DNA from: Helianthus annuus
Lineage: Eukaryota > Streptophyta > Magnoliopsida > Asterales > Asteraceae
Reading direction: 5' to 3'
Length of the DNA: 64,000 nucleotides
Assembly (NCBI RefSeq): GCF_002127325.2
Contig: NC_035436.2
Location: 84,317,716 to 84,381,715 of the forward strand
Each line of letters begins with the position of its first letter. Position 1 is the first letter of the stretch. Shown here piece by piece: positions 1 to 64,000 of this stretch. The notes beneath the pieces were generated by a model that made no database searches, was not told the origin of the DNA, and was given only the letters and a program-made list of their open reading frames with translations. The translations under genes were made by a program, and so were the position numbers.

Positions 1-1
1 T

Positions 2-2944
2 GAAATCACCGAGAATGCAGCCAAGCAGCACATCGCGTTACTGGCATCAGTTCTGGAAGCTTATGAAGGTTTGGTCGCTGGTAGGATCGGTAATCCCGAT
101 ATGACTAAAGAGGATTACGATCAGATCGATCCGGAAGAACTGGAACTGATAGATATAAAGTGGTGCATGGCGAGTCTGGTTAGAAGAGCACAACGCTTTA
201 TGGAAATCACGGGTAGAAGTAGTCTGTCAGGTCCTGATCAGAAATTAGGGTTCGATAAGTCAAAGGTGACTTGTTTTAAGTGCAAAGAACGAGGTCATTT
301 CAAGCGCGAGTGTCCGAATCGTGAAGTGCAGAATCATCAGAACCCGTTCACCAATGATTATTACAGACAGGCTATATATCACCGCCCAAATCAACAATCT
401 GCTGTTCAGAGACCTCAGATTGAAAACAAACCAGAGAAGGCACTTATCGTAAACCAAGATGATGAAAAAGTTGCGTCTGGGTTTAGTTGGGACAAGTATG
501 TTTCAGGAAAGGATGATCGAGCAATGATGGCTGAGGTAGTTGAAATTACCGAGACAGTTGCAGAGTCGAAGGTTAGCGATGAAGTGGTTACTGAGAATGT
601 CAGTGAAGTAGTTTCTGAGAGTGTAGTTGAGTCCGATTCTGAGGTGGTTCAGGAAGTAGTTACCAAAATGGTTGATTCTATTACTGAAATTGTGATCGAA
701 GAGGTTATGGAAGTTGCTGATCAGGTGGTTCCAGAGGTTGTCAAAGAGGTTTCTACAGATAGTTCTGCAAAAGCTGAGGAATCTGTGACTGAAGTTCTCA
801 ACTTTCAATCACGGCAGGAGGAATTTGTTTATACAATGAAATCTATTTTGCCTCCTAACGTCTTTGATTCTTTTGCAGATTATTTTGAAGAGCCAAGAAC
901 TGGAATGTGTCCGAGATTTGAAGCTGAGAAAGAAGCAGTTGAGGAGGTGATCGACGTTTCCAAAGTGATGACTGAAGAAGCTCTAAAGGAGATTGCAGAT
1001 AAAGCATTGATGAGCAAGTTGAAAGAGGTAGACACAGATTTCCAGGAGTCAGTTGATAAGATGTCAGGTCTAGGAGAGGAAACTGGAGTCATAGAGGTCA
1101 ACGTGGTCAAGTCGTCTGAGTCGAAGTCAGATCTTGTTGGTAAAATTGTTTGTGAGGATGAGATTATAGTTGAAAAAGTTTCAATCCCCGATACATCGTG
1201 TCTAAGTTGTTCACAACCATGCACGGGGTGTCTTGAAAAAGACACCAAGTATCAGGAATTAAAACAACATGCAGATTTGGTGAAGTTCGACTTAGAGCAA
1301 GTAAAAGAGGCTTACGACACATTGTCTAGGTCAATAAAAATGATCCAAAAAGAGAGTCTTGAAAATGATAAAGCAACAAAGTTGGCACAATCAACTTTAT
1401 TTGATAAACAAAGAGAAGTCAACTTTCATTTAGATACGATCGCATCTTTGAGAAAAGAGCTTGAGTTGACTAAAATTGAAAATGATAGAATTGATCAGAA
1501 ATTGATGAGTTATGTGGCATCATCGTATGTGTTAGAACAAATAGTGCCACAACAGCCACATGCTTCACATGTCTACAACAGTGTTCCACCCCCAATGTGG
1601 AATCATTATACACAGAAATATCCAGATGGGGTGGAAGCTGCATTAAACATCAAATTAAAAACACTTGAGAATGATTTACCTGATAACATTGATATCACTT
1701 TCACTGCGTCTGACACTGACAACGAATCCCAGGTAATCAAAAATGTTATTGATCAGGTGTTGGACGATGATAGTGAGAAATCTGAGAAGGCAAAATCAGT
1801 GGAGTCCGGTAGTGATTCTGAGGAGGACGGAAACTTTTTAGATCGTTATTTGACAAAAACGGATAAAAGTGCGGATGATGATTCAATTATGATGGTTTAC
1901 ACTATGGTTGGATCTGACAAACTTTACTCCAACACCGAGTTTCCGCTTCAGAATGTTAGATTTGAGAATGTTCAGAAAGTGTTTAAGCTGATTGAGCTGA
2001 GCGTAAATGAGTTAAAGAAAAATGATTTCTTTTCAAAACTGAATAAGCCAGTTGGTTTGTCAAAGGTAGAGGGGGTGGGTAAAAACCAAAACAAGAAAAA
2101 TCAGTTAAAGAATAAAGGACTTGGTTTTGAGAAGAAAATGACTAAGAAGGTGGTCAAGCCAAAAGACAGGATGGATGATGTGTTTGTCGCTGGTCCTAGC
2201 ACTGAAATTGAAAAAGATTATATCTTTAGTCAAAAGGCCGTGGACGACTTCAATGCAGCGCAAAAGCTAAAAGTGGAAACTGTCACAACCACTTTTGTAG
2301 AATATGATAAGCGTGTGTGTTATCGCTGCAATGAAGTTGGCCACATGGCGAAGCAGTGTAAGAAAGTGATTGAAAAACCGGTTGTGGTAAAAAATGTTAA
2401 TAAACAAATGGTTGAAAAACCGAAGGTTGAAAAACCTAAGGTTGAAAACAAAAATGTTTCAAAACAAATCATTCAAAAACCTCGACCAAAATCACCGGTC
2501 GTTACAAAAGATAAACAAGTGTTGGTTTCGCCGATCCGAATTCTTAAACGGGGTGAAAAATTGAAGTCGGAGGATAAGCCAAAATCGATTTTTGAGATTA
2601 GCGAGTCTTCTAAATATCTCAAGACTTCGAAATTTTACCCTAAAGCAAAAACTTTTGAAAATCAGTCATGGGTCGCGAAATCTAAACCATCTGGTGAGAT
2701 CAAAAAGATGGAAAGTGTGTTGAAAAATGAGTCACATTTTGTGAAAGATGATGTTGCGGTGTTTGAGTCTGAAATTGATCAGTTTTTGTCAGAATTTCCC
2801 AAACTTCATAACAAAGTGAAACAAGATAAAAAGGAAATTGAGTCAAATGTCACATTTAACTTTCCAAAAACAAGTGAGAAATGCAATGTAGTTTTTGGTA
2901 CAGTGTCAGAAGCTAAAAAGTCATGGGCATCATTGTTTAACTGA
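2..2944 (+). CDS. gag: copia-1 gag polyprotein, C-terminal part
   Basis: The frame is open from base 2, so the start is outside the window. Visible parts in order: a CCHC zinc knuckle (CFKCKERGHFKREC) near 270-315; a long Val/Glu-rich acidic stretch (about 520-800); a Cys cluster (CLSCSQPCTGC, about 1198-1230) followed by a coiled-coil-like region (1240-1530); a Ser/Asp/Glu-rich segment (1690-1860); and a second CCHC knuckle (CYRCNEVGHMAKQC, about 2318-2360) in a Lys-rich tail. Gag packages element RNA into cytoplasmic particles, and the knuckles bind RNA. Nearly 1000 residues with two separate knuckles is far longer than ordinary copia gag but fits SIRE-type elements. The frame ends in TGA at 2942-2944, and the protease frame overlaps it in +1. 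Confidence 0.85.
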   Translation, partial: EITENAAKQHIALLASVLEAYEGLVAGRIGNPDMTKEDYDQIDPEELELIDIKWCMASLVRRAQRFMEITGRSSLSGPDQKLGFDKSKVTCFKCKERGHFKRECPNREVQNHQNPFTNDYYRQAIYHRPNQQSAVQRPQIENKPEKALIVNQDDEKVASGFSWDKYVSGKDDRAMMAEVVEITETVAESKVSDEVVTENVSEVVSESVVESDSEVVQEVVTKMVDSITEIVIEEVMEVADQVVPEVVKEVSTDSSAKAEESVTEVLNFQSRQEEFVYTMKSILPPNVFDSFADYFEEPRTGMCPRFEAEKEAVEEVIDVSKVMTEEALKEIADKALMSKLKEVDTDFQESVDKMSGLGEETGVIEVNVVKSSESKSDLVGKIVCEDEIIVEKVSIPDTSCLSCSQPCTGCLEKDTKYQELKQHADLVKFDLEQVKEAYDTLSRSIKMIQKESLENDKATKLAQSTLFDKQREVNFHLDTIASLRKELELTKIENDRIDQKLMSYVASSYVLEQIVPQQPHASHVYNSVPPPMWNHYTQKYPDGVEAALNIKLKTLENDLPDNIDITFTASDTDNESQVIKNVIDQVLDDDSEKSEKAKSVESGSDSEEDGNFLDRYLTKTDKSADDDSIMMVYTMVGSDKLYSNTEFPLQNVRFENVQKVFKLIELSVNELKKNDFFSKLNKPVGLSKVEGVGKNQNKKNQLKNKGLGFEKKMTKKVVKPKDRMDDVFVAGPSTEIEKDYIFSQKAVDDFNAAQKLKVETVTTTFVEYDKRVCYRCNEVGHMAKQCKKVIEKPVVVKNVNKQMVEKPKVEKPKVENKNVSKQIIQKPRPKSPVVTKDKQVLVSPIRILKRGEKLKSEDKPKSIFEISESSKYLKTSKFYPKAKTFENQSWVAKSKPSGEIKKMESVLKNESHFVKDDVAVFESEIDQFLSEFPKLHNKVKQDKKEIESNVTFNFPKTSEKCNVVFGTVSEAKKSWASLFN

Positions 2945-4097
2945 TGTGTGTGTGTGTTGTTTGCAGGAGCGGCCCAAGTCTGTGCTATCCAGGTGGATAA
3001 TGGATAGCGGAGCGTCGAGGCATATGACGGGATCCTTAGCTCTATTATATGATGTCAAATCAATTAATGGAAGCTACGTTGGATTTGCTGGTAACCAAGG
3101 TGGCAGGATTGTTGGTCAGGGAAAGCTCACAAACGGCATCATATCTTTTGACAAAGTGAATTATATTGTTGAATTGACAAACAATTTGTTAAGTATTTCA
3201 CAAATTTGCGACAAAGATTTTAGCGTACATTTTACAAAAACAGAATGTTTGGTTTTAAAGCCAGGGTTTAAAGTCCCTGATGAGTTAGTGCTGTTGCGTG
3301 CTCCTAGGGTTAATGATCTTTACATTTTAGATATGAGCACTGCAACACCAACAACTCCTCAAAAACAATGTTTTGTGACAAAATCTAAAGCAACTGAGAA
3401 AGAGTCAATTATGTGGCACAGAAAAATGGGTCATATACACGTTCGTAAAATGAATTTTCTTGTGCACAATGATTTAGTAGAAGGTGTGAATGTTAAGAAT
3501 TTTCATTTACCTGACGATTGTGTTGCTTGTAAGAAAGGTAAACAGGTACGGAAGTCTCATCCGCTAAAGATGATCAACACTATCCGGTTACCTCTCGAGA
3601 GATTGCATATGGATCTCTTTGGGCCGGTTAACGTCAAAAGCATCAGTGGAGATTCTTACTGTTTGGTGGTTACGGATGATTACACAAGGTTTTCATGGGT
3701 TGTTTGTTTGGAAAAGAAGGACGAAACATTCGATGCTTTGATGGTTTTATTCAAAAAGATGGAAACAGTGTACAAGCTGCCGATTAGAAGAATTCGGAGT
3801 GATAACGGAACGGAGTTCAAGAATAACAAAATGTACGAGTTCTGTAACGAGAAGGGGATACTACATGAATTCAGTGCGTCGTACACACCGCAGCAAAACG
3901 GTGTGGCTGAACGAAAGAATAGAACCCTGATCAAGACCGCACGTACTATGTTGGCAGATTCAAAGCTTCCGATTTTCTTCTGGAGTGAAGCAGTGTCAGC
4001 AGCTTGCTATACACTGAATAGAGTTCTGACAGTGAAGAAATATAAAAAGACTTGTTTCGAGTTGCTGCATCGCTATAAGCCAAATCTTGAGTTCTAG
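2895..4097 (+). pseudogene. pol: copia-1 pol, protease and integrase part
   Basis: Starts in a frame +1 to gag. The aspartic protease active site is DSGA (about 3003-3014). A GAG-pre-integrase zinc region follows (H..H..C..C, about 3418-3540), then the integrase core with its three acidic residues in sequence: LHMDLFGPV (about 3605), RSDNGTEF (about 3798) and NGVAERKNRTL (about 3900). The frame closes at 4097 because one T appears to be missing near 4095; the next frame carries on directly with the normal copia sequence (EPFGSPCTF). Protease cuts the polyprotein and integrase joins cDNA to the chromosome. The conserved ATG-free junction with gag suggests the two were made from one RNA, but whether by frameshift, splicing or only after mutation cannot be told from one copy. 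Confidence 0.85.
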
Positions 4098-6302
4098 AAC
4101 CTTTTGGCTCTCCGTGTACTTTCATAGATGCTGATGGTAAATTCAGAGCAAAAGCGAATGAAGGATTTTTCGTAGGTTACGCCAGCCCGTTAAAAAGGGT
4201 GTTTGTACCGTGTCTGGGGAAGGTGATTCAAGTCCATCACGTGGATTGTCAAAAGCACACTCCGTCGCAACAACTTCCCGGACAAAGATTCCTATTTGAC
4301 TACGACAAACTCTGGGAATCGTTTCATCTGCCGTCCGAGCCGAGTGAGGAGGAACTTGCTCTCATGTACTTGTATCAGCAAAGTCAGTTGCAAGAGCCGG
4401 AATCTAGACCGCTGGATGTTCCTACGCCCACCGTGGGTACTCACGATGATGAAGCTGGACCAAGTGGAACCGTTCATATACCGCCAGAGGTACCAGAGGA
4501 ACCAGCTCCATCATTTGACGTTTCTGACGACTCAGAGGAGGAACCCGCTCCTACCTTTGACGAGGAACCAAATGAGACATCAGAGGAGGCTGTTGATCAA
4601 ATCGTTGATCTCGATATTTCAAATCTGGAATCGGAAGTTGTAGTGCCTGATACTGTGATGCCACGGACACTGTCTTACCACCCTTCAGAACAAATTATCG
4701 GCGGTTTACAGAGTGGTGTCAAAACAAGACATCAGATAGACCAAGCTTTTACATGTTTTTATTCAGATATTGCTGATATGCAGAAAGAAGTCTCATTCAA
4801 ATGTTTTATTTCACAGATAGAGCCCAGGACTTACAAAGAAGCATCGACTGAAGACAGTTGGGTGAATGCTATGCAGGAGGAACTGCAACAGTTTGAAAAA
4901 TTGGGCGTCTGGAGACTGGTCGATCTGCCGAAGAATCAGAATTTGATAAAAACAAAATGGGTGTTTAAATGTAAACGTGACGATAGAGGAGTCGTGGTGA
5001 GGAACAAAGCACGTTTAGTGGTTCAAGGCTTCAGCCAGCAGGAGGGTATAGACTATGAAGAGGTTTACGCGCCGGTCGCAAGGCTTGAAGCTATTCGTAT
5101 TTTTCTTGCCTTTGCATCCTGGAAAGATTTCAAAGTCTATCAACTCTATGTTAAATCCGCATTCCTGTATGGCAAGATTCGAGAAGAAGTTTACGTGGGG
5201 CAACCACCGGGGTTTGCAGATCCACTAAACAAAGACAAGGTGTACTTACTGGATAAAGCATTATACGGTCTACACCAGGCCCCGAGAGCCTGGTACGAGA
5301 CTCTTTCAACCTACTTGCTGGACAACGGGTTCACAAGAGGAACAGTAGACAGTACCTTGTTCACAAAAGAAGAAGCAGGCCACTTGCTGATTGTGCAGAT
5401 CTACGTTGATGATATAATTTTTGGTTCCACCAACGACGATTTGTGTAAAGAGTTTGAGAGAGTAATGAAGAAGAAATTCGAAATGAGTTCAATGGGGGAG
5501 ATGAAGTTCTTCCTCGGGCTGCAGGTAGAACAAATGCCCAACGGAATCTTCATTCACCAATCAAAGTATGTAAAGGACGTGCTCGATAAGTTTGATATGA
5601 CAGATTGCAGTCCTGCATCAACCCCCCTCGCACAGAACCATGGTATTTGTCCGGATGAACAGGGAGTGAAGATGGATGAAACGTTATACCGATCGATCAT
5701 TGGGTCTTTAATGTATCTTACAGCTTCCCGTCCCGACATCATGTACCCGACATGTCTGTGTGCACGATATCAGTCGAATCCGAAGCAATCGCATCTGACG
5801 ATCGTCAAACGCATCTTACGGTATTTGAAGGGTTGCCCAAGCATCAGCTTGTGGTACCCTCGTTCGGGTGATTTTACCTTATCCAGTTTCGCTTATTCAG
5901 ATTTTGGTAGTTGTAAACAGAACGCAAAGTCCACCACTGCTGGGTGCCAGTTCTTCGGAACTCGGCTTGTTACCTGGCAGTGCAAGAAGCAAACTGCAGT
6001 CGCGCTCTCCACGTGTGAGGCTGAGTACGTCTCAGCCTCTAGCTGTTGCTCGCAGATCCTCTGGATCCAACAGCAGATGCGCGACTTCGGTCTGTAATTC
6101 TTGGATACGGTGATATTTGTGGACAATGAAGCGGCCATAAATGTTACTAAAAATCCGGTTCACCATTCGAAAAAAAAAACACATTGAAATCCGTCACCAT
6201 TTTATTCGAGATTGTCACGAAAAGAAATTAATACGGATTGAACATGTGGGCACCGATGATCAGAAAGCTGATTTTTACACGAAACCGTTTGATAAATTTT
6301 AA
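4098..6302 (+). pseudogene. pol: copia-1 pol, reverse transcriptase and RNase H part
   Basis: The integrase tail and an acidic Pro/Glu linker (about 4330-4620) lead into RT (about 4830-5600) with [16 protein letters not shown], the YVDD catalytic box (5402-5413) and FFLGLQV, then RNase H (about 5690-6300). Three lesions: in the first RT catalytic motif, normally QMDVKSAFL, the Asp codon is TAT at 5147-5149, giving Tyr; an in-frame TAA at 6095-6097 cuts RNase H; and a run of ten A at about 6170 shifts the frame of the last 40 residues, whose normal end (KPFDKF) can still be read up to TAA at 6300-6302. Loss of that Asp removes a metal-binding residue, so this copy could not make cDNA even if the other lesions were absent. 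Confidence 0.88.
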
Positions 6303-7740
6303 GGTTAAATGGGATGAAAAATCTGCAATCTGGGAGGGTTATCGAGTGTGAAGCCGAATTGGGCGGCGATCTGACTTGAACCGTATTAGGTTGTCAACTT
6401 TTGTTTGTATAGTTGTATTTTTTTTCTGCTTTTCGTTAAAAAACAAAAACACAAAAATATGTTTTAGTTTTAGGGGGAGATATTCGCAGAAAAATACAAA
6501 AACATGATAAAACCTTAAAAATCCAAAAACATTAAAAAATGCAAAAAGAGCTGTGTAATATAGGGGAAATGATAGTACATCAGCTAGACAGGCACAGTAC
6601 GCTAGAGATATGTAATGTATTAAATGCAATTAAGCAGTCTCGCTAAAGATGTGCCGGTAGGTTCTTACAGAATTAGTAGATCAGTTTGGGATATAAACTA
6701 AATTTAACTTGCGTTTTCGTGGGGAACACCTCCAGGATATATAGGTAACCCCTGAAATCCTGTTTGAAAGGTCCCGTATTCTGAGATACTAGGTCTTTAT
6801 GCTCGGTGATATCTGGGGTATTATCCCGGGACTTCTGCTGTATGGAAATACTGACCTAGTCCCCGGATAATACTTTACGTAAAAAGCTTTGAAACATAAG
6901 CTTCACCCTCAGCATGCTGATGAAACAATAAAATTGATAGTCGCTGCTGTTGAAATGCAAAAGATCCTCTAAAGGGGACCCACCGAAAAGTCGAGCCGTC
7001 ATCTCTCTGCTGAACGGAAGTTCTGACCTGAGCTCTCACGGTTTCGCATCTAACCCCAACAGATATCAGTCGTGGTATATTCACCTGTAAGACTGAATAC
7101 TGGGATCCGGATACGGGAGTATATACTGAGGTGGGAACACACGTTAACGTTTAAGTCTCTAAAACATTAATCACGTATCCCAAACAGATTGAAAGTTTTA
7201 CGAGAATTTAAAATGGATCAATATACCGACAATCAACGCGAATTGCTTAATGCTTAAAATGAAATAAGCTTAACGGTGCTTGTGTTCTGTCGGCAGCTGA
7301 TATGATCCCCTAACACGCTCAGAAAATTATTGTGTGTATATATTTCAGTTTGTACAGCTTTAAACCCAAAAAGATTTTCTTTTCTCATTTTAGTTTCGAC
7401 AACTGATACTGGGGATTGGAAGTTCAAAGCCCGTGTGCAGATCATGTTAGTGCCTGATGAGGGTTGGGTAAGCTGTGATTGCAAACAAAGATCTGGTATG
7501 ATGTTTGAAAGATAAAATGTGCAAATGTTTGAAACGTCAAAAAGTTCATTAGTTTGAACTGATTTTAAAAACAAAATGACAGAGTACTTCATAAAACTGA
7601 TCAACCAGGGCCATTAACTTGGACTTGGTAGGTCAAACAGCTGTCCAGGGTCATTAACTTGGACTTGGTCAACTGGGTGTCAGCGTGTGAAATTGAAAAA
7701 GTTGGAAAAATGATTAACAAATGAATTTTTGAAAAATAAG
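6303..7740 (+). other. copia-1 spacer between pol and third ORF
   Basis: No credible coding frame. It holds a polypurine-tract-like AGGGGGAGA at about 6472-6480, very like the true tract beside the 3' LTR (12631-12640), and an imperfect 40-bp tandem repeat around the words CATTAACTTGGACTTGG (7611-7670). The rest is unremarkable. SIRE-type elements commonly carry noncoding sequence here. Confidence 0.6.
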
Positions 7741-7745
7741 AAACA

Positions 7746-7890
7746 GGTTCGCTCTTTTGTCACCATCGGTTCGCTTATTTGTCAAAGTAACACGTTGGTC
7801 CGCTCATGAGGACATGTCGAATAAGCGGTCCAGACCTTATATAAATAGAGTAGGGGTCCGCTTTTGTTGCCATTTCTAGACCGCTTATAC
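7746..7890 (+). promoter_or_regulatory. LTR-like internal promoter ahead of the third ORF
   Basis: GGTTCGCT at 7746 and 7768 is followed by an inverted pair, GGTCCGCT (7797-7804) and AGCGGTCC (7824-7831), then a TATA box (TATATAAATA, 7838-7847), 6 bp beyond the pair. The same order, inverted GGNCCGCT/AGCGGNCC then TATA 8 bp on, occurs in the 3' LTR of this element (12815-12865) and in the related solo LTR (35659-35710). Two more half-sites (7855, 7879) follow, then GAGCGATCCTC (7914-7924), which the solo LTR also has downstream of its TATA box (35720-35730). I infer a promoter derived from LTR U3/R sequence, placed to drive the ORF starting at 7998. Confidence 0.6.
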
Positions 7891-7997
7891 GTCAATCTCT
7901 CTCAGGCGATTTCGAGCGATCCTCTGTGTTCATCGTGATTCACTGCTGATTGAGCCCTGTTTTCACTTGATTTTGATAGATTTCTACTGATTACATC

Positions 7998-10900
7998 ATG
8001 GGCAAGGTAAGTTCTCACTCAATTTGATCTCAGTTTAGCTTAAACCTGCTTGTCGGCATGCTTTGGTTGAATAGATCATGTTTAACCGTCATATTTATGG
8101 TATTGCTTGTTGTTTCAGTGTCGTATGATGATATTAAGAGTGGTATTACATGTTAACTGTTGAGATTTGAGCGATTGATGAGTGTTGTCGGCAATGCATA
8201 GTTTCAATCTCAGATCTAGGGTGATTTAGGCATGGTTTGTAGAAATCAAAGACACCCTTAGTCTCGGAATTCTGTGTAGATTGTGTTTCTGTAATCAATT
8301 TCAGGTTTTTAGCAGTTTTTACAAGTGTTGAAGTAGGACCGCTTTTGTAGACATTCACCATTAGGACCGCTCTTATGTACATCTTGTAGGACCGCTTTTA
8401 CAGTCATGTAGTTCAGGATCGCTCATAAGACATCTGTAGGACCGCTTATAAGAACCATTATAGGTCCGCTCTTATGACATCTTTCAGGACCGCTCATGTG
8501 TACTATATCAGGTCCGCTTTTAAGGCAGTAAAATGTTGATTCGCTTATTTGGCCAGGGATGGTTCGCTTTTTGTGCATTTTCTAAGTAGGTTCGCTTTTT
8601 AGTCACTATAGTGGTTCGCCTATAGGGTTGTGAAGTGTTGGTTCGCTTTTAATGTATCATGCAGGTTCGCTTTTTAGTCAGTAATAAACATGTAAAATTT
8701 TTCTAAGTCTTGATTTCTGTTGTTGTTGTGCAGGCATCGCCAAACGTGTTATTTGATCCAGTACACAACAGTTGTATTGATTTAGATGTGGAGAAGTGTC
8801 CTTTATTGTCAGAATTCAGCAGCATTTTGGATTATATGAATCATATTCCAGTGAAGAAAGCAATGATTGACCAAAGACCATTGTATAGATCACATATTAG
8901 TCGATTTTGGACAAACACAAAGTATGATGAGGAAAGCAAGGTGATATCATCAGTAGTGGAAGTGGATGGAAAGTTGGAGACTATTTTGGTGACTGAAGCC
9001 TTAGTTCGTGAAGTTATGAATTTTCCTGATGAGGCCAACTACCCCACAAGATTTCTGGAACGTATGGTGAAGGGTTGTATGCTGCGTTTGGGATACAGAA
9101 ATACTTTGAACACCGGAAATTACTTGAAGTCAAAGTTTCAAAAATCTTTCAAGTTCTTGATCCATTGTATTCTGATTTCATTGAGCCACACAAAGGGCAG
9201 TTTCGATCAGATGAGAGATTACCAAATGAACATGTTAACAGCGTTGGTGTTGAATAAGAAATACAATTTTTCGCACATAGTTTTTCATTATATGGTGGAG
9301 AATCTCACGTCGGATGTTAGAACCTTGAGATATCCGCGTTTTGTACAAATGATGATTGATCGTGCATACCCTGGAATTGATAGAAACATTAAGGGTGATC
9401 TTCTTGTTCAAGCTCACATGTCTAACAACACTTTGAAGAATCTGGTCAAGTATCATCCTAATCATCCAGAGCCTGATCTAGTGATTGAAAACTTTGGATT
9501 GCTTAGAGATGCGAACTATGTGGATCCTGATCCGGAAAATCATCAGAATTGGAGAAATCAAGAGGAAATGAAAGAGGCGTTGTATGCTGTAGAATTGAAA
9601 ATACTTCAGAGTGTCAAACCAACCAAGAACGAGTGGTATGTAAAGGAGTCGGGGCGTAGACGTAGATTTGCAACTCCTGTAGCTGAAGGTGAAGGTTCTT
9701 CGTCAAAACCGAAGAAGATACAAAAGAAGAAAAAGCAAACAATGTTAGTTGATGAATCTGATGAAGAAATTCCTGAGTTGAATGTTGAAAATGAACAAGA
9801 GACGACTGGAGCTGAAAACATTGTAATTGAGACAGATTTGTTTACAACAGAAGCGTATTTTGTTGATAATGTTGTGGAAACGGGTACTTCTGATGTTCAA
9901 AAAGAAAAAGAGAAGGAGTTAGATGATGTTGAAGGTGACGACGTTGATAAAGATACTACTAGTTCTTCTAGTTCGTCTGATTATGAAGTGATTGATGCAA
10001 AAGAACGTGAAAGACGAATGAGAGAAGAAGTAGAACAAGAGAGGTTGATTAGAAAGAGAAAGAGGGAAGAGAAAGAAGATGCACCTTATGAACCCTCTCC
10101 GGAGCATGTTTCAGTGTCACAATCTTCTCCGAAGGGTAAAAAGAAAGCTGCTAGTCGAAAGAGAACTACACCAAAGATCAAAGTGTCGAAGCGTCCTCAG
10201 AAGATCAGGCAAACACACTCTACACCTTCACGTCAACCAACACCTCCACAATCTCCAATACATCAATCTCCTCCCAGACAACCAACACCACAACAATCAC
10301 CAAGACAACCTACTCCTCCATCACACTCAACACCACCCAGACAGCCTACTCCACAACGACAACCATCTCCTCTGTTTCAATCAACACCACCTCCACATCA
10401 ACCATATTATTCTTCGCAAGATCTCTTTGGCACACCTCCACTCACCCAAGCACAACCTGGTTCTTCAAGTAGAGGCCTTCCGATACCGCAAGATAATCTG
10501 CTAGACGTTGATTTCGATTTTGCAAACAATTCTCAAGTATTGAAATTGGAAAAGAGAATTGATGATGTGATAGCAGAAAATAAAAAGTTGGCGGATGAAT
10601 GCAAAAAAAATTGCTGAGAGAGAAAAGTCTCTTGCTGGTAAGGTGCAGAGGTTGGAGGGTGAAAACAAAGTGTTGACACTGAAAATTGAAGTTGATCAGA
10701 CAGAAATTGACGTTCTGAAAGTTCGAGTGTCTGAATTAGAAGAAGAGAAGAGTCGTCGAGAAAGTGAAAATGAGTACTATAAGTTGAAGAATAAAGAACT
10801 TATGGCTGCTAAAGCGTTACATGAACATAAGTTCTACATGCTGAATAGAGTTGTGGAAAGTATGCTAGAGACATCAGTGGAACAGAAATATGAAGAGTTG

Positions 10901-12595
10901 AAGTTAGAAGACCTTCGTGCAGAACGTAAAGCAGAATTAGAAAGGCAGATGAAAGATAAGGGTAAAGGGGTGGAAGGAAGTTCTGTAATGTCTATTGTAC
11001 CTTCAATGGTAATAGATAATCCTGAGCCTATATCTGCAGTTCCTGGTATAGTCGAAGAAGAATCACCAACGCCTAAGTTAATTGGTGGTGAAGATGAAGA
11101 GGATGATGAAGATGATGATGAGGATGAGTTTGTTTATTCTGCGAGCAGTCACAGTTCTAAAGGTGATGATGATGATGACGCTGCAGGAGGTTCAGGTGTT
11201 AGAGTAACTAAAGCTTCAAATGAAAAAGTCGTTGAAGATCTGCTAAACGACACAGTCAATGAAGAAAGTGGTGAAGCTAAGAGAAAGGGGGAGTCGAGTA
11301 AGACTCAGATTGTAGAACATCATGAACCTTTGTTCTTACGTTTAGATGTGTATAGGGAAATGTTAAAAGATGTAAATCCCGAGATTCCAATTGATCTTGA
11401 AGCTGATTTGGAATCGTTTGATATCAATAAACAGCAAGATTATAAGTATGATTATGTTGAGGATGCTGATATCTACGATAGAGTTGAGGTTGAAGAGTGT
11501 AATGAAGAGGTTTCTGAAGATACTTCTAAACTTCCAACGTTAATGGAGTTCTTTGCTGCTGAAAATAGAGATGAATTACGTCAGAAAGTGACTGAAGCAG
11601 TGAATGATAATGTGTTTGAATGTTTGAGGAAAGAAGCTGAGCAGAAAGATCAATCTAATGCTGATAAAGAAGATCAATCGAAGGCTGAAGAAATTGATCG
11701 TTCTAAATGGTTTAAAGATTCTCATGAAAGAAAATTCAAGAGGCCGCTGAAGTTCTTCCAACATGATAGAAATGTTTCGCTTGGCGATATTATTAGTTGG
11801 GGTTTTCTTCCACAGGTCAACGCTTATGCTATTAGAAGAGAATATGGCGTCCAGTATTTTGCACGTTTATATGATATAATGTCATTACCGTGGTGGGACG
11901 TTGATGAATTAGCAAAAGTGAGGGTCTTGGAGTACAAGGTGAGACAGAATGATACCGCGATGTGGGGCTACATCAAGTATGAACAATTGAAGTCGTTTCG
12001 AAAGTGGAAGCCTCATCGTCCAAGACGTGTTCAGAGAATTGATCCGGAAACTGGAGTTGTAGAAGTCATTCTGAATGTGAAACCTCCACGTACAATGAAG
12101 ACAATTCCGATGCCAGAAATGGAACAGGATTTTTATAAAGGCTTTATTGACTGGGTGTACAGTTGCAGAATGACTGAAGCTATAATCACATACAGAGCTG
12201 GTGGAGAGCTGAGGGATATTCATGTTTACGACCCGATGTGGTTAGTTAATTGTTCAGCGAAAGATATTGAATGTCTATTCATTCACAAGATTCGCTACTC
12301 TCCAGCAGATAAAGAGCAAGCTCTTCAGTTCCAACGTGTTGTATCACTGTGTATTTAGAAAGGAATCAACTCTGAAAACAAGTGGAAATCCTCGTGGTGG
12401 TCTTTAGAAGAGAAGATGAGGAAGAAATCAAAGCGTGAACGTGAACGTGATAATCAAAAGATGGAAGAAAATAGAGGAAAGTTTATGAAGGAACAAGAAA
12501 AGGAAGAAAAGGCGAGGAAGATCAAGAATGAGAAGATCAGAGTTGCTCTGAGCAGAAAGCCAAAACCAAAGGAAGAGAAATTCAAAGCTATCTGA
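7998..12595 (+). pseudogene. copia-1 third ORF (post-pol, env-position protein), spliced
   Basis: Proposed exons: 7998-8006 (ATGGGCAAG) then a GTAAGT donor; acceptor TTGTTGTTGTGCAG ends at 8733; main exon 8734-12595. The joined frame is phase-correct. The protein would be about 1,290 residues: an N-terminal globular part (8740-9650) resembling the 'putative plant transposon protein' type seen in plant retroelements; a Lys/Glu-rich region; a Pro/Gln/Ser-rich region (10200-10480); a coiled coil (10520-10960); very acidic tracts (11090-11190); a C-terminal folded-looking part (11700-12350); and a highly charged tail. No signal peptide or membrane segment is visible, so despite its position it does not look like an envelope glycoprotein. 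Two lesions: an A8 run at 10602-10609 shifts the frame (seven A would restore it), and TAG at 12356-12358 precedes 78 more in-frame codons ending at TGA 12593-12595. Confidence 0.65.
8336..8675 (+). repeat. Array of GGNYCGCT half-sites in the third-ORF intron
   Basis: About 14 copies of GGACCGCT, GGTCCGCT, GGATCGCT or GGTTCGCT, all in the same direction and usually followed by TTTT or CATA, begin at 8336, 8364, 8389, 8416, 8439, 8463, 8487, 8511, 8537 (degenerate), 8561, 8589, 8613, 8640 and 8664. Spacing is 23-29 bp. Sequence between copies is not conserved, so the 8-mer itself, not a longer tandem unit, is what is kept. The first half of the array favours ACCGC/TCCGC and the second half TTCGC. 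Same word as in the LTRs and the internal promoter. Confidence 0.8.
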
Positions 12596-12630
12596 AGACC
12601 TACATTCAAGACAAAGACTGCGGCTTCATC

Positions 12631-12642
12631 CAAGGGGGAGTT
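12631..12642 (+). other. copia-1 polypurine tract
   Basis: AAGGGGGAG followed by TTT directly abuts the 3' LTR start (TGTTGATG at 12643). It primes plus-strand cDNA synthesis in LTR elements. Confidence 0.8.
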
Positions 12643-13093
12643 TGTTGATGCACAATGTCTAAAGCCTGCGTCTTTGTAATACTAGTTTAATGTATAGGGT
12701 CCAGATAGGTCATTTTGTGATAGTATAAGGGGTTAAAGTGTAAATTTATGACTTTAATGTTGTAGGTCCGCTTTTGTGGCATGTGTCCACAAAAGCGAAC
12801 CAGCTTGGTAGTCTGGACCGCTCTTGTGGACATGTCACATGAGCGGACCAAGAACTCTATATATACCCCTGTAGTAGTCTTCATTTGTAACGTCTTCGGG
12901 AACTCAACGTCGAACTGTTGTCCGTACGACAAGCGTTATAAAGTGAAGAAAGAGTATTTTAAGTGTGAATCTTCTGTTTCTACTCCTTTCTGTTACGTTT
13001 TTCTTTGTATCATGCTGAAAATGTGTTTCCGCCACATTTTCAGTAAGCACTAGCTCTGATTGACTCACTCGAGAGGTCAAAACTGATCCTACA
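12643..13093 (+). repeat. copia-1 3' LTR (451 bp)
   Basis: Begins TGTTGATGCAC and ends GATCCTACA, the same termini as the independent 459-bp solo LTR at 35465-35923 (TGTTGGTGCAC, GATCCTACA), which fixes both ends. It carries two inverted half-site pairs: GGTCCGCT (12765) with AGCGAACC (12794-12801), where the arms match for 15 bp, and GGACCGCT (12815) with GAGCGGACC (12841-12849). A TATA box (TATATATA, 12858-12865) follows 8 bp later. That layout is the core promoter of the element. Confidence 0.85.
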
Positions 13094-13912
13094 CCCTGTG
13101 ACTCCAAACTTGATTTTTGATGCGTTTTGGCACTTCTAACACCTGTCAAGGCCATTTTTAAGCTCCATAAGGATGTTAAAACATAGGGAACTTGAAATAT
13201 GATCGGACACGTCACGGATGTTGTTTCGTTTGGCTGCACAGTTGCGTTGTTCGGTTAATTATGACGGAAATCGTAACGAACGCGTGTATGACTCAAATTG
13301 CGAAACGAATGAAGTTTTAGCATTAAAATTACTAAAATAAAATATTTTAATGATTACAAAAATTTTTGGATGTCCGGAAATGTTCAGAACGTAAGATATG
13401 CGCGTAAATGCAAACTTATGCACTTTTTGACGCTTTTAGTCCTTGTTGATCAAATAAGTTTATTTTATCACACCGAACCCCTCAAAGCTTATTTCTAAGC
13501 TATGTAAAGGATATTTAGGGTATGCTTAACTTATGATCATGTTTCGGAAGGTACGTTACTAGATGAATCAGCAGACTTTTGCAATTTGACGCAAATAGTC
13601 CCTATGAACGAATTAACTTGCTTTTGCCATACCAAACCCTTCAAAACTAATTTCTAAGTTATGTAGAGGTTATTTAAGGTATGTTAAGATTATGTTGATG
13701 TTCCGAAGTGTTTGTCGCATTAAATTGATTACGCTTATGCATCTGTTTGCGTATAACTTTCTAGAAAGCGATTTAGAGTTTGAAACTGAACAAGGATTGA
13801 ATGAGAAGTTGTCAAACGTAATTAAACGAATATAGGGATCAAAATACATTGTTTTATTGAAAATTGAACTATTCAGAGTTTGTATGATGATTACACAAGC
13901 ACAGGTGTGACA
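13094..13912 (-). repeat. Part of a gypsy 3' LTR (minus strand)
   Basis: On the minus strand this begins TGTCACACCTGTGC at 13912, immediately after a polypurine-like tract (GTAGGGGAGAC, complement of 13913-13923), as expected for a 3' LTR start. It runs to 13094, where copia-1 interrupts it. Contains no ORF. Includes two diverged repeats around the words ACTAATTTCTAAGTTATGTA (about 13480-13530 and 13640-13690). Confidence 0.6.
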
Positions 13913-14100
13913 GTCTCCCCTACTTTAGGAAATTTCATCCCGAAATTTATTTAGAGGAAACTTGTGAGAATAGATGTGGGTATTTTGCTTTCAAATAAAT
14001 CCTCCATTCCCTAAGTAGAATCCTTGGGTCACGTTTGGATTTCTAGCAAGCTTTTGTTATTTGAACTAGTCTGTTGTTTAAAAGGAAGGGTTCATATCCG
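13913..14100 (-). pseudogene. Gypsy pol C-terminal remnant
   Basis: Next to the polypurine tract, the minus strand holds AATTTCGGGATGAAATT (complement of 13931-13948), a near-palindrome shared with the 3' ends of gypsy-2 and gypsy-3. Upstream of it is a decayed reading of the end of the chromodomain region: AKYPHLF (complement of about 13965-13985), matching KLKYPHLF in gypsy-3. Belongs with the LTR at 13094-13912. Confidence 0.6.
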
Positions 14101-14370
14101 AAGATTTAAACTCCATTCTAATTATTTTGTGTATGGTTGTATCGAACCTCAAGAGCGTTATGAATTTGACAAAATGATGCCCTTGATGTAGTAAAATGTA
14201 GAGAGCATATGAATTTGACAAGAAGTTGAAGTCTTGACAACGGATAGAGAGAATGTTTTTTTGTGAAGACTATTATAGGAAACTTGTGTGAGCTCGAAAC
14301 TTGAGGTCGAAAAGATAAAACAATCATTGGTCAAGGTCTTGAGCTTCTAGTAACTTAAATAACGTCATGC
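14101..14370. other. Unassigned AT-rich stretch
   Basis: No credible frame, terminal repeat or tRNA-like box. Probably decayed element sequence between the gypsy pol tail and the copia scrap. Confidence 0.4.
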
Positions 14371-14680
14371 TTGCAATGTAAGAAAGCAGTCAATATAAAG
14401 TTAAAAACCGACACAACTGACGTTTTACCAGAAAACATCGATGTCACGTTTACCTCGTCCGATACCGATCATGAGTCTGAGTTAATTAAGAAGGTGGTCG
14501 ATCAGGTGTTGGATACTGATGAGGAGTCCGAGTCGAAATCTGAGTCTGAAGTGCCAAAGTCGTCAGTCAATAGTCAAAATTCGTCGGTTAAACGGTCTTA
14601 TAGTAAAGAATTTTTGTTATCAAAAGCAGATTTGAATGATGAAACATTCGAAGTTGTGCTCGAAATCTGTCTCACTTAGA
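14371..14680 (+). pseudogene. Copia gag scrap (third SIRE-like copy)
   Basis: About 100 codons. The residues NIKLKT, the segment ENIDVTFTSSDTDHES and KKVVDQVLD align with copia-1 gag (about 1648-1770: NIKLKT, DNIDITFTASDTDNES, KNVIDQVLD). Both ends stop abruptly with no LTR, so this is an internal fragment. It joins gypsy leader sequence at about 14685. Confidence 0.75.
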
Positions 14681-14689
14681 TCATCACCT

Positions 14690-15711
14690 TCTTACCTTAA
14701 CTCTTTCGGACCTCAATCCGAAAACGAACCTCCTTCATGCCCCTCCTACGTTCAAACTCACACCATTCATTTAATGACCCCACACCTTACTTTCAAAGCC
14801 GGTTTAACCCGGCAAACCAAGTTGATGTACCAATGGGTTATAACCCGTTGGGCCCAGAAGACCATTTCTCCATGGACATGGAGGAAGATTCGGAACCAGC
14901 CCAACAGCCAACCGGGACGCCGGCACACCCCATCGAAATATCTGATGGGTCATCTTTTCATGGGTCACCTTATCTGGGCCCAGAAAGCTATGAGGCAAGG
15001 TTCGCCCAATACAACTGGGAGTTTACTCCGTCTTACCACCCATCTCAGCAGCAGTAGGATCCCTCTAAGGATTCACGTTTTGTGGCGGTCACGCCATCGC
15101 CACCACCACCTCCAGTAGAGCAAGCGCCTCCAGAACCACCGAGGCATAGAAGAACAGGTGCACGGATGTCCGTGCGAGAAGGGGGTTTCCAGTTCAGCAC
15201 CCCCAACCCTTCAGTGGCAGCCACTACCCGCCACTGCATGAAGACCCACAAATGGGTGGGCCTTCAAACCTAATTTCAGAGGTGGATTCTGCACCAGTTG
15301 CACCGCCATCGCCACACATGGGTTATAATAACCCAATTCCTACTTACGCCGGTTCCGTGGCATATAACCCGTTTGAACAGCCAAGCTTATCCTGGCTATA
15401 ACTACTACACTGCCCCTGCCGTCAACCCTTACATGGAGGCGGCCAACTATAACGCCCTTCACCCCGAAGGACCTTTTGGGACTTCGTACCAGTCGGGGTA
15501 CCTACCACATGGGTATCAATAACCAATACCTCCTCAACCTCTGATTCAGCAACAGCCGCAGCCACCACGGTTTTCCCCACCGGAACAGGAGGAGATCCTC
15601 AAGAGGCTGAGCCGGGTAGAACAAGAATTTCGAGAAGAGCGTAGGAACAACCGGGGATTTCTCAAGGGCTTAGCAAGCTTAATAAAAGGGAAGAAGAAGG
15701 GGGATCATTAA
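14690..15711 (+). pseudogene. Gypsy leader ORF (Pro-rich), broken
   Basis: Frame pieces include MGYNPLGPEDHFSMDMEED, HPIEISDGSSFHGSPY, a Pro-rich stretch (15090-15150), NPFEQ, AANYNALHPEGPF and GFLKGLASLIKGKKKGDH before TAA at about 15711. I recognise this order from predicted Asteraceae proteins that lie upstream of gag in Ty3/gypsy elements. Function unknown. Several stops and frameshifts (for example at 15056 and near 15270) break it. Confidence 0.6.
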
Positions 15712-16596
15712 ATCCCTATTTGTATTGTTGTTATTTCAATTTAGTCCCTGCGTGGACAACTTATTTATGTATTCAGTCCCTGCGAGGACTTGTATTTCCT
15801 TTTTAGTCCCTGCGAGGACAATATTATTTCTTTCAAGTCCCATTTAGGGCAATTATGTACTCCTTTAAAAAAAATTATGGAATGTTTTTATTTAAATTTC
15901 ATTGTCATTTTATTTATGAATAATATATGAAATAAATCAAAAATATCATTCCTTTTTGTAAATAAATCTGCCATTATATATTAAAAAAAAGAATCTTAAA
16001 GGGTATAACCTAGCCTGTATGTCATTATAGACCTGGCAATGATGGTAAAACCTATTTAAAAAGAGATTCAAATCCTTGTTAACACCTGAAAACATGTTAG
16101 CACTCCTGGCAGTGGTGATACGGTAAAATCACACATGTCATCTTTATATTGGGTCTTTCCAACCCCTTTTCAAACCTAATGATATATAAATCATGGGTTC
16201 AAATCATCGATTAAGATGATCATATATTAAACATCCATTAGCGATGAAGTGCCTACGGGCCGTAATAATTGTCAAATAAGACAAAAGACGGTTGTAGTCT
16301 ACGACTCCCTATCAAGAAAAGGTAATGAACTATGTTCAAGCCTTAATGCCTTGATTCTCTGAAATCATGGCTTATGATTTAAATTGTCCTTGTGACTAGG
16401 CCTTTTGTGCCACTGATAATACCCTTATTGTTTTATAATTAGGATATTATAAATGAAAATCCTAAATAAATATGATTAACAAATTAACCAAATATGGTCT
16501 ATGTTTACCATGGTTAATGAATTGCCATAAAAGACGGTTCCATAATAAACCCCTAAATAAATTATTGTCAATATTTTATGAAGCAATTCAAGCTAC
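15712..16596 (+). other. Gypsy spacer with short direct repeats
   Basis: Noncoding. Holds four spaced copies of AGTCCCTGCGAGGAC or a variant (about 15744, 15775, 15803, 15836) and otherwise AT-rich sequence between the leader ORF and gag. Confidence 0.5.
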
Positions 16597-17610
16597 ATGG
16601 TTGGCTCAGATGAAGTGAACAGTCACCCGAGGGAGAATCATGATACTACCCGAATTAACATAGCGGGTGCAGAACTGCAGGCATTAATAGACAATGCCGT
16701 TACTCGAGCTCTGGATAGAAGAGACAATGAATCAAGTGGTACTCATAGCAGGACCCTGTTTGAACAACATACAAAACCACCCTCCAAGGTTCATACAGCT
16801 CGAAAGAGTGAATCTCATCACTCTTCGAATCAGAAAAGTGTCCCGTCTAAATAGGTTGTGCTCAGTCAGGAGCCTCGGGTCAAGACCTGTTCGTATAAGT
16901 ACTTTGTCTCCTGCAAGCCTAGAGACTTCACGGGAGAAAAGGGAGCCGTCGATTGTATAACCTGGCTCGACGAAATGGACCCTGTGGTGGATATTAGTGG
17001 TTGTGCCGAGCAGGATATTGTGAAATTTGTGTCGTAATCATTTAAGGGAGAAGCTCTAGCATGGTGGAGATCGTTAATTCAAGCTACTGGGAAGATCTCG
17101 CTTTACAATATGACATGGGATCAGTTTGTTGCTTTAATCAAAGATACTTTCTGTCCTCAACATGAGGTCGAGAAGATTGAGACTGACTTCCTCACATTGG
17201 TTATGAGGAACTTGGACTGTCAGGCGTACCTCACAAGCTTCAATACCATGTCTAGGTTGGTTCCATACTTGGTCACACCAGAGTCAAAACGTATAGCTCG
17301 TTTCATAGGAGGTTTGGCTCCAGAGATTAAGGCGAGTGTGAAAGCATCAAGGCCTACTACCTTTAGGTCTGTAGCTGATTTGTCACTATCCCTAACCCTC
17401 GACGCGGTCAGGCAGAGGTCGCTTAGAAATACGGATGAGGGAAAAAGAAAACGTGAGGATGACAACTCACGTCGCTCAGATAAGAGACACAAAGGGAACC
17501 ATAAGAGTTCAGGGTTCAATAAGGGCAACCAGCAATCAGATGAAAAGCCCAAATGCAAGATCTGCAAGAAACGCCATCTGGGAAAGTGCAGATATGAAAC
17601 CTTGATTTAA
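16597..17610 (+). pseudogene. Ty3/gypsy gag remnant
   Basis: N-terminal part: ELQALIDNAVTRALDRRD, typical of gypsy gag starts. Frame then shifts near 16850 to FTGEKGAVDCITWLDEM, meets a stop (TAA, about 17036) and continues as the retrotransposon gag core FKGEALAWWRSLIQ, MTWDQFVALIKDTFCP, SRLVPYLV and FIGGLAPEIK, ending in a basic tail with a CKICKKRHLGKC cysteine motif and a stop at 17608-17610. Same domain as the intact gypsy-2 gag but clearly another family. Protease and pol are missing downstream. Confidence 0.75.
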
Positions 17611-18048
17611 GGTCCTCAGCCCACCATGCAAAGAAATCCGAAAGAAAAAACCAGAAAACCACATACCGAACAAAACTGAGAAAACCCCAATCTAGCAAAA
17701 CCCTAGCCCTTGTTTCTTGCGTAATCCTATAGAATAGCCAGTAAATCAAGGTTTCTGCCTAACCAGAAGGACCGATAAACCTACTAGCCTATAAAATTAG
17801 TTCGAACACAAAGGATTAGGGCGGCGATTGAGAAAAGAAAAGAAAAACACACCGATTCAATCACTTTTAGCCACTAACAGAGTTCGTAGAAGAGTAATGA
17901 AGAATCAGTACTCCAATAATAGATCCATTACACAGCCTAGGATGAAGAAATCGAAGTGTTCATGAAGGGTCAGAAATCGCCAGCTAGAGAGAGAGAATTA
18001 GGGTAACTTTGAAAGGTTTGCCTGGTTTCCTCTAGGCAAGACCATTCT
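17611..18048. other. Unassigned stretch between gypsy gag and copia-2
   Basis: No supported gene. Read on the minus strand it looks like plant 5'-UTR sequence (CT-rich, several CCCTAA/CCCTAG words), which might be captured gene sequence, but no coding frame follows. Confidence 0.35.
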
Positions 18049-18578
18049 GATGAAATATGATGATAAATTTGGTATTTATCATCAGAATCTGGTAAGTCTG
18101 ATCATCAGAATTTCTGATGATCAATTTCATCAGAATTCTGGTAAGTTGGTCACCAGAAATTCTGGTGGACCAACTTGTCTTAGAGATAAGCCCTGACACA
18201 ACTGAAAAGTAGCAAGTTGACAATAACCGATTTAATGAATATGCCAAAAAGTCACTTTGTGCAGAGCAAGTAAATAAATAAACAAATGTTTATTCATGAT
18301 CCAGACTCTCTATAAATAGAGATGTCAACCCAGAAGGTTAAATGAGTTGAACTAAGCATTTAATACACACACCACAAACTCCATTACCCTTCGCACAGAA
18401 TTCTTTAAGCATTCATTTTGTAACATCCAATAACTTTGTTTTACAAAGTCATTAATATACTTGAAAAATTCTGTAAGTAGTTTCTTGAAATTTAATTTCT
18501 AGTTCCACACAATATTTTCCTGTTTGTTGAAATCACTTGCCATATTAAGTCTTTGGGTATCTCTATTTGGGATCAACA
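18049..18578 (+). repeat. copia-2 5' LTR (left edge uncertain)
   Basis: The right end is fixed by the PBS that follows: ...GGGATCAACA then TGGTATCAAAGC at 18581. A TATA box (TATAAATA) lies at 18311-18318. Upstream, 18045-18170 holds repeated ATCATCAGAAT/TTCTGGT words that form short inverted repeats. The left end (TGATGAAATATG at 18049) is my best guess; the 3' LTR needed to confirm it is missing. Confidence 0.5.
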
Positions 18579-18580
18579 AT

Positions 18581-18592
18581 TGGTATCAAAGC
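18581..18592 (+). other. copia-2 primer binding site
   Basis: TGGTATCAAAGC, one mismatch from TGGTATCAGAGC, the complement of the 3' end of plant initiator tRNA-Met. Two bases after the LTR end. Confidence 0.8.
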
Positions 18593-18660
18593 AGATTGAA
18601 TAAATTATTTTCAAAAGATCAACTGCTTATATTTTTTTATATCCATATCTTAAACTAAAT

Positions 18661-21317
18661 ATGGCAAACTTTCAAACCTGGAATACTGCTTTCAACATTG
18701 GGTCTATGTCAAAACCTCCGACTTTGGTCAGAGAGAAGTACCCTCAATGGATAATCAGGATGATCAATTTCCTAAATGGATATGATCAAGCACTGTTTCA
18801 ATCCATTGTGAGAGGCCCACATATACCCACTGTTGAAATACCGGCAGTTCCAGTAACTGAGCACACACCAGTTATTCCTATCTCCCTGGCTCCCAAAGGT
18901 GAAATACATTGGAGTCAAGAAGATAAGGATCTTGTATCTGCTGATGAAAGGGCCAAATCACTTCTGATTATGGCACTTCCAAACGACATATTTTCACAAG
19001 TAGATGCTTGTGCATCTGCTAAGGAAATATGGGGTCAACTGGAAAATCTTTGTGAAGGAGCAGAAAGAATGAAAAGAAACAAGAGAACTAACCGTGTTTT
19101 TTCATATAAAAGATTCAAAAGTCTCCAAAATGAGACTCTTTCAGAAACCTATCATAGGTTCACTAAACTTTTATATGAGCTTAAAAAGTTTGGTATTGAA
19201 AAATCAAATGATGAAAAGAATGTTAAGTTTCTTTGATGCACTACCAAGAGAGTGAAGAAGTCTCAAAATGACCTTGGCATCAACCCTTGAATTAGGGAAC
19301 ATGAACTTACATGATCTTTACAGCATCCTTGTCCCAAGAGAGGAGGAAATCTATGAAAATTCAAACCACAAAGGTGGACCTATGCTCTTGTTTCAAACAC
19401 ACAAAGAGTATCAATTTCAGATCCACAACCCTCTCAATGCCAGAACATAGAAAATTCTGATTCTTCATCAGATTTCAGCCTTTGTTGAGGCTATAGCTTT
19501 GCTCATAAAAACGTTTGAGCAAAGTTTGAGAGGTGGGAGTGGCAAATTCCAGAAGAATGATAGAGGGAGGATGGAAGGAAAGTCAAGAGATAAAGGGAAG
19601 GCAGAAGTTGTTTGCTACAGATGCAAACAAAAGGGGCACTATGCTTCTAAATGCATGAACAAGAAGCTGAAGGATGTGTCCTTTTATGAAAAGATACTTC
19701 CTCCGGATCGTCTTCGAACAATTCAAGCCATGGTAGTGGATTTTCATCATTTCCAACTTTTGAGCTGAATACACCGATGCAAAGTCCTCAGTCCTCACGG
19801 AGCTCAAACAACCATACAAGCCAAAATAATCATAATCCACATGTCATCCAGTGCGACATTGATGTGAATCTACAAAATACTCAAGGTTTTAACGAATCAG
19901 CAACAAAGGAGCACATGAAGTTTCTTGCATCCGTTCTTAGATCATATGAAGGTTTAGTTACGGAAGGATTGGAAACCCAAATATGACCAAAGAAGATTAG
20001 GATCAGATAGACCCAGAAGAATTGGAGATGATCGACATCAAGTGGTGCAAGGCTACCATTGTAGAGGTTTATGGAAATAACTGGGAGGAATAGTCTTGCA
20101 GGTCCGGATTCAAAGCGAGGATTTGGAAAATCTAAAGTCACATGCTTCAAGAAAGAGGTCATTTCAAGAGAGAATGTCCAAATAGAGAAGTGTAGGGAAA
20201 TAACAATCTGTTTGGTGAAGACTACTACAAGAAAGCTATCTACCGCAAGACTTCTCAACATCCACCAAGCACGTCAAGACCAATTCAAATAGAACATGGT
20301 TCATCCAAAGCAAAGGATAAGGCATTGGTCGTAACACAGGAGGATGAGGGTTTTAATTGGAACAATTATATTCCAAAGACCGAAAGTCTTGCTATGTTGG
20401 TTGAGATTATTGAAGAGCCTGAACAGATTGTTGAGGAAGTAGTTGAAGATGTTGGTGATGAAGTTTGTGGTGAATTTTTTTTATGAAACTCCAGATGATT
20501 ATAATTCTCAATCTCATGAGATGTTACATAATGCATTCAAATCCATCATGATTATAATTCTGCATCTCATGATATGTTACATAATGCATTCAAATCCATC
20601 ATGATTATAATTCTGAAACTCCAGATGATTATAATTCTGAATCACATGATATGTTCAATTCTTCTGCAGGTTTCTTCAATAACCAAGGAAATTACAGTGG
20701 AATGCATCGTGAAGAAGAGAAGAAAATACCTGTGGAAGAGATCATTGATGTGTCAAAAGAAATGAATGTAGAAAATTTAGCTGACATTGTTGAAAAGGCC
20801 ATGATGGCTCAACTGAAAGAGGTTGAGAAAACCTCTGAAAAAGAACAGACGGTCGAGTCAGTCAAAGATAATGGTGAGAGTGAGAAAATGAAGACTCAGT
20901 TTCAATGCTTGAAATGCATCGAACCATGCAAATCCTGTATTGAAAAGGATGAGAGATTTAAAGAACTGAAAAAACATACCGATAACCTGATGAGTGATTA
21001 CAAAGAAACAAAAGAAGCTTATGACAAACTAAGCAGAACTATCAACCAATCCTGAGATGCGGGTCAGGAAAATGAAGCCACAATTTCTATGCTCAAAGCA
21101 ACTGTGATGGATAAACAAATTGCCATTAATAACTATATTGACACAAATGCAAAACTAAAACAAGAGCTAGAAAATGTTAGGATTGAGATGGAAATGGTTG
21201 ATAAAAACTCATTAGTTATTCAACAGCTTCTTATGTTTTAGATCACATTCTTCCAAAACCAATCGGAAAAGATGAATTTGGGGAAGATGTGTACGGGTAC
21301 GGTAATAAAGGTTTGAG
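18661..21317 (+). pseudogene. copia-2 gag, left part, interrupted by the LINE
   Basis: Starts at ATG 18661, 69 bp after the PBS. Order matches copia-1 gag with the missing N-terminus added: the copia gag domain (EKYPQWIIRM, SLLIMALPNDIFSQVDACASA, YHRFTKLLYELKKFGI), a zinc knuckle (CYRCKQKGHYASKC, about 19614-19655), EHMKFLASVLRSYEGLV, MEITGRNSLAGPDSK, a Cys cluster (CLKCIEPCKSC, about 20908) and a coiled-coil-like region. At least five frameshifts or stops (for example 19236, 19450, 19985, 20290, 21053). About 20477-20640 contains a threefold repeat of a word near CCAGATGATTATAATTCTGA. The frame is cut at 21317 by the LINE and resumes at 39364. Confidence 0.85.
21304..21317 (+). repeat. LINE target-site duplication, left copy
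   Basis: AATAAAGGTTTGAG, identical to 39350-39363 at the other edge of the LINE. It abuts the poly(A) tail (20 T on this strand). Confidence 0.95.
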
Positions 21318-21432
21318 TTTTTTTTTTTTTTTTTTTTGAAAATTAAACTTCATTAAAAACAACCTCCGACCCAACTGGGCAAAAGGCCAAACAAACAACA
21401 CCCCCGACCCAAACGGCAAAGGGCAAGACAAA

Positions 21433-23484
21433 CTACAACATATACAAAGGGTATTTATACCAGTCTGACCATCTAATAGATTTACAAGAGAATCTATTTC
21501 TAACCCATGCAAAACTTCTCGCTTTTAACTCCCATATGATATCTTTCGGGTCACAATTTTTCTGGTTGAAAACCACTTCATTTCTCTCTTTCCAAATGCA
21601 CCAAGACGTTATTAGAGCCAACCCATAAACGATTTTCTCCTCCTTCTTACTACACTTGATGAATTTATGTATCTCTAAAATGTCTTTAAATTCAAAAAGG
21701 TATAGAGGCGGGATGTTGCACCACTTACTGAACGCCGACCACACCCTTAAGGCTACTGAGCACGCGGTGAACAAATGCTCAACCGATTCCTCGGTCTCAT
21801 CGCATAAGGGACACATAGAAGAAGATAATACCACATTCCTTTTTCTTAAATTTACTCTAGAAGGAAGTCTATCCAGATTGCCTCTCCAATTCATAATATT
21901 GCATTTAATAAGAACCCATTTACACCAAGAAAAATCTGGAGGATGACAGTTACCTCTATCCTTCAACAACGCCGATTTGACATCCTTCACTGAGAAACCC
22001 TTCTGACTATCCCCACTCCAAATCCAGGCATCCTTGCCGACAGAAAGCCTCACCATACTAAGCACCTCGCAACATTCCTTCCATTCCTTAAGCTCCTGAT
22101 CCGAAACAGGCTGTCTAGACCACTGCCATTTGAACACTCCATTTCCTCTAGTGATATCCAGTCTCTCAGCCACCCTGCACAATTTAAACAACTCCAAACC
22201 AAATAATTTGGGCCACCTTTCCCAAAAGAGAAGATCACCCACCCAAATATCTATCCAAAACCGAATATCAACCCCATTCCCGACTTTACCTTTTATTATA
22301 TAATTTAAACCTCTCCCATTAATTTTCACTTTGGAAATCAGATTCACAATATTTTTCCAGCACCCCGAAATATTATTGTTGAAAGGAAGAAAGCTCATTT
22401 GGTTCTTCTTACAATGACACGCTTCAACCAATTTACACCATAGATTTTGACTTTCAGCTCTATATCTCCACCCCCATCTAACAAGAAGGGCTTCATTGAC
22501 CTCTTTTAACCTGCTAATACCCAAAACAGAATTTATCAAAGTTAGCCTCCCCCCCCCCATAGATAAAGTTTTAGCTTTCCACGTCGACAATCTGTTATCG
22601 AAAATCTCAAAAATGTGAGTCCAGTTGTTAATTCTGTTCATATTCGCCCCCACCTTAATTCCCAAGTAAGTAAAAGGACCAGTATCCGGTTTGCACCCAA
22701 TCACTTTAGCCATATCAGACACAGACCCATTATCCACACCCAACCCGTATAAAATTGATTTTTGCAAATTAATTTTTAAGCCCGAGCATAAATAAAAAAT
22801 TCTCAAACATCTAGCCACATTCTTAACATTAACCCTATCCCACTCCCCCAGCACGAGTGCATCATCAGCGTAAAAGAGGTGAGAGATTACCGGACCGTTG
22901 TTGGGAGTTTGAATACCTTTGAAAAGACCTTCCATCCTGGCTTTATACAAAATGTTAGACAGTGCTTCCATGACTAGTAGGAACAGAAACGGGGAAAGCG
23001 GGTCGCCCTGTCTGACCCCTTTGGAGCAATTGAATTCAAAAGTGGGGGACCCGTTTACAAGAACCGAGGATCTCGCAGACGCAAGTATCCCTTTAATCCA
23101 CTTGCACCATAAATCAGGAAAACCCATTTGCCCCATGATGTCCAACAGAAAACCCCAGCAAACATTGTCGTACGCCTTTTCGAAATCAATTTTAAGCAAA
23201 AAGGCCTTTTTATTATATTTTTGAATCCACGCCATAACCTCATTAAGAATTAACGGACTGTCGAGAATGTATCTCCCTTTAAGAAAAGCCGACTGATTAT
23301 CCGAGATGATAGACCCAATAACCATTTTGAGACGATTGGCCAAAATCTTGGAAATAGATTTGCTAATAACCCCAATCAGATTAATGGGCCTATACTCTCT
23401 CAGCCCCACCGGATCCTTGTTTTTAGGAATGAGGGTTATGAAGGAAGAACTGCATCCCGTAGCTATCGTACCTTTGCTATAAAA
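21433..23484 (-). pseudogene. LINE ORF2, reverse transcriptase and zinc-binding part
   Basis: RT blocks can be followed: LITLIPK, REYRPINL, KTIFEKAYD-type block (KIDFEKAYDNV), GVRQGDPLSPFLFLL and the catalytic FYADD (about 22865-22880). Then a C-terminal zinc-binding region (CPLCDETEESVEHLFTAC, about 21755-21810). Between LTLINSVLG and ISRLKEVNEALLVRWGWRY, at about 22530, some 50-60 residues usual in this family are missing without loss of frame; an LG...G repeat at the join suggests an internal deletion. Stop at 21433-21435. The 5' side runs into gypsy-2; the frame stays open across both insertions and joins the endonuclease part. ORF2 nicks target DNA and copies the RNA. Confidence 0.88.
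23480..23484 (+). repeat. gypsy-2 target-site duplication, left copy
   Basis: TAAAA, repeated at 35438-35442 after the right LTR. Five bases is the expected length for Ty3/gypsy. Confidence 0.9.
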
Positions 23485-26400
23485 TGTCACACCCTGTCTT
23501 TTGCGGAAGCGTATGATGTGTGACTAGCTTGTTATCATTGCATTCGATCATAATAAACAACTACATGATTTAAAACGATGTTCATCCATTCGGAAAATTT
23601 TGAGGATCACAAACACTTGTCATTTAAGTTTTAAAACACAACCTTCATCTAGGTTACAATTCAACAAAAGTGGATGACATCTAAACTTGTAGTCTACTTC
23701 TAGTTACAACACTTGCGCCCAAGATCCATCCTGTCACCTGAAATACATGTAATTTTGGAAAACATCAACATAAAGTTGAGCGAGTTCATGCGTTTTGCAT
23801 ACCGAGTATGAAAACATGGTATGTATCTTGTATAAATAAAGTATTCTTGCAAAAATCAAGTTTTCTTGTGTACACCACGTACTAATTGAATGTTTGTACA
23901 AAGACATTTCGGCATGTGAGGACATATGGAGCATTAGTGTTGGCTCCTTTAAGGCATGTGAGGACTTATGGAGCATTAGTGTTGGCTCCTTTAAGGCATG
24001 TGAGGACTTATGGAGCATTAGTGTTGGCTCCTTTAACTATGTCGATTACCCTCGACTGTGTCGATTAACCTCGACTGTGTCAATTTCCCTTGACTGTGTC
24101 GATTACCCTCGACTGTGTCGATTTACCTCGACTGTGTCGATTTACCTCGACTGGGACACCGAAGCACTCAAGAGGTCACATAAGGACCATGAGTGGGGCT
24201 CGGCCGTACCCGTTAGATCTAACCCTCGTCCCTAATTACTGAATGTTTTTAATGGCTTGGTACTAGTTTTCACCAAGACTTTATGGCATTTTTAGTATTA
24301 AGTCTATGCTCACATGATCTAGTAATTTCTAGGCATTTCTTAAAGCACATCATACTTGGTTCTCGTTCTCACCAAGTGTGCTTCTCGTATTTTTGTATTC
24401 TCGATTCGTATTGCACTCGGTACTCGTTCTCACCAAGAGTGCTTCTTGTATTTTTACTACTTGTAAAAAAATTATAATATTTGTAACATGTATTTCACCC
24501 CCGAGAGTTATAAAACCAAAAACAGTTAAAGAAAAGGGGGAGCATGAACTCACAACTTTGCGTTCCTGCGTCGTAAACTTCACCGGAGTTGCTTATCTAG
24601 CGTCGTGACCTAAACGCGTTTTATTAACGTTAGTCACTAGACTTGTATCGCACAAGTGCAAGTCACTATCTTTTGTATTTGTGTTCTTGTGTTAAAAATA
24701 TTTATATTTTTAACTATTTGTCTTATATCATTTTCTCAAAAATAAATATACGTATCTTGTATTTTGCACCCGAATTATGTATTTTGTCCAAGTAATATAT
24801 TTTCATAAATATATCCTCTTGTATGTGTCTAAGCATGTTGTATGTGTATTTTCATGTTTATACTCCTCATGAGTATTTAGTGTATCTTTACGTCTCAATA
24901 CGCTAGCACGTATAACACATACTATATACACTTAGCATAAAAGTTGGTGATAAAATAATATATATTTTTCTCTCAAAAATATACATATTTATATCCACTT
25001 TTATTTTGAAGAAATCCTCATTTCTTATCACCAAAAATTAGGAAAACCTTGGTAATACCTTTAAATACATTTTTAGGGAATAAGTTCTTCAAAAACTTAT
25101 ATTTTTCTAAGTGTCAAAATTTATAAAAATTTTGACAGAGTTTCCCCTAAAAATGGAGGTTTCCCATGTTTTCAAAACATGTGTTTATTTTCTTTTAAAT
25201 CGTCAACAATCATGAACAACAATTATCAACAATAATCATCAACAACAATTATCAACAATAATCATCAACAACAATTATCAACAATAATCATCAACAACAA
25301 TCACTAATTTTCCCCATTTCATGAACTTGCATATTTACAAAAATGTGTAGTAATTTACTAGCACATTTAGTAAGTCTTGTTATCTTTAAAAATAAGTTTA
25401 ATTTCTTAAAAAAAAACTTTATTTTTAAAGAATATGAAGTTCCACAACTTCTAGTCGGTTTTTACGAAAATTATTTCTTTGTTAAAACTTTTGTTACACT
25501 AGTGTTCGCACACTTGTTTGATCACAAAAAATCACTTTTGTTTGTGTAAGATCCGGATTAGAACATGTGATTTCTTTTGACGCTTGGTCTTTTGAAAATA
25601 CCACTTGTGGACACATAGATCGGCTAGTTTTAGACACTATTTCATAAGTAAAAATACTTTTACACAAGTTCATGTTTCTTGTGTGGTAGAGTTTCACCTT
25701 TTAACCCTTGCACCATTTCAAACAAGCTTATGTCAAGATCCATGATCTTAACCAAACAGGGTTAAATGATGATCCGAGCTACCACAACGTAGATCGGGCC
25801 TAAATAATCACAAATTTCAATTACTACAACATTTACACAACTAGTGAGCTTTTAACCATCATTTTTCATGTTTTTAGTAGACTTTAATGCACCATTTTGT
25901 AAGATTTCGAGTTTTAATCATTACACATCACATTAACCACTTCAAAATAGCTCAAGAATGTGTTTTAAGCAACATACCACTAGCTCGAGGCTAGGGAAGT
26001 ATCTAGACGCGAATGTGGTGGATAAAAGCTAGAGAAAGAGGTCCTTCGAGCTCCGAGTGCACCAAGCCTTCTTATGCGTGACACTTGACACTTGTATGAT
26101 GTTGGAATGTGAAGAACAAAATCGAAAAATATGATGGATGATCAAGGGGTGTTCGGCCGAAAGTTTTTGAGGGAGAGGAGAGAGTAGTTTTGTGGTGTTG
26201 GGTGGTGAATTGTCTAGTGTGCCATCTCAAGGTATTTATAGACATTCCATATGGCATATTCCTAGCATATTCCTGGCATATTCCTGGAATATTCCTAGCA
26301 TATTCCTAGCATATTCTTTGGAATATTCCTAGCATATTCCTAGCATATTCCTGGAATATTCTTAGCATATTCCTAGCATATTCTTGGAATATTCCTAGCA

Positions 26401-27063
26401 TATTCCTAGCATATTCCTGGAATATTCTTAGCATATTCCTAGCATATTCCTGGAATATTCCTAGGTTTTCTGCGTTGTCTGCGTTTTGCAGTGTAAGCAC
26501 TGTGTCGCGTAGGAACACACGGTACGTGCTTAAACTTGAAAATAACGTTTTTAAGCGTTTTAATTTATTTTTCAACACGAACCTGATTAAAATAAAATTT
26601 TAATCATAACAGAATATTTGTGGGATTAAATATTATCCGGGCGGCCATCAACGTTCGTTTCGCAGTTTTGTCGCAATTAGTTATGCTCTTAAAATGTGTT
26701 TCGGGTGCTTTTTAGTGCTTATTTTTGCTTTCATATAGCATATATATTAAACCCTTGTATGTACTCTTGGGTTTTAATGTATTCTTGTTATTGGACCTAC
26801 ACCTAGGCTCCAATTTTATTGTCTGACTGCTTTCTGCAGTTCCGTTGACACAGTGTGTCTTACCGGTGAGTTTACTAATATTTTTGACGCTACGCTCTCG
26901 TTTTTGCATAAAGCAATATTTTGTAGTATAAAACGTACATGAATTCACTTGTATGGAATTCAGAAACTTATTTCTCTTGTAAACTAGATCATGTATGTTC
27001 ATTAAGGCACAGATCACTGTTCATTTAGTGTACGGAATGTACGGAAAAGTGACGGTTGTCACA
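23485..27063 (-). repeat. gypsy-2 3' LTR (3,579 bp)
   Basis: On the minus strand begins TGTGACAACCG and ends GGGTGTGACA. Contains four internal repeat blocks: a 42-bp unit three times (23911-24036), a 19-bp TGTCGATTACCCTCGAC-type unit six times (24040-24152), an AATTATCAACAATAATCATC-type block (25205-25310) and a GGAATATTCC/AGCATATTC block (26265-26462). A TATA box for minus-strand transcription (TATAAATA, complement of 26233-26240) lies just downstream of the last block. Small ORFs here are repeat translations. Confidence 0.95.
26265..26462 (-). repeat. U3 repeat block of GGAATATTCC/GCATATTCC words
   Basis: About 17 copies of AGCATATTCC(T/A) and GGAATATTC words at 11-12-bp spacing, ending 25 bp before the TATA box on the minus strand. 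GGAATATTCC is its own reverse complement. Identical block in the other LTR at 34638-34835. Confidence 0.85.
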
Positions 27064-27077
27064 GTCTCCCCCCGTTA
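27064..27077 (-). other. gypsy-2 polypurine tract
   Basis: Minus strand AACGGGGGGAGAC, directly before the 3' LTR start TGTGACAACC. A palindrome GAATTTCGTCCCGAAATTC follows on the plus strand at 27081-27099. Confidence 0.85.
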
Positions 27078-29270
27078 AAAGAATTTCGTCCCGAAATTCA
27101 AGCGATGCCATCGGTCGCAGGGGAGTTGTGAAACCAATATGGTCACTTATATTTGAAACACGTCTTTGTGTTCTTATGTCATGTATTTTATCATGCTCAA
27201 GTAAATCAATCATGTCTTTTCTGCATTTTGTGGACTCTTGGTCCGAAACCTCAACAGGTTGTATAGTATATCATTGACGTGAATCTTATTTGTGGGAACT
27301 ATGACTGTTCCTTGCGTCAGACTCCTCTAAAGACTAGACACATGAATGTGTCGCGATCACTACTGATCTTTTTCTGGAAGCTTCATCTTGTGAACAATGG
27401 TTCTGATCCCTACACCGGGGATTCAATCTTTTCGTTTTCCAATTTACACTACGCCCTTTCTAGGCGCGGCTCTCAATTTAGTCGTGCTTCTTGTCTCAAA
27501 TTCTTACGATTTCTGCCTCTCATCGGCGTAATCTTTCTGTGTTCTGCGGGCTGTCTTGATATAATCGCATATATGAACGACCTTGCCTCTAGATTTTTCC
27601 TGGACCATCTCGGCCAGTTGATCCATTATTCCCGGTCTCCGTTCAACACAACGGGAATTGACTCATTACGTTCCATCTAAAGCTTTACACAAAGCGGTTT
27701 AGACGGCGGCGTGATAAATACTGTTGTAGGAAGACTCTACTAAGGGTAAGTGAGTGTTCCAACTTTTTATCAAAGTTTATCACACAAGCACGCATCTTGT
27801 TCATACAGTCTGCATCGTTCAACAGCTCAGTTCATATTCGAGTTCTTACGATCATCGGTGTGCTGCAATCCCTTGCGATCAGTAAAGATCGTGCAACGTT
27901 TTCTTTCAGGTAATAACGCCCAGTTTGCTACGCGCAATGACTGTACCTATCTCAAGGGTACTTCTCATGATTCCTTAATCAATGTGCCACGTATGTAATG
28001 TCGTGGTCTTGTTGCATCGGCGTACAATCGAGACTTTGTCGAGAGGCGTCACATAATTGCAACTCTAGCTCCTTAGCTCTTGGTTGCAGGGTTGGCATGA
28101 ATCTCGTTCTTATCCATCATGGATCTGAAAGTTCTCACTTCGCGAATTCGAAATCCGCTTTTCGTCATCATAGCGCTTAACTGTTCTTTCTCTAAGAGTT
28201 GCAAGGTAAATTGCAGTTGTTGCTCACGACCTTCCTTGGTCATTGGCCATATGAGAATGTAGTCAATAAGTATATGGCTTATCTAGGTATGGCTTACACG
28301 TTCGATTTCATGAGGTCCATGAATATTGTCGATGCATGTGTTAGGCCAAATGGTACGACAAGGAACTCGTAACTTCCAAAGCGAGTCCTAAAGGTCGTTT
28401 CAGGGACACTTCCTTCTGGTATACACAGTCATGGACATCCTGTCCTCAAGTTGATCCTTGGGTGGCAACTAGGATCTTATGATTTTGTCTGTTTATGTTG
28501 CCAGTCGTTGGCAAAGGATTCTGATTCTCAATTCTCAGGAATTTACGCAAAATGGAACTGCCAACTTTCTCCTCATATCCCTAACTAAAGGCGTCATGTC
28601 CTTAACTTCCTCTATCTGGTAGCTCTTGCAGTTACGTCCGGAGCTCATGCTTTACGGACGAAGTTAGTCGGTAAGACATTATTCGACACTGGTGCTGCTC
28701 TTGGCACGTGGTTTATCCTAAACTTCTCTTGACGCTGCGAAGGGGCATTTCTGGCAAGTCTTTTGAAAAGGCTACTAGAACTTCTTCCATCGCGGGGATG
28801 TTCCCAGGTTCTGCAGTCTACTCAGAGGCATTTCTATGCCTCTTCGACCAATGAAGGATGTCGTAGATCTGCCGCCTTATGGGGTCTAGCATCCTTGCGC
28901 CTATTACAGTAAAGTTGGGTTTCATCATTCGCACGAGGGATGCGTCTGATTTTCTCGTATTGACGACTTCAGCTGCATACTTGGATTTCCGATCCATGCT
29001 GATTATTATGACCTCACGAGTCAATGGTAACAGAAGGTTACGGGCCTCTGAGTGCCTAATCACGATCCTTAATCGCTTCGACTGTTTAAGCTATCCTTCT
29101 ATATGCCCATTTCTAAAGAATACGGGACGTCTATCTTACTTGAGACTAGGCCAAGAAGTTTCTTAAGTTCTAAGCATGCAAGGTTAAGGTTGATGCCAGT
29201 ATTAGAAATAGATGCATAAGGGTGGTTAATAGGGAACGTACCCGTAACCGCATCTGGATCCTAGCGTGGT
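27078..29270 (-). pseudogene. gypsy-2 pol remnant, internally deleted
   Basis: Minus-strand scraps can be placed against gypsy-3 pol. A protease/RT linker (FSKDLPEM, about 28760) is followed by an RT piece ([20 protein letters not shown], about 28370-28320) and an integrase C-terminal piece (IKTARRTQKDYADERQKS, about 27560-27505, and RKGVV near 27470). Every piece holds stops, and the YVDD/FIDD box, RNase H and integrase core are not found in the 2.2 kb. It cannot make an enzyme. Confidence 0.75.
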
Positions 29271-30386
29271 TCACGAGTTTCGATCGTGAAAACCCTTCCT
29301 TGCTTGTTTCTTCTTTGGGCAATCTTTCCTAAAGTGCCCTGCTTCACCACATTTGTAGCAACCGGGTATTCTCTTATTTCTTCCATCTGGGTCCTTCGCC
29401 CAACAGGCGTCCCTGTTGTGCCCTTCTTTTCCACACTTTCCACACCTAGGCTTCAGACATCGGCCTTTATGGTGAAAAGTGCATTCTCTGCACCTCGGCT
29501 TAGTCCCCGAGTAAACATTACCACCTGCCCTATTAATGGCTCCATCAGTGCTCCTGCCATGTGGCGAATTCACTTTCTTTCTTTTGTTTGCTTTAGAGCT
29601 TCCATAGTCGAGTTGGGTGCTCATCTTTAGGTTTGAGGACTTCCTCTTCTGGTTGCTTGACGACTCCACATGAGTCTCTTTCTTGTTATCCTCAGATTCC
29701 GAAAATTTTCCCGCACGTAGAGCCTCTTCAGTAAGGGTGACACTCATATCGATAGCCTCTGCGATGGTTGAGGGTTTTGAGGTAGTAACCATGCCCCTAA
29801 TCTGGGGTGCAAGTCCCCAAATGAATCGTTCTATCCTCTTGAATTCCGGTTTGACTAGGTAGGGGACGACCCTAGACAAGTCGTGAAATCGCTGGACGTA
29901 TTCAGGAATCTTCGGTCCGTCCATTTTCAAATTCCAGAACTCCACCTCAAGCTTCTGGATTTCAGTCCTAGAACAGTATTTCTTTTCCATCATTTCCTTG
30001 AGCTCGTCCCAGCTCAGTGCATAAGCAGCATCTGCACCAAGGGTCTGAACCTGAAGGTTCCACCATGAGAGTGCGCCATCCAGAAATAACCCTGAGATAT
30101 AGGTAACGCTTTGTTGGGGTGAACAGTTACTCATTCTTAGAACTGAGTCCGTCTTTTCTGTCCAACGAACAAATGCAACGGCACCTCCTGTGCCATCAAA
30201 ATTCAAAGGCTTGCAGTCCAGGAACTGTTTATAGGTGCAGCCAGTTGGAGGGTTATTCTCAGTCGTGCCATTGATGTGCTTAGAGCGGAGGGCTTCATGT
30301 CGTGCAATTGCCTGCGAGATGCATTCTTGCAGCTCGGCTTCTGTTCTTGGTAGCGTACTGGTGTTTGTGTCTCGCCTGGGCGGCAT
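29271..30386 (-). CDS. gag: gypsy-2 gag, intact (371 aa)
   Basis: A clean ORF from ATG 30386. Residues 1-45: a Thr/Arg-rich start then ELQECISQAIARHEA. Residues about 60-190: the retrotransposon gag core (LNFDGTGGAVAFVRWTEK, LDGALSWWN, MEKKYCSR, LSRVVPYLV, RFIWGLAPQIRGMV). A Lys/Ser-rich linker then three Cys-rich units: CRECTFHHKGRC, CGKCGKEGHNRDAC and CYKCGEAGHFRKDC, the last two standard CCHC knuckles. The domain forms capsid-like particles and binds RNA. Intact in an element whose pol is dead, which fits selection or recent copying of a gag-only parasite. The frame ends at 29271; whether it once ran on into protease is not clear. Confidence 0.88.
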   Translation of the reverse strand: MPPRRDTNTSTLPRTEAELQECISQAIARHEALRSKHINGTTENNPPTGCTYKQFLDCKPLNFDGTGGAVAFVRWTEKTDSVLRMSNCSPQQSVTYISGLFLDGALSWWNLQVQTLGADAAYALSWDELKEMMEKKYCSRTEIQKLEVEFWNLKMDGPKIPEYVQRFHDLSRVVPYLVKPEFKRIERFIWGLAPQIRGMVTTSKPSTIAEAIDMSVTLTEEALRAGKFSESEDNKKETHVESSSNQKRKSSNLKMSTQLDYGSSKANKRKKVNSPHGRSTDGAINRAGGNVYSGTKPRCRECTFHHKGRCLKPRCGKCGKEGHNRDACWAKDPDGRNKRIPGCYKCGEAGHFRKDCPKKKQARKGFHDRNS

Positions 30387-31842
30387 TCCCTTCTGCCAAA
30401 ACGGTATGAAGTAGGTTAGGCAACATTCCAGGTGTCTATGAGGTACATAGCACCATAAGCCATTATGTAATCACCCAATTTCACATGTATACATAAATAC
30501 TCAATGTATGAGCGGGAAACAGTTACTGAGCCTTCACCTAGGCTTGCCAACTTGGCTTAAAACGAACTTGAGGTTACATTGCCTCGGGCATTTAGGTTTC
30601 AGTTATTTCCCGCTACATTGGTTTTCTTAGGTTTTTGGCTTTACTGGGGCGTACATTTTCCCTTAAAGGGGGTTGCTCGTGTATGGGTGATAGAGAGTGC
30701 AAAGTCGCTGAATCTCTTGAATGTTACTCATCTTCACTTGCTTAAATGTCATTTTCCTCAAACGTCTCGTACGCAGGTAGAAGTGTCAGTCACGAAGTAG
30801 GCTGAGACAGGCTTCCTACTTTCTTACGTGCTAAAGCACTGATCTATGTGATGTTCTACCAGATGAAGGTGAGGACACCTATACATTGAATTTGGTGTGG
30901 TTTTCATTAGCTCGACCCGTAGAGTCCACCAGGATTTCTGTGCACCACAAGTCGTTATTACGTGGGCCCCCGTAATAATAAATTGTCTTGCACAGTTACC
31001 CCAATTTTCTCTCGTCCAAGCAGATGATTGATCTAGGAGGGGACACTACTGTCCTTACACTCCTTGCCATGGAAAGGACCATTGCGGAGGTCCATGCGCT
31101 AACATTCGTTACTGTTATGCGCGTATAGGCACGATGATTAGATGGAATAGGAATGGAGAGAATTCCTAGTAGTTGGAGGGGCACCTTCGTGATGAATACT
31201 TCATCTTCCTTTTCTAGTCAAGTATGTTGTCAATTTTGCTTCACATAATCCGGAGGGATCTCGTCCCGTTGATTAAGAGTTCGTTCAAGGTCGCCGCCTC
31301 TGCCTCGTCATCACCACCGTAGTTTGGCATCTTCACGTTCGAGAGGGAAGAGCAGCCATCTCCTACGGAAGTAAGCTCAGAGTCTTGTCTGGTAATCACT
31401 CCCAGCCACGAGCTTTGCAAAGGACGCGAGGTCGATAGCTTCATCGTGCGAGTCACGTACCGTAATAGGAGTCGGAGTCGAAAGAATTTTATTCACGTCA
31501 ATAATCATTCCGTACACTTATTCGTATGCATGAATACAAATAACAAATATGCTACTTAGCATAATCAAGTAACTTAATGCATTATACCACGTATAACTCT
31601 CGTTTTGGGGGGGGTCATTCTGTCAAGTCTAACTTTTGTAGACTATGCCTTGGTTGGCACCTTACTCTATGGGTATTCCTCACTAATGTCCTTGCTTTGT
31701 CTTTTCTTTGAAAAGTGTCTGACTCGTGGATCTTGGCGCTTTCGTGAATGCAATGAAAACCATTTTGTAAAATGTTTTTGTGAAAGCACTTTAGTGATTG
31801 TAGTCTAGACTCGAGAAGGAATCCTAGTTCACTACAATCGAA
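30387..31842 (-). other. gypsy-2 untranslated leader
   Basis: Between PBS and gag, 1.45 kb with no convincing ORF; short frames only. No repeats seen. Confidence 0.6.
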
Positions 31843-31854
31843 GCTCTGATACCA
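31843..31854 (-). other. gypsy-2 primer binding site
   Basis: The minus strand reads TGGTATCAGAGC, an exact 12-base match to the complement of plant initiator tRNA-Met, 3 bases after the 5' LTR. Confidence 0.95.
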
Positions 31855-31857
31855 AAC

Positions 31858-34800
31858 TGTCACACCCTGTCTTTTGCGGAAGCGTATGATGTGTGACTAG
31901 CTTGTTATCATTGCATTCGATCATAATAAACAACTACATGATTTAAAACGATGTTCATCCATTCGGAAAATTTTGAGGATCACAAACACTTGTCATTTAA
32001 GTTTTAAAACACAACCTTCATCTAGGTTACAATTCAACAAAAGTGGATGACATCTAAACTTGTAGTCTACTTCTAGTTACAACACTTGCGCCCAAGATCC
32101 ATCCTGTCACCTGAAATACATGTAATTTTGGAAAACATCAACATAAAGTTGAGCGAGTTCATGCGTTTTGCATACCGAGTATGAAAACATGGTATGTATC
32201 TTGTATAAATAAAGTATTCTTGCAAAAATCAAGTTTTCTTGTGTACACCACGTACTAATTGAATGTTTGTACAAAGACATTTCGGCATGTGAGGACATAT
32301 GGAGCATTAGTGTTGGCTCCTTTAAGGCATGTGAGGACTTATGGAGCATTAGTGTTGGCTCCTTTAAGGCATGTGAGGACTTATGGAGCATTAGTGTTGG
32401 CTCCTTTAACTATGTCGATTACCCTCGACTGTGTCGATTAACCTCGACTGTGTCAATTTCCCTTGACTGTGTCGATTACCCTCGACTGTGTCGATTTACC
32501 TCGACTGTGTCGATTTACCTCGACTGGGACACCGAAGCACTCAAGAGGTCACATAAGGACCATGAGTGGGGCTCGGCCGTACCCGTTAGATCTAACCCTC
32601 GTCCCTAATTACTGAATGTTTTTAATGGCTTGGTACTAGTTTTCACCAAGACTTTATGGCATTTTTAGTATTAAGTCTATGCTCACATGATCTAGTAATT
32701 TCTAGGCATTTCTTAAAGCACATCATACTTGGTTCTCGTTCTCACCAAGTGTGCTTCTCGTATTTTTGTATTCTCGATTCGTATTGCACTCGGTACTCGT
32801 TCTCACCAAGAGTGCTTCTTGTATTTTTACTACTTGTAAAAAAATTATAATATTTGTAACATGTATTTCACCCCCGAGAGTTATAAAACCAAAAACAGTT
32901 AAAGAAAAGGGGGAGCATGAACTCACAACTTTGCGTTCCTGCGTCGTAAACTTCACCGGAGTTGCTTATCTAGCGTCGTGACCTAAACGCGTTTTATTAA
33001 CGTTAGTCACTAGACTTGTATCGCACAAGTGCAAGTCACTATCTTTTGTAATTGTGTTCTTGTGTTAAAAATATTTATATTTTTAACTATTTGTCTTATA
33101 TCATTTTCTCAAAAATAAATATACGTATCTTGTATTTTGCACCCGAATTATGTATTTTGTCCAAGTAATATATTTTCATAAATATATCCTCTTGTATGTG
33201 TCTAAGCATGTTGTATGTGTATTTTCATGTTTATACTCCTCATGAGTATTTAGTGTATCTTTACGTCTCAATACGCTAGCACGTATAACACATACTATAT
33301 ACACTTAGCATAAAAGTTGGTGATAAAATAATATATATTTTTCTCTCAAAAATATACATATTTATATCCACTTTTATTTTGAAGAAATCCTCATTTCTTA
33401 TCACCAAAAATTAGGAAAACCTTGGTAATACCTTTAAATACATTTTTAGGGAATAAGTTCTTCAAAAACTTATATTTTTCTAAGTGTCAAAATTTATAAA
33501 AATTTTGACAGAGTTTCCCCTAAAAATGGAGGTTTCCCATGTTTTCAAAACATGTGTTTATTTTCTTTTAAATCGTCAACAATCATGAACAACAATTATC
33601 AACAATAATCATCAACAACAATTATCAACAATAATCATCAACAACAATTATCAACAATAATCATCAACAACAATCACTAATTTTCCCCATTTCATGAACT
33701 TGCATATTTACAAAAATGTGTAGTAATTTACTAGCACATTTAGTAAGTCTTGTTATCTTTAAAAATAAGTTTAATTTCTTAAAAAAAAACTTTATTTTTA
33801 AAGAATATGAAGTTCCACAACTTCTAGTCGGTTTTTACGAAAATTATTTCTTTGTTAAAACTTTTGTTACACTAGTGTTCGCACACTTGTTTGATCACAA
33901 AAAATCACTTTTGTTTGTGTAAGATCCGGATTAGAACATGTGATTTCTTTTGACGCTTGGTCTTTTGAAAATACCACTTGTGGACACATAGATCGGCTAG
34001 TTTTAGACACTATTTCATAAGTAAAAATACTTTTACACAAGTTCATGTTTCTTGTGTGGTAGAGTTTCACCTTTTAACCCTTGCACCATTTCAAACAAGC
34101 TTATGTCAAGATCCATGATCTTAACCAAACAGGGTTAAATGATGATCCGAGCTACCACAACGTAGATCGGGCCTAAATAATCACAAATTTCAATTACTAC
34201 AACATTTACACAACTAGTGAGCTTTTAACCATCATTTTTCATGTTTTTAGTAGACTTTAATGCACCATTTTGTAAGATTTCGAGTTTTAATCATTACACA
34301 TCACATTAACCACTTCAAAATAGCTCAAGAATGTGTTTTAAGCAACATACCACTAGCTCGAGGCTAGGGAAGTATCTAGACGCGAATGTGGTGGATAAAA
34401 GCTAGAGAAAGAGGTCCTTCGAGCTCCGAGTGCACCAAGCCTTCTTATGCGTGACACTTGACACTTGTATGATGTTGGAATGTGAAGAACAAAATCGAAA
34501 AATATGATGGATGATCAAGGGGTGTTCGGCCGAAAGTTTTTGAGGGAGAGGAGAGAGTAGTTTTGTGGTGTTGGGTGGTGAATTGTCTAGTGTGCCATCT
34601 CAAGGTATTTATAGACATTCCATATGGCATATTCCTAGCATATTCCTGGCATATTCCTGGAATATTCCTAGCATATTCCTAGCATATTCTTTGGAATATT
34701 CCTAGCATATTCCTAGCATATTCCTGGAATATTCTTAGCATATTCCTAGCATATTCTTGGAATATTCCTAGCATATTCCTAGCATATTCCTGGAATATTC

Positions 34801-35437
34801 TTAGCATATTCCTAGCATATTCCTGGAATATTCCTAGGTTTTCTGCGTTGTCTGCGTTTTGCAGTGTAAGCACTGTGTCGCGTAGGAACACACGGTACGT
34901 GCTTAAACTTGAAAAATAACGTTTTTAAGCGTTTTAATTTATTTTTCAACACGAACCTGATTAAAATAAAATTTTAATCATAACAGAATATTTGTGGGAT
35001 TAAATATTATCCGGGCGGCCATCAACGTTCGTTTCGCAGTTTTGTCGCAATTAGTTATGCTCTTAAAATGTGTTTCGGGTGCTTTTTAGTGCTTATTTTT
35101 GCTTTCATATAGCATATATATTAAACCCTTGTATGTACTCTTGGGTTTTAATGTATTCTTGTTATTGGACCTACACCTAGGCTCCAATTTTATTGTCTGA
35201 CTGCTTTCTGCAGTTCCGTTGACACAGTGTGTCTTACCGGTGAGTTTACTAATATTTTTGACGCTACGCTCTCGTTTTTGCATAAAGCAATATTTTGTAG
35301 TATAAAACGTACATGAATTCACTTGTATGGAATTCAGAAACTTATTTCTCTTGTAAACTAGATCATGTATGTTCATTAAGGCACAGATCACTGTTCATTT
35401 AGTGTACGGAATGTACGGAAAAGTGACGGTTGTCACA
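31858..35437 (-). repeat. gypsy-2 5' LTR (3,580 bp)
   Basis: Near-identical to 23485-27063 with the same repeat blocks (42-bp unit at 32284-32409; GGAATATTCC block at 34638-34835). As the 5' LTR it would drive the element: TATA box as the complement of 34606-34613. Confidence 0.95.
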
Positions 35438-35442
35438 TAAAA
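35438..35442 (+). repeat. gypsy-2 target-site duplication, right copy
   Basis: TAAAA, matching 23480-23484. Confidence 0.9.
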
Positions 35443-35459
35443 AGACACCATCAAGTTGT

Positions 35460-35464
35460 AGAAA
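35460..35464 (+). repeat. Solo LTR target-site duplication, left copy
   Basis: AGAAA, repeated at 35924-35928. The 17 bases 35443-35459 between this and the gypsy-2 duplication are LINE ORF2. Confidence 0.85.
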
Positions 35465-35923
35465 TGTTGGTGCACTACATCTGTTGATTCCGTCTAAGTG
35501 TCTAGGATCAGGTCTTACATTGTATTGTATAGCATAGGGCACGTTATACGAGAAAACGAGAGTCTGTATAGGTGTTAGGTTCTAGGATCGCTTATAGGGT
35601 AACACAAGTCTTGGATCGCTTATATGATCATATGTGGGTCGCTTTTGTGTCAAGCCTAGACCGCTCATATGTCACATGTCCATATGAGCGGTTCCAGAAC
35701 TCTATATATAGGTAGAGTTGAGCGATCCTCAGTAGTTGAGTCCTTGTATTCCACGCCGAAGCTCTGCCGGTGTGACGATCGAGCTGTAAATCGTTTCTAA
35801 TCAATACAAAAGACAGTTAAAAGGAAGAACAAGCTATATCTACTTGCTATTCTTATTATTCCGCATCTGAATTGCAAGAGTTAACCTCTGAACGACTCGT
35901 TCGGGTCAGCAAACGATCCTACA
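35465..35923 (+). mobile_element. Solo LTR of the copia-1 family (459 bp)
   Basis: TGTTGGTGCAC...GATCCTACA matches the ends and length of the copia-1 3' LTR, and AGAAA flanks both sides. Left by recombination between two LTRs of a complete element. It repeats the promoter layout: half-sites at 35585, 35613 and 35637, an inverted pair GACCGCTCATATG (35659-35671) and CATATGAGCGGTTC (35681-35694), then TATATATA (35703-35710). Sequence outside these sites differs clearly from copia-1, so this is another subfamily. Confidence 0.9.
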
Positions 35924-37358
35924 AGAAATCATTTTCGAAAACGTTCCAATACCTTTTTATAAAGTTAAAGTTAAAACCGTCCGGCCCAGGAGCTTTGTCA
36001 GATCCACATTCAAACACCGCTCGTTTAATCTCCTCTTTACTGAAAGGGACCGTCAGAGACGCCGCTTCTGCTTCCGAAAGACGCTTAGCATTCTGGAAAA
36101 TGAGTTTAGGTCTTTCTCTAATCTTTTCCTCGAACGCCCTTTTGAAGAAACCCATAATCTCTTTTTTTATCAAAGATGGTCTAGTGACCCAAACATCGTT
36201 AATCATTAGGCCCGGAATATTGTTACAAGCCCTTCTACTTTTAATGTAACCGTGGAAAAACCTCGTATTCTCGTCACCTTCCAAATCCCATCTAGCTCTA
36301 GATCTTTGTATGATATCTTTCACTTTGTACCCTTCTATCTCCTTTAGATCTTTCAGGCATTCCATTCTAGTCCACTCCTCTTCTTCAGTTAACTCTCTGC
36401 CTTCCGCCACCTCTTCCAAACACTCTAACTCTTCCTTCAGCTTCATCTCCGTTTCCCCTTCCTTCGTTAAAACCTCTTTTCTCCATATTCTTAAAGCTTC
36501 CCTAATCTTCTTAAGTTTTTGAAATAACGCCTCGTCAGGATTCCCAACTCCGCTAAACTTAGAAATCTCCTTAAGAACCACCTCGTCGAAATCCTTTCTT
36601 TCCAACCAAGAGTTGAAAAATCTGAATGGCTTAGGCCCAAAGTTTTTATCCGAGCAAGTCAAAATCAGCGGGCAGTGATCCGAAAACAATCTCGGCATCG
36701 CCCGAAGGCACGCCACCGGCCACTTCATAAAAAAATCTTGACACACCAACACTCTATCAATTTTGCTCAGTTTATTATCATTATCTTTGAGATACGTAAA
36801 TTTTCTCCCTTTCATTTCGTACTCCCTTAACCCATTTTCATCGATAAAGTCATTAAAAATAGAAGCACATTTAGAATTGAAAATAGAATTTCGCCTTTCC
36901 TCCTTAAAACGCACTGCATTAAAATCTCCCAGAATCACCCACCAGCCTGGGTGACTACCCATCACCCCCCCCCCCCCAATATCATCCCAGAGAGCCTTTT
37001 TTTGAGGGACTTTATGAGGAGCGTAGACGTTCACAATATTAATAACTTGATTGCTGCCTTTTAAAGTCCCCCTAGTTAATAAAAAATTGGCATGTTTGAA
37101 AGAATCTTGTACCTTAAGAATACCAGGGTCCCACATACTAACCACCCCTCCAGATCTGCCAGCCGCCGGAACGTGGTCCATCTCGAACTTGCCAGCTCCC
37201 CAAAATTTCTCGAATTCGATACCTGAAATGTCACGAAATTGAATTTCTTGCAAAGCGATGAAATCAATACCATTTTCCCGCTTTAAATTTTTTATCCAAC
37301 CCGCTTTGTTTTTACCCCCCTCTCCTAAACCTCTAATATTTAAAGAAAGGAAATTCAT
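35924..37358 (-). pseudogene. LINE ORF2, endonuclease part
   Basis: ATG at 37358 overlaps the ORF1 stop (ATGA). APE-type endonuclease motifs: LNIRGLG, ALQEIQ, NVYAPH, LGDFNAVR, KIDRVLV and FSDHCPL (about 36685-36665). These supply the metal-binding and catalytic residues that nick target DNA. A long linker leads to the start of RT (DKAPGPDGFNFNFIK, about 35990-35945). The frame is then cut by the solo LTR and continues beyond it. No stop in this part. Confidence 0.9.
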
Positions 37359-39331
37359 CTTTCTCCATTTTGAATTCCTTCTTCCCTGATGACTTCTTTA
37401 ATTAACTTCTCATGATTCTGTAAATCGACACCCAAAGCGTCCCCCATGACAGATGTAATGTGTACTTCCTCGTTTAGGTTCAAGTTTTCCTCCACCTCCT
37501 CGGTTGGCTCTAAATTTAAATCTTTCACCATCTCCTCCACTCTTTCTTTTCTAATAACCCTTGACTCTTCATGTTGTTGTTTCTCGACCCCTTCAACATT
37601 CTCCGTAAAAAATTCGCCACTATTATCCGGGAGATCACTATTCTCACTATCCTCTTGGATCCCAATAATTTCGTTCAAATCGAACGGATCGTCATCTCTC
37701 GACCTTTTCCTGGGCCTCCTTAATTCATTTACTTCCTCCACTAATGATTTTTTATAACTGGGCTTCCTAGCCTTTTTACCTCTTTTGGCAGGCCCAAAAG
37801 AATTTAGGTTCACCTTGAAAGAATTCATCATTCCCCCCATATTCCCATCGCCGCCCTCTATGTCATCCTTATTCCTCTGCCCACCCTCATTACTTCCCTG
37901 TTCTTTTCCAAAGTTAAAAGGAGAAGCCGCAAATACATCAGTCCCCATACATCCCTTAACCTCCTCATAGCCGTTACTCCTTCTTGGAAACCCATCCCCA
38001 TTTACTGCTTCCAACTTATCAACTTCCTCCGAACCAGTCGGAGTACTTCCTTTCCTGGAGCCGGCGAAGACCGTCGTCTTCTCTTGTTGCAGTGACGGAC
38101 CATCTCGCACCAGTGTCACCGGCTCCTCCGAGACCGGGAACTCAATATTCTGGACGACCACATTCTCACGGTATGCCCCATCTACCTCGTCAGCCGCTTT
38201 ATCTAGCTCACTGTCCTCCTTATTTCGATCCACATCCATGCTAGGATCCAACACCGGTGTCGTCTCCCTGACCATCGGGTCCTGATTCTTCTTGGCTTTG
38301 AGGTTATCGGACTCCAACATGAGATCCCATCATTCACTTCCTTCCGAACCCACTTCCTGATTGTCGACCGAGTCCGGAATCCAAGCCCCCCTTTCTTCTT
38401 CGATCCAAATTCTGAAGCGTCTACCTTTCTCCACAATCACAATTTCTTCCTCAATCCTTTTAACCGTGTCTGTTAACATGCACACACAATCAACCGTAAG
38501 GATGTTATCCTCCGCTTGTCTTTGTGACGCATGTATAACTTTCCCGAAAACTCTCCCCACCGAGTCGTAAGTTTCGTTACTGGCCAGATGTAAAGGCACA
38601 CCATGAATGTTAAGCCATGCCATCCTTTCAAAGGCGATCGCTTGACCCTTCCATATCTCAACACCGACAAACCAACCAAACCCCGCTGAACTAGCCCTAA
38701 ACCTGTCTGCCTCGAATGCCGAGTTGAAAACCACCAAAACGTTCAGACCTCCAATGTATTTGATAACCGCGTTTCCAAAATTTGCTTCCTTGAGCAGAAT
38801 GTCTAACTTCCTCAGGTACCATAAATCTTTCAACTTTCCAACAATAACCTTGTTGTGAAGATCGACGTAAGCCGACGCGAACTCCGACACCTTCACCTCC
38901 TTTGTGCCGCCCGCGCTTATAGACTTACCCGTCACCATGTCGGCGTACGTAGACCCTTTGTTGACAGAAGAGCTGCCTCTAAAACCTTCCTGAGCTTTGA
39001 AACGGTTCTGTTTCACTTCCTGTTCCTTGACACTTTGATCTTTCCTATCCTTCGTGTCATTTTCCGTTGCAAACCTAGCAACGTTAATGAACAGCCTGTA
39101 ACTTCTGATCCATATATTTCTCATCTGCTTTTCTAGCTCAGTCGCATCCTTCACCCCTAAGAAGCTCGCAAAACCGAACCGGTATCCATTTTTGTCTCTT
39201 TTCTTAGCGATATAAACCCCCTGAATTGCTCCGTATGATCCTAGAGCCTCCTCGACATCCTTAGAGCTACACTTTTCTGGTAACCTTGACACAAAAAACT
39301 TCGAAATCGCACCTTTGCGCCGGCCATCCAT
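37355..39331 (-). pseudogene. LINE ORF1, RNA-binding protein, one internal stop
   Basis: Starts at ATG 39331 (MDGRRKGAISKFFVSRLPEK), only 18 nt from the LINE 5' end. An upstream ATG at 39373 lies outside the element and should be ignored. Residues about 10-85 form an RRM (FFVSRLP, YGAIQGVYIAKKRD, YRFGFASF). A DUF4283-like region follows, then a long acidic, Lys/Arg-patched tail. TGA at 38332-38330 interrupts an otherwise continuous frame. About 658 codons in all. ORF1 proteins coat LINE RNA. Confidence 0.85.
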
Positions 39332-39349
39332 GTCTGCCGGTTGAGAGAG

Positions 39350-39363
39350 AATAAAGGTTTGAG
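39350..39363 (+). repeat. LINE target-site duplication, right copy
   Basis: AATAAAGGTTTGAG, identical to 21304-21317. Confidence 0.95.
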
Positions 39364-39460
39364 TTATCATCAAGTTCCACCTCCCATGTGGAATAGTTAC
39401 TTACGAAAGAAACCGAAAGGGGTGGAAAAGGCGTTGAATCTAAAATTAAAAACTGAACAA
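39364..39460 (+). pseudogene. copia-2 gag, right part
   Basis: Resumes the frame broken at 21317: VPPPMWNSYLRKKPKGVEKA matches copia-1 VPPPMWNHYTQKYPDGVEAA (about 1585-1640), then LNLKLKT. After about 39460 similarity stops, so copia-2 is truncated here; pol and 3' LTR are absent. Confidence 0.85.
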
Positions 39461-40401
39461 ACAAATCAAACAGACCACTTTCTAGAGATCAAGATTAAAT
39501 GTGAGAAGCTATGAAGAAAGGAACAGGGGTGGAAATGGAATAAATGGGTAAAAATTAGAGATTTAAGCTTGAGACTCTTGATATCCCATCTTAAAATTCA
39601 ATGGAAATTACGTCCTTGCCTATTCAATTTGCTTAATAATATATTATTGATATAAATAGATTATAAATATGTAGTAAATAATTTATTTCAAAAAATATAA
39701 ATCGTGTAAAAAGACGTGAGAGAGAAATTTCATTCATTTATGAGAGATTAATCAACATAACACATACATTACTATTATATAAAGCTCAAACTTTAAAAGC
39801 TCGTAAACATTGGACTCGGATTATGAGTCTAAATAACTCCATTTATAAAACTCCAGCTTGGGCATTTTATATTGTTTATTATTCAACATTATACTACTGG
39901 ATTATTGAAGTCCCCATGTGGCCGTTTCTCACTATTTGGATCAATTTTGGACGAGTTCTTAATGGTGTCTAAGAAGGTTTCAAGTATTGTTCAGCATTGT
40001 ATGAAAGAGGAAACAAGGGAATGAAAGAGGCATAGTGACAAAGGCTAACAAACATCAACATTTCTCTAATTGCTACTGAAATCGTGACATATATTCATCA
40101 AGCATGACCACGTGTGACTAAAGCCCTCATGATTACAACCGATTCTAGGGTATTCATTTAGTTCACTTTTAGTTTCCAATTTATGATGGACGTGATTTCA
40201 TTGCGTTTGTTAAAGGCTTTTGGCGAATTCTATGTTTCATGTGTTTATTTAAAATTGTTGGTTGTTCAAAGACGTGTATACTAAATCACTTCATGTATAA
40301 GTGGTTAGTTTATCGGTGTTTATTCGTTAAAATTAAGTATATAACAAAAGGTTATGTTTACATGATGGTATTTAATGGTGATCATCTTGTGTTGTTTAAT
40401 T
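39461..40401. other. AT-rich intergenic DNA
   Basis: No gene, terminal repeat or tandem array seen. Confidence 0.5.
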
Positions 40402-40409
40402 ATATGGGT

Positions 40410-42282
40410 TAGAGGTGGCAAAATGGGTGGGTTGGGTAGGTTTGGGTAATGGGTTAGGATGGGTATGGGTTAGAATGGGTTTGGGTTAGGATGAGTTTAT
40501 TAAGAAATGGGTTAGGATGGGTTTAAGTTAAGATGGGTTTTTGTCAAGATAAATTTGGGCATGATAAAGAATCAAAAAAATTCTAAAAAAATCCAAAAAA
40601 TTTTAAAAAATATAAAAATCCCAAAAAATCAAAAAAATAATAAAAAATTCAAAATATTCTAAAAAATAAAAAAAAAAACCTAAAAAATAAAAAAAAAAAC
40701 CTAAAAAATCAAAAAAATTTCTAAAAAATCAAAATATATTCTAAAATATAAAAAAAATCTAAAAATTAAAAAAATAATAAAATTTTAAAAAATCAAAGAA
40801 ATTCTTAAAAAAAATTCTAAAAAGTTATATAAAAACAAAAAAATTCAAAATATTCTAAAAAATCAAAAAAAAATCTAAAAAATCAAAAAATATTCTAAAA
40901 AATAAAAAATTCTAAAAGATCAAAAAATAATAAAAATCCAAAGATTAATAAAATTTTGCAAAAATCAAAAAAAAATTTAAAAATCAAAAAATAATAACAA
41001 ATCCAAAAAATTCTAAAAAAATCCAAAAAAAAATTAAAAAATCCAAAAAATCCTAAAAAAATTAAAAAAATGAAAAAAATAATAAAAAAATCAAAACATA
41101 ATAAAAAATCAAAAAATAAAAAAAATCCAAACAATCAAAAAATAATATTAATAAAAAAAAATAGAAAAAATCCAAAAATTTCTAAAAAATCAAAAAATAA
41201 TAAAAAATCTAAAAAATCCAAAATATTCTAAAAAATCCTAAAAACATTTTTAAGATTTTTTTTGTTTTTTTAGAATTGTTGGATTGTTTAGATTTTTTTA
41301 TTATTTTTAAAATTTTTTGGATTTTTTTATTATTTTCTGATTTTTTTATAATTTTTTGGATTTTTTGGATTTTTTATTTTTTATTATTTTTAGAATTAGA
41401 TTTTTTTTATTTTTTAGAATTTTTTGAACTTTTATTATTTTTTTATAATTTTTTAGAAGTTTTTTTATTTTTTAGAATTTTTATTTTTTTAGATTTTTTT
41501 ATTTTTAGACTTTTTAGATTTTCTAGAAGTTTTTTAGACTTTCTATGATTTTTTTGGATTTTTTATAATTTTTTTGATTTTTTAGTATTTTTTTTTGATT
41601 TTTTAGAAATTTTTTTGATTTTTTAGATTTTTTTTGATTTTTTATTATTTTTAGAATTTTTTGAGTTTTTAGACTTTTTTTGATTTTTTATACTTCTTTT
41701 TATTTTTTATAATTTTTTTGGATTTTTTAGAATTTTTTGGATTTTTTAGAATTTTTTAATTTTTTAGAATTATTTTGAGTTTTTTTATATTTTTTTTTTG
41801 ATTTTTTAGAATTGTTTTTGACTTTTTAGACATTTTTGGTTTTTTTATTTTTTAGATTTTTTTATATTTTATTAATTTTTTTTATTTTATAGAATTTTTT
41901 GGATTTTTAATTATTTTTTGATTTTTTTTTGGACTTTTTATTATTTTTTCATTTTTTGAAATTTTTATGATTTTTATTAATTGTTTTTTATTTTATAGAA
42001 TTTTTTTAATTTTTTAATTATTTTTAAAATTTTTATTATTTGTGAAGCCAACGTCTACGAACACTCGAATAGAATGAAGAATTTGCCTGTGATGCTCTTT
42101 TTTGAGCTACTCATTTACCTAGCGTAGTACCCATCCTAACCCACGAATTATTTTAAATAGGTATCATATAAACCATTCTGGCCCATCTTTAGTTATTTCT
42201 TAACCCATCTTGACCCATCCTCATTTTTAAAATGACCCAAAATAACCCAAAAAACCCAAATGGGTTTTATTTGTGTGGCCTA
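40410..42282. mobile_element. hAT-like foldback element (1.87 kb, noncoding)
   Basis: Begins TAGAGGTGGCAAAATGGGTG and ends ATTTGTGTGGCCTA, flanked by an exact 8-bp duplication, ATATGGGT (40402-40409 and 42283-42290), as hAT elements make. Subterminal repeats are GGGTTAGGATGGGT words on the left (40425-40545) and ACCCATCCTAACCC words on the right (42128-42240). The middle is a giant imperfect inverted repeat: the left arm (40560-41245) is almost all AAAAAATCnAAAAAA words, and the right arm (41250-42040) TTTTTTGGATTTTTTAGA words. ORFs of poly-Phe type here are not genes. Terminal inverted repeats match only over the first few bases, so the superfamily call rests mainly on the 8-bp duplication. 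Confidence 0.7.
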
Positions 42283-42290
42283 ATATGGGT

Positions 42291-43040
42291 GTTAATTCTT
42301 TGTAAGCTTAGACAGATAAGCATAGGTCTTGCAATGCACATTTGACAGTTGATCTAGCAAAGTTATGTTTATATAACATTCCATTTGGTTATAAACTCAT
42401 ATTACTAATTGTGTTACTGAATCTGATGTTTGGTTGTATTCATTATATAACATTCCATTTGGTTATAAACTCATATTACGAATTGTGTTACTGAATCTGA
42501 TGTTTGGTTGTATTCACTGTTAATTTATTTACATGTCCAACTTTATTTAGTGTAATCATTTGAATCACAACAATAAATCCAATTATATTATTTTTTATTA
42601 TGTTTTGCAATCAATAAAGTTATATTCATATAACATCCCATTTTGGTTATCAACTCATATTACCAATTGTGCTATCCAATGTGATGCTTGGTTGTGTTCT
42701 ATTTCCAACTTTATTTAGTTTTAATCATCTGAATCACAACAATAAATCCAATTATAAAATTTTTTTAATTACGTTTTGCAATCATTTCACATTCTACATC
42801 AACCACTAACTCCCAATGTAAAGATCTTTTGTTAACCTTAGCAGTCGTGTCTTAGGGCAATCACCGTTTTCCTTCGTGTTAGAAAAAACAAAACATATGC
42901 TCTTGTTAGTAGTCGTACACGAAGCAAACGTGTAGTACCCGTTGTTGGGAAATTTCATCCTAGCACTAGTCGAAACTCAAACGAACAACACAAAGGTTGC
43001 ATTGCCATTTCTTGAGATACTAGCTAATAGTAATCACGAG
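42291..43040. repeat. AT-rich DNA with a 74-bp tandem duplication
   Basis: 42372-42445 and 42446-42519 are near-identical copies (TATAACATTCCATTTGG...). A diverged third copy lies at about 42628-42700, and the downstream words (CAACAATAAATCCAATTATA) also occur twice (42569 and 42738). No gene. Confidence 0.7.
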
Positions 43041-43048
43041 TCACCAAA

Positions 43049-43313
43049 TAGGGCTGACAATAGATATCTGTATAAGATACGACTAAACCTGTTTACTGAA
43101 AAAGTACACTACTTGGTTTTGTAATTTTTTAAAAATAAATAGAATTAGGAGGCTATGATCCATCAATTCTTCTCCTTGGTACATAAAACATACAACTGTG
43201 TTACATAAATGAGATATAAAGTAGTTAAACAAGTTATATTCATGTTTAATACTTGTGTTATTCGCGTCGTAAGAGACGTGTTAAACCTGATAAAACACAA
43301 TTTGCCAGCCCTA
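43049..43313. mobile_element. hAT MITE (265 bp)
   Basis: Terminal inverted repeats TAGGGCTGACAA and TTTGCCAGCCCTA (complement TAGGGCTGGCAAA), with an exact 8-bp duplication TCACCAAA at 43041-43048 and 43314-43321. No coding capacity. TAGGGCTG is a common hAT terminus. Confidence 0.88.
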
Positions 43314-43382
43314 TCACCAAATGAACTAGATGCTAATAAGGGTGGGTCTATTCGCGCACGCCATTTGTCTTTTTGCACATCC

Positions 43383-43731
43383 AAAGCGCCGCGCTATGGC
43401 CAAAGCGCCCCGCTTTGGCCATAGCGCGGCGCTTTGGATGTTTTTTTTTAAACAGATGGGATGTGGGTTGATGTGGGTTAGTTTGGTAGGGATTTTTGGT
43501 TGGATTAGTTTGGTAGGGATTTTTGGAGGAAAAATTTTTATTTGAGTTTTATTGTCAGTCCTTGTCTGTTGACCAAGACCAAAGCGCCCCGCTTTGGCCA
43601 TAGCGCGGCGCTTTGGATGTTTTTTTTTTTAAACAGATGGGATGTGGGTTGATGTGGGTTAGTTTGGTAGGGATTTTTGGTTGGATTAGTTTGGTAGGGA
43701 TTTTTGGAGGAAAAATTTTTATTTGAGTTTT
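43383..43731. repeat. GC-rich palindromes in a 180-bp tandem duplication
   Basis: The words AAAGCGCC, CGCTTTGGCC and ATAGCGCGGCGCTTTGG form near-perfect palindromes at 43383-43436. The block from 43400 to 43553 (palindrome, T-run, then two GTTTGGTAGGGATTTTTGG words) is repeated at 43579-43731. The same palindrome occurs at the other end of the element (47380-47413 and 47501-47532). Confidence 0.85.
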
Positions 43732-43924
43732 ATTACATATAATTCATAGTTGTTTTATAATTACGTCATTACGTCATTATTTTTATAGAATGTATATAAT
43801 ATAAGTTCTTAACGTTGTTTATTTTGTTAAATTAAACGAACACGTTAAATAAAATGTACAGAAAGCCATAAGAATTAAACGTAAACAATCCAAAACCAAC
43901 GTGATGTAAATAGAAGATTAACTG

Positions 43925-43926
<2 letters not shown>

Positions 43927-43970
<44 letters not shown>
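43927..43970. repeat. (AT)22 microsatellite
   Basis: Uninterrupted AT dinucleotides, 90 bp beyond the 3' end of the Athila-like ORF. Confidence 0.95.
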
Positions 43971-43976
<6 letters not shown>

Positions 43977-44059
43977 CAGTTTGTACATACAATTCAAAAC
44001 AAAAAGGTACAACTGAGTACATAATACATAACAAAACACTAAACAAACAAAGTAAGGTA

Positions 44060-45411
44060 CTAATCCTCGTGCGGTGGGGACGGTGGGAGGGGAAGTGGAG
44101 GCAACGCAGCGAGCTCTCGTAGAACAACGAGCGTCTCGACGATCCAGTCAATGCGTGCGCCCTGACGTCTGAGGCGCCGGTCGAAGTCCCGAGCCACCTC
44201 ACGCGCTGCCGGAGGCAGGTCAGCGTAAACGTGCTGCGGGTACTGTGGCGGCTCAGGAGCTGGCTGAACTGGTGGTACCGGGATCTCCTCGACCTGCTCC
44301 TCCTGAGCCAGATCCTCGAATACAGGCTGAGCCTGAGTCTCGTCCTGAGGCTGATCGAGGCCCAGAGCCTGTAGCTGAGCCTGCCGAGCGGCCTCCTGAA
44401 CATGAGGAGGGGCTAACACTCCAGGTCTCACCTCAATAACAACCGGGATAACCTCCGGCAACACCTCCGGCTGCCAAATCAGCCCCTCACGACCCTTGAA
44501 CCTCAGACCAACATCAAAGGTACGGGTGATCTGAATGCTAGACACTGACGCGTGGCCCAACCTGGATGACGGGATCGGATCGGACAGCTCCGGATCATGC
44601 TCGGGCACGAGTCCTAGCGAGCGTGCAATGGCGGTGATGTATGAGCCAGTGTGCAGCCGCCCGCGGAGCTGCCGGTGGTATGCTGTGGCAAAGTAATCTG
44701 CCAGGCAGGCTGCTAGATCGCAGGGCTGGCGGCGAAGTAGGCAATATAGAAAGAAAAGGTCACTGAGGTTGACCTTCTCCCTGCTGGTACCCCGCGACAC
44801 GATAGATGACGCGATAACATGGTGCAGGTATCGGTACAAGGGGTCTCTAATGGTGGTGGCCTTTTGCCAGGATTTCCCAAAGGGAACCTGGAAATGGCCC
44901 TCCAGAAACTGATAAGCGTCTGCCTGTCCGTCACCGTAACCGCTTACGTATATAAATCAGTATCAAGCTCGGGCTCTGTGTACAAACCTGTATGGACAGC
45001 AAACTCCCGCACACTCATCTGAAACTGCTGACCGGCGAGACGGAATGTAACCTCGTGGACTAGAAAATACGGGTCCTCCACGTAATCCGCCGGATGCGGC
45101 GCGTATGTAAACGTAGAAAGAAACTCGACTGTAAGCTTAGGGTACGAGTCCTCCATCGCTATCTGAAATAGGCGCGACCAAGGAGTATCTAGTCCAACTA
45201 TATTACGCGCCCGCGCGGCCTCTCCCACGGTCTCCAGCAGGTCCCAGTCTATCCCTACATGCCCCCCAATCTCTATGGTGCGCAACCTAGCGCATCTCCC
45301 CCTCGCCCGTGACCCCTGCGGAAACTGCAGGTACGGACATGCCGGCTCTCCCTCCTCTCCCACCTCTCCCTCAGCCTCCATATGCTCAATCTCGTCATCG
45401 AAGGAATCCAT
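44060..45411 (-). pseudogene. Athila ORF1-like protein gene, one frameshift
   Basis: ATG at 45411 (MDSFDDEIEHMEAEGEVGEE). The first part has SRLFQIAMEDSYPKLTVEFL and VTFRLAGQQFQMSVREFAVH, like the Arabidopsis retrotransposon ORF-1 (Athila) domain. At about 44945 one frame ends in TAA and another continues (SGYGDGQADAYQFLEGHF), then RYLHHVIASSIVSRG, NLSDLFFLYCLL, a Pro/Gln-rich region and a coiled C-terminus, stop at 44060-44062. Such proteins occupy the env position of Athila gypsy elements; function unknown. Here no gypsy LTR or pol accompanies it: it follows the MULE transposase remnant in the same direction and within the same terminal repeats. A consensus acceptor (CAACGTGCAG, ending at complement of 45415) precedes the ATG, so it may be a downstream exon of the MULE transcript. 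High GC against AT-rich surroundings. Confidence 0.6.
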
Positions 45412-45690
45412 CCCTGCACGTTGAAAATATAATAAATAAATATATTATTTAAACAATTTAAATAATAAACAAATAATATTAAATATAAAACAATAAACAA
45501 ATAATATTATTAAACAATTTAAATAATAAACAAATAATATTAAATATAAAATAATAAACAAATAATATTATCGGAGGAATCCATCCCTGCACGTTGAAAA
45601 TATAATAAATAAATAATATTATTTAAACAATTTAAATAATAAACAAATAATATTAAATATAAAACAATAAACAAATAATATTATTAAACA
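45412..45690. repeat. AT-rich tandem repeat in intron-like position
   Basis: About 170 bp including GGAATCCATCCCTGCACG then AATATAATAAATAAATA is present twice (from 45403 and from 45575), with shorter AAACAAATAATATTA words between. The duplication copies the first codons and splice acceptor of the Athila-like ORF. Confidence 0.75.
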
Positions 45691-46302
45691 ATGTTGGGCG
45701 ACCACGAGTTTTCTTCAGAACAGCGGGAGGTTTTTTGTTATTGTTCCCTGGATTGAGGATTTGCTGAAACGTTTCAAAGAAGCTCCTTTTCACTTGAGGG
45801 GGTGTTGGATCGATCTGTTGTTTCAATTTTTCAAATTCCGCGTCTACATCGATATCCTCTATGTTATTCCTTGCAGGCTTGAAGTCAAGCTTCTTCCAGA
45901 ACACGTCTATGTGTGTGATCCGGAGTTGCTGACCTGTGGATGAAAGCAAATTAGGTGGCAAAATCATAACGAGAAAGGTCAAAGATATTAATTACCGTTA
46001 TTTTCCAACTTTTCCAAACGACAGGCACATGGCAAACCACAGCTGGTAAAAAGTTGGCAACCACAGCTTGCACCGTAGGCTCTCAACCCGTCTTCCTTAC
46101 GTTTTAGTTCCATACTCAAAAGCTCAATCGCATATATTGAAACCTTTCTGAGAATATATGCAAGCATGGGCTGATTCTTGTGGTGCGTCATCACTTTTCG
46201 GAGGCTTGTTTCAAAGCTACATCTAATCTCGGCGTATTGTCTATCAACAACATGATCAACATACAGTACAAGTTTATCCAGTGTGTTGCATCGGAGACTT
46301 AC
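45653..46302 (-). pseudogene. MULE transposase C-terminal part (SWIM zinc finger)
   Basis: Reads DKLVLYVDHVVDRQYAEIRC, LRKVSIYAIELLSMELKRKE, then the SWIM-like CGCQLFTSCGLPCACRL (about 46065-46015). A 63-bp intron is likely (GTAATT at 45996 to CCACAG ending 45934), after which ITHIDVFWKKLDF and KKTRGRPT follow, the usual end of plant MULE/FAR1 proteins. The frame differs from the N-terminal part, and the MULE DDE domain that normally lies between is absent. Confidence 0.7.
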
Positions 46303-47269
46303 CGACATTTTTTTCGGCGTTGATCTTCTGAACAGCGTTGTGTATATCTTTCGGAATAAACTTTCTAGCCGGATTGTTTTTTGTCAGCGTTCGCCAGATA
46401 CTTTGGTTGGGAATATCTTGCTCTGCCAGCTCCTTAACCAGTTTTTTATCCTCCGAAGAAAGCCTTCTCGCATACGCGTGACCCTCGAAGTTTTCAATAG
46501 GAGTGTGGTTATGCTTCACCTTCGTCACCTCGATCTTCCAAACACTTCCGAATGATTCTGAAAACCCGATCATCTCGAACGGGCAGCCTATTTTCTTGCT
46601 ACCCGTTTTCCTCTGTGTAGCTATACTCTTATGTTCCCCACCAAAAGTACATTGAAACCAAATCTTGTAGTTCTCTCCTCTTTTATTCGACCTCTTAATC
46701 ACAATGAGGTAACCATTGTCTTTTGCCGTGTCTTGTACCCAACGCACCAACTCTTTACGTGACGAAAAGGTCCGCGTTGTATCAAACGAAAATGTAACCG
46801 GGTAACAGCCTTCCTCGTCAACAGACACATCCTCCGGCTCACCATCGTCACCGAGGTTCGAATAGACTTGATGTTCAAAGCTCTGTTCACAACCGTAACT
46901 CTGGTTTGGATAACACTCCTGCTGTACAAAGCTTTGCTCGCCACCGTAACCGAAATTCGAATAACCTTGTAAGCTCTGTTGACAACCGTAACTGTCGTTT
47001 GGATAACACTCCTGCTGTACAAAGATGTACTCGCCACTGTAACCGAAATTCGAATAACCTTGTTGTGCGTAAGGGTCCTCCACAGGGGTATTCAAATCCA
47101 GCTTCACCATGTTATCACGATAACGAATGCCAGATACAACCTCTGCCTCCCTCAAGTTGGACGAGACCGGTTTCTCATACGAGTCAGAAATAGCGGTCCC
47201 CTCGTAAGAATCAGGAACAACTGACTCGTCAGAATATTGACCGAAAAGATAGTTGCTTAACCACGACAT
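46303..47269 (-). pseudogene. MULE transposase N-terminal part (FAR1-like DNA-binding domain)
   Basis: I take ATG 47269 (MSWLSNYLFGQYSDE); the upstream ATG at 47314 would add 15 residues. Residues about 45-135 hold a 31-residue repeat (GYSNFGYGGEQSFVQQECYP type) twice plus a partial third. Then a FAR1-like zinc domain: FSFDTTRTFSSRKELVRWVQ, WFQCTFGGEH, KKIGCPFEM, WKIEVTKVKHNH (Cys-Cys-His-His ligands visible). The exon ends at a perfect donor, GTCG/GTAAGT at 46303/46302. In related elements this domain binds the terminal repeats. The catalytic domain should follow but has been lost. Confidence 0.75.
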
Positions 47270-47379
47270 CGTTTTTTCAAGACATGTAACTAATAGAGCA
47301 AAGAAAATCGACAAACAACAAAATCACCGAATGATGAATGTTGAGTCTGAGCAGGTTTTTAAAGTGAAAATTTGGGGTC

Positions 47380-47541
47380 GAAGCGCCGCGCTTTGGCCAT
47401 AGCGCGGCGCTTAGGGTTCACGAGACACCTACAACCTCGTATCACCTTTATGTCTCTGCAACTTATGTCAGTCAAACCTCGTATCACCTTTTGTCGACCT
47501 AAGCGCCCCGCTATGGCCATAGCGCTGCGCTTAGGGATGTG
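47380..47541. repeat. GC-rich palindromes at the right end of the MULE
   Basis: Two 32-bp near-palindromes (47382-47413 and 47501-47532), each centred on TGGCCA, separated by a GTATCACCTTTTGTC-type duplicated spacer (CCTCGTATCACCTTT at 47433 and 47477). Confidence 0.8.
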
Positions 47542-49300
47542 AAAATAATTTTCTACGTGTGGGATTAGCATTACCCGCTAATAAAGCCAAACGTGTCCGG
47601 ACAATTGACAAGTAGGTATTGGGGTAGGTGAGTATGCTACCAAATATAAAACATGAAAAGCAATCATGTGTCAAGTGTGGGATTATTATATAATACATCT
47701 CGGATAAGGCTATAGTTTATTGCTTAAAAGTTGCATCATAAAATAATTTTTAACTTATAAATATTAACTAAAGAAAAAAAAAAGGAATGTCAATGATACC
47801 TTTGGGAATGGCCATACGACACATGGAAGGAAAAATAAAACTACCTTATTTTATTTTAAATTTATTGAATGAAAAAACTAAGCAAATTGGTCCATTTGAA
47901 AACATAAAAATGCAATTGAAAAATCAAAGCAAATTGGTCCATTTGAAGACATAAAAATGCAATTGAAAAATCAAAGCAAAAGGAATAATGCTACCATCAT
48001 CTCCCCATTACTTTAATAAAATATTTAAAGTTTTCTTAGGACAATCCATTAACACGTACGCGAAGCTTAAGATTTCCGACTGGAGCCTAAAAAAATTATA
48101 AAATCGAGGGGTCGAAATGCATACACCTAAAAAAATTCTATACAAAAATTACATACCAGGTACTAATGAGCGAAAAGTTCGGGTAGTCGGGCCCCCCCGA
48201 CCCCACAAAGTTACGCCCCTTCCCGCACATCCATGATACCACCACCATTACACCTTTAAAATTATTTTTTGCATCTATATTGTATAGCTTACCAATTATT
48301 TGTATGCTATGCTAAGTGCATTGTCATAAATATGGAAGTTTCTGAAACTGTAATCTACATTTTAAAAATGACATTGTGGCATACTTATTTTTATGTATTT
48401 TAAAAATAACGATATGACATGTTTATTTTTATGTATGTTTCGATATAAATTATGTCTAAAATCGAATTTGCGTTACAATGTATAAGTAATCAAAGAATGA
48501 ACGCACAAGCCGGTAAAGCTACTTCAAAGTTTAGTTTTTCTTTTTTATAGTTTTTCACCCTCTTACAACCCTTCAAATATGAAATATGATGCTTTCTAAA
48601 TTCAGGATTTGCTATTTCTATATTCAACGTTTTGTTTTTCTTTTTTATTGTTTTTCACCCTCTACAATCCTTCAAATATGAAATATGAGATTTTCTATTT
48701 CTACATGCTTGTGTTTATCAGTTTTTTTTTTCAATTCTTATAGTGAAGTGGCTTGACAAACTTAATTGATACGAACTTAATAATAAAAAGAGTAAAGTAT
48801 AATTTGCGTTCCTGAGGTAAGAGGCGGATGTCAACTCGCGTCCCCAAAGTGAAATTTTTGCCTAATAAATCCATGTTGTTCGAAACTTGCTACAATCTGA
48901 GTTCCTTCGCTACAATCTAAATACACACCATAACCTAAAACCTAACCCGTCCCTCATCACCAACCCAAAAAAATATAAATAAATATTTTTTTTCGTAAGG
49001 GAGGTTTTAGGTTTTTAGGTGGTGGGGGTCTTTAGGTTTTTTTTTTTTTGAGGGCGGGGTTATGTTTTTTTTTTTTTTTTTAGGTAGGGTGGGGAGGGGG
49101 GGGTTTAGGTTTTTGGGTGGTGGTGGGCTAGGGTGGGGGTGGATGTGAGTGTTTAGATTTTGGATGATGGTGTAGTGGGTTTAGGTTTTAGTTTCCTAAA
49201 CACACTTGTCACTCTATAAAGCTTTCTTACAATTAGCAGATTTTGTAGAATAACTTAACCCACACTTCATATATTAGTTTTATTGAGATATTAACATATA
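47542..49300. other. AT-rich intergenic DNA with minor duplications
   Basis: No gene. A 47-bp direct duplication lies at 47881-47927 and 47928-47974. A roughly 60-bp unit (TTTTTCACCCTCT...CTTCAAATATGAAATATGA) occurs at about 48545 and 48645. 49010-49190 is rich in GGTGGTGGG and T runs. 48791 onward (GAGTAAAGTATAATTTGCG) resembles a Mutator-type terminal repeat that may pair with 50055-50185. Confidence 0.5.
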
Positions 49301-49310
49301 TCATACTAGG

Positions 49311-49835
49311 TTAGAACCCCGTGTATTACACGGAAGCAATTTTATATACCAAATAATAAAAAAATATATCTTTAAAAATCTCGTTTATTACACGGGTTGA
49401 ATAAATGCAGTTTTATATAACAAATAATAAAACAATATATATTTAAAAATCTCGTTTATTACATTGGTTGAATAAATGTAATTTTATACATTAAATAATA
49501 AAAAAAGTTATATCTTTAAGAACCCCGTGTATTATACGGGTTGAGTAAATTTAATTTTATATATTAAATAATAAAAAAGTTACATTTTTAAGAACCTCGT
49601 CGAGCTGAGGAGTGAGACTAAGTTCGACCGTTAGGGAGACCTATGTATTATATGTATTGAATAAATCTAATTTTATATACTAAATAATAAAAAAAAGTTA
49701 TATTTTTAAAACCCCGAGTATTATACGAGTTGCATAAATATAATTTTGTATAGTAAAAAATAAAAATGTTATATCTTTAAAAAACCTCGTTTATTACACG
49801 GGTTAAATGAATCTAATAAAAATTTATATCTTAAA
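49311..49835. repeat. Minisatellite array A, period about 65-75 bp, 7 copies
   Basis: Each unit reads roughly CCCCGTGTATTACACGGGTTG, AATAAATGTAATTTTATA, a run of AAATAATAAAAAA and TTATATCTTTAAAAA. The CCGTGTATTACACGG core is a palindrome. Copies begin near 49314, 49381, 49449, 49523, 49594, 49712 and 49785. The fifth has a 45-bp insertion. Confidence 0.85.
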
Positions 49836-50054
49836 AAAACTAACGGATATACTCGATATACGATGGATGAGGTGATTGCGTTGATTGTTTTTATAAATGT
49901 TACATAAACATAGTGATTACCGTATTTGAGTTGAGAATTGAACACGAAAATATAAGTATAGAACCAAGAAACACATTTTAAACATTTTTGAAATAGGTTC
50001 TACCCTTAAGTATTTTAGTTTAATAAAATAAATAAATCATTTAAATTAACTGAG

Positions 50055-50185
50055 TTAGGGCTAAAGGACATAAGTTGCAAGGGTTTGCAAACATCGAGTA
50101 CATTTTCTATAATTATTGAAGACAAAGGACACAGTTTGCAATAAGTGACATACATAAAGGACGATTTTTGTAATTTACTCTATTT
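50055..50185 (-). repeat. Mutator-type terminal repeat, right arm
   Basis: Words GCTAAAGGACATAAGTTGCA, ATAATTATTGAAG, AAAGGAC and GTAATTTACTC follow the same order as the right terminal repeat of the complete element at 53290-53424, so this is a relative. Its left partner may be at 48791. Confidence 0.55.
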
Positions 50186-50345
50186 TAAAATATTATATAT
50201 ATTATCTTCTATATGAATTTTTTAAATTTATATTAAATTTAATTACATAATTATCTTTTTTTAATTGATATTAATTATCTATAAAAATAGATGGCTTCAA
50301 TAAATGATAGGTATACAAAACTTGATTTCTTTATTATAGTACTAG

Positions 50346-50820
50346 GTTATAACCCCGTGTATTACACGGATTGAATAAATAAATTTTATATACTAAATAA
50401 TAAAACAATATATCTTTAAAAACCTCATTTATTGCACGGGTTAAATAAATATAATTTTATATATTAAATAATAAAAAGTTATATCTATAAGAACCATATT
50501 GTACGGATTGAATAAATGTAGTTTTATATACCAAATAAAAAAGTTATATCTTTAAAACCACGTGTATTACACGGGTTGAATAAATGTAATATTGTTTACC
50601 AAATAATAAAAAAATTTTTACATCTTTATAAATATACGCATTACACGGTTTGAATAAGTGTAATTTTCTGTACTAAATAATAAAAAAATATATATCCTTA
50701 AAAAACCCGTGTATTGTATGAATTTAATAAATCTAATTTTATATATCAAATAATAAAAAGTTATATCTTAAAAAACCTCATGTATTACATGGGTCAAGTA
50801 AATGTAATTTTTATAGTGAA
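50346..50820. repeat. Minisatellite array B, same unit as array A
   Basis: Seven further copies of the CCGTGTATTACACGG unit, starting after TACTAGGTTATAACC, the same words that open array A (TACTAGGTTAGAACC at 49296). The arrays are 500 bp apart. Confidence 0.85.
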
Positions 50821-51340
50821 AATAAAAATATTTAATATATTAATACCAAGTTTGGTTTTCGAAATAGATTAAAAATAGATTATTCTGTTGTTGCAAAATT
50901 TGTTAACGAAATCTCAATAAATTTAACTCTTTATTTAAAACTCCGTAAATATATAAATGATAAATAATATTAGTTATTTTTATTTTAAGTTTCGTAAAAT
51001 CTATTTGATACCAAATTAAACAAAACATTCAAATATAATTAATTCAAATAAATAATATTATAAATAAGAATGAGATTAAACTAAATAATAGTTATCTATA
51101 AGATATTAAACTAATAATATTTAGTAGAAGGGTTATCTATAATATAAGATATTAAATTAAATAATATTAAACTAAAATAATAATTATCTATAAAAAAATT
51201 AAACTAAAATAATAATTATCTATAAGAGATGACCTAATATAATGACAACTGTCCTAAAAGTGGTTTCTTTTATTATATAGTAAGATATAGATATAGATAT
51301 AGATTTATAAATCAGAAAACATGATTCAAGTGGCCACACT
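50821..51340. other. AT-rich DNA upstream of the XBAT31-like gene
   Basis: Short ATTAAACTAAATAATA and TTATCTATAA repeats; (GATATA)n at 51284-51304. No gene. Confidence 0.5.
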
Positions 51341-51464
51341 ACTTAAATAAAAAGCCATCACCACTTTCCCAACTCACCTCCACCGCTCCCTCTCTCCACC
51401 GGCGGCTGTTTCCGGCCAACGTCCGCCGGTCTCCTCCCTAAACCACCACCACCACCACCGCAGC
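51341..51464 (+). promoter_or_regulatory. Probable core promoter and 5' UTR of the XBAT31-like gene
   Basis: A TATA-like TTAAATAAAAAG lies at 51342-51353, followed by a CT-rich leader (CTCCACCGCTCCCTCTCTCC) up to the ATG at 51465, context CAGCATGG. (CCA)n repeats just before the start. The transcription start is inferred only. Confidence 0.45.
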
Positions 51465-54214
51465 ATGGGTCAAAACTTTAGCTGCAGCATCCAAGACGAA
51501 CACGGCTGGTTCTCAGCAGTTCAATTTGGCGATTTGAACTCTGTGAACACCCTTTTGGAGCAAGATCCGAATCTTATAAAACGAACTACTGTTTATGATC
51601 ATCAGTCTGCTCTTCATATAGCTGCTGCCAATGGTCAGATAGAGGTTTGTTAGTTATGATTTGGTGGTTCTTGTGGTTGATTTTGGTGTGTTTGAGCTAA
51701 TTTTTGTTTGTGATTTTGTGCAGATTGTTACTATGCTTTTGGAGAATAGATCGGTTAATCCTGATTCTTTGAATCGGCATAAACAGGTCAGTTCGAAACT
51801 TTACCGGTAATCATGTTTTTAACTGTTTAAGTTTCTGTCGGTTAAAATAATTTAGACTATGGGCCGTGGAGGGGTTGGGTTGGGTTGGGTTGGGTTGGGG
51901 GCATTGTTCGATATGGCAGATGTGGGCTCTACCGGTCCGCACCCAATAAAGTGGGGTGTGGTAGCGGCGTGGCCAGGCCGGTGTGGTTACCATGTGGTTT
52001 TTTTTTTAAGTTGACAAACGGCTATATCGACCCAGCCAATCAAGGTCAGCCATGTCACACTGCCCCCCATGCCAGGCTCAATCCTCATACCAGCGGGGCA
52101 ACGGCATGGCCAACGCTAGCCGGGTGTGGTCTAGCCAGCGCTGCTTGGCAACCGCCGCCCCAACCCACGCCACACACCCCACCGTCTTACTGGTTTGAAG
52201 TCAACTTTCATCCGGTGTCTTATCTCTGAGTTCTTTTTGTAAAAGTTATTTTTTGGGTAAATTACACTTTTCGTCCTTTATGTTTGTAGCGGGTTGCAAT
52301 GGATGACCTTTAACTTCAATAATTACAGGCACAGTCCTTTTTTTGTAAAACTCATTACACATTACGTCCTTTATCACTAACCATGTTAAATTTTTTAGTT
52401 AAATATGGCATGTGCCTTGCACATGAGGGTAAATCCGTCATTTTAATGTAAGAATATATAGTTATCTCTGCCCCTCACCCCTTCTTTCTCTAGATCTACT
52501 ACAACCACCACCGCCCACCTCCAGCTCCATTCCCCACTACCACAATTTCCGGCTCCCCTCTGAAACGCTTCCTCTCTTTCTTATAATGGTGGAGACGATG
52601 AGTGGTGGAGAGGAGTTGTCAATAAGAGATCAGGCACAAACAACTTTTTCTGTCTTTTATGAACTTGAATCCGTGACGGTGGTGGCTCCGGTGACGTGTC
52701 ATGGCGGTCAAGGTCGAATAGGCCTATGGATCCAAATTGAATGCTCAATTCAGTTTCGCCTCTATTACCGATTGAAATTCATCCTCTCAATCCCCCATCG
52801 GTGGTCAGAGAAAGAAACGGATAACCGTATTCACCCAAAAAAAACTTACCTTCGACGCCACGGTGGTCAGAGAAAGAAACGGAGACGAGGAAACGACATG
52901 GTCGCTGCTAGACTTCATCGGAAACACATGGGATCGAATTGGGGTGGGTTTGCGTCGGTCACCGTGAACCACCTCAAATTCAAGATGGAGGAATTCTTTG
53001 GTGGTTGTGTGGAAGAAATGTGGAAATGATAACTTTTCGAAAGCTTTTCAAAGCATAGTGAAGAAGAATGTGCCAAGGAAATTGTGAAATTGTAGGTGTA
53101 TTTTACATTTCAAAGCTTAGGGTTGACTGTAGAATAGTGGGGTTGGTTGGAGAGAGATGAAAGGAGAGATTTTAGGGTTAGGGTTAGTGTTAGTGTTAGG
53201 GAAGATGGTGTTTATTTATTAATAAATATTTTAAATAAAAACATGAAATGACCATAATACCCTTAAGTGGATAGACATAACTGAAAATTTTACCATAGTT
53301 AGTGCTAAAGGACGTAACGTGTAATGAGTTTTACAAAAAAAGGACTCTGTCTGTAATTATTGAAGTTAAAGGTCATCTATTGCAACCCGCTACAAACATA
53401 AAGGACGAAAAGTGTAATTTACCCTTATTTTTTTTTTCAATTAAACTACCTAAATGGAATTGCAAATATAGTAGTTTTTATTTAAGTCAACAATCTCTAG
53501 CTCAGCTGGTGGGTTGGCTGGTTGTCTCCATTGGAGGCGCCGGTTCGATCCCTGGCTGCTGCAGGGTGAGACATCCGGGTGAAGGCTCGGCTCGGGATTC
53601 ATCCCGGGTTCGAGTCCAACGGGGGGCGAGGGTTTATCCATTCCACGGGGTTCCCACGCATCAGGGGTGTGCTACGCTTTCTAGCGGTGGTCGAGTAGTC
53701 GGCCTTTGGACATAGCTCCGAAAGGGTGGGTTTACACGTGGAAAGCAGTTAGCCGTTCAAAAAAAGTAGTTATTATTTAAACCATTACTAGGGCTCTAGT
53801 GGTGGCCACGGGCATTTAAGTTCCACCTATAGTGGGCCTGGGTGAGTTTTCCCCTCCAGGTCTCAAGTTCGAGTTGGGTGATAGCGGTTTCTCATTGAGG
53901 GGTTTAAATTGGGGATCTATTGTGCGATGGGGCTCTTTAGCGTAGACCCGGTTAAGACAACGTATGCTAGACCTCCCGACATTCGCGAATAATTCACACC
54001 TTTCAAAAAAAAGTAGTTATTTAGCACTTTTGTTCAGCGAATTAACGTCAAGCAGGTGGTAACAATGAAGAAAAATTTAGTAAATAATAACCAAGTTTGA
54101 TAACTATTCAATTTATTTAAATTAAATTTGTAGAAAGAATCACTGGATAGTAACCGCAACTAATGTGTTACATTTGTCTCAGTTAATATAAAAAAAATAA
54201 CATTTATCTAAGGG

Positions 54215-54245
<31 letters not shown>

Positions 54246-56460
54246 TGAAACGCCTAATGAAAGTTATGGTATTAAGTTTTATATATGTTTATTATAAATT
54301 AAACTACACAATAAATAACTGAGTAGTAAACAAAATTTCATATATGTTTCATTTGTATTAGTTATTTGTTTTTAGTGAACATTTATGAAAAGATTACAAA
54401 TTGGAACACCTAATGAAAGTTAAGGTTATTTACTAAGTTCTATAATTGCTCAATTTAAATTAAACTCAAAAAATTAATAATAAGTAAACAGCAACCAATT
54501 TTATATATGTTTCAATTCTCTCTGTAAAAAAATTTTAAAATTGTAACATTTATATAAAAAAAAAAAAAAAAAAAACCCCGAATTGGAACACCTAGCGATA
54601 GCTAAACGAATTTTGCGCATTTGGTTGATGAATGTCAGACTCCATTGATGTTGGCTGCAATACACGGGAAGATCTCTTGTGTTGAAAAGCTCATTGAAGC
54701 TGGAGCTAATGTATGTCAATTTCTTCCATTTTCATACATTCAACATTGTTTAAACTTTGAACTAGACATTGATAATAAATTGTTCAAATTTGTCAGATTC
54801 TGACGTTTGATTCGTTAAACGGAAGAACATGCTTGCACTATGCTGCTTATTATGGCCACTCTGACTGTCTGCAGACCATTCTTTCCAGTGCCCGGACCTC
54901 CCACGTTTCGGCTTCATGGTCCCGTATCCAATCAAATCCATATTTTCGCTCAAATTTCTTTAACTCCAATTGGGATTTCTTTCAATTTCAGGGGGTTTTC
55001 TCGATTTGTGAATATAAGAGACGGTAAGGGCGCGACACCGTTGCACTTGGCCGCCCGTCAACGACGCCCCGAGTGTGTTCATATACTTCTTGACAACGGG
55101 GCCCTTGTTTGTGCTTCAACCGGTGGATATGGGTACTAATTATTTCAACAAATTGATATTTTTTTGGTTTTAAAAAGCACCCCCGCGCCTCTGTTGGTCA
55201 AAGTTAGGGTGTGTAAGAGGCCTCGCATACGTGAGGCCCTCAGAGGGCCTCACGCTATTTAAAACCAAGATTGATGTATATTTATATGCTATTTTTTTTT
55301 TTTTTACTTTCTTGTTTGCAAAGTGAACCTCCTTTTGTAGTTTTCCTGGCAGCACTCCACTTCATTTGGCGGCAAGAGGAGGCTCAATGGATTGCATCCG
55401 AGAACTATTAGCATGGGGTGCTGATCGGCTTAATCAAGATGCATCAGGGTAAGTTTTTTCATCATCATAATAATAATGAAGTGTTATGATATTGATTTTT
55501 TTTAAATAAATACAGGCGAATTCCATACACGATTGCTTTAAAACATAAAAACCGAGCATGTGCAGCCTTGTTAGACCCTTTGTCCGCAGAACCGCTAGTG
55601 TGGCCATCACCATTAAAGTTCATTAGTGAGCTTAATCAGGATGCTAAAGCTTTGTTAGAGCAGGCTCTAATGGAGGTTAACAAGGAAAGGGAGAGACACA
55701 TTTTAGAGGCTTCGGGCTGCTCCGTGTCATCTCCAGCCCGTTCTTACACCACCGACATAGATGATAACGTCTCAGAGGTAATGTTTGTATATAATTTGCA
55801 TTTTTTTATAAAATTTTTGCTTTAAGGGTTTGTTTAAAAGTTAAAACTGATCTTAAATTTCCATTTAAAGCTTTGCGGTTTATTATAATCTGAAATGGTC
55901 ATAGTTGACTATTCACTTTGATCAGGAGATATTTTTGTTGACTACACTAATATACGTTTAACGTTTGATTTGAATTAGTCTAATGAAATATAGTTTTCTC
56001 AACCAACTAAAAATTGTTACATTGTCATTGTCGTTGTTATTGCAATTTGCAGGCCAGCGATTCGCAATTATGTTGCATATGTTTTGACCAAGTATGCGCG
56101 ATTGAAGTTCAAGATTGCGGTCACCAAATGTGTGCTCAATGCACACTCGCTTTGTGCTGCCACAACAAGCCCGACCCGGTAACTGCAACCCTACCTGAAC
56201 CCATCTGCCCCTTTTGTAGAAGCAACATTGCACGATTAACAGTCGTCAAGGTCAAAGTCACTGCTGACCAAGAACTCAACCTTTATTCCTCTTCTAAACT
56301 GCAAAAATCAAGAAAATCACGAAATTTGAGTGAGGGAAGCAGTAGCTTCAGGGGATTATCGGCTGTCCCGTCTTTTGGGAGAATGTTGGGCCGTGGTTCG
56401 GGTCGGGTCTCTTTCGACCGTGATTGTGATAAAACTGTGAAAGTTGAAGGATCTGGTTGA
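51465..56460 (+). CDS. XBAT31: XBAT31-like E3 ubiquitin ligase (ankyrin repeats and RING), 8 exons
   Basis: Exons: 51465-51644, 51724-51786, 54639-54710, 54797-54918, 54992-55132, 55341-55448, 55516-55777, 56053-56460. All junctions are GT-AG and phases agree, giving 451 residues, close to Arabidopsis XBAT31. The start MGQNFSCSIQDEHGWF gives a likely N-myristoylation Gly2 with nearby Cys. Residues about 15-240 are ankyrin repeats (SALHIAAANGQ, TPLMLAAIHGK, TCLHYAAYYGH, TPLHLAARQRR, TPLHLAARGG). Residues about 320-375 form a RING finger (CCICFDQVC, CGHQMCAQC, CPFC), the E2-binding site. The Ser-rich tail ends RMLGRGSGR. The family, with rice XB3, acts in ubiquitination in defence and growth; the substrate cannot be read here. 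No lesion. XBAT31 is the best match by memory; a close paralogue is possible. Confidence 0.85.
51858..52200. repeat. GC-rich insert in intron 2, possible MITE
   Basis: Five GGGTT repeats at 51872-51896, then GGTCCGCACCC, GGCGTGGCC and GCCGCCCCAACCCACGCC words, ending near CACCGTCTTAC. Much richer in GC than the rest of the intron. Ends are weakly inverted (AGAC...GTCT), with no clear duplication. Confidence 0.35.
52255..53424. mobile_element. Mutator-type element in XBAT31 intron 2 (1,170 bp)
   Basis: Starts GGGTAAATTACACTTTTCGT and ends with its inverse (GAAAAGTGTAATTTACCC). Inverted arms of about 160 bp (52255-52415 and 53285-53424) share words for trailing blocks such as ATAATTACAG and AAAACTCATTACAC. 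A 9-bp duplication TTATTTTTT (52246-52254 and 53425-53433) flanks it, as Mutator elements make. Inside is a GC-richer block with CT-rich leader-like sequence (52470-52560) and an ORF of 147 codons (52586-53029) that I do not recognise; it holds a tandem repeat of CGGTGGTCAGAGAAAGAAAC. It may be gene sequence picked up by the element (Pack-MULE style). Confidence 0.85.
52586..53029 (+). CDS. Unrecognised 147-aa ORF inside the Mutator element
   Basis: ATG context is ATAATGGTGG after a CT-rich leader. The product is basic near residues 80-115 (KKTYLRRHGGQRKKRRRG), partly due to the internal 61-bp-spaced repeat. No domain recognised. It could be a captured exon fragment or chance. Confidence 0.3.
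   Translation: MVETMSGGEELSIRDQAQTTFSVFYELESVTVVAPVTCHGGQGRIGLWIQIECSIQFRLYYRLKFILSIPHRWSEKETDNRIHPKKTYLRRHGGQRKKRRRGNDMVAARLHRKHMGSNWGGFASVTVNHLKFKMEEFFGGCVEEMWK
53486..53765 (+). mobile_element. tRNA-derived SINE in intron 2
   Basis: Pol III A box TAGCTCAGCTGG (53498-53509) and B box GGTTCGATCCC (53542-53552) are 32 bp apart, followed by a tRNA-unrelated body and a short A tail (53758-53765). Flanked by GTAGTTTTTATTTAA (53471-53485) and GTAGTTATTATTTAA (53766-53780), a 15-bp duplication with one mismatch. Confidence 0.85.
53791..54012 (+). mobile_element. Second SINE in intron 2, different family
   Basis: Begins GGGCTCTAGTGGTGGCC, has a B-box-like AAGTTCGAGTT at about 53865-53875 and ends CACACCTTTC plus A8. 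It lies 10 bp beyond the first SINE's duplication. No clean duplication of its own; GTAGTTATTTA after the tail resembles the earlier target site, so it may have used the same site. Confidence 0.6.
54195..54600. repeat. Degenerate repeats in intron 2
   Basis: Three copies of a unit around ATTGGAACACCTAATGAAAGTTA (near 54243, 54400 and 54580), each after an A or T run, about 165 bp apart. Confidence 0.6.
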
Positions 56461-57028
56461 AGAGCATTCCAAGCCCGATGGGCATCATGTGTATAGAAAC
56501 CTGTCTTCAAATCTGTTCATGAGTTTGATTTGTGGGACAATAAGTAAAGGAAATGATTAGTATTGTTTGTTGTGTTTAGAAACCTGTCTTCAAATCTGTT
56601 CCATGCGAGTCTTTGCTTAGTTACCTGTTTGAAAAGTTATATCTTTTTTTTTTTTCTTATTTTAACCATGAGGCTAGAAAATTCAAAATTCATCTATGTG
56701 ATGGTTTAATGAATAAACGGTGAGAGGTGGATTGAACCCCACATTTTCATGGTTATGGATTGTGATGGTTTATAAAATAAAAGTAAGGCGTTTGTGTCGG
56801 ATTGTAGTGGATACCCTTTAACTTTAATAGTTACAGTCACAATATTTTATTTGAAAAACTCATTACATCCTATGTCATTTGACACTAATCCAGTTAAATT
56901 TATTGGTTAAATATGACATGTGACTTACACATAAGGGTAGGTAATTTAACTTGTATAAAGGATGAAAAATGTAATTTAACATATATTTAAAAACAAAACA
57001 CACAAACATAAACTAGGATTTATGTATC
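56461..57028 (+). other. XBAT31-like 3' UTR and flank, with a Mutator relic
   Basis: CCTGTCTTCAAATCTGTTC occurs twice (56500 and 56583). 56786-56983 is a diverged relative of the intron-2 Mutator arm: CCCTTTAACTTTAATAGTTA, GAAAAACTCATTACA and GTTAAATATGACATGTG follow the same order as 52308-52425. Confidence 0.55.
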
Positions 57029-57040
57029 AAGAACTCTAAT

Positions 57041-57172
57041 TTAGTGAGATATGTCTTACTTCTATAACTATTAGAAGTGGGAGTTAATGTAATTTGGTTT
57101 ATGTAGGCTGGTGGCCATTGTTGGTTGTTAATAAAATTTGAACTTTCAAAAAAAAAAAAAAAACAAAACAAA
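57041..57172 (+). mobile_element. 5'-truncated LINE 3' end (132 bp)
   Basis: Ends GTTGTTAATAAAATTTGAAC then TTTC and a long A-rich tail, similar to the 3' end of the LINE at 21318-39349. Flanked by AAGAACTCTAAT (57029-57040 and 57173-57184), a 12-bp duplication. Confidence 0.8.
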
Positions 57173-57184
57173 AAGAACTCTAAT

Positions 57185-57833
57185 ATTGATCCCATGGTTC
57201 ATGCGTATTCTCTTTTAGGATTCCAAATCTGATGAAAATCATATCATTCATTAATGTTTACTAGAAGTCTAGAAGTGCTTTATAAATGAGAAAATCATAT
57301 CTACCAATAGGTCTATTTGTGTGATGGTTGCGGTGGTGGCCGCGCTAAGTGGAGAAGAAGAACAATGTGAAAAGAATAAGGTTTTATTTAGGGTAACTTT
57401 ACACAGATGTAGCCACGCTTTTTTTATCATTAAAACTTTTTTTGTCTCTTTAAAGTCACTAAACTTTAATTTAATGTTTTAATCTTTTGTAATTATCAGG
57501 TTGTTACCAGGTAACAATGATGATTTGTCAGGTTTCATTATTTTTTTTTAGAGTAAACTGTCATTTTGGTCACTGAGGTTTGGTCACTTTTGCCACTTTA
57601 ATCCAAAACTCAAACCTTTTAAATCTGGATCCCTGTGGTTTCACTTTTATTGCTATTTTGGTCCAAAAATGAAATCACCTGATATTTGGCTAATAAAATC
57701 CTGTTATTTTGTCCTTTTCCTCAAGGGCAAAATGGTCAATATAAATTTATTATAACACATTATTAATTAAATTGATTAAACTAAAATTAACTCACTTTAA
57801 ATTAAAACAAAAATTTGATTTAATAACTCACTT

Positions 57834-57835
<2 letters not shown>
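57185..57835. other. Intergenic DNA with a terminal-repeat-like scrap
   Basis: 57551-57740 (GAGTAAACTGTCATTTTGGT...) resembles one arm of a Mutator-type MITE; no partner arm found. No gene. Confidence 0.4.

Positions 57836-57929
<94 letters not shown>
57836..57929. repeat. (TC)n microsatellite, about 94 bp
   Basis: Pure TC dinucleotides; the Glu/Arg-repeat ORF on the other strand is an artefact of it. Confidence 0.95.
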
Positions 57930-57931
<2 letters not shown>

Positions 57932-58024
57932 AATAACCCTAAGTTCCAGCATCCATAGCCTCAATCTTTTGATATAATCCCAACCTTGTATCATGAGTAC
58001 CTTCTTCAAATTTAAGGCCAAAGC

Positions 58025-60178
58025 TGTAACACCCCCAAAATTCCACCTGCGGAAACCCCGCGAGGCGTGTTACGCATCAGAGTTCGAGCCACCAATCACA
58101 TTGAACCAATGGTAAATACTTAAATAAAACATAATGTCAAATCCCCAAAGTGTTGTGTAGCGGAAGCATGTAAATAATCGTTTAGCAAATGTTTCATATT
58201 AATACTTAAAACCAATGGATCAAATGTAAGTTAATCCAAGAGCCTCAAATGTAAGTTAATCCAAGAGCCTCGATCCATGACCACTCCAGCACTCCCAGAT
58301 AGCAAGTCCATGTTCCAAACGTTAATGACCTACAAGCATGCAAACAAGTGTGTCAGACTACGCTGGTGAGTTCAAGGTTTTGTTAACGTGTTTTGTTACC
58401 AGATGTATGTTAATGCGATTCAATGTTGCGTTACGGTGTCGCTCACGTTAGATACCCTAGGGAGTGTGCCCATATGTATCCGGGGAGTGTGTACCCCTTA
58501 ACGACCGATGCTATGTTGTCTTCGTTAGATACCCTAGGGAGTGTGCCCATATGTATCCGAGGAGTGTGCCTCTAACAACCATAGTGATACCCAGATAATT
58601 AGTTCACGCCCGTCCTTACGGCCCGGTGTGAGGTTTCCCACCTAATAGCGCTATCAACTAATTACCCCCATTGCCCTCCAGGCAATCCGATGATAAATTC
58701 CATGTTCAATAACCAAAACCGATTAAGTTGTTTACCCAAGATTTCCCTTCCAAATGTTTATCAGTTGTCCCAAACCACCGGGACGCATGCTTGAGAAAAT
58801 GCAATGAACTCACCTGGGGTTGCTCGGTATGATACACGAAAAGGTTCAGTTAAGCTACAATGTGATCAACCACGTCCTAGCATGTTTATCATACAAGTCA
58901 GGTTTGTATTCAAGTATTGCACGTATGTTCCACACATATTGTAACAGGTTGTACAAGTATCCGACATTGTATTCCACGTATAAGTATCAGCGTAAACAAT
59001 CACGTAAACAAGCATAGCAGTTCAACAGTAGCTTCACAAAACAAAGTCCAAATATGCGGCCCAATCAACTGGGCTCGTAACAGTGTGCAAGTCCAACAGT
59101 GTGTATGTGTATGTGGTCTCGAGTCGAGACCAGAGATCTCGAGTCGAGACTAGGTGATCTCGGGTTGTACTGGTTTCGGGGTCTCGAGTCGCAACAAGCT
59201 GATCTCGAGTTGTCATGTGCTTGTCGAGACTACACGGTCTCGAGTCGCAACCGGACCCGCGACCATGGTCTCGAGTTGTGCTGTTTTGTGTCGCTTATGT
59301 GGTCTCGAGTCGAGACAGTGAGTTCTCGACTCGCAATCCATGTTGTAACTGATTTCCTGATTTGCATCTCATAATCTCCGTAACATAAGCAAACAGATAT
59401 GGCAGTTTCACAAATCAAATCAATTAACAGTTTTGCTATAATCCAAACGAACCAAACAAGCATGTTTAACATCAAATCTCATGAACCCTAGCATGATCAA
59501 AACATGAACATCGATTTATCACAAAACATATAACCGAATTAAACCCTGTAATCTAACCATATTACCCGAGTTCATCAATATCACAGCCGATTAATTCTAA
59601 TACCCGGAACAATGACATATCATCCGATTAACCTAAACATATAGCCGGTTTAACAAACATTCGCTTTACAATCAACTTAACAAGAATCCGAATAACATAT
59701 TGCAAGACAACCGATTATCATGTAAACATCCCTACCCATGAATTCTAACACATAATCATATACAATCAAATCATCGTTACGAATAATCAAACACTAACCG
59801 GTTATGAAAAGAGAATAATCCGAACAAAGAGATCTTCGATGGTGGAGGGTGTTCGGTTGCCTTGGTTCCGAGTCGAGAGAGAGAGAGTGTGTGTTCTAGG
59901 GTTTGTGAACTTGCGTATGTTTGGCAAAAATGTGAGATGTTTACAACATCTCTTGTGTTATGCGATTAAGGGAATGGGCCGAACCCATCTTTGGGCTGTC
60001 CCAAGGTCTCGAGTCGGAGGTGTGTGGCCCGAATGGGCTTGTGTATTTCGAGTGGATCACGCAAGCATATATACAACAATCAAAATTTCTCACAAGGCAC
60101 GTATAACATGCTATTCAAATAAGGTTCACATAATCACGTAACGTTACATAAAGTAGGTCCAAATTACGAGTTGCCACA
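58025..60178 (-). repeat. gypsy-3 3' LTR (2,154 bp)
   Basis: On the minus strand begins TGTGGCAACTCG (60178) and ends GGGGGTGTTACA (58025). Contains a duplicated block with GATACCCTAGGGAGTGTGCC (from about 58450 and 58528) and a cluster of GGTCTCGAGTCGAGACC palindromes (59115-59335, one more at 60005). Confidence 0.85.
59115..59335. repeat. Cluster of GGTCTCGAGTCGAGACC palindromes in the gypsy-3 LTR
   Basis: Full or part copies begin at 59115, 59136, 59156, 59180, 59201, 59222, 59236, 59267, 59301 and 59322, spaced 14-34 bp. The most complete is the 17-bp word at 59115-59131. CG and CTCGAG content is high in an AT-rich LTR. Confidence 0.85.
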
Positions 60179-60191
60179 GTATCCCCAACTA
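60179..60191 (-). other. gypsy-3 polypurine tract
   Basis: Minus strand TAGTTGGGGATAC directly before the LTR start. A second similar tract (AGTTGGGGAGGATG) lies at the complement of 60295-60308, each preceded by the palindrome GAAATTTCGTCCCGAAATTT or GAATTTCGTCCCGAAATTC (60196-60215, 60314-60332). Confidence 0.75.
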
Positions 60192-60260
60192 AAAAGAAAT
60201 TTCGTCCCGAAATTTGGTACGCACTCACTGAGAAAGCTAGATAAGTTAAAGCTAAGTAAG

Positions 60261-63077
60261 TTATATCGTTTGCTGGTTTTCCTGGGGTGTCACATCCTCC
60301 CCAACTTGAATGGGAATTTCGTCCCGAAATTCACTAGTTGCATCGACATTAAGTTTGCTAGGTTCTGCCTGGTCTTTGGGGAATAAATGTGGGTACTTAA
60401 GTTTCATCTGGTCCTCGCGTTCCCACGTGAACTCTGGACCACGTCTTGAGTTCCAACGAACTCTCACAATCGGTATACGGCTGTGTTTACGAACTTTAAC
60501 TTCCCGATCCATAATCTCAATTGGTTCTTCGACAAACTGCAATTTGTCATCTATCTTCAGCTCTTGAAATGGTACAACTAATGTTTCATCAACCAAACAC
60601 TTCTTTAGCTGCGATACGTGAAATACATCATGGACATTACCCAACCCAGCCGGTAATTCCAACCTGTAGGCCACCTTTCCAATCCGTTCTAAAATTTTGA
60701 ATGGTCCTACATAACGAGGGTTTAGTTTGCCGCGTTTCCCAAAACGCACCACACCCTTCCAGGGTGAAACCTTTAACATAACGCGGTCATTAACTTCAAA
60801 TTCCAGCGGTTTACTACGCTTGTCAGCGTAGCTTTTCTGGCGGTCGCGAGCTGCGGCCATACGGTTCCGTATCTGAACAATGCTTTCTGATGCCTCAAGC
60901 ACAAACTCAGGGCCTGTGATCTGACTATCACCCACCTCAAGCCAGCAGAGAGGTGAACGACATTTCCGTCCGTACAATGCTTCGAACGGAGCTGCCTTAA
61001 TACTTGTATGGTAGCTGTTGTTGTAGGAGAATTCTATCAACGGTAAGTGCTTCTCCCATCCTTTCCCAAAGTCGATTACACATGCCCGTAGCATGTCTTC
61101 AAGTGTTTGGATGGTGCGCTCGCTTTGACCATCCGTCTGCGGGTGATAAGCGGTACTCATGTCGAGTTGGGAACCGAACGATTTATGCATTGACTGCCAT
61201 AACTCTGAAGTGAAACGCGGATCTCGGTCTGAAATGATAGAAGCTGGCACCCCATGCCTAGAAACCACCTCCTTAAGATACACTGCTGCCAGCTGAGAGA
61301 ATTTGTCTGTTTCCTTGATTGCTAGGAAGTGTGCTGATTTCGTGAGGCGATCAACAATCACCCAAATGGTGTCATTCCCAGCCTGAGTTCTTGGTAGTCC
61401 TGTCACGAAATCCATGGCGATCTGTTCCCACTTCCATGTGGGTATCTCTGGTTGCTGCAGTAGACCTGAGGGCTTTTGATGTTCCGCTTTGACTTTAGCA
61501 CAAGTCAAACATTTGCTGACGTAGGTCGCTATGTGGGCTTTCATGCTAGGCCACCAGTAGGTAGTTTTCAAGTCGTGGTACATCTTATCTGATCCAGGAT
61601 GTACAGAGTAGCGTGATTTATGTGCCTCTTCCATTACAAGTTCTCGTAAGTTGCCAAAGAATGGGACCCAAATGCGTCCAGTTACGTAGTAAGCACCGTC
61701 TCCCTTTCGTTCTAGTCGTTTCCTCGAGCCACGTAAAGCCTCAGCTTGAACGTTCTCTGGTTTCAACGCTTCTAACTGAGCGTCTCGTATCTGGGAAGGA
61801 AGGTTGGACTGGATCGTGAGTTGCAATGCTCGTACATGCCTAGGTGCATTATCCTTTCTGCTGAGGGCGTCAGCTACAACGTTTGCCTTGCCCGGATGAT
61901 ACTTGATGGCACATTCGTAGTCATTTAACAATTCAACCCATCGTCTTTGCCGCATATTCAATTCTTTCTGGTCGAAGATGTGCTGAAGACTCCTATGGTC
62001 GGTGTAGATGGTGCATTTGGTACCGTACAGATAGTGCCTCCAGATCTTCAACGCAAACACCACCGCTCCTAATTCCAAATCGTGAGTCGTATAGTTCTTC
62101 TCGTGCACCTTTAGCTGACGAGAAGCATATGCTATCACCTTCTGGCATTGCATCAACACGCAACCGAGACCCTGAATCGAAGCATCACAATATACCACAA
62201 AATCTTCGGTACCCTCTGGTAACGACAAGATCGGTGCACTGCAAAGTTTCTGTTTTAACAACTGGAAGGTCTCTTCCTGCTTCGTTCCCCAAGAGTACGC
62301 CGTGTTCTTCTGTGTCAGCGAGGTGAGGGGTTGCGCGATTTTCGAGAAATCTTTAATGAACCTTCGATAATACCCTGCGAGACCAAGAAATTGTCGCACC
62401 TCAGACGGAGTCTTTGGTGCCGCCCAATTCTTAACTGCATCCACCTTTGCAGGATCCACATGTATCCCTTTCTCGTTAACAACGTGCCCAAGGAAATGCA
62501 CTTCTCGAATCCAAAAATCGCACTTAGAAAATTTCGCATATAGTTGTTCCCTTCTCAAAAGTTCCAAGATGAGACGTAGGTGACGCTCGTGATCCTCCCT
62601 GTTCTTGGAATAGACTAGGATGTCGTCAATAAACACTATAACAAACTCGTCGAGGTATGGCTTACATACGCGGTTCATGAGATCCATGAAAACCGCTGGT
62701 GCATTAGTCAATCCAAACGGCATAACCAAAAACTCGTAGTGTCCATAGCGCGTTCGAAAAGCCGTTTTGGGAATATCCTCTTCCCTAACCCTTACCTGGT
62801 GATAACCCGATCTCAAATCGATCTTAGAATAAAAACTTGACCCTTGCAGCTGGTCAAACAAGTCGTCGATGCGTGGTAACGGATAGCGGTTCTTAATGGT
62901 CACCTTGTTGAGCTCTCGATAATCGATACACATGCGGAATGACCCGTCTTTCTTCTTTACGAATAGAACTGGGGCTCCCCAAGGCGAAGAACTGGGTCGA
63001 ATAAAGCCCCTGTCCAACAACTCTTGCAGTTGATTAGACAGTTCCTGCAACTCACCAGGGGCCAACCGGTATGGAGC
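60261..63077 (-). CDS. pol: gypsy-3 pol: RT, RNase H, integrase, chromodomain
   Basis: Joined in frame to the protease region across one stop. [48 protein letters not shown] and the FIDD catalytic box (about 62640-62630). RNase [16 protein letters not shown] and [11 protein letters not shown]. Integrase: an H-H-C-C zinc region ([26 protein letters not shown]), then [16 protein letters not shown] and the E-containing [12 protein letters not shown]. Then GPFKIL and the chromodomain (about 60510-60390: [31 protein letters not shown]), which directs insertion to marked chromatin. No stop in 934 codons. Confidence 0.92.
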
Positions 63078-64000
63078 TCAAGCAATTGGGGCCGCCCCTG
63101 GCGCCAGATCAACCTGAAATTCCACTTGACGGTGAGGAGGTAACCCTGGTAACTCCTCTGGGAACACATCAGCGAATTCTCGCACCACTGGTGGATCCTC
63201 GATCTTCCTTTCTTCAGTCTGAGCGTTGGTAACTAACGCCAACATTGCAGGATACCCCTTTTGTAGATACTTCTGCGCATGCATGGCCGAGATAATACCA
63301 ACCATCGTCCCACTACGATGTCCTTGAACTAATAATGTCTCCCCATCAGGGAGAGGGATACGCACAATCTTCTCTTTACACAAAATTTCTGCTTGGTGCT
63401 TAGACAACCAATCCATGCCTACCACTATGTCAAAACTACCGAGCGTAACGGGAAGGAGGTCAATGTCAAACACCTGACCCACGAGATCTAGTTTACATCC
63501 AAAAAGGACATTCGAGGCTTCTATCGTTTTACCATCTGCTAGTTCTACTACTTGTTTAACTTCTAAAGGTGTTGGGGTTATCCCTAATCGTTGACTAAAC
63601 TCTAGGGACACATAACTCCAATCGGCACCCGAATCGAATAATACAGAAGCAATACGATTGTTAACAGGAAACGTACCAGTTACAACGTTGCCGTCATTCC
63701 TGGCATCCCCTGCTCCAAGCTGGAATACTCTGCCTCGAGCACCATTTCCCCCATTGTTGCTGTTGTTGTTGTTGTTGTTTCCAGCATTGTTGTTATTCGG
63801 GCGGTTGTTGTCGTTAGCGTTCTGGTTTAACTGAGGGCAATCCCGCTTAAAGTGACCCTCGTCACCACACTGATAGCACCCCTTCCTGAAACCCTGGTTC
63901 TGCTGGGGTGGTTGTCCCTGTTGTCTCTGATTCTGCTGGTTTTGTTGCTGCTGGTGTTTGGGCTGTGGGGCCCTACAATCCCTGGCCTCATGGCCCGCCT
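63078..64000 (-). pseudogene. gypsy-3 gag end and protease, one stop
   Basis: The frame is open from the window edge: GHEARDC (end of a first knuckle), a Gln-rich linker, the CCHC knuckle CYQCGDEGHFKRDC (63878-63837), an Asn run, then the protease active site LFDSGADWSYV (about 63640-63605) and VGMDWLSKHQA. TGA at 63080-63078 falls in the otherwise conserved block before RT (APIA, stop, APYRLAPGE), where Arg CGA is usual; a C-to-T change would explain it. An ATG-free upstream region means the short frame starting at 63611 is not a real start. Confidence 0.88.

What the first reader, a model, noticed from the sequence alone, without database searches (positions are those of the whole stretch)
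7746..8740. Third ORF of a SIRE-like copia element with its own LTR-derived promoter and a spliced start
Seen: paired GGTCCGCT/AGCGGTCC then TATATAAATA at 7797-7847, the same order as in two related LTRs; ATGGGCAAG/GTAAGT at 7998-8012; an acceptor TTGTTGTTGTGCAG ending at 8733; and an exact in-frame join to the main exon. Known: env-position proteins of SIRE-type elements are usually assumed to be made from the genomic or a spliced LTR transcript. Inference: this lineage has duplicated U3/R sequence inside itself so that ORF3 is an independent, separately regulated, spliced unit.
Basis: partly seen in the sequence, partly recalled or inferred. Interest (0 to 1): 0.82.

Follow-up and report, generated by a model that had tools for sequence, protein, structure and literature searches.

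The report
Retrotransposon ORF3 with LTR-like internal promoter
In sunflower, a group of copia (SIRE-type) retrotransposons carries a third gene preceded by a promoter-like copy of the element's own LTR core and a short intron, and the splicing of that intron is shown by integrated copies that lack exactly it.

Summary
The window lies in a ~15-kb SIRE-type copia element of Helianthus annuus (XRQr2). Upstream of ORF3 are a palindromic repeat, a TATA box, ATGGGCAAG|GT and, 727 nt later, AG|GCATCG, joining in frame. Splicing is shown by a natural experiment: a provirus with LTRs and target-site duplication (L027) lacks exactly this intron; genome scans find 8 such junctions against 442 exact donors. 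The 33 codons before the first downstream ATG have dN/dS 0.05, so the spliced start is probably translated. The internal module resembles the LTR only over ~50 bp (palindrome plus TATA). No transcription start was shown; no RNA data were available. Palindromes upstream of ENV and a possible internal promoter were already reported for Sireviruses (Bousios 2010, no promoter conclusively identified). Real; a new variant of a known kind.

The parts
1..6100 (+). gag-pol part of the element, interrupted in this copy (open stretches 71-2944, 2895-4097, 4199-6097); the 5' LTR lies outside the window at C4:84315755-84316205
   Evidence: (zinc knuckles, integrase core, RVT_2)
7746..7775 (+). two direct GGTTCGCT motifs upstream of the palindrome
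7797..7831 (.). palindromic repeat GGTCCGCT...AGCGGTCC, like the LTR palindrome at 12815-12849
7838..7847 (+). TATA box of the putative internal promoter
7848..7997 (+). inferred start site region and 5' leader of ORF3 mRNA (start itself not shown)
   Evidence: position relative to TATA and ATG; inference
7998..8006 (+). exon 1 coding part, ATGGGCAAG (Met-Gly-Lys)
8007..8733 (+). intron, 727 nt, phase 0, with 12 GGWYCGCT motifs at 8336-8671; absent exactly in L027
8734..12358 (+). ORF3 exon 2, interrupted in this copy (open stretches 8710-10617 and 10595-12358)
12643..13093 (+). 3' LTR, 451 bp, one difference from the 5' LTR; palindromes 12765-12801 and 12815-12849, TATA at about 12858
13094..13098 (.). 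target-site duplication CCCTG, matching the flank of the 5' LTR

Best explanation
7746-8733 is the promoter, leader and first intron of ORF3. The palindrome plus TATA acts as an internal RNA polymerase II promoter built like the element's own LTR core and read by the same trans-acting factor as the LTR (inferred). Transcription starts about 30 nt after the TATA (inferred), gives a short leader and a 9-nt coding start (MGK), and the intron is spliced (splicing at these sites shown) to put this start in front of ORF3. The 3' LTR supplies the poly(A) site (inferred). The intron carries further motif copies and may enhance expression (inferred). Longer RNA, in all likelihood the 5'-LTR genomic RNA, crosses the same intron and is sometimes spliced and reverse-transcribed (shown by intronless integrated copies).
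For: Exact intron absence in L027, with LTRs (3 of 451 differences) and TSD ATAGT; 8 joined junctions genome-wide (1; 7, of which 3 exact and 4 with one mismatch, control 0), against 442 exact donors; dN/dS 0.047 in 33 codons before the first downstream ATG, 4.4 and 4.1 in the other frames; 16 of 120 listed relatives begin MGK in public gene sets; LTR-like core; palindrome-to-TATA spacing of 7-8 nt in 10 LTRs and 5-9 nt in 18 internal modules, TATA-to-ATG 154-174 nt in 21 of 22; motif changes in LTR and internal module together. [quoted passage not shown]
Against: No RNA 5' ends. Intronless copies keep DNA upstream of the TATA, so their RNA did not start at the internal promoter. In the biased set the non-coding stretch 7400-7740 is hardly more diverged (5-6.5% between groups) than the palindrome (0.8-5.4%), so palindrome conservation alone is weak. 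Within class A an element's LTR is not always most like its own internal module (W LTR: 44 with its own, 53 with C3). In the B lineage 3 of 19 intron-bearing loci lack AG at the acceptor. [quoted passage not shown]
Confidence: 0.72

Rival explanations
1. ORF3 is made from a 5'-LTR transcript by a second, long splice from a donor in the leader to an acceptor upstream of 7998, as for retroviral env and as reported for barley Bagy-2; palindrome and TATA have another role.
For: Env-like mRNAs of other plant elements are spliced (passages). Spliced RNAs that started upstream of the TATA exist (L027).
Against: No copy lacking leader-to-7998 was met, but none was searched for. The rival does not explain a TATA at fixed distances from both palindrome and ATG, or the LTR-matched motif.
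Confidence: 0.15
2. The palindromes and repeats are RNA or DNA elements for something other than transcription (packaging, reverse transcription, integration, binding of Gag); the TATA is incidental.
For: Motif arrays also sit in the transcribed leader (10 copies here) and in the intron (12); they change with lineage as binding sites would.
Against: TATAWA lies in the expected window for 89 of 95 donors against 4.4-4.8% expected, and the same palindrome-TATA spacing recurs in the LTR, where it is the expected promoter.
Confidence: 0.1
3. Relic: an LTR fragment was trapped upstream of ORF3 and spread passively by recent amplification.
For: Many copies are young (LTR differences 0-11 of about 451 in the 10 pairs), and a trapped LTR upstream of an ORF3 exon 2 does occur elsewhere (L056).
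Against: Same layout in lineages whose ORF3 proteins are 55-63% identical and whose motifs differ; exon 1 plus donor differ by 1.0-3.9% between groups whose leader and intron differ by 16-33%.
Confidence: 0.03

Closest known systems
Repeated motif (RM) boxes of Sireviruses upstream of ENV (Bousios et al. 2010, PMC2829016; passages and section 9 read)
   Same: Palindromes with CCG/CGG cores upstream of a TATA box in the LTR and again upstream of ENV; one consensus per element for both places; an internal promoter suggested.
   Different: There no promoter could be conclusively identified; the parts read describe no TATA, start exon or intron next to the ENV copies. Here these are present, the splice is shown, and the motif class is compared lineage by lineage inside one host.
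Foamy virus internal promoter and Tas (PMC3798896; passages read)
   Same: Two promoters, LTR and internal, each with TATA, in one retroelement; both answer to one factor; response elements differ between virus species.
   Different: There the promoter lies in env and drives the transactivator gene, proven by experiment; here no transactivator or start site is known.
VANC anti-silencing motifs of VANDAL transposons (PMC5735166; passages read)
   Same: Short motif arrays in non-coding DNA, including introns of element genes and upstream regions, that differ between families.
   Different: DNA transposons; the binder is known and demethylation proven there.
Maize Grande gene23 (cited in PMC7264820 and PMC11963269; passages read)
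   Same: Extra gene between pol and 3' LTR with its own promoter.
   Different: Ty3/gypsy, antisense gene; not described in the passages as LTR-like.
SIRE1 stop-codon suppression and Bagy-2 / Athila env splicing (cited in passages)
   Same: Ways of expressing an ORF located after pol.
   Different: Neither uses an internal LTR-like module as described there; here about 2.6 kb of non-coding and intron sequence separate the end of the pol open stretch from exon 2.

Membership tests
Sirevirus (Ty1/copia, SIRE lineage) | copia order: integrase before reverse transcriptase, with Gag zinc knuckles | tested here: met
   zf-CCHC (2 stretches), rve and RVT_2 in that order along the window
Sirevirus (Ty1/copia, SIRE lineage) | PBS complementary to initiator Met tRNA (TGGTATCAGAGC) after the 5' LTR (identity of the tRNA recalled) | tested here: met
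   ATTGGTATCAGAGCC follows the LTR; the same or one base different in 10 other copies
Sirevirus (Ty1/copia, SIRE lineage) | palindromic CGG-CCG motifs in LTR and upstream of the ORF after pol, TATA downstream in the LTR | tested here: met
Sirevirus (Ty1/copia, SIRE lineage) | multiple identical polypurine tracts before the 3' LTR; reverse-transcriptase phylogeny | not tested
   PPT-like GGGGGAG seen at the 3' LTR junction, not counted systematically; no tree built
Envelope-like protein | transmembrane segment | tested here: not met
   best 19-residue hydropathy mean 0.96 in both open pieces of this copy (usual cut-off about 1.6, recalled); 6 of 120 relatives reach 1.6. The piece after 12358 was not tested. 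Crude test.
Foamy-virus-like internal promoter | TATA-containing internal promoter sharing motif with the LTR | tested here: met
   sequence level only:
Foamy-virus-like internal promoter | mapped internal transcription start and an element-encoded transactivator | not testable with these tools
   no RNA or binding data
PF20167 putative plant transposon protein domain | score above the Pfam cut-off of 45 bits | tested here: inconclusive
   2 of 7 relatives match weakly (25.7 and 16.8 bits); this copy's pieces do not

The most novel reading that the evidence does not exclude
These plant copia elements run a two-promoter circuit like that of foamy viruses: an element-encoded sequence-specific protein, plausibly ORF3 itself (no clear transmembrane stretch in this copy, basic clusters in most relatives), binds lineage-specific palindromic arrays in LTR, leader, internal promoter and intron, activates or de-silences both promoters, and binder and sites change together between lineages. 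Against: Sireviruses without ENV also have the motif in their LTRs (Table 3), so ORF3 in cis is not required.
Probability: 0.2. Interest if true: 0.87.

Novelty: new variant of a known kind. Interest (0 to 1): 0.63.

Why it matters
How Sireviruses express the ORF after pol is an open point: an internal promoter was proposed but not conclusively identified (PMC2829016). Here a precise candidate (motif, TATA, start exon, splice sites) occurs at hundreds of loci in one crop genome. The integrated intronless copies show that longer RNA is spliced, and their rarity (8 junctions against 442 exact donors) raises the question why the intron persists in an element that copies itself through RNA. The motif that changes in LTR and internal module together points to a shared, lineage-specific regulator whose binder can be looked for directly.

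Tried and rejected
Structure of the ORF3 N-terminal region (P0061 with 27 relatives): mean pLDDT 36.5, so no fold search was made. Pfam gave no confident family for ORF3. The row '9134-9499' was out of frame and is ignored. In 'L027 leader 0 motifs' is an artefact: only about 64 bp of leader lay in the fetched piece; whether L027 also lacks the leader array is open. L018, L034, L037 (no homologous exon 2) and L027 (intronless) were left out of the divergence and dN/dS counts (36 of 40 kept); 2 of these 36 (L020, L022) have a stop among the 33 codons. The orientation test failed for 17 of 20 loci and was redone. L101 showed no PPT; L102 showed a PPT but no palindrome in the 480 bp after it and was not counted as an LTR. 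I looked whether intronless loci could be retrocopies of an ORF3 mRNA that began at the internal start: the six read all keep DNA upstream of the TATA, so this direct proof of the promoter was not found. L080's 5' LTR was not settled (nearest candidate 44 kb away, 92%). Class C LTRs were inferred from spacing and not read. Promoter/terminator and RNA-family scans were not used.

Full report
What the window holds. The window is G000:C4:84317716-84381715. Contig lengths given for sunflower XRQr2 protein records equal those of G000 (208320189 for chromosome 4, 149542083 for chromosome 7), so the host is Helianthus annuus XRQr2. The element has LTRs of 451 bp at C4:84315755-84316205 and window 12643-13093, differing at one site, with CCCTG on both outer flanks and a PBS TGGTATCAGAGC. 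Its length from LTR to LTR is about 15.05 kb. Pfam gives zinc knuckles, integrase core and RVT_2 in copia order. gag-pol and ORF3 are each interrupted in this copy although its LTRs are nearly identical.

The observation. All stated features are present. LTR and internal region align over about 50 columns (score 44; 0 of 2000 shuffles, best 30; 104 other pieces of the element at most 29; intron 30). The match covers palindrome and TATA and stops there. GGWYCGCT, either strand, occurs 4 times in each LTR, 10 times in the leader, 6 times in 7746-7922, 12 times in the intron and not in the gag-pol and ORF3 stretches scanned; four more matches lie in the other 50 kb of the window. Nine of ten other copies have 8-13 forward motifs within 700 bp after the 5' LTR; the tenth, L027, could not be judged.

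Conservation. In 40 copies selected by similarity to 7701-8015, and in 17 selected by exon 2 only, start, donor, acceptor and TATA are kept in most. The copies fall into groups by intron sequence. Between the four groups with three or more members the intron before the repeats differs by 16-33% and the leader by 16-21%, but exon 1 plus donor only by 1.0-3.9% and the palindrome by 0.8-5.4%; the TATA octamer differs by 0-11.5%. The non-coding stretch 7400-7740 is also little diverged (5-6.5%), so the palindrome's conservation alone is weak evidence; leader and intron may have been exchanged among subfamilies (inference). Genome-wide there are 442 exact donors ATYATGGGVAAGGTRAG (reversed-pattern control 4). 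Of the first 95 that both capped lists cover, 89 have TATAWA in the 31-nt window upstream, against 4.4-4.8% of positions in the 64-kb window.

Splicing is real. L027 (C15, minus strand) lacks window 8007-8733 exactly: ATGGGCAAG is followed by GCATCGCC. It has two LTRs differing at 3 of 451 sites and ATAGT on both flanks. DNA upstream of the internal TATA is retained, so the spliced RNA began further upstream, in all likelihood in the 5' LTR. Scans for the joined junction find 1 place for the L027 type (the reversed-pattern control found 2 at up to one mismatch, but this hit is exact and lies in the family) and 7 for the types with SNV after the junction (3 exact, 4 with one mismatch; control 0). 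Six of these 8 were read: L027, L080, L103, L118, L119, L120. Their upstream motifs belong to different classes. L080 is 92.0% identical to intron-bearing L081 over 997 nt of exon 2, and L103 is no closer to L080 (81.4% of 161 nt) than to intron-bearing L082 (82.5% of 160 nt), so the intron was probably lost more than once. Three of the seven lie within 0.25 Mb on C12 and may be one event copied; two of those were not read.

The spliced start is probably used for translation. The first in-frame ATG of exon 2 is at 8836. In the 33 codons 8734-8832 before it, dN/dS over 36 copies is 0.047 (pS 0.177, pN 0.009); the two other frames give 4.4 and 4.1; codons 8836-9133 give 0.15. Two of the 36 copies have a stop among these codons. 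Of 120 listed relatives, 16 begin with MGK, from several Helianthus annuus gene sets, H. debilis and H. anomalus. These are gene predictions; other relatives begin elsewhere or with other predicted starts.

A second lineage has the same layout. P0061 is 56% identical to the window's ORF3 over 56% of the query. Of 20 loci of its lineage, 19 have ATGGGAAAG and one ATGGGAAAT; L080 is intronless; of the other 19 all have GT at the donor (15 in the form GTRAG), and 16 have AG at the acceptor, 3 do not.

The motif differs between lineages in LTR and internal module together. In six elements with both read (W, C3, C17, C11, C16, C4b) GGWYCGCT is in both (LTR 2-4, internal 1-6) and the TTTCG type in neither. 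In the P0061 lineage five LTRs have 7-9 TTTCG-type sites and no GGWYCGCT; these LTRs are that of L080 and four found by similarity to it (L114-L117), of which L114 and L115 lie at LTR distances from L096 and L093. Sixteen internal modules have 3-9 TTTCG-type sites and no GGWYCGCT, and 15 introns 8-15 and none (the module of L081, which has other DNA upstream, was left out). Local scores, LTR against internal module: A with A mean 34.5 (26-59), A with B 20.7 (16-33), B with A 18.4 (14-31), B with B 30.0 (22-52); the ranges overlap, and within class A an element's own pair is not always the best. Palindrome-to-TATA spacing is 7 nt in nine and 8 nt in one of the 11 LTRs (pattern not found in one), and 5-9 nt in 18 of 22 internal modules; TATA-to-ATG is 154-174 nt in 21 of 22 (73 in L086). 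A third class, CTCGYRYGANYTGG before CTATAWA, has 64 matches (control 0); 23 of them have ATGGGVAAGG at the right distance. Some others lie at LTR-like spacings, for example C4:38963261 and 38976439 on either side of a donor at 38968042, and C2:64497167 9.5 kb upstream of an internal module. These class C LTRs were not read, so the third class is probable, not shown. Phylogenetically this is at least one joint change (A against B), two if class C holds.

How it most likely works. Shown: the intron, its exact splice sites, splicing of longer RNA, purifying selection on the N-terminus, an LTR-like core, and a motif that differs jointly. Inferred: that polymerase starts at the internal TATA; that one factor reads both promoters; that intron arrays enhance. 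Exon 1 lies about 9.5 kb downstream of the 5' LTR and behind gag, so ORF3 needs its own start or a long splice; the LTR-type core makes the first more likely.

Compared with what is known. Bousios et al. 2010 (passages and section 9) reported palindromic boxes upstream of ENV in nine Sireviruses, with one consensus for LTR and linker copies of each element, and supported an internal promoter without conclusively identifying one. MASiVEdb (passages) lists stop-codon suppression and internal promoter as ways of ENV expression and names transmembrane and coiled-coil domains as what ENV-like genes share; by a crude hydropathy test no transmembrane stretch appears in this copy. Foamy viruses use LTR and internal promoter with one transactivator (passages). 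Grande gene23 has its own promoter (cited in passages). VANC motifs are arrays that differ between families (passages). [quoted passage not shown] For the Tekay/Athila extra ORFs of sunflower only outline and abstract were seen, and for the sunflower long-read transcripts passages. Searches of the held library listed no paper that I could recognise as describing an intronless Sirevirus copy or a mapped Sirevirus ENV promoter; this rests on listings and passages, and most subscription papers are not held.

Verdict. Real, conserved and partly proven; a new variant of a known kind that makes an open question on Sirevirus ORF3 expression directly testable.

Noticed in passing
G000 C12:18803565, 18883992, 19048994: Three intronless ORF3 starts within 0.25 Mb on one strand: segmental copies or a small gene cluster; only the first was read (L118).
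   Followed up: partly
L056 (C10:54767784-54770984): The PPT and LTR of a related SIRE family lie directly upstream of an ORF3 acceptor and exon 2.
   Followed up: no
window 1-6097 and LTRs: gag-pol is interrupted although the LTRs differ at only 1 of 451 sites, so this copy may have been mobilised in trans.
   Followed up: no
window 14424-14520 and 18661-21300: Fragment 72% identical to the gag stretch 1675-1771, and a further gag-like stretch with a zinc-knuckle-like sequence (by eye): remains of other copia elements.
   Followed up: no
window 23481-26838 and 31854-35212: Stretches repeated at 8373-8374 bp spacing, with 300-bp pieces 100% identical: probably a young element with long LTRs.
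   Followed up: no
window 40547-42040: A/T-rich arrays of about 10-bp units with many imperfect inverted pairs.
   Followed up: no
protein P0119: A protein labelled Salmonella enterica on a 1362-bp contig is 54% identical to the sunflower ORF3: probably plant contamination of that record.
   Followed up: no
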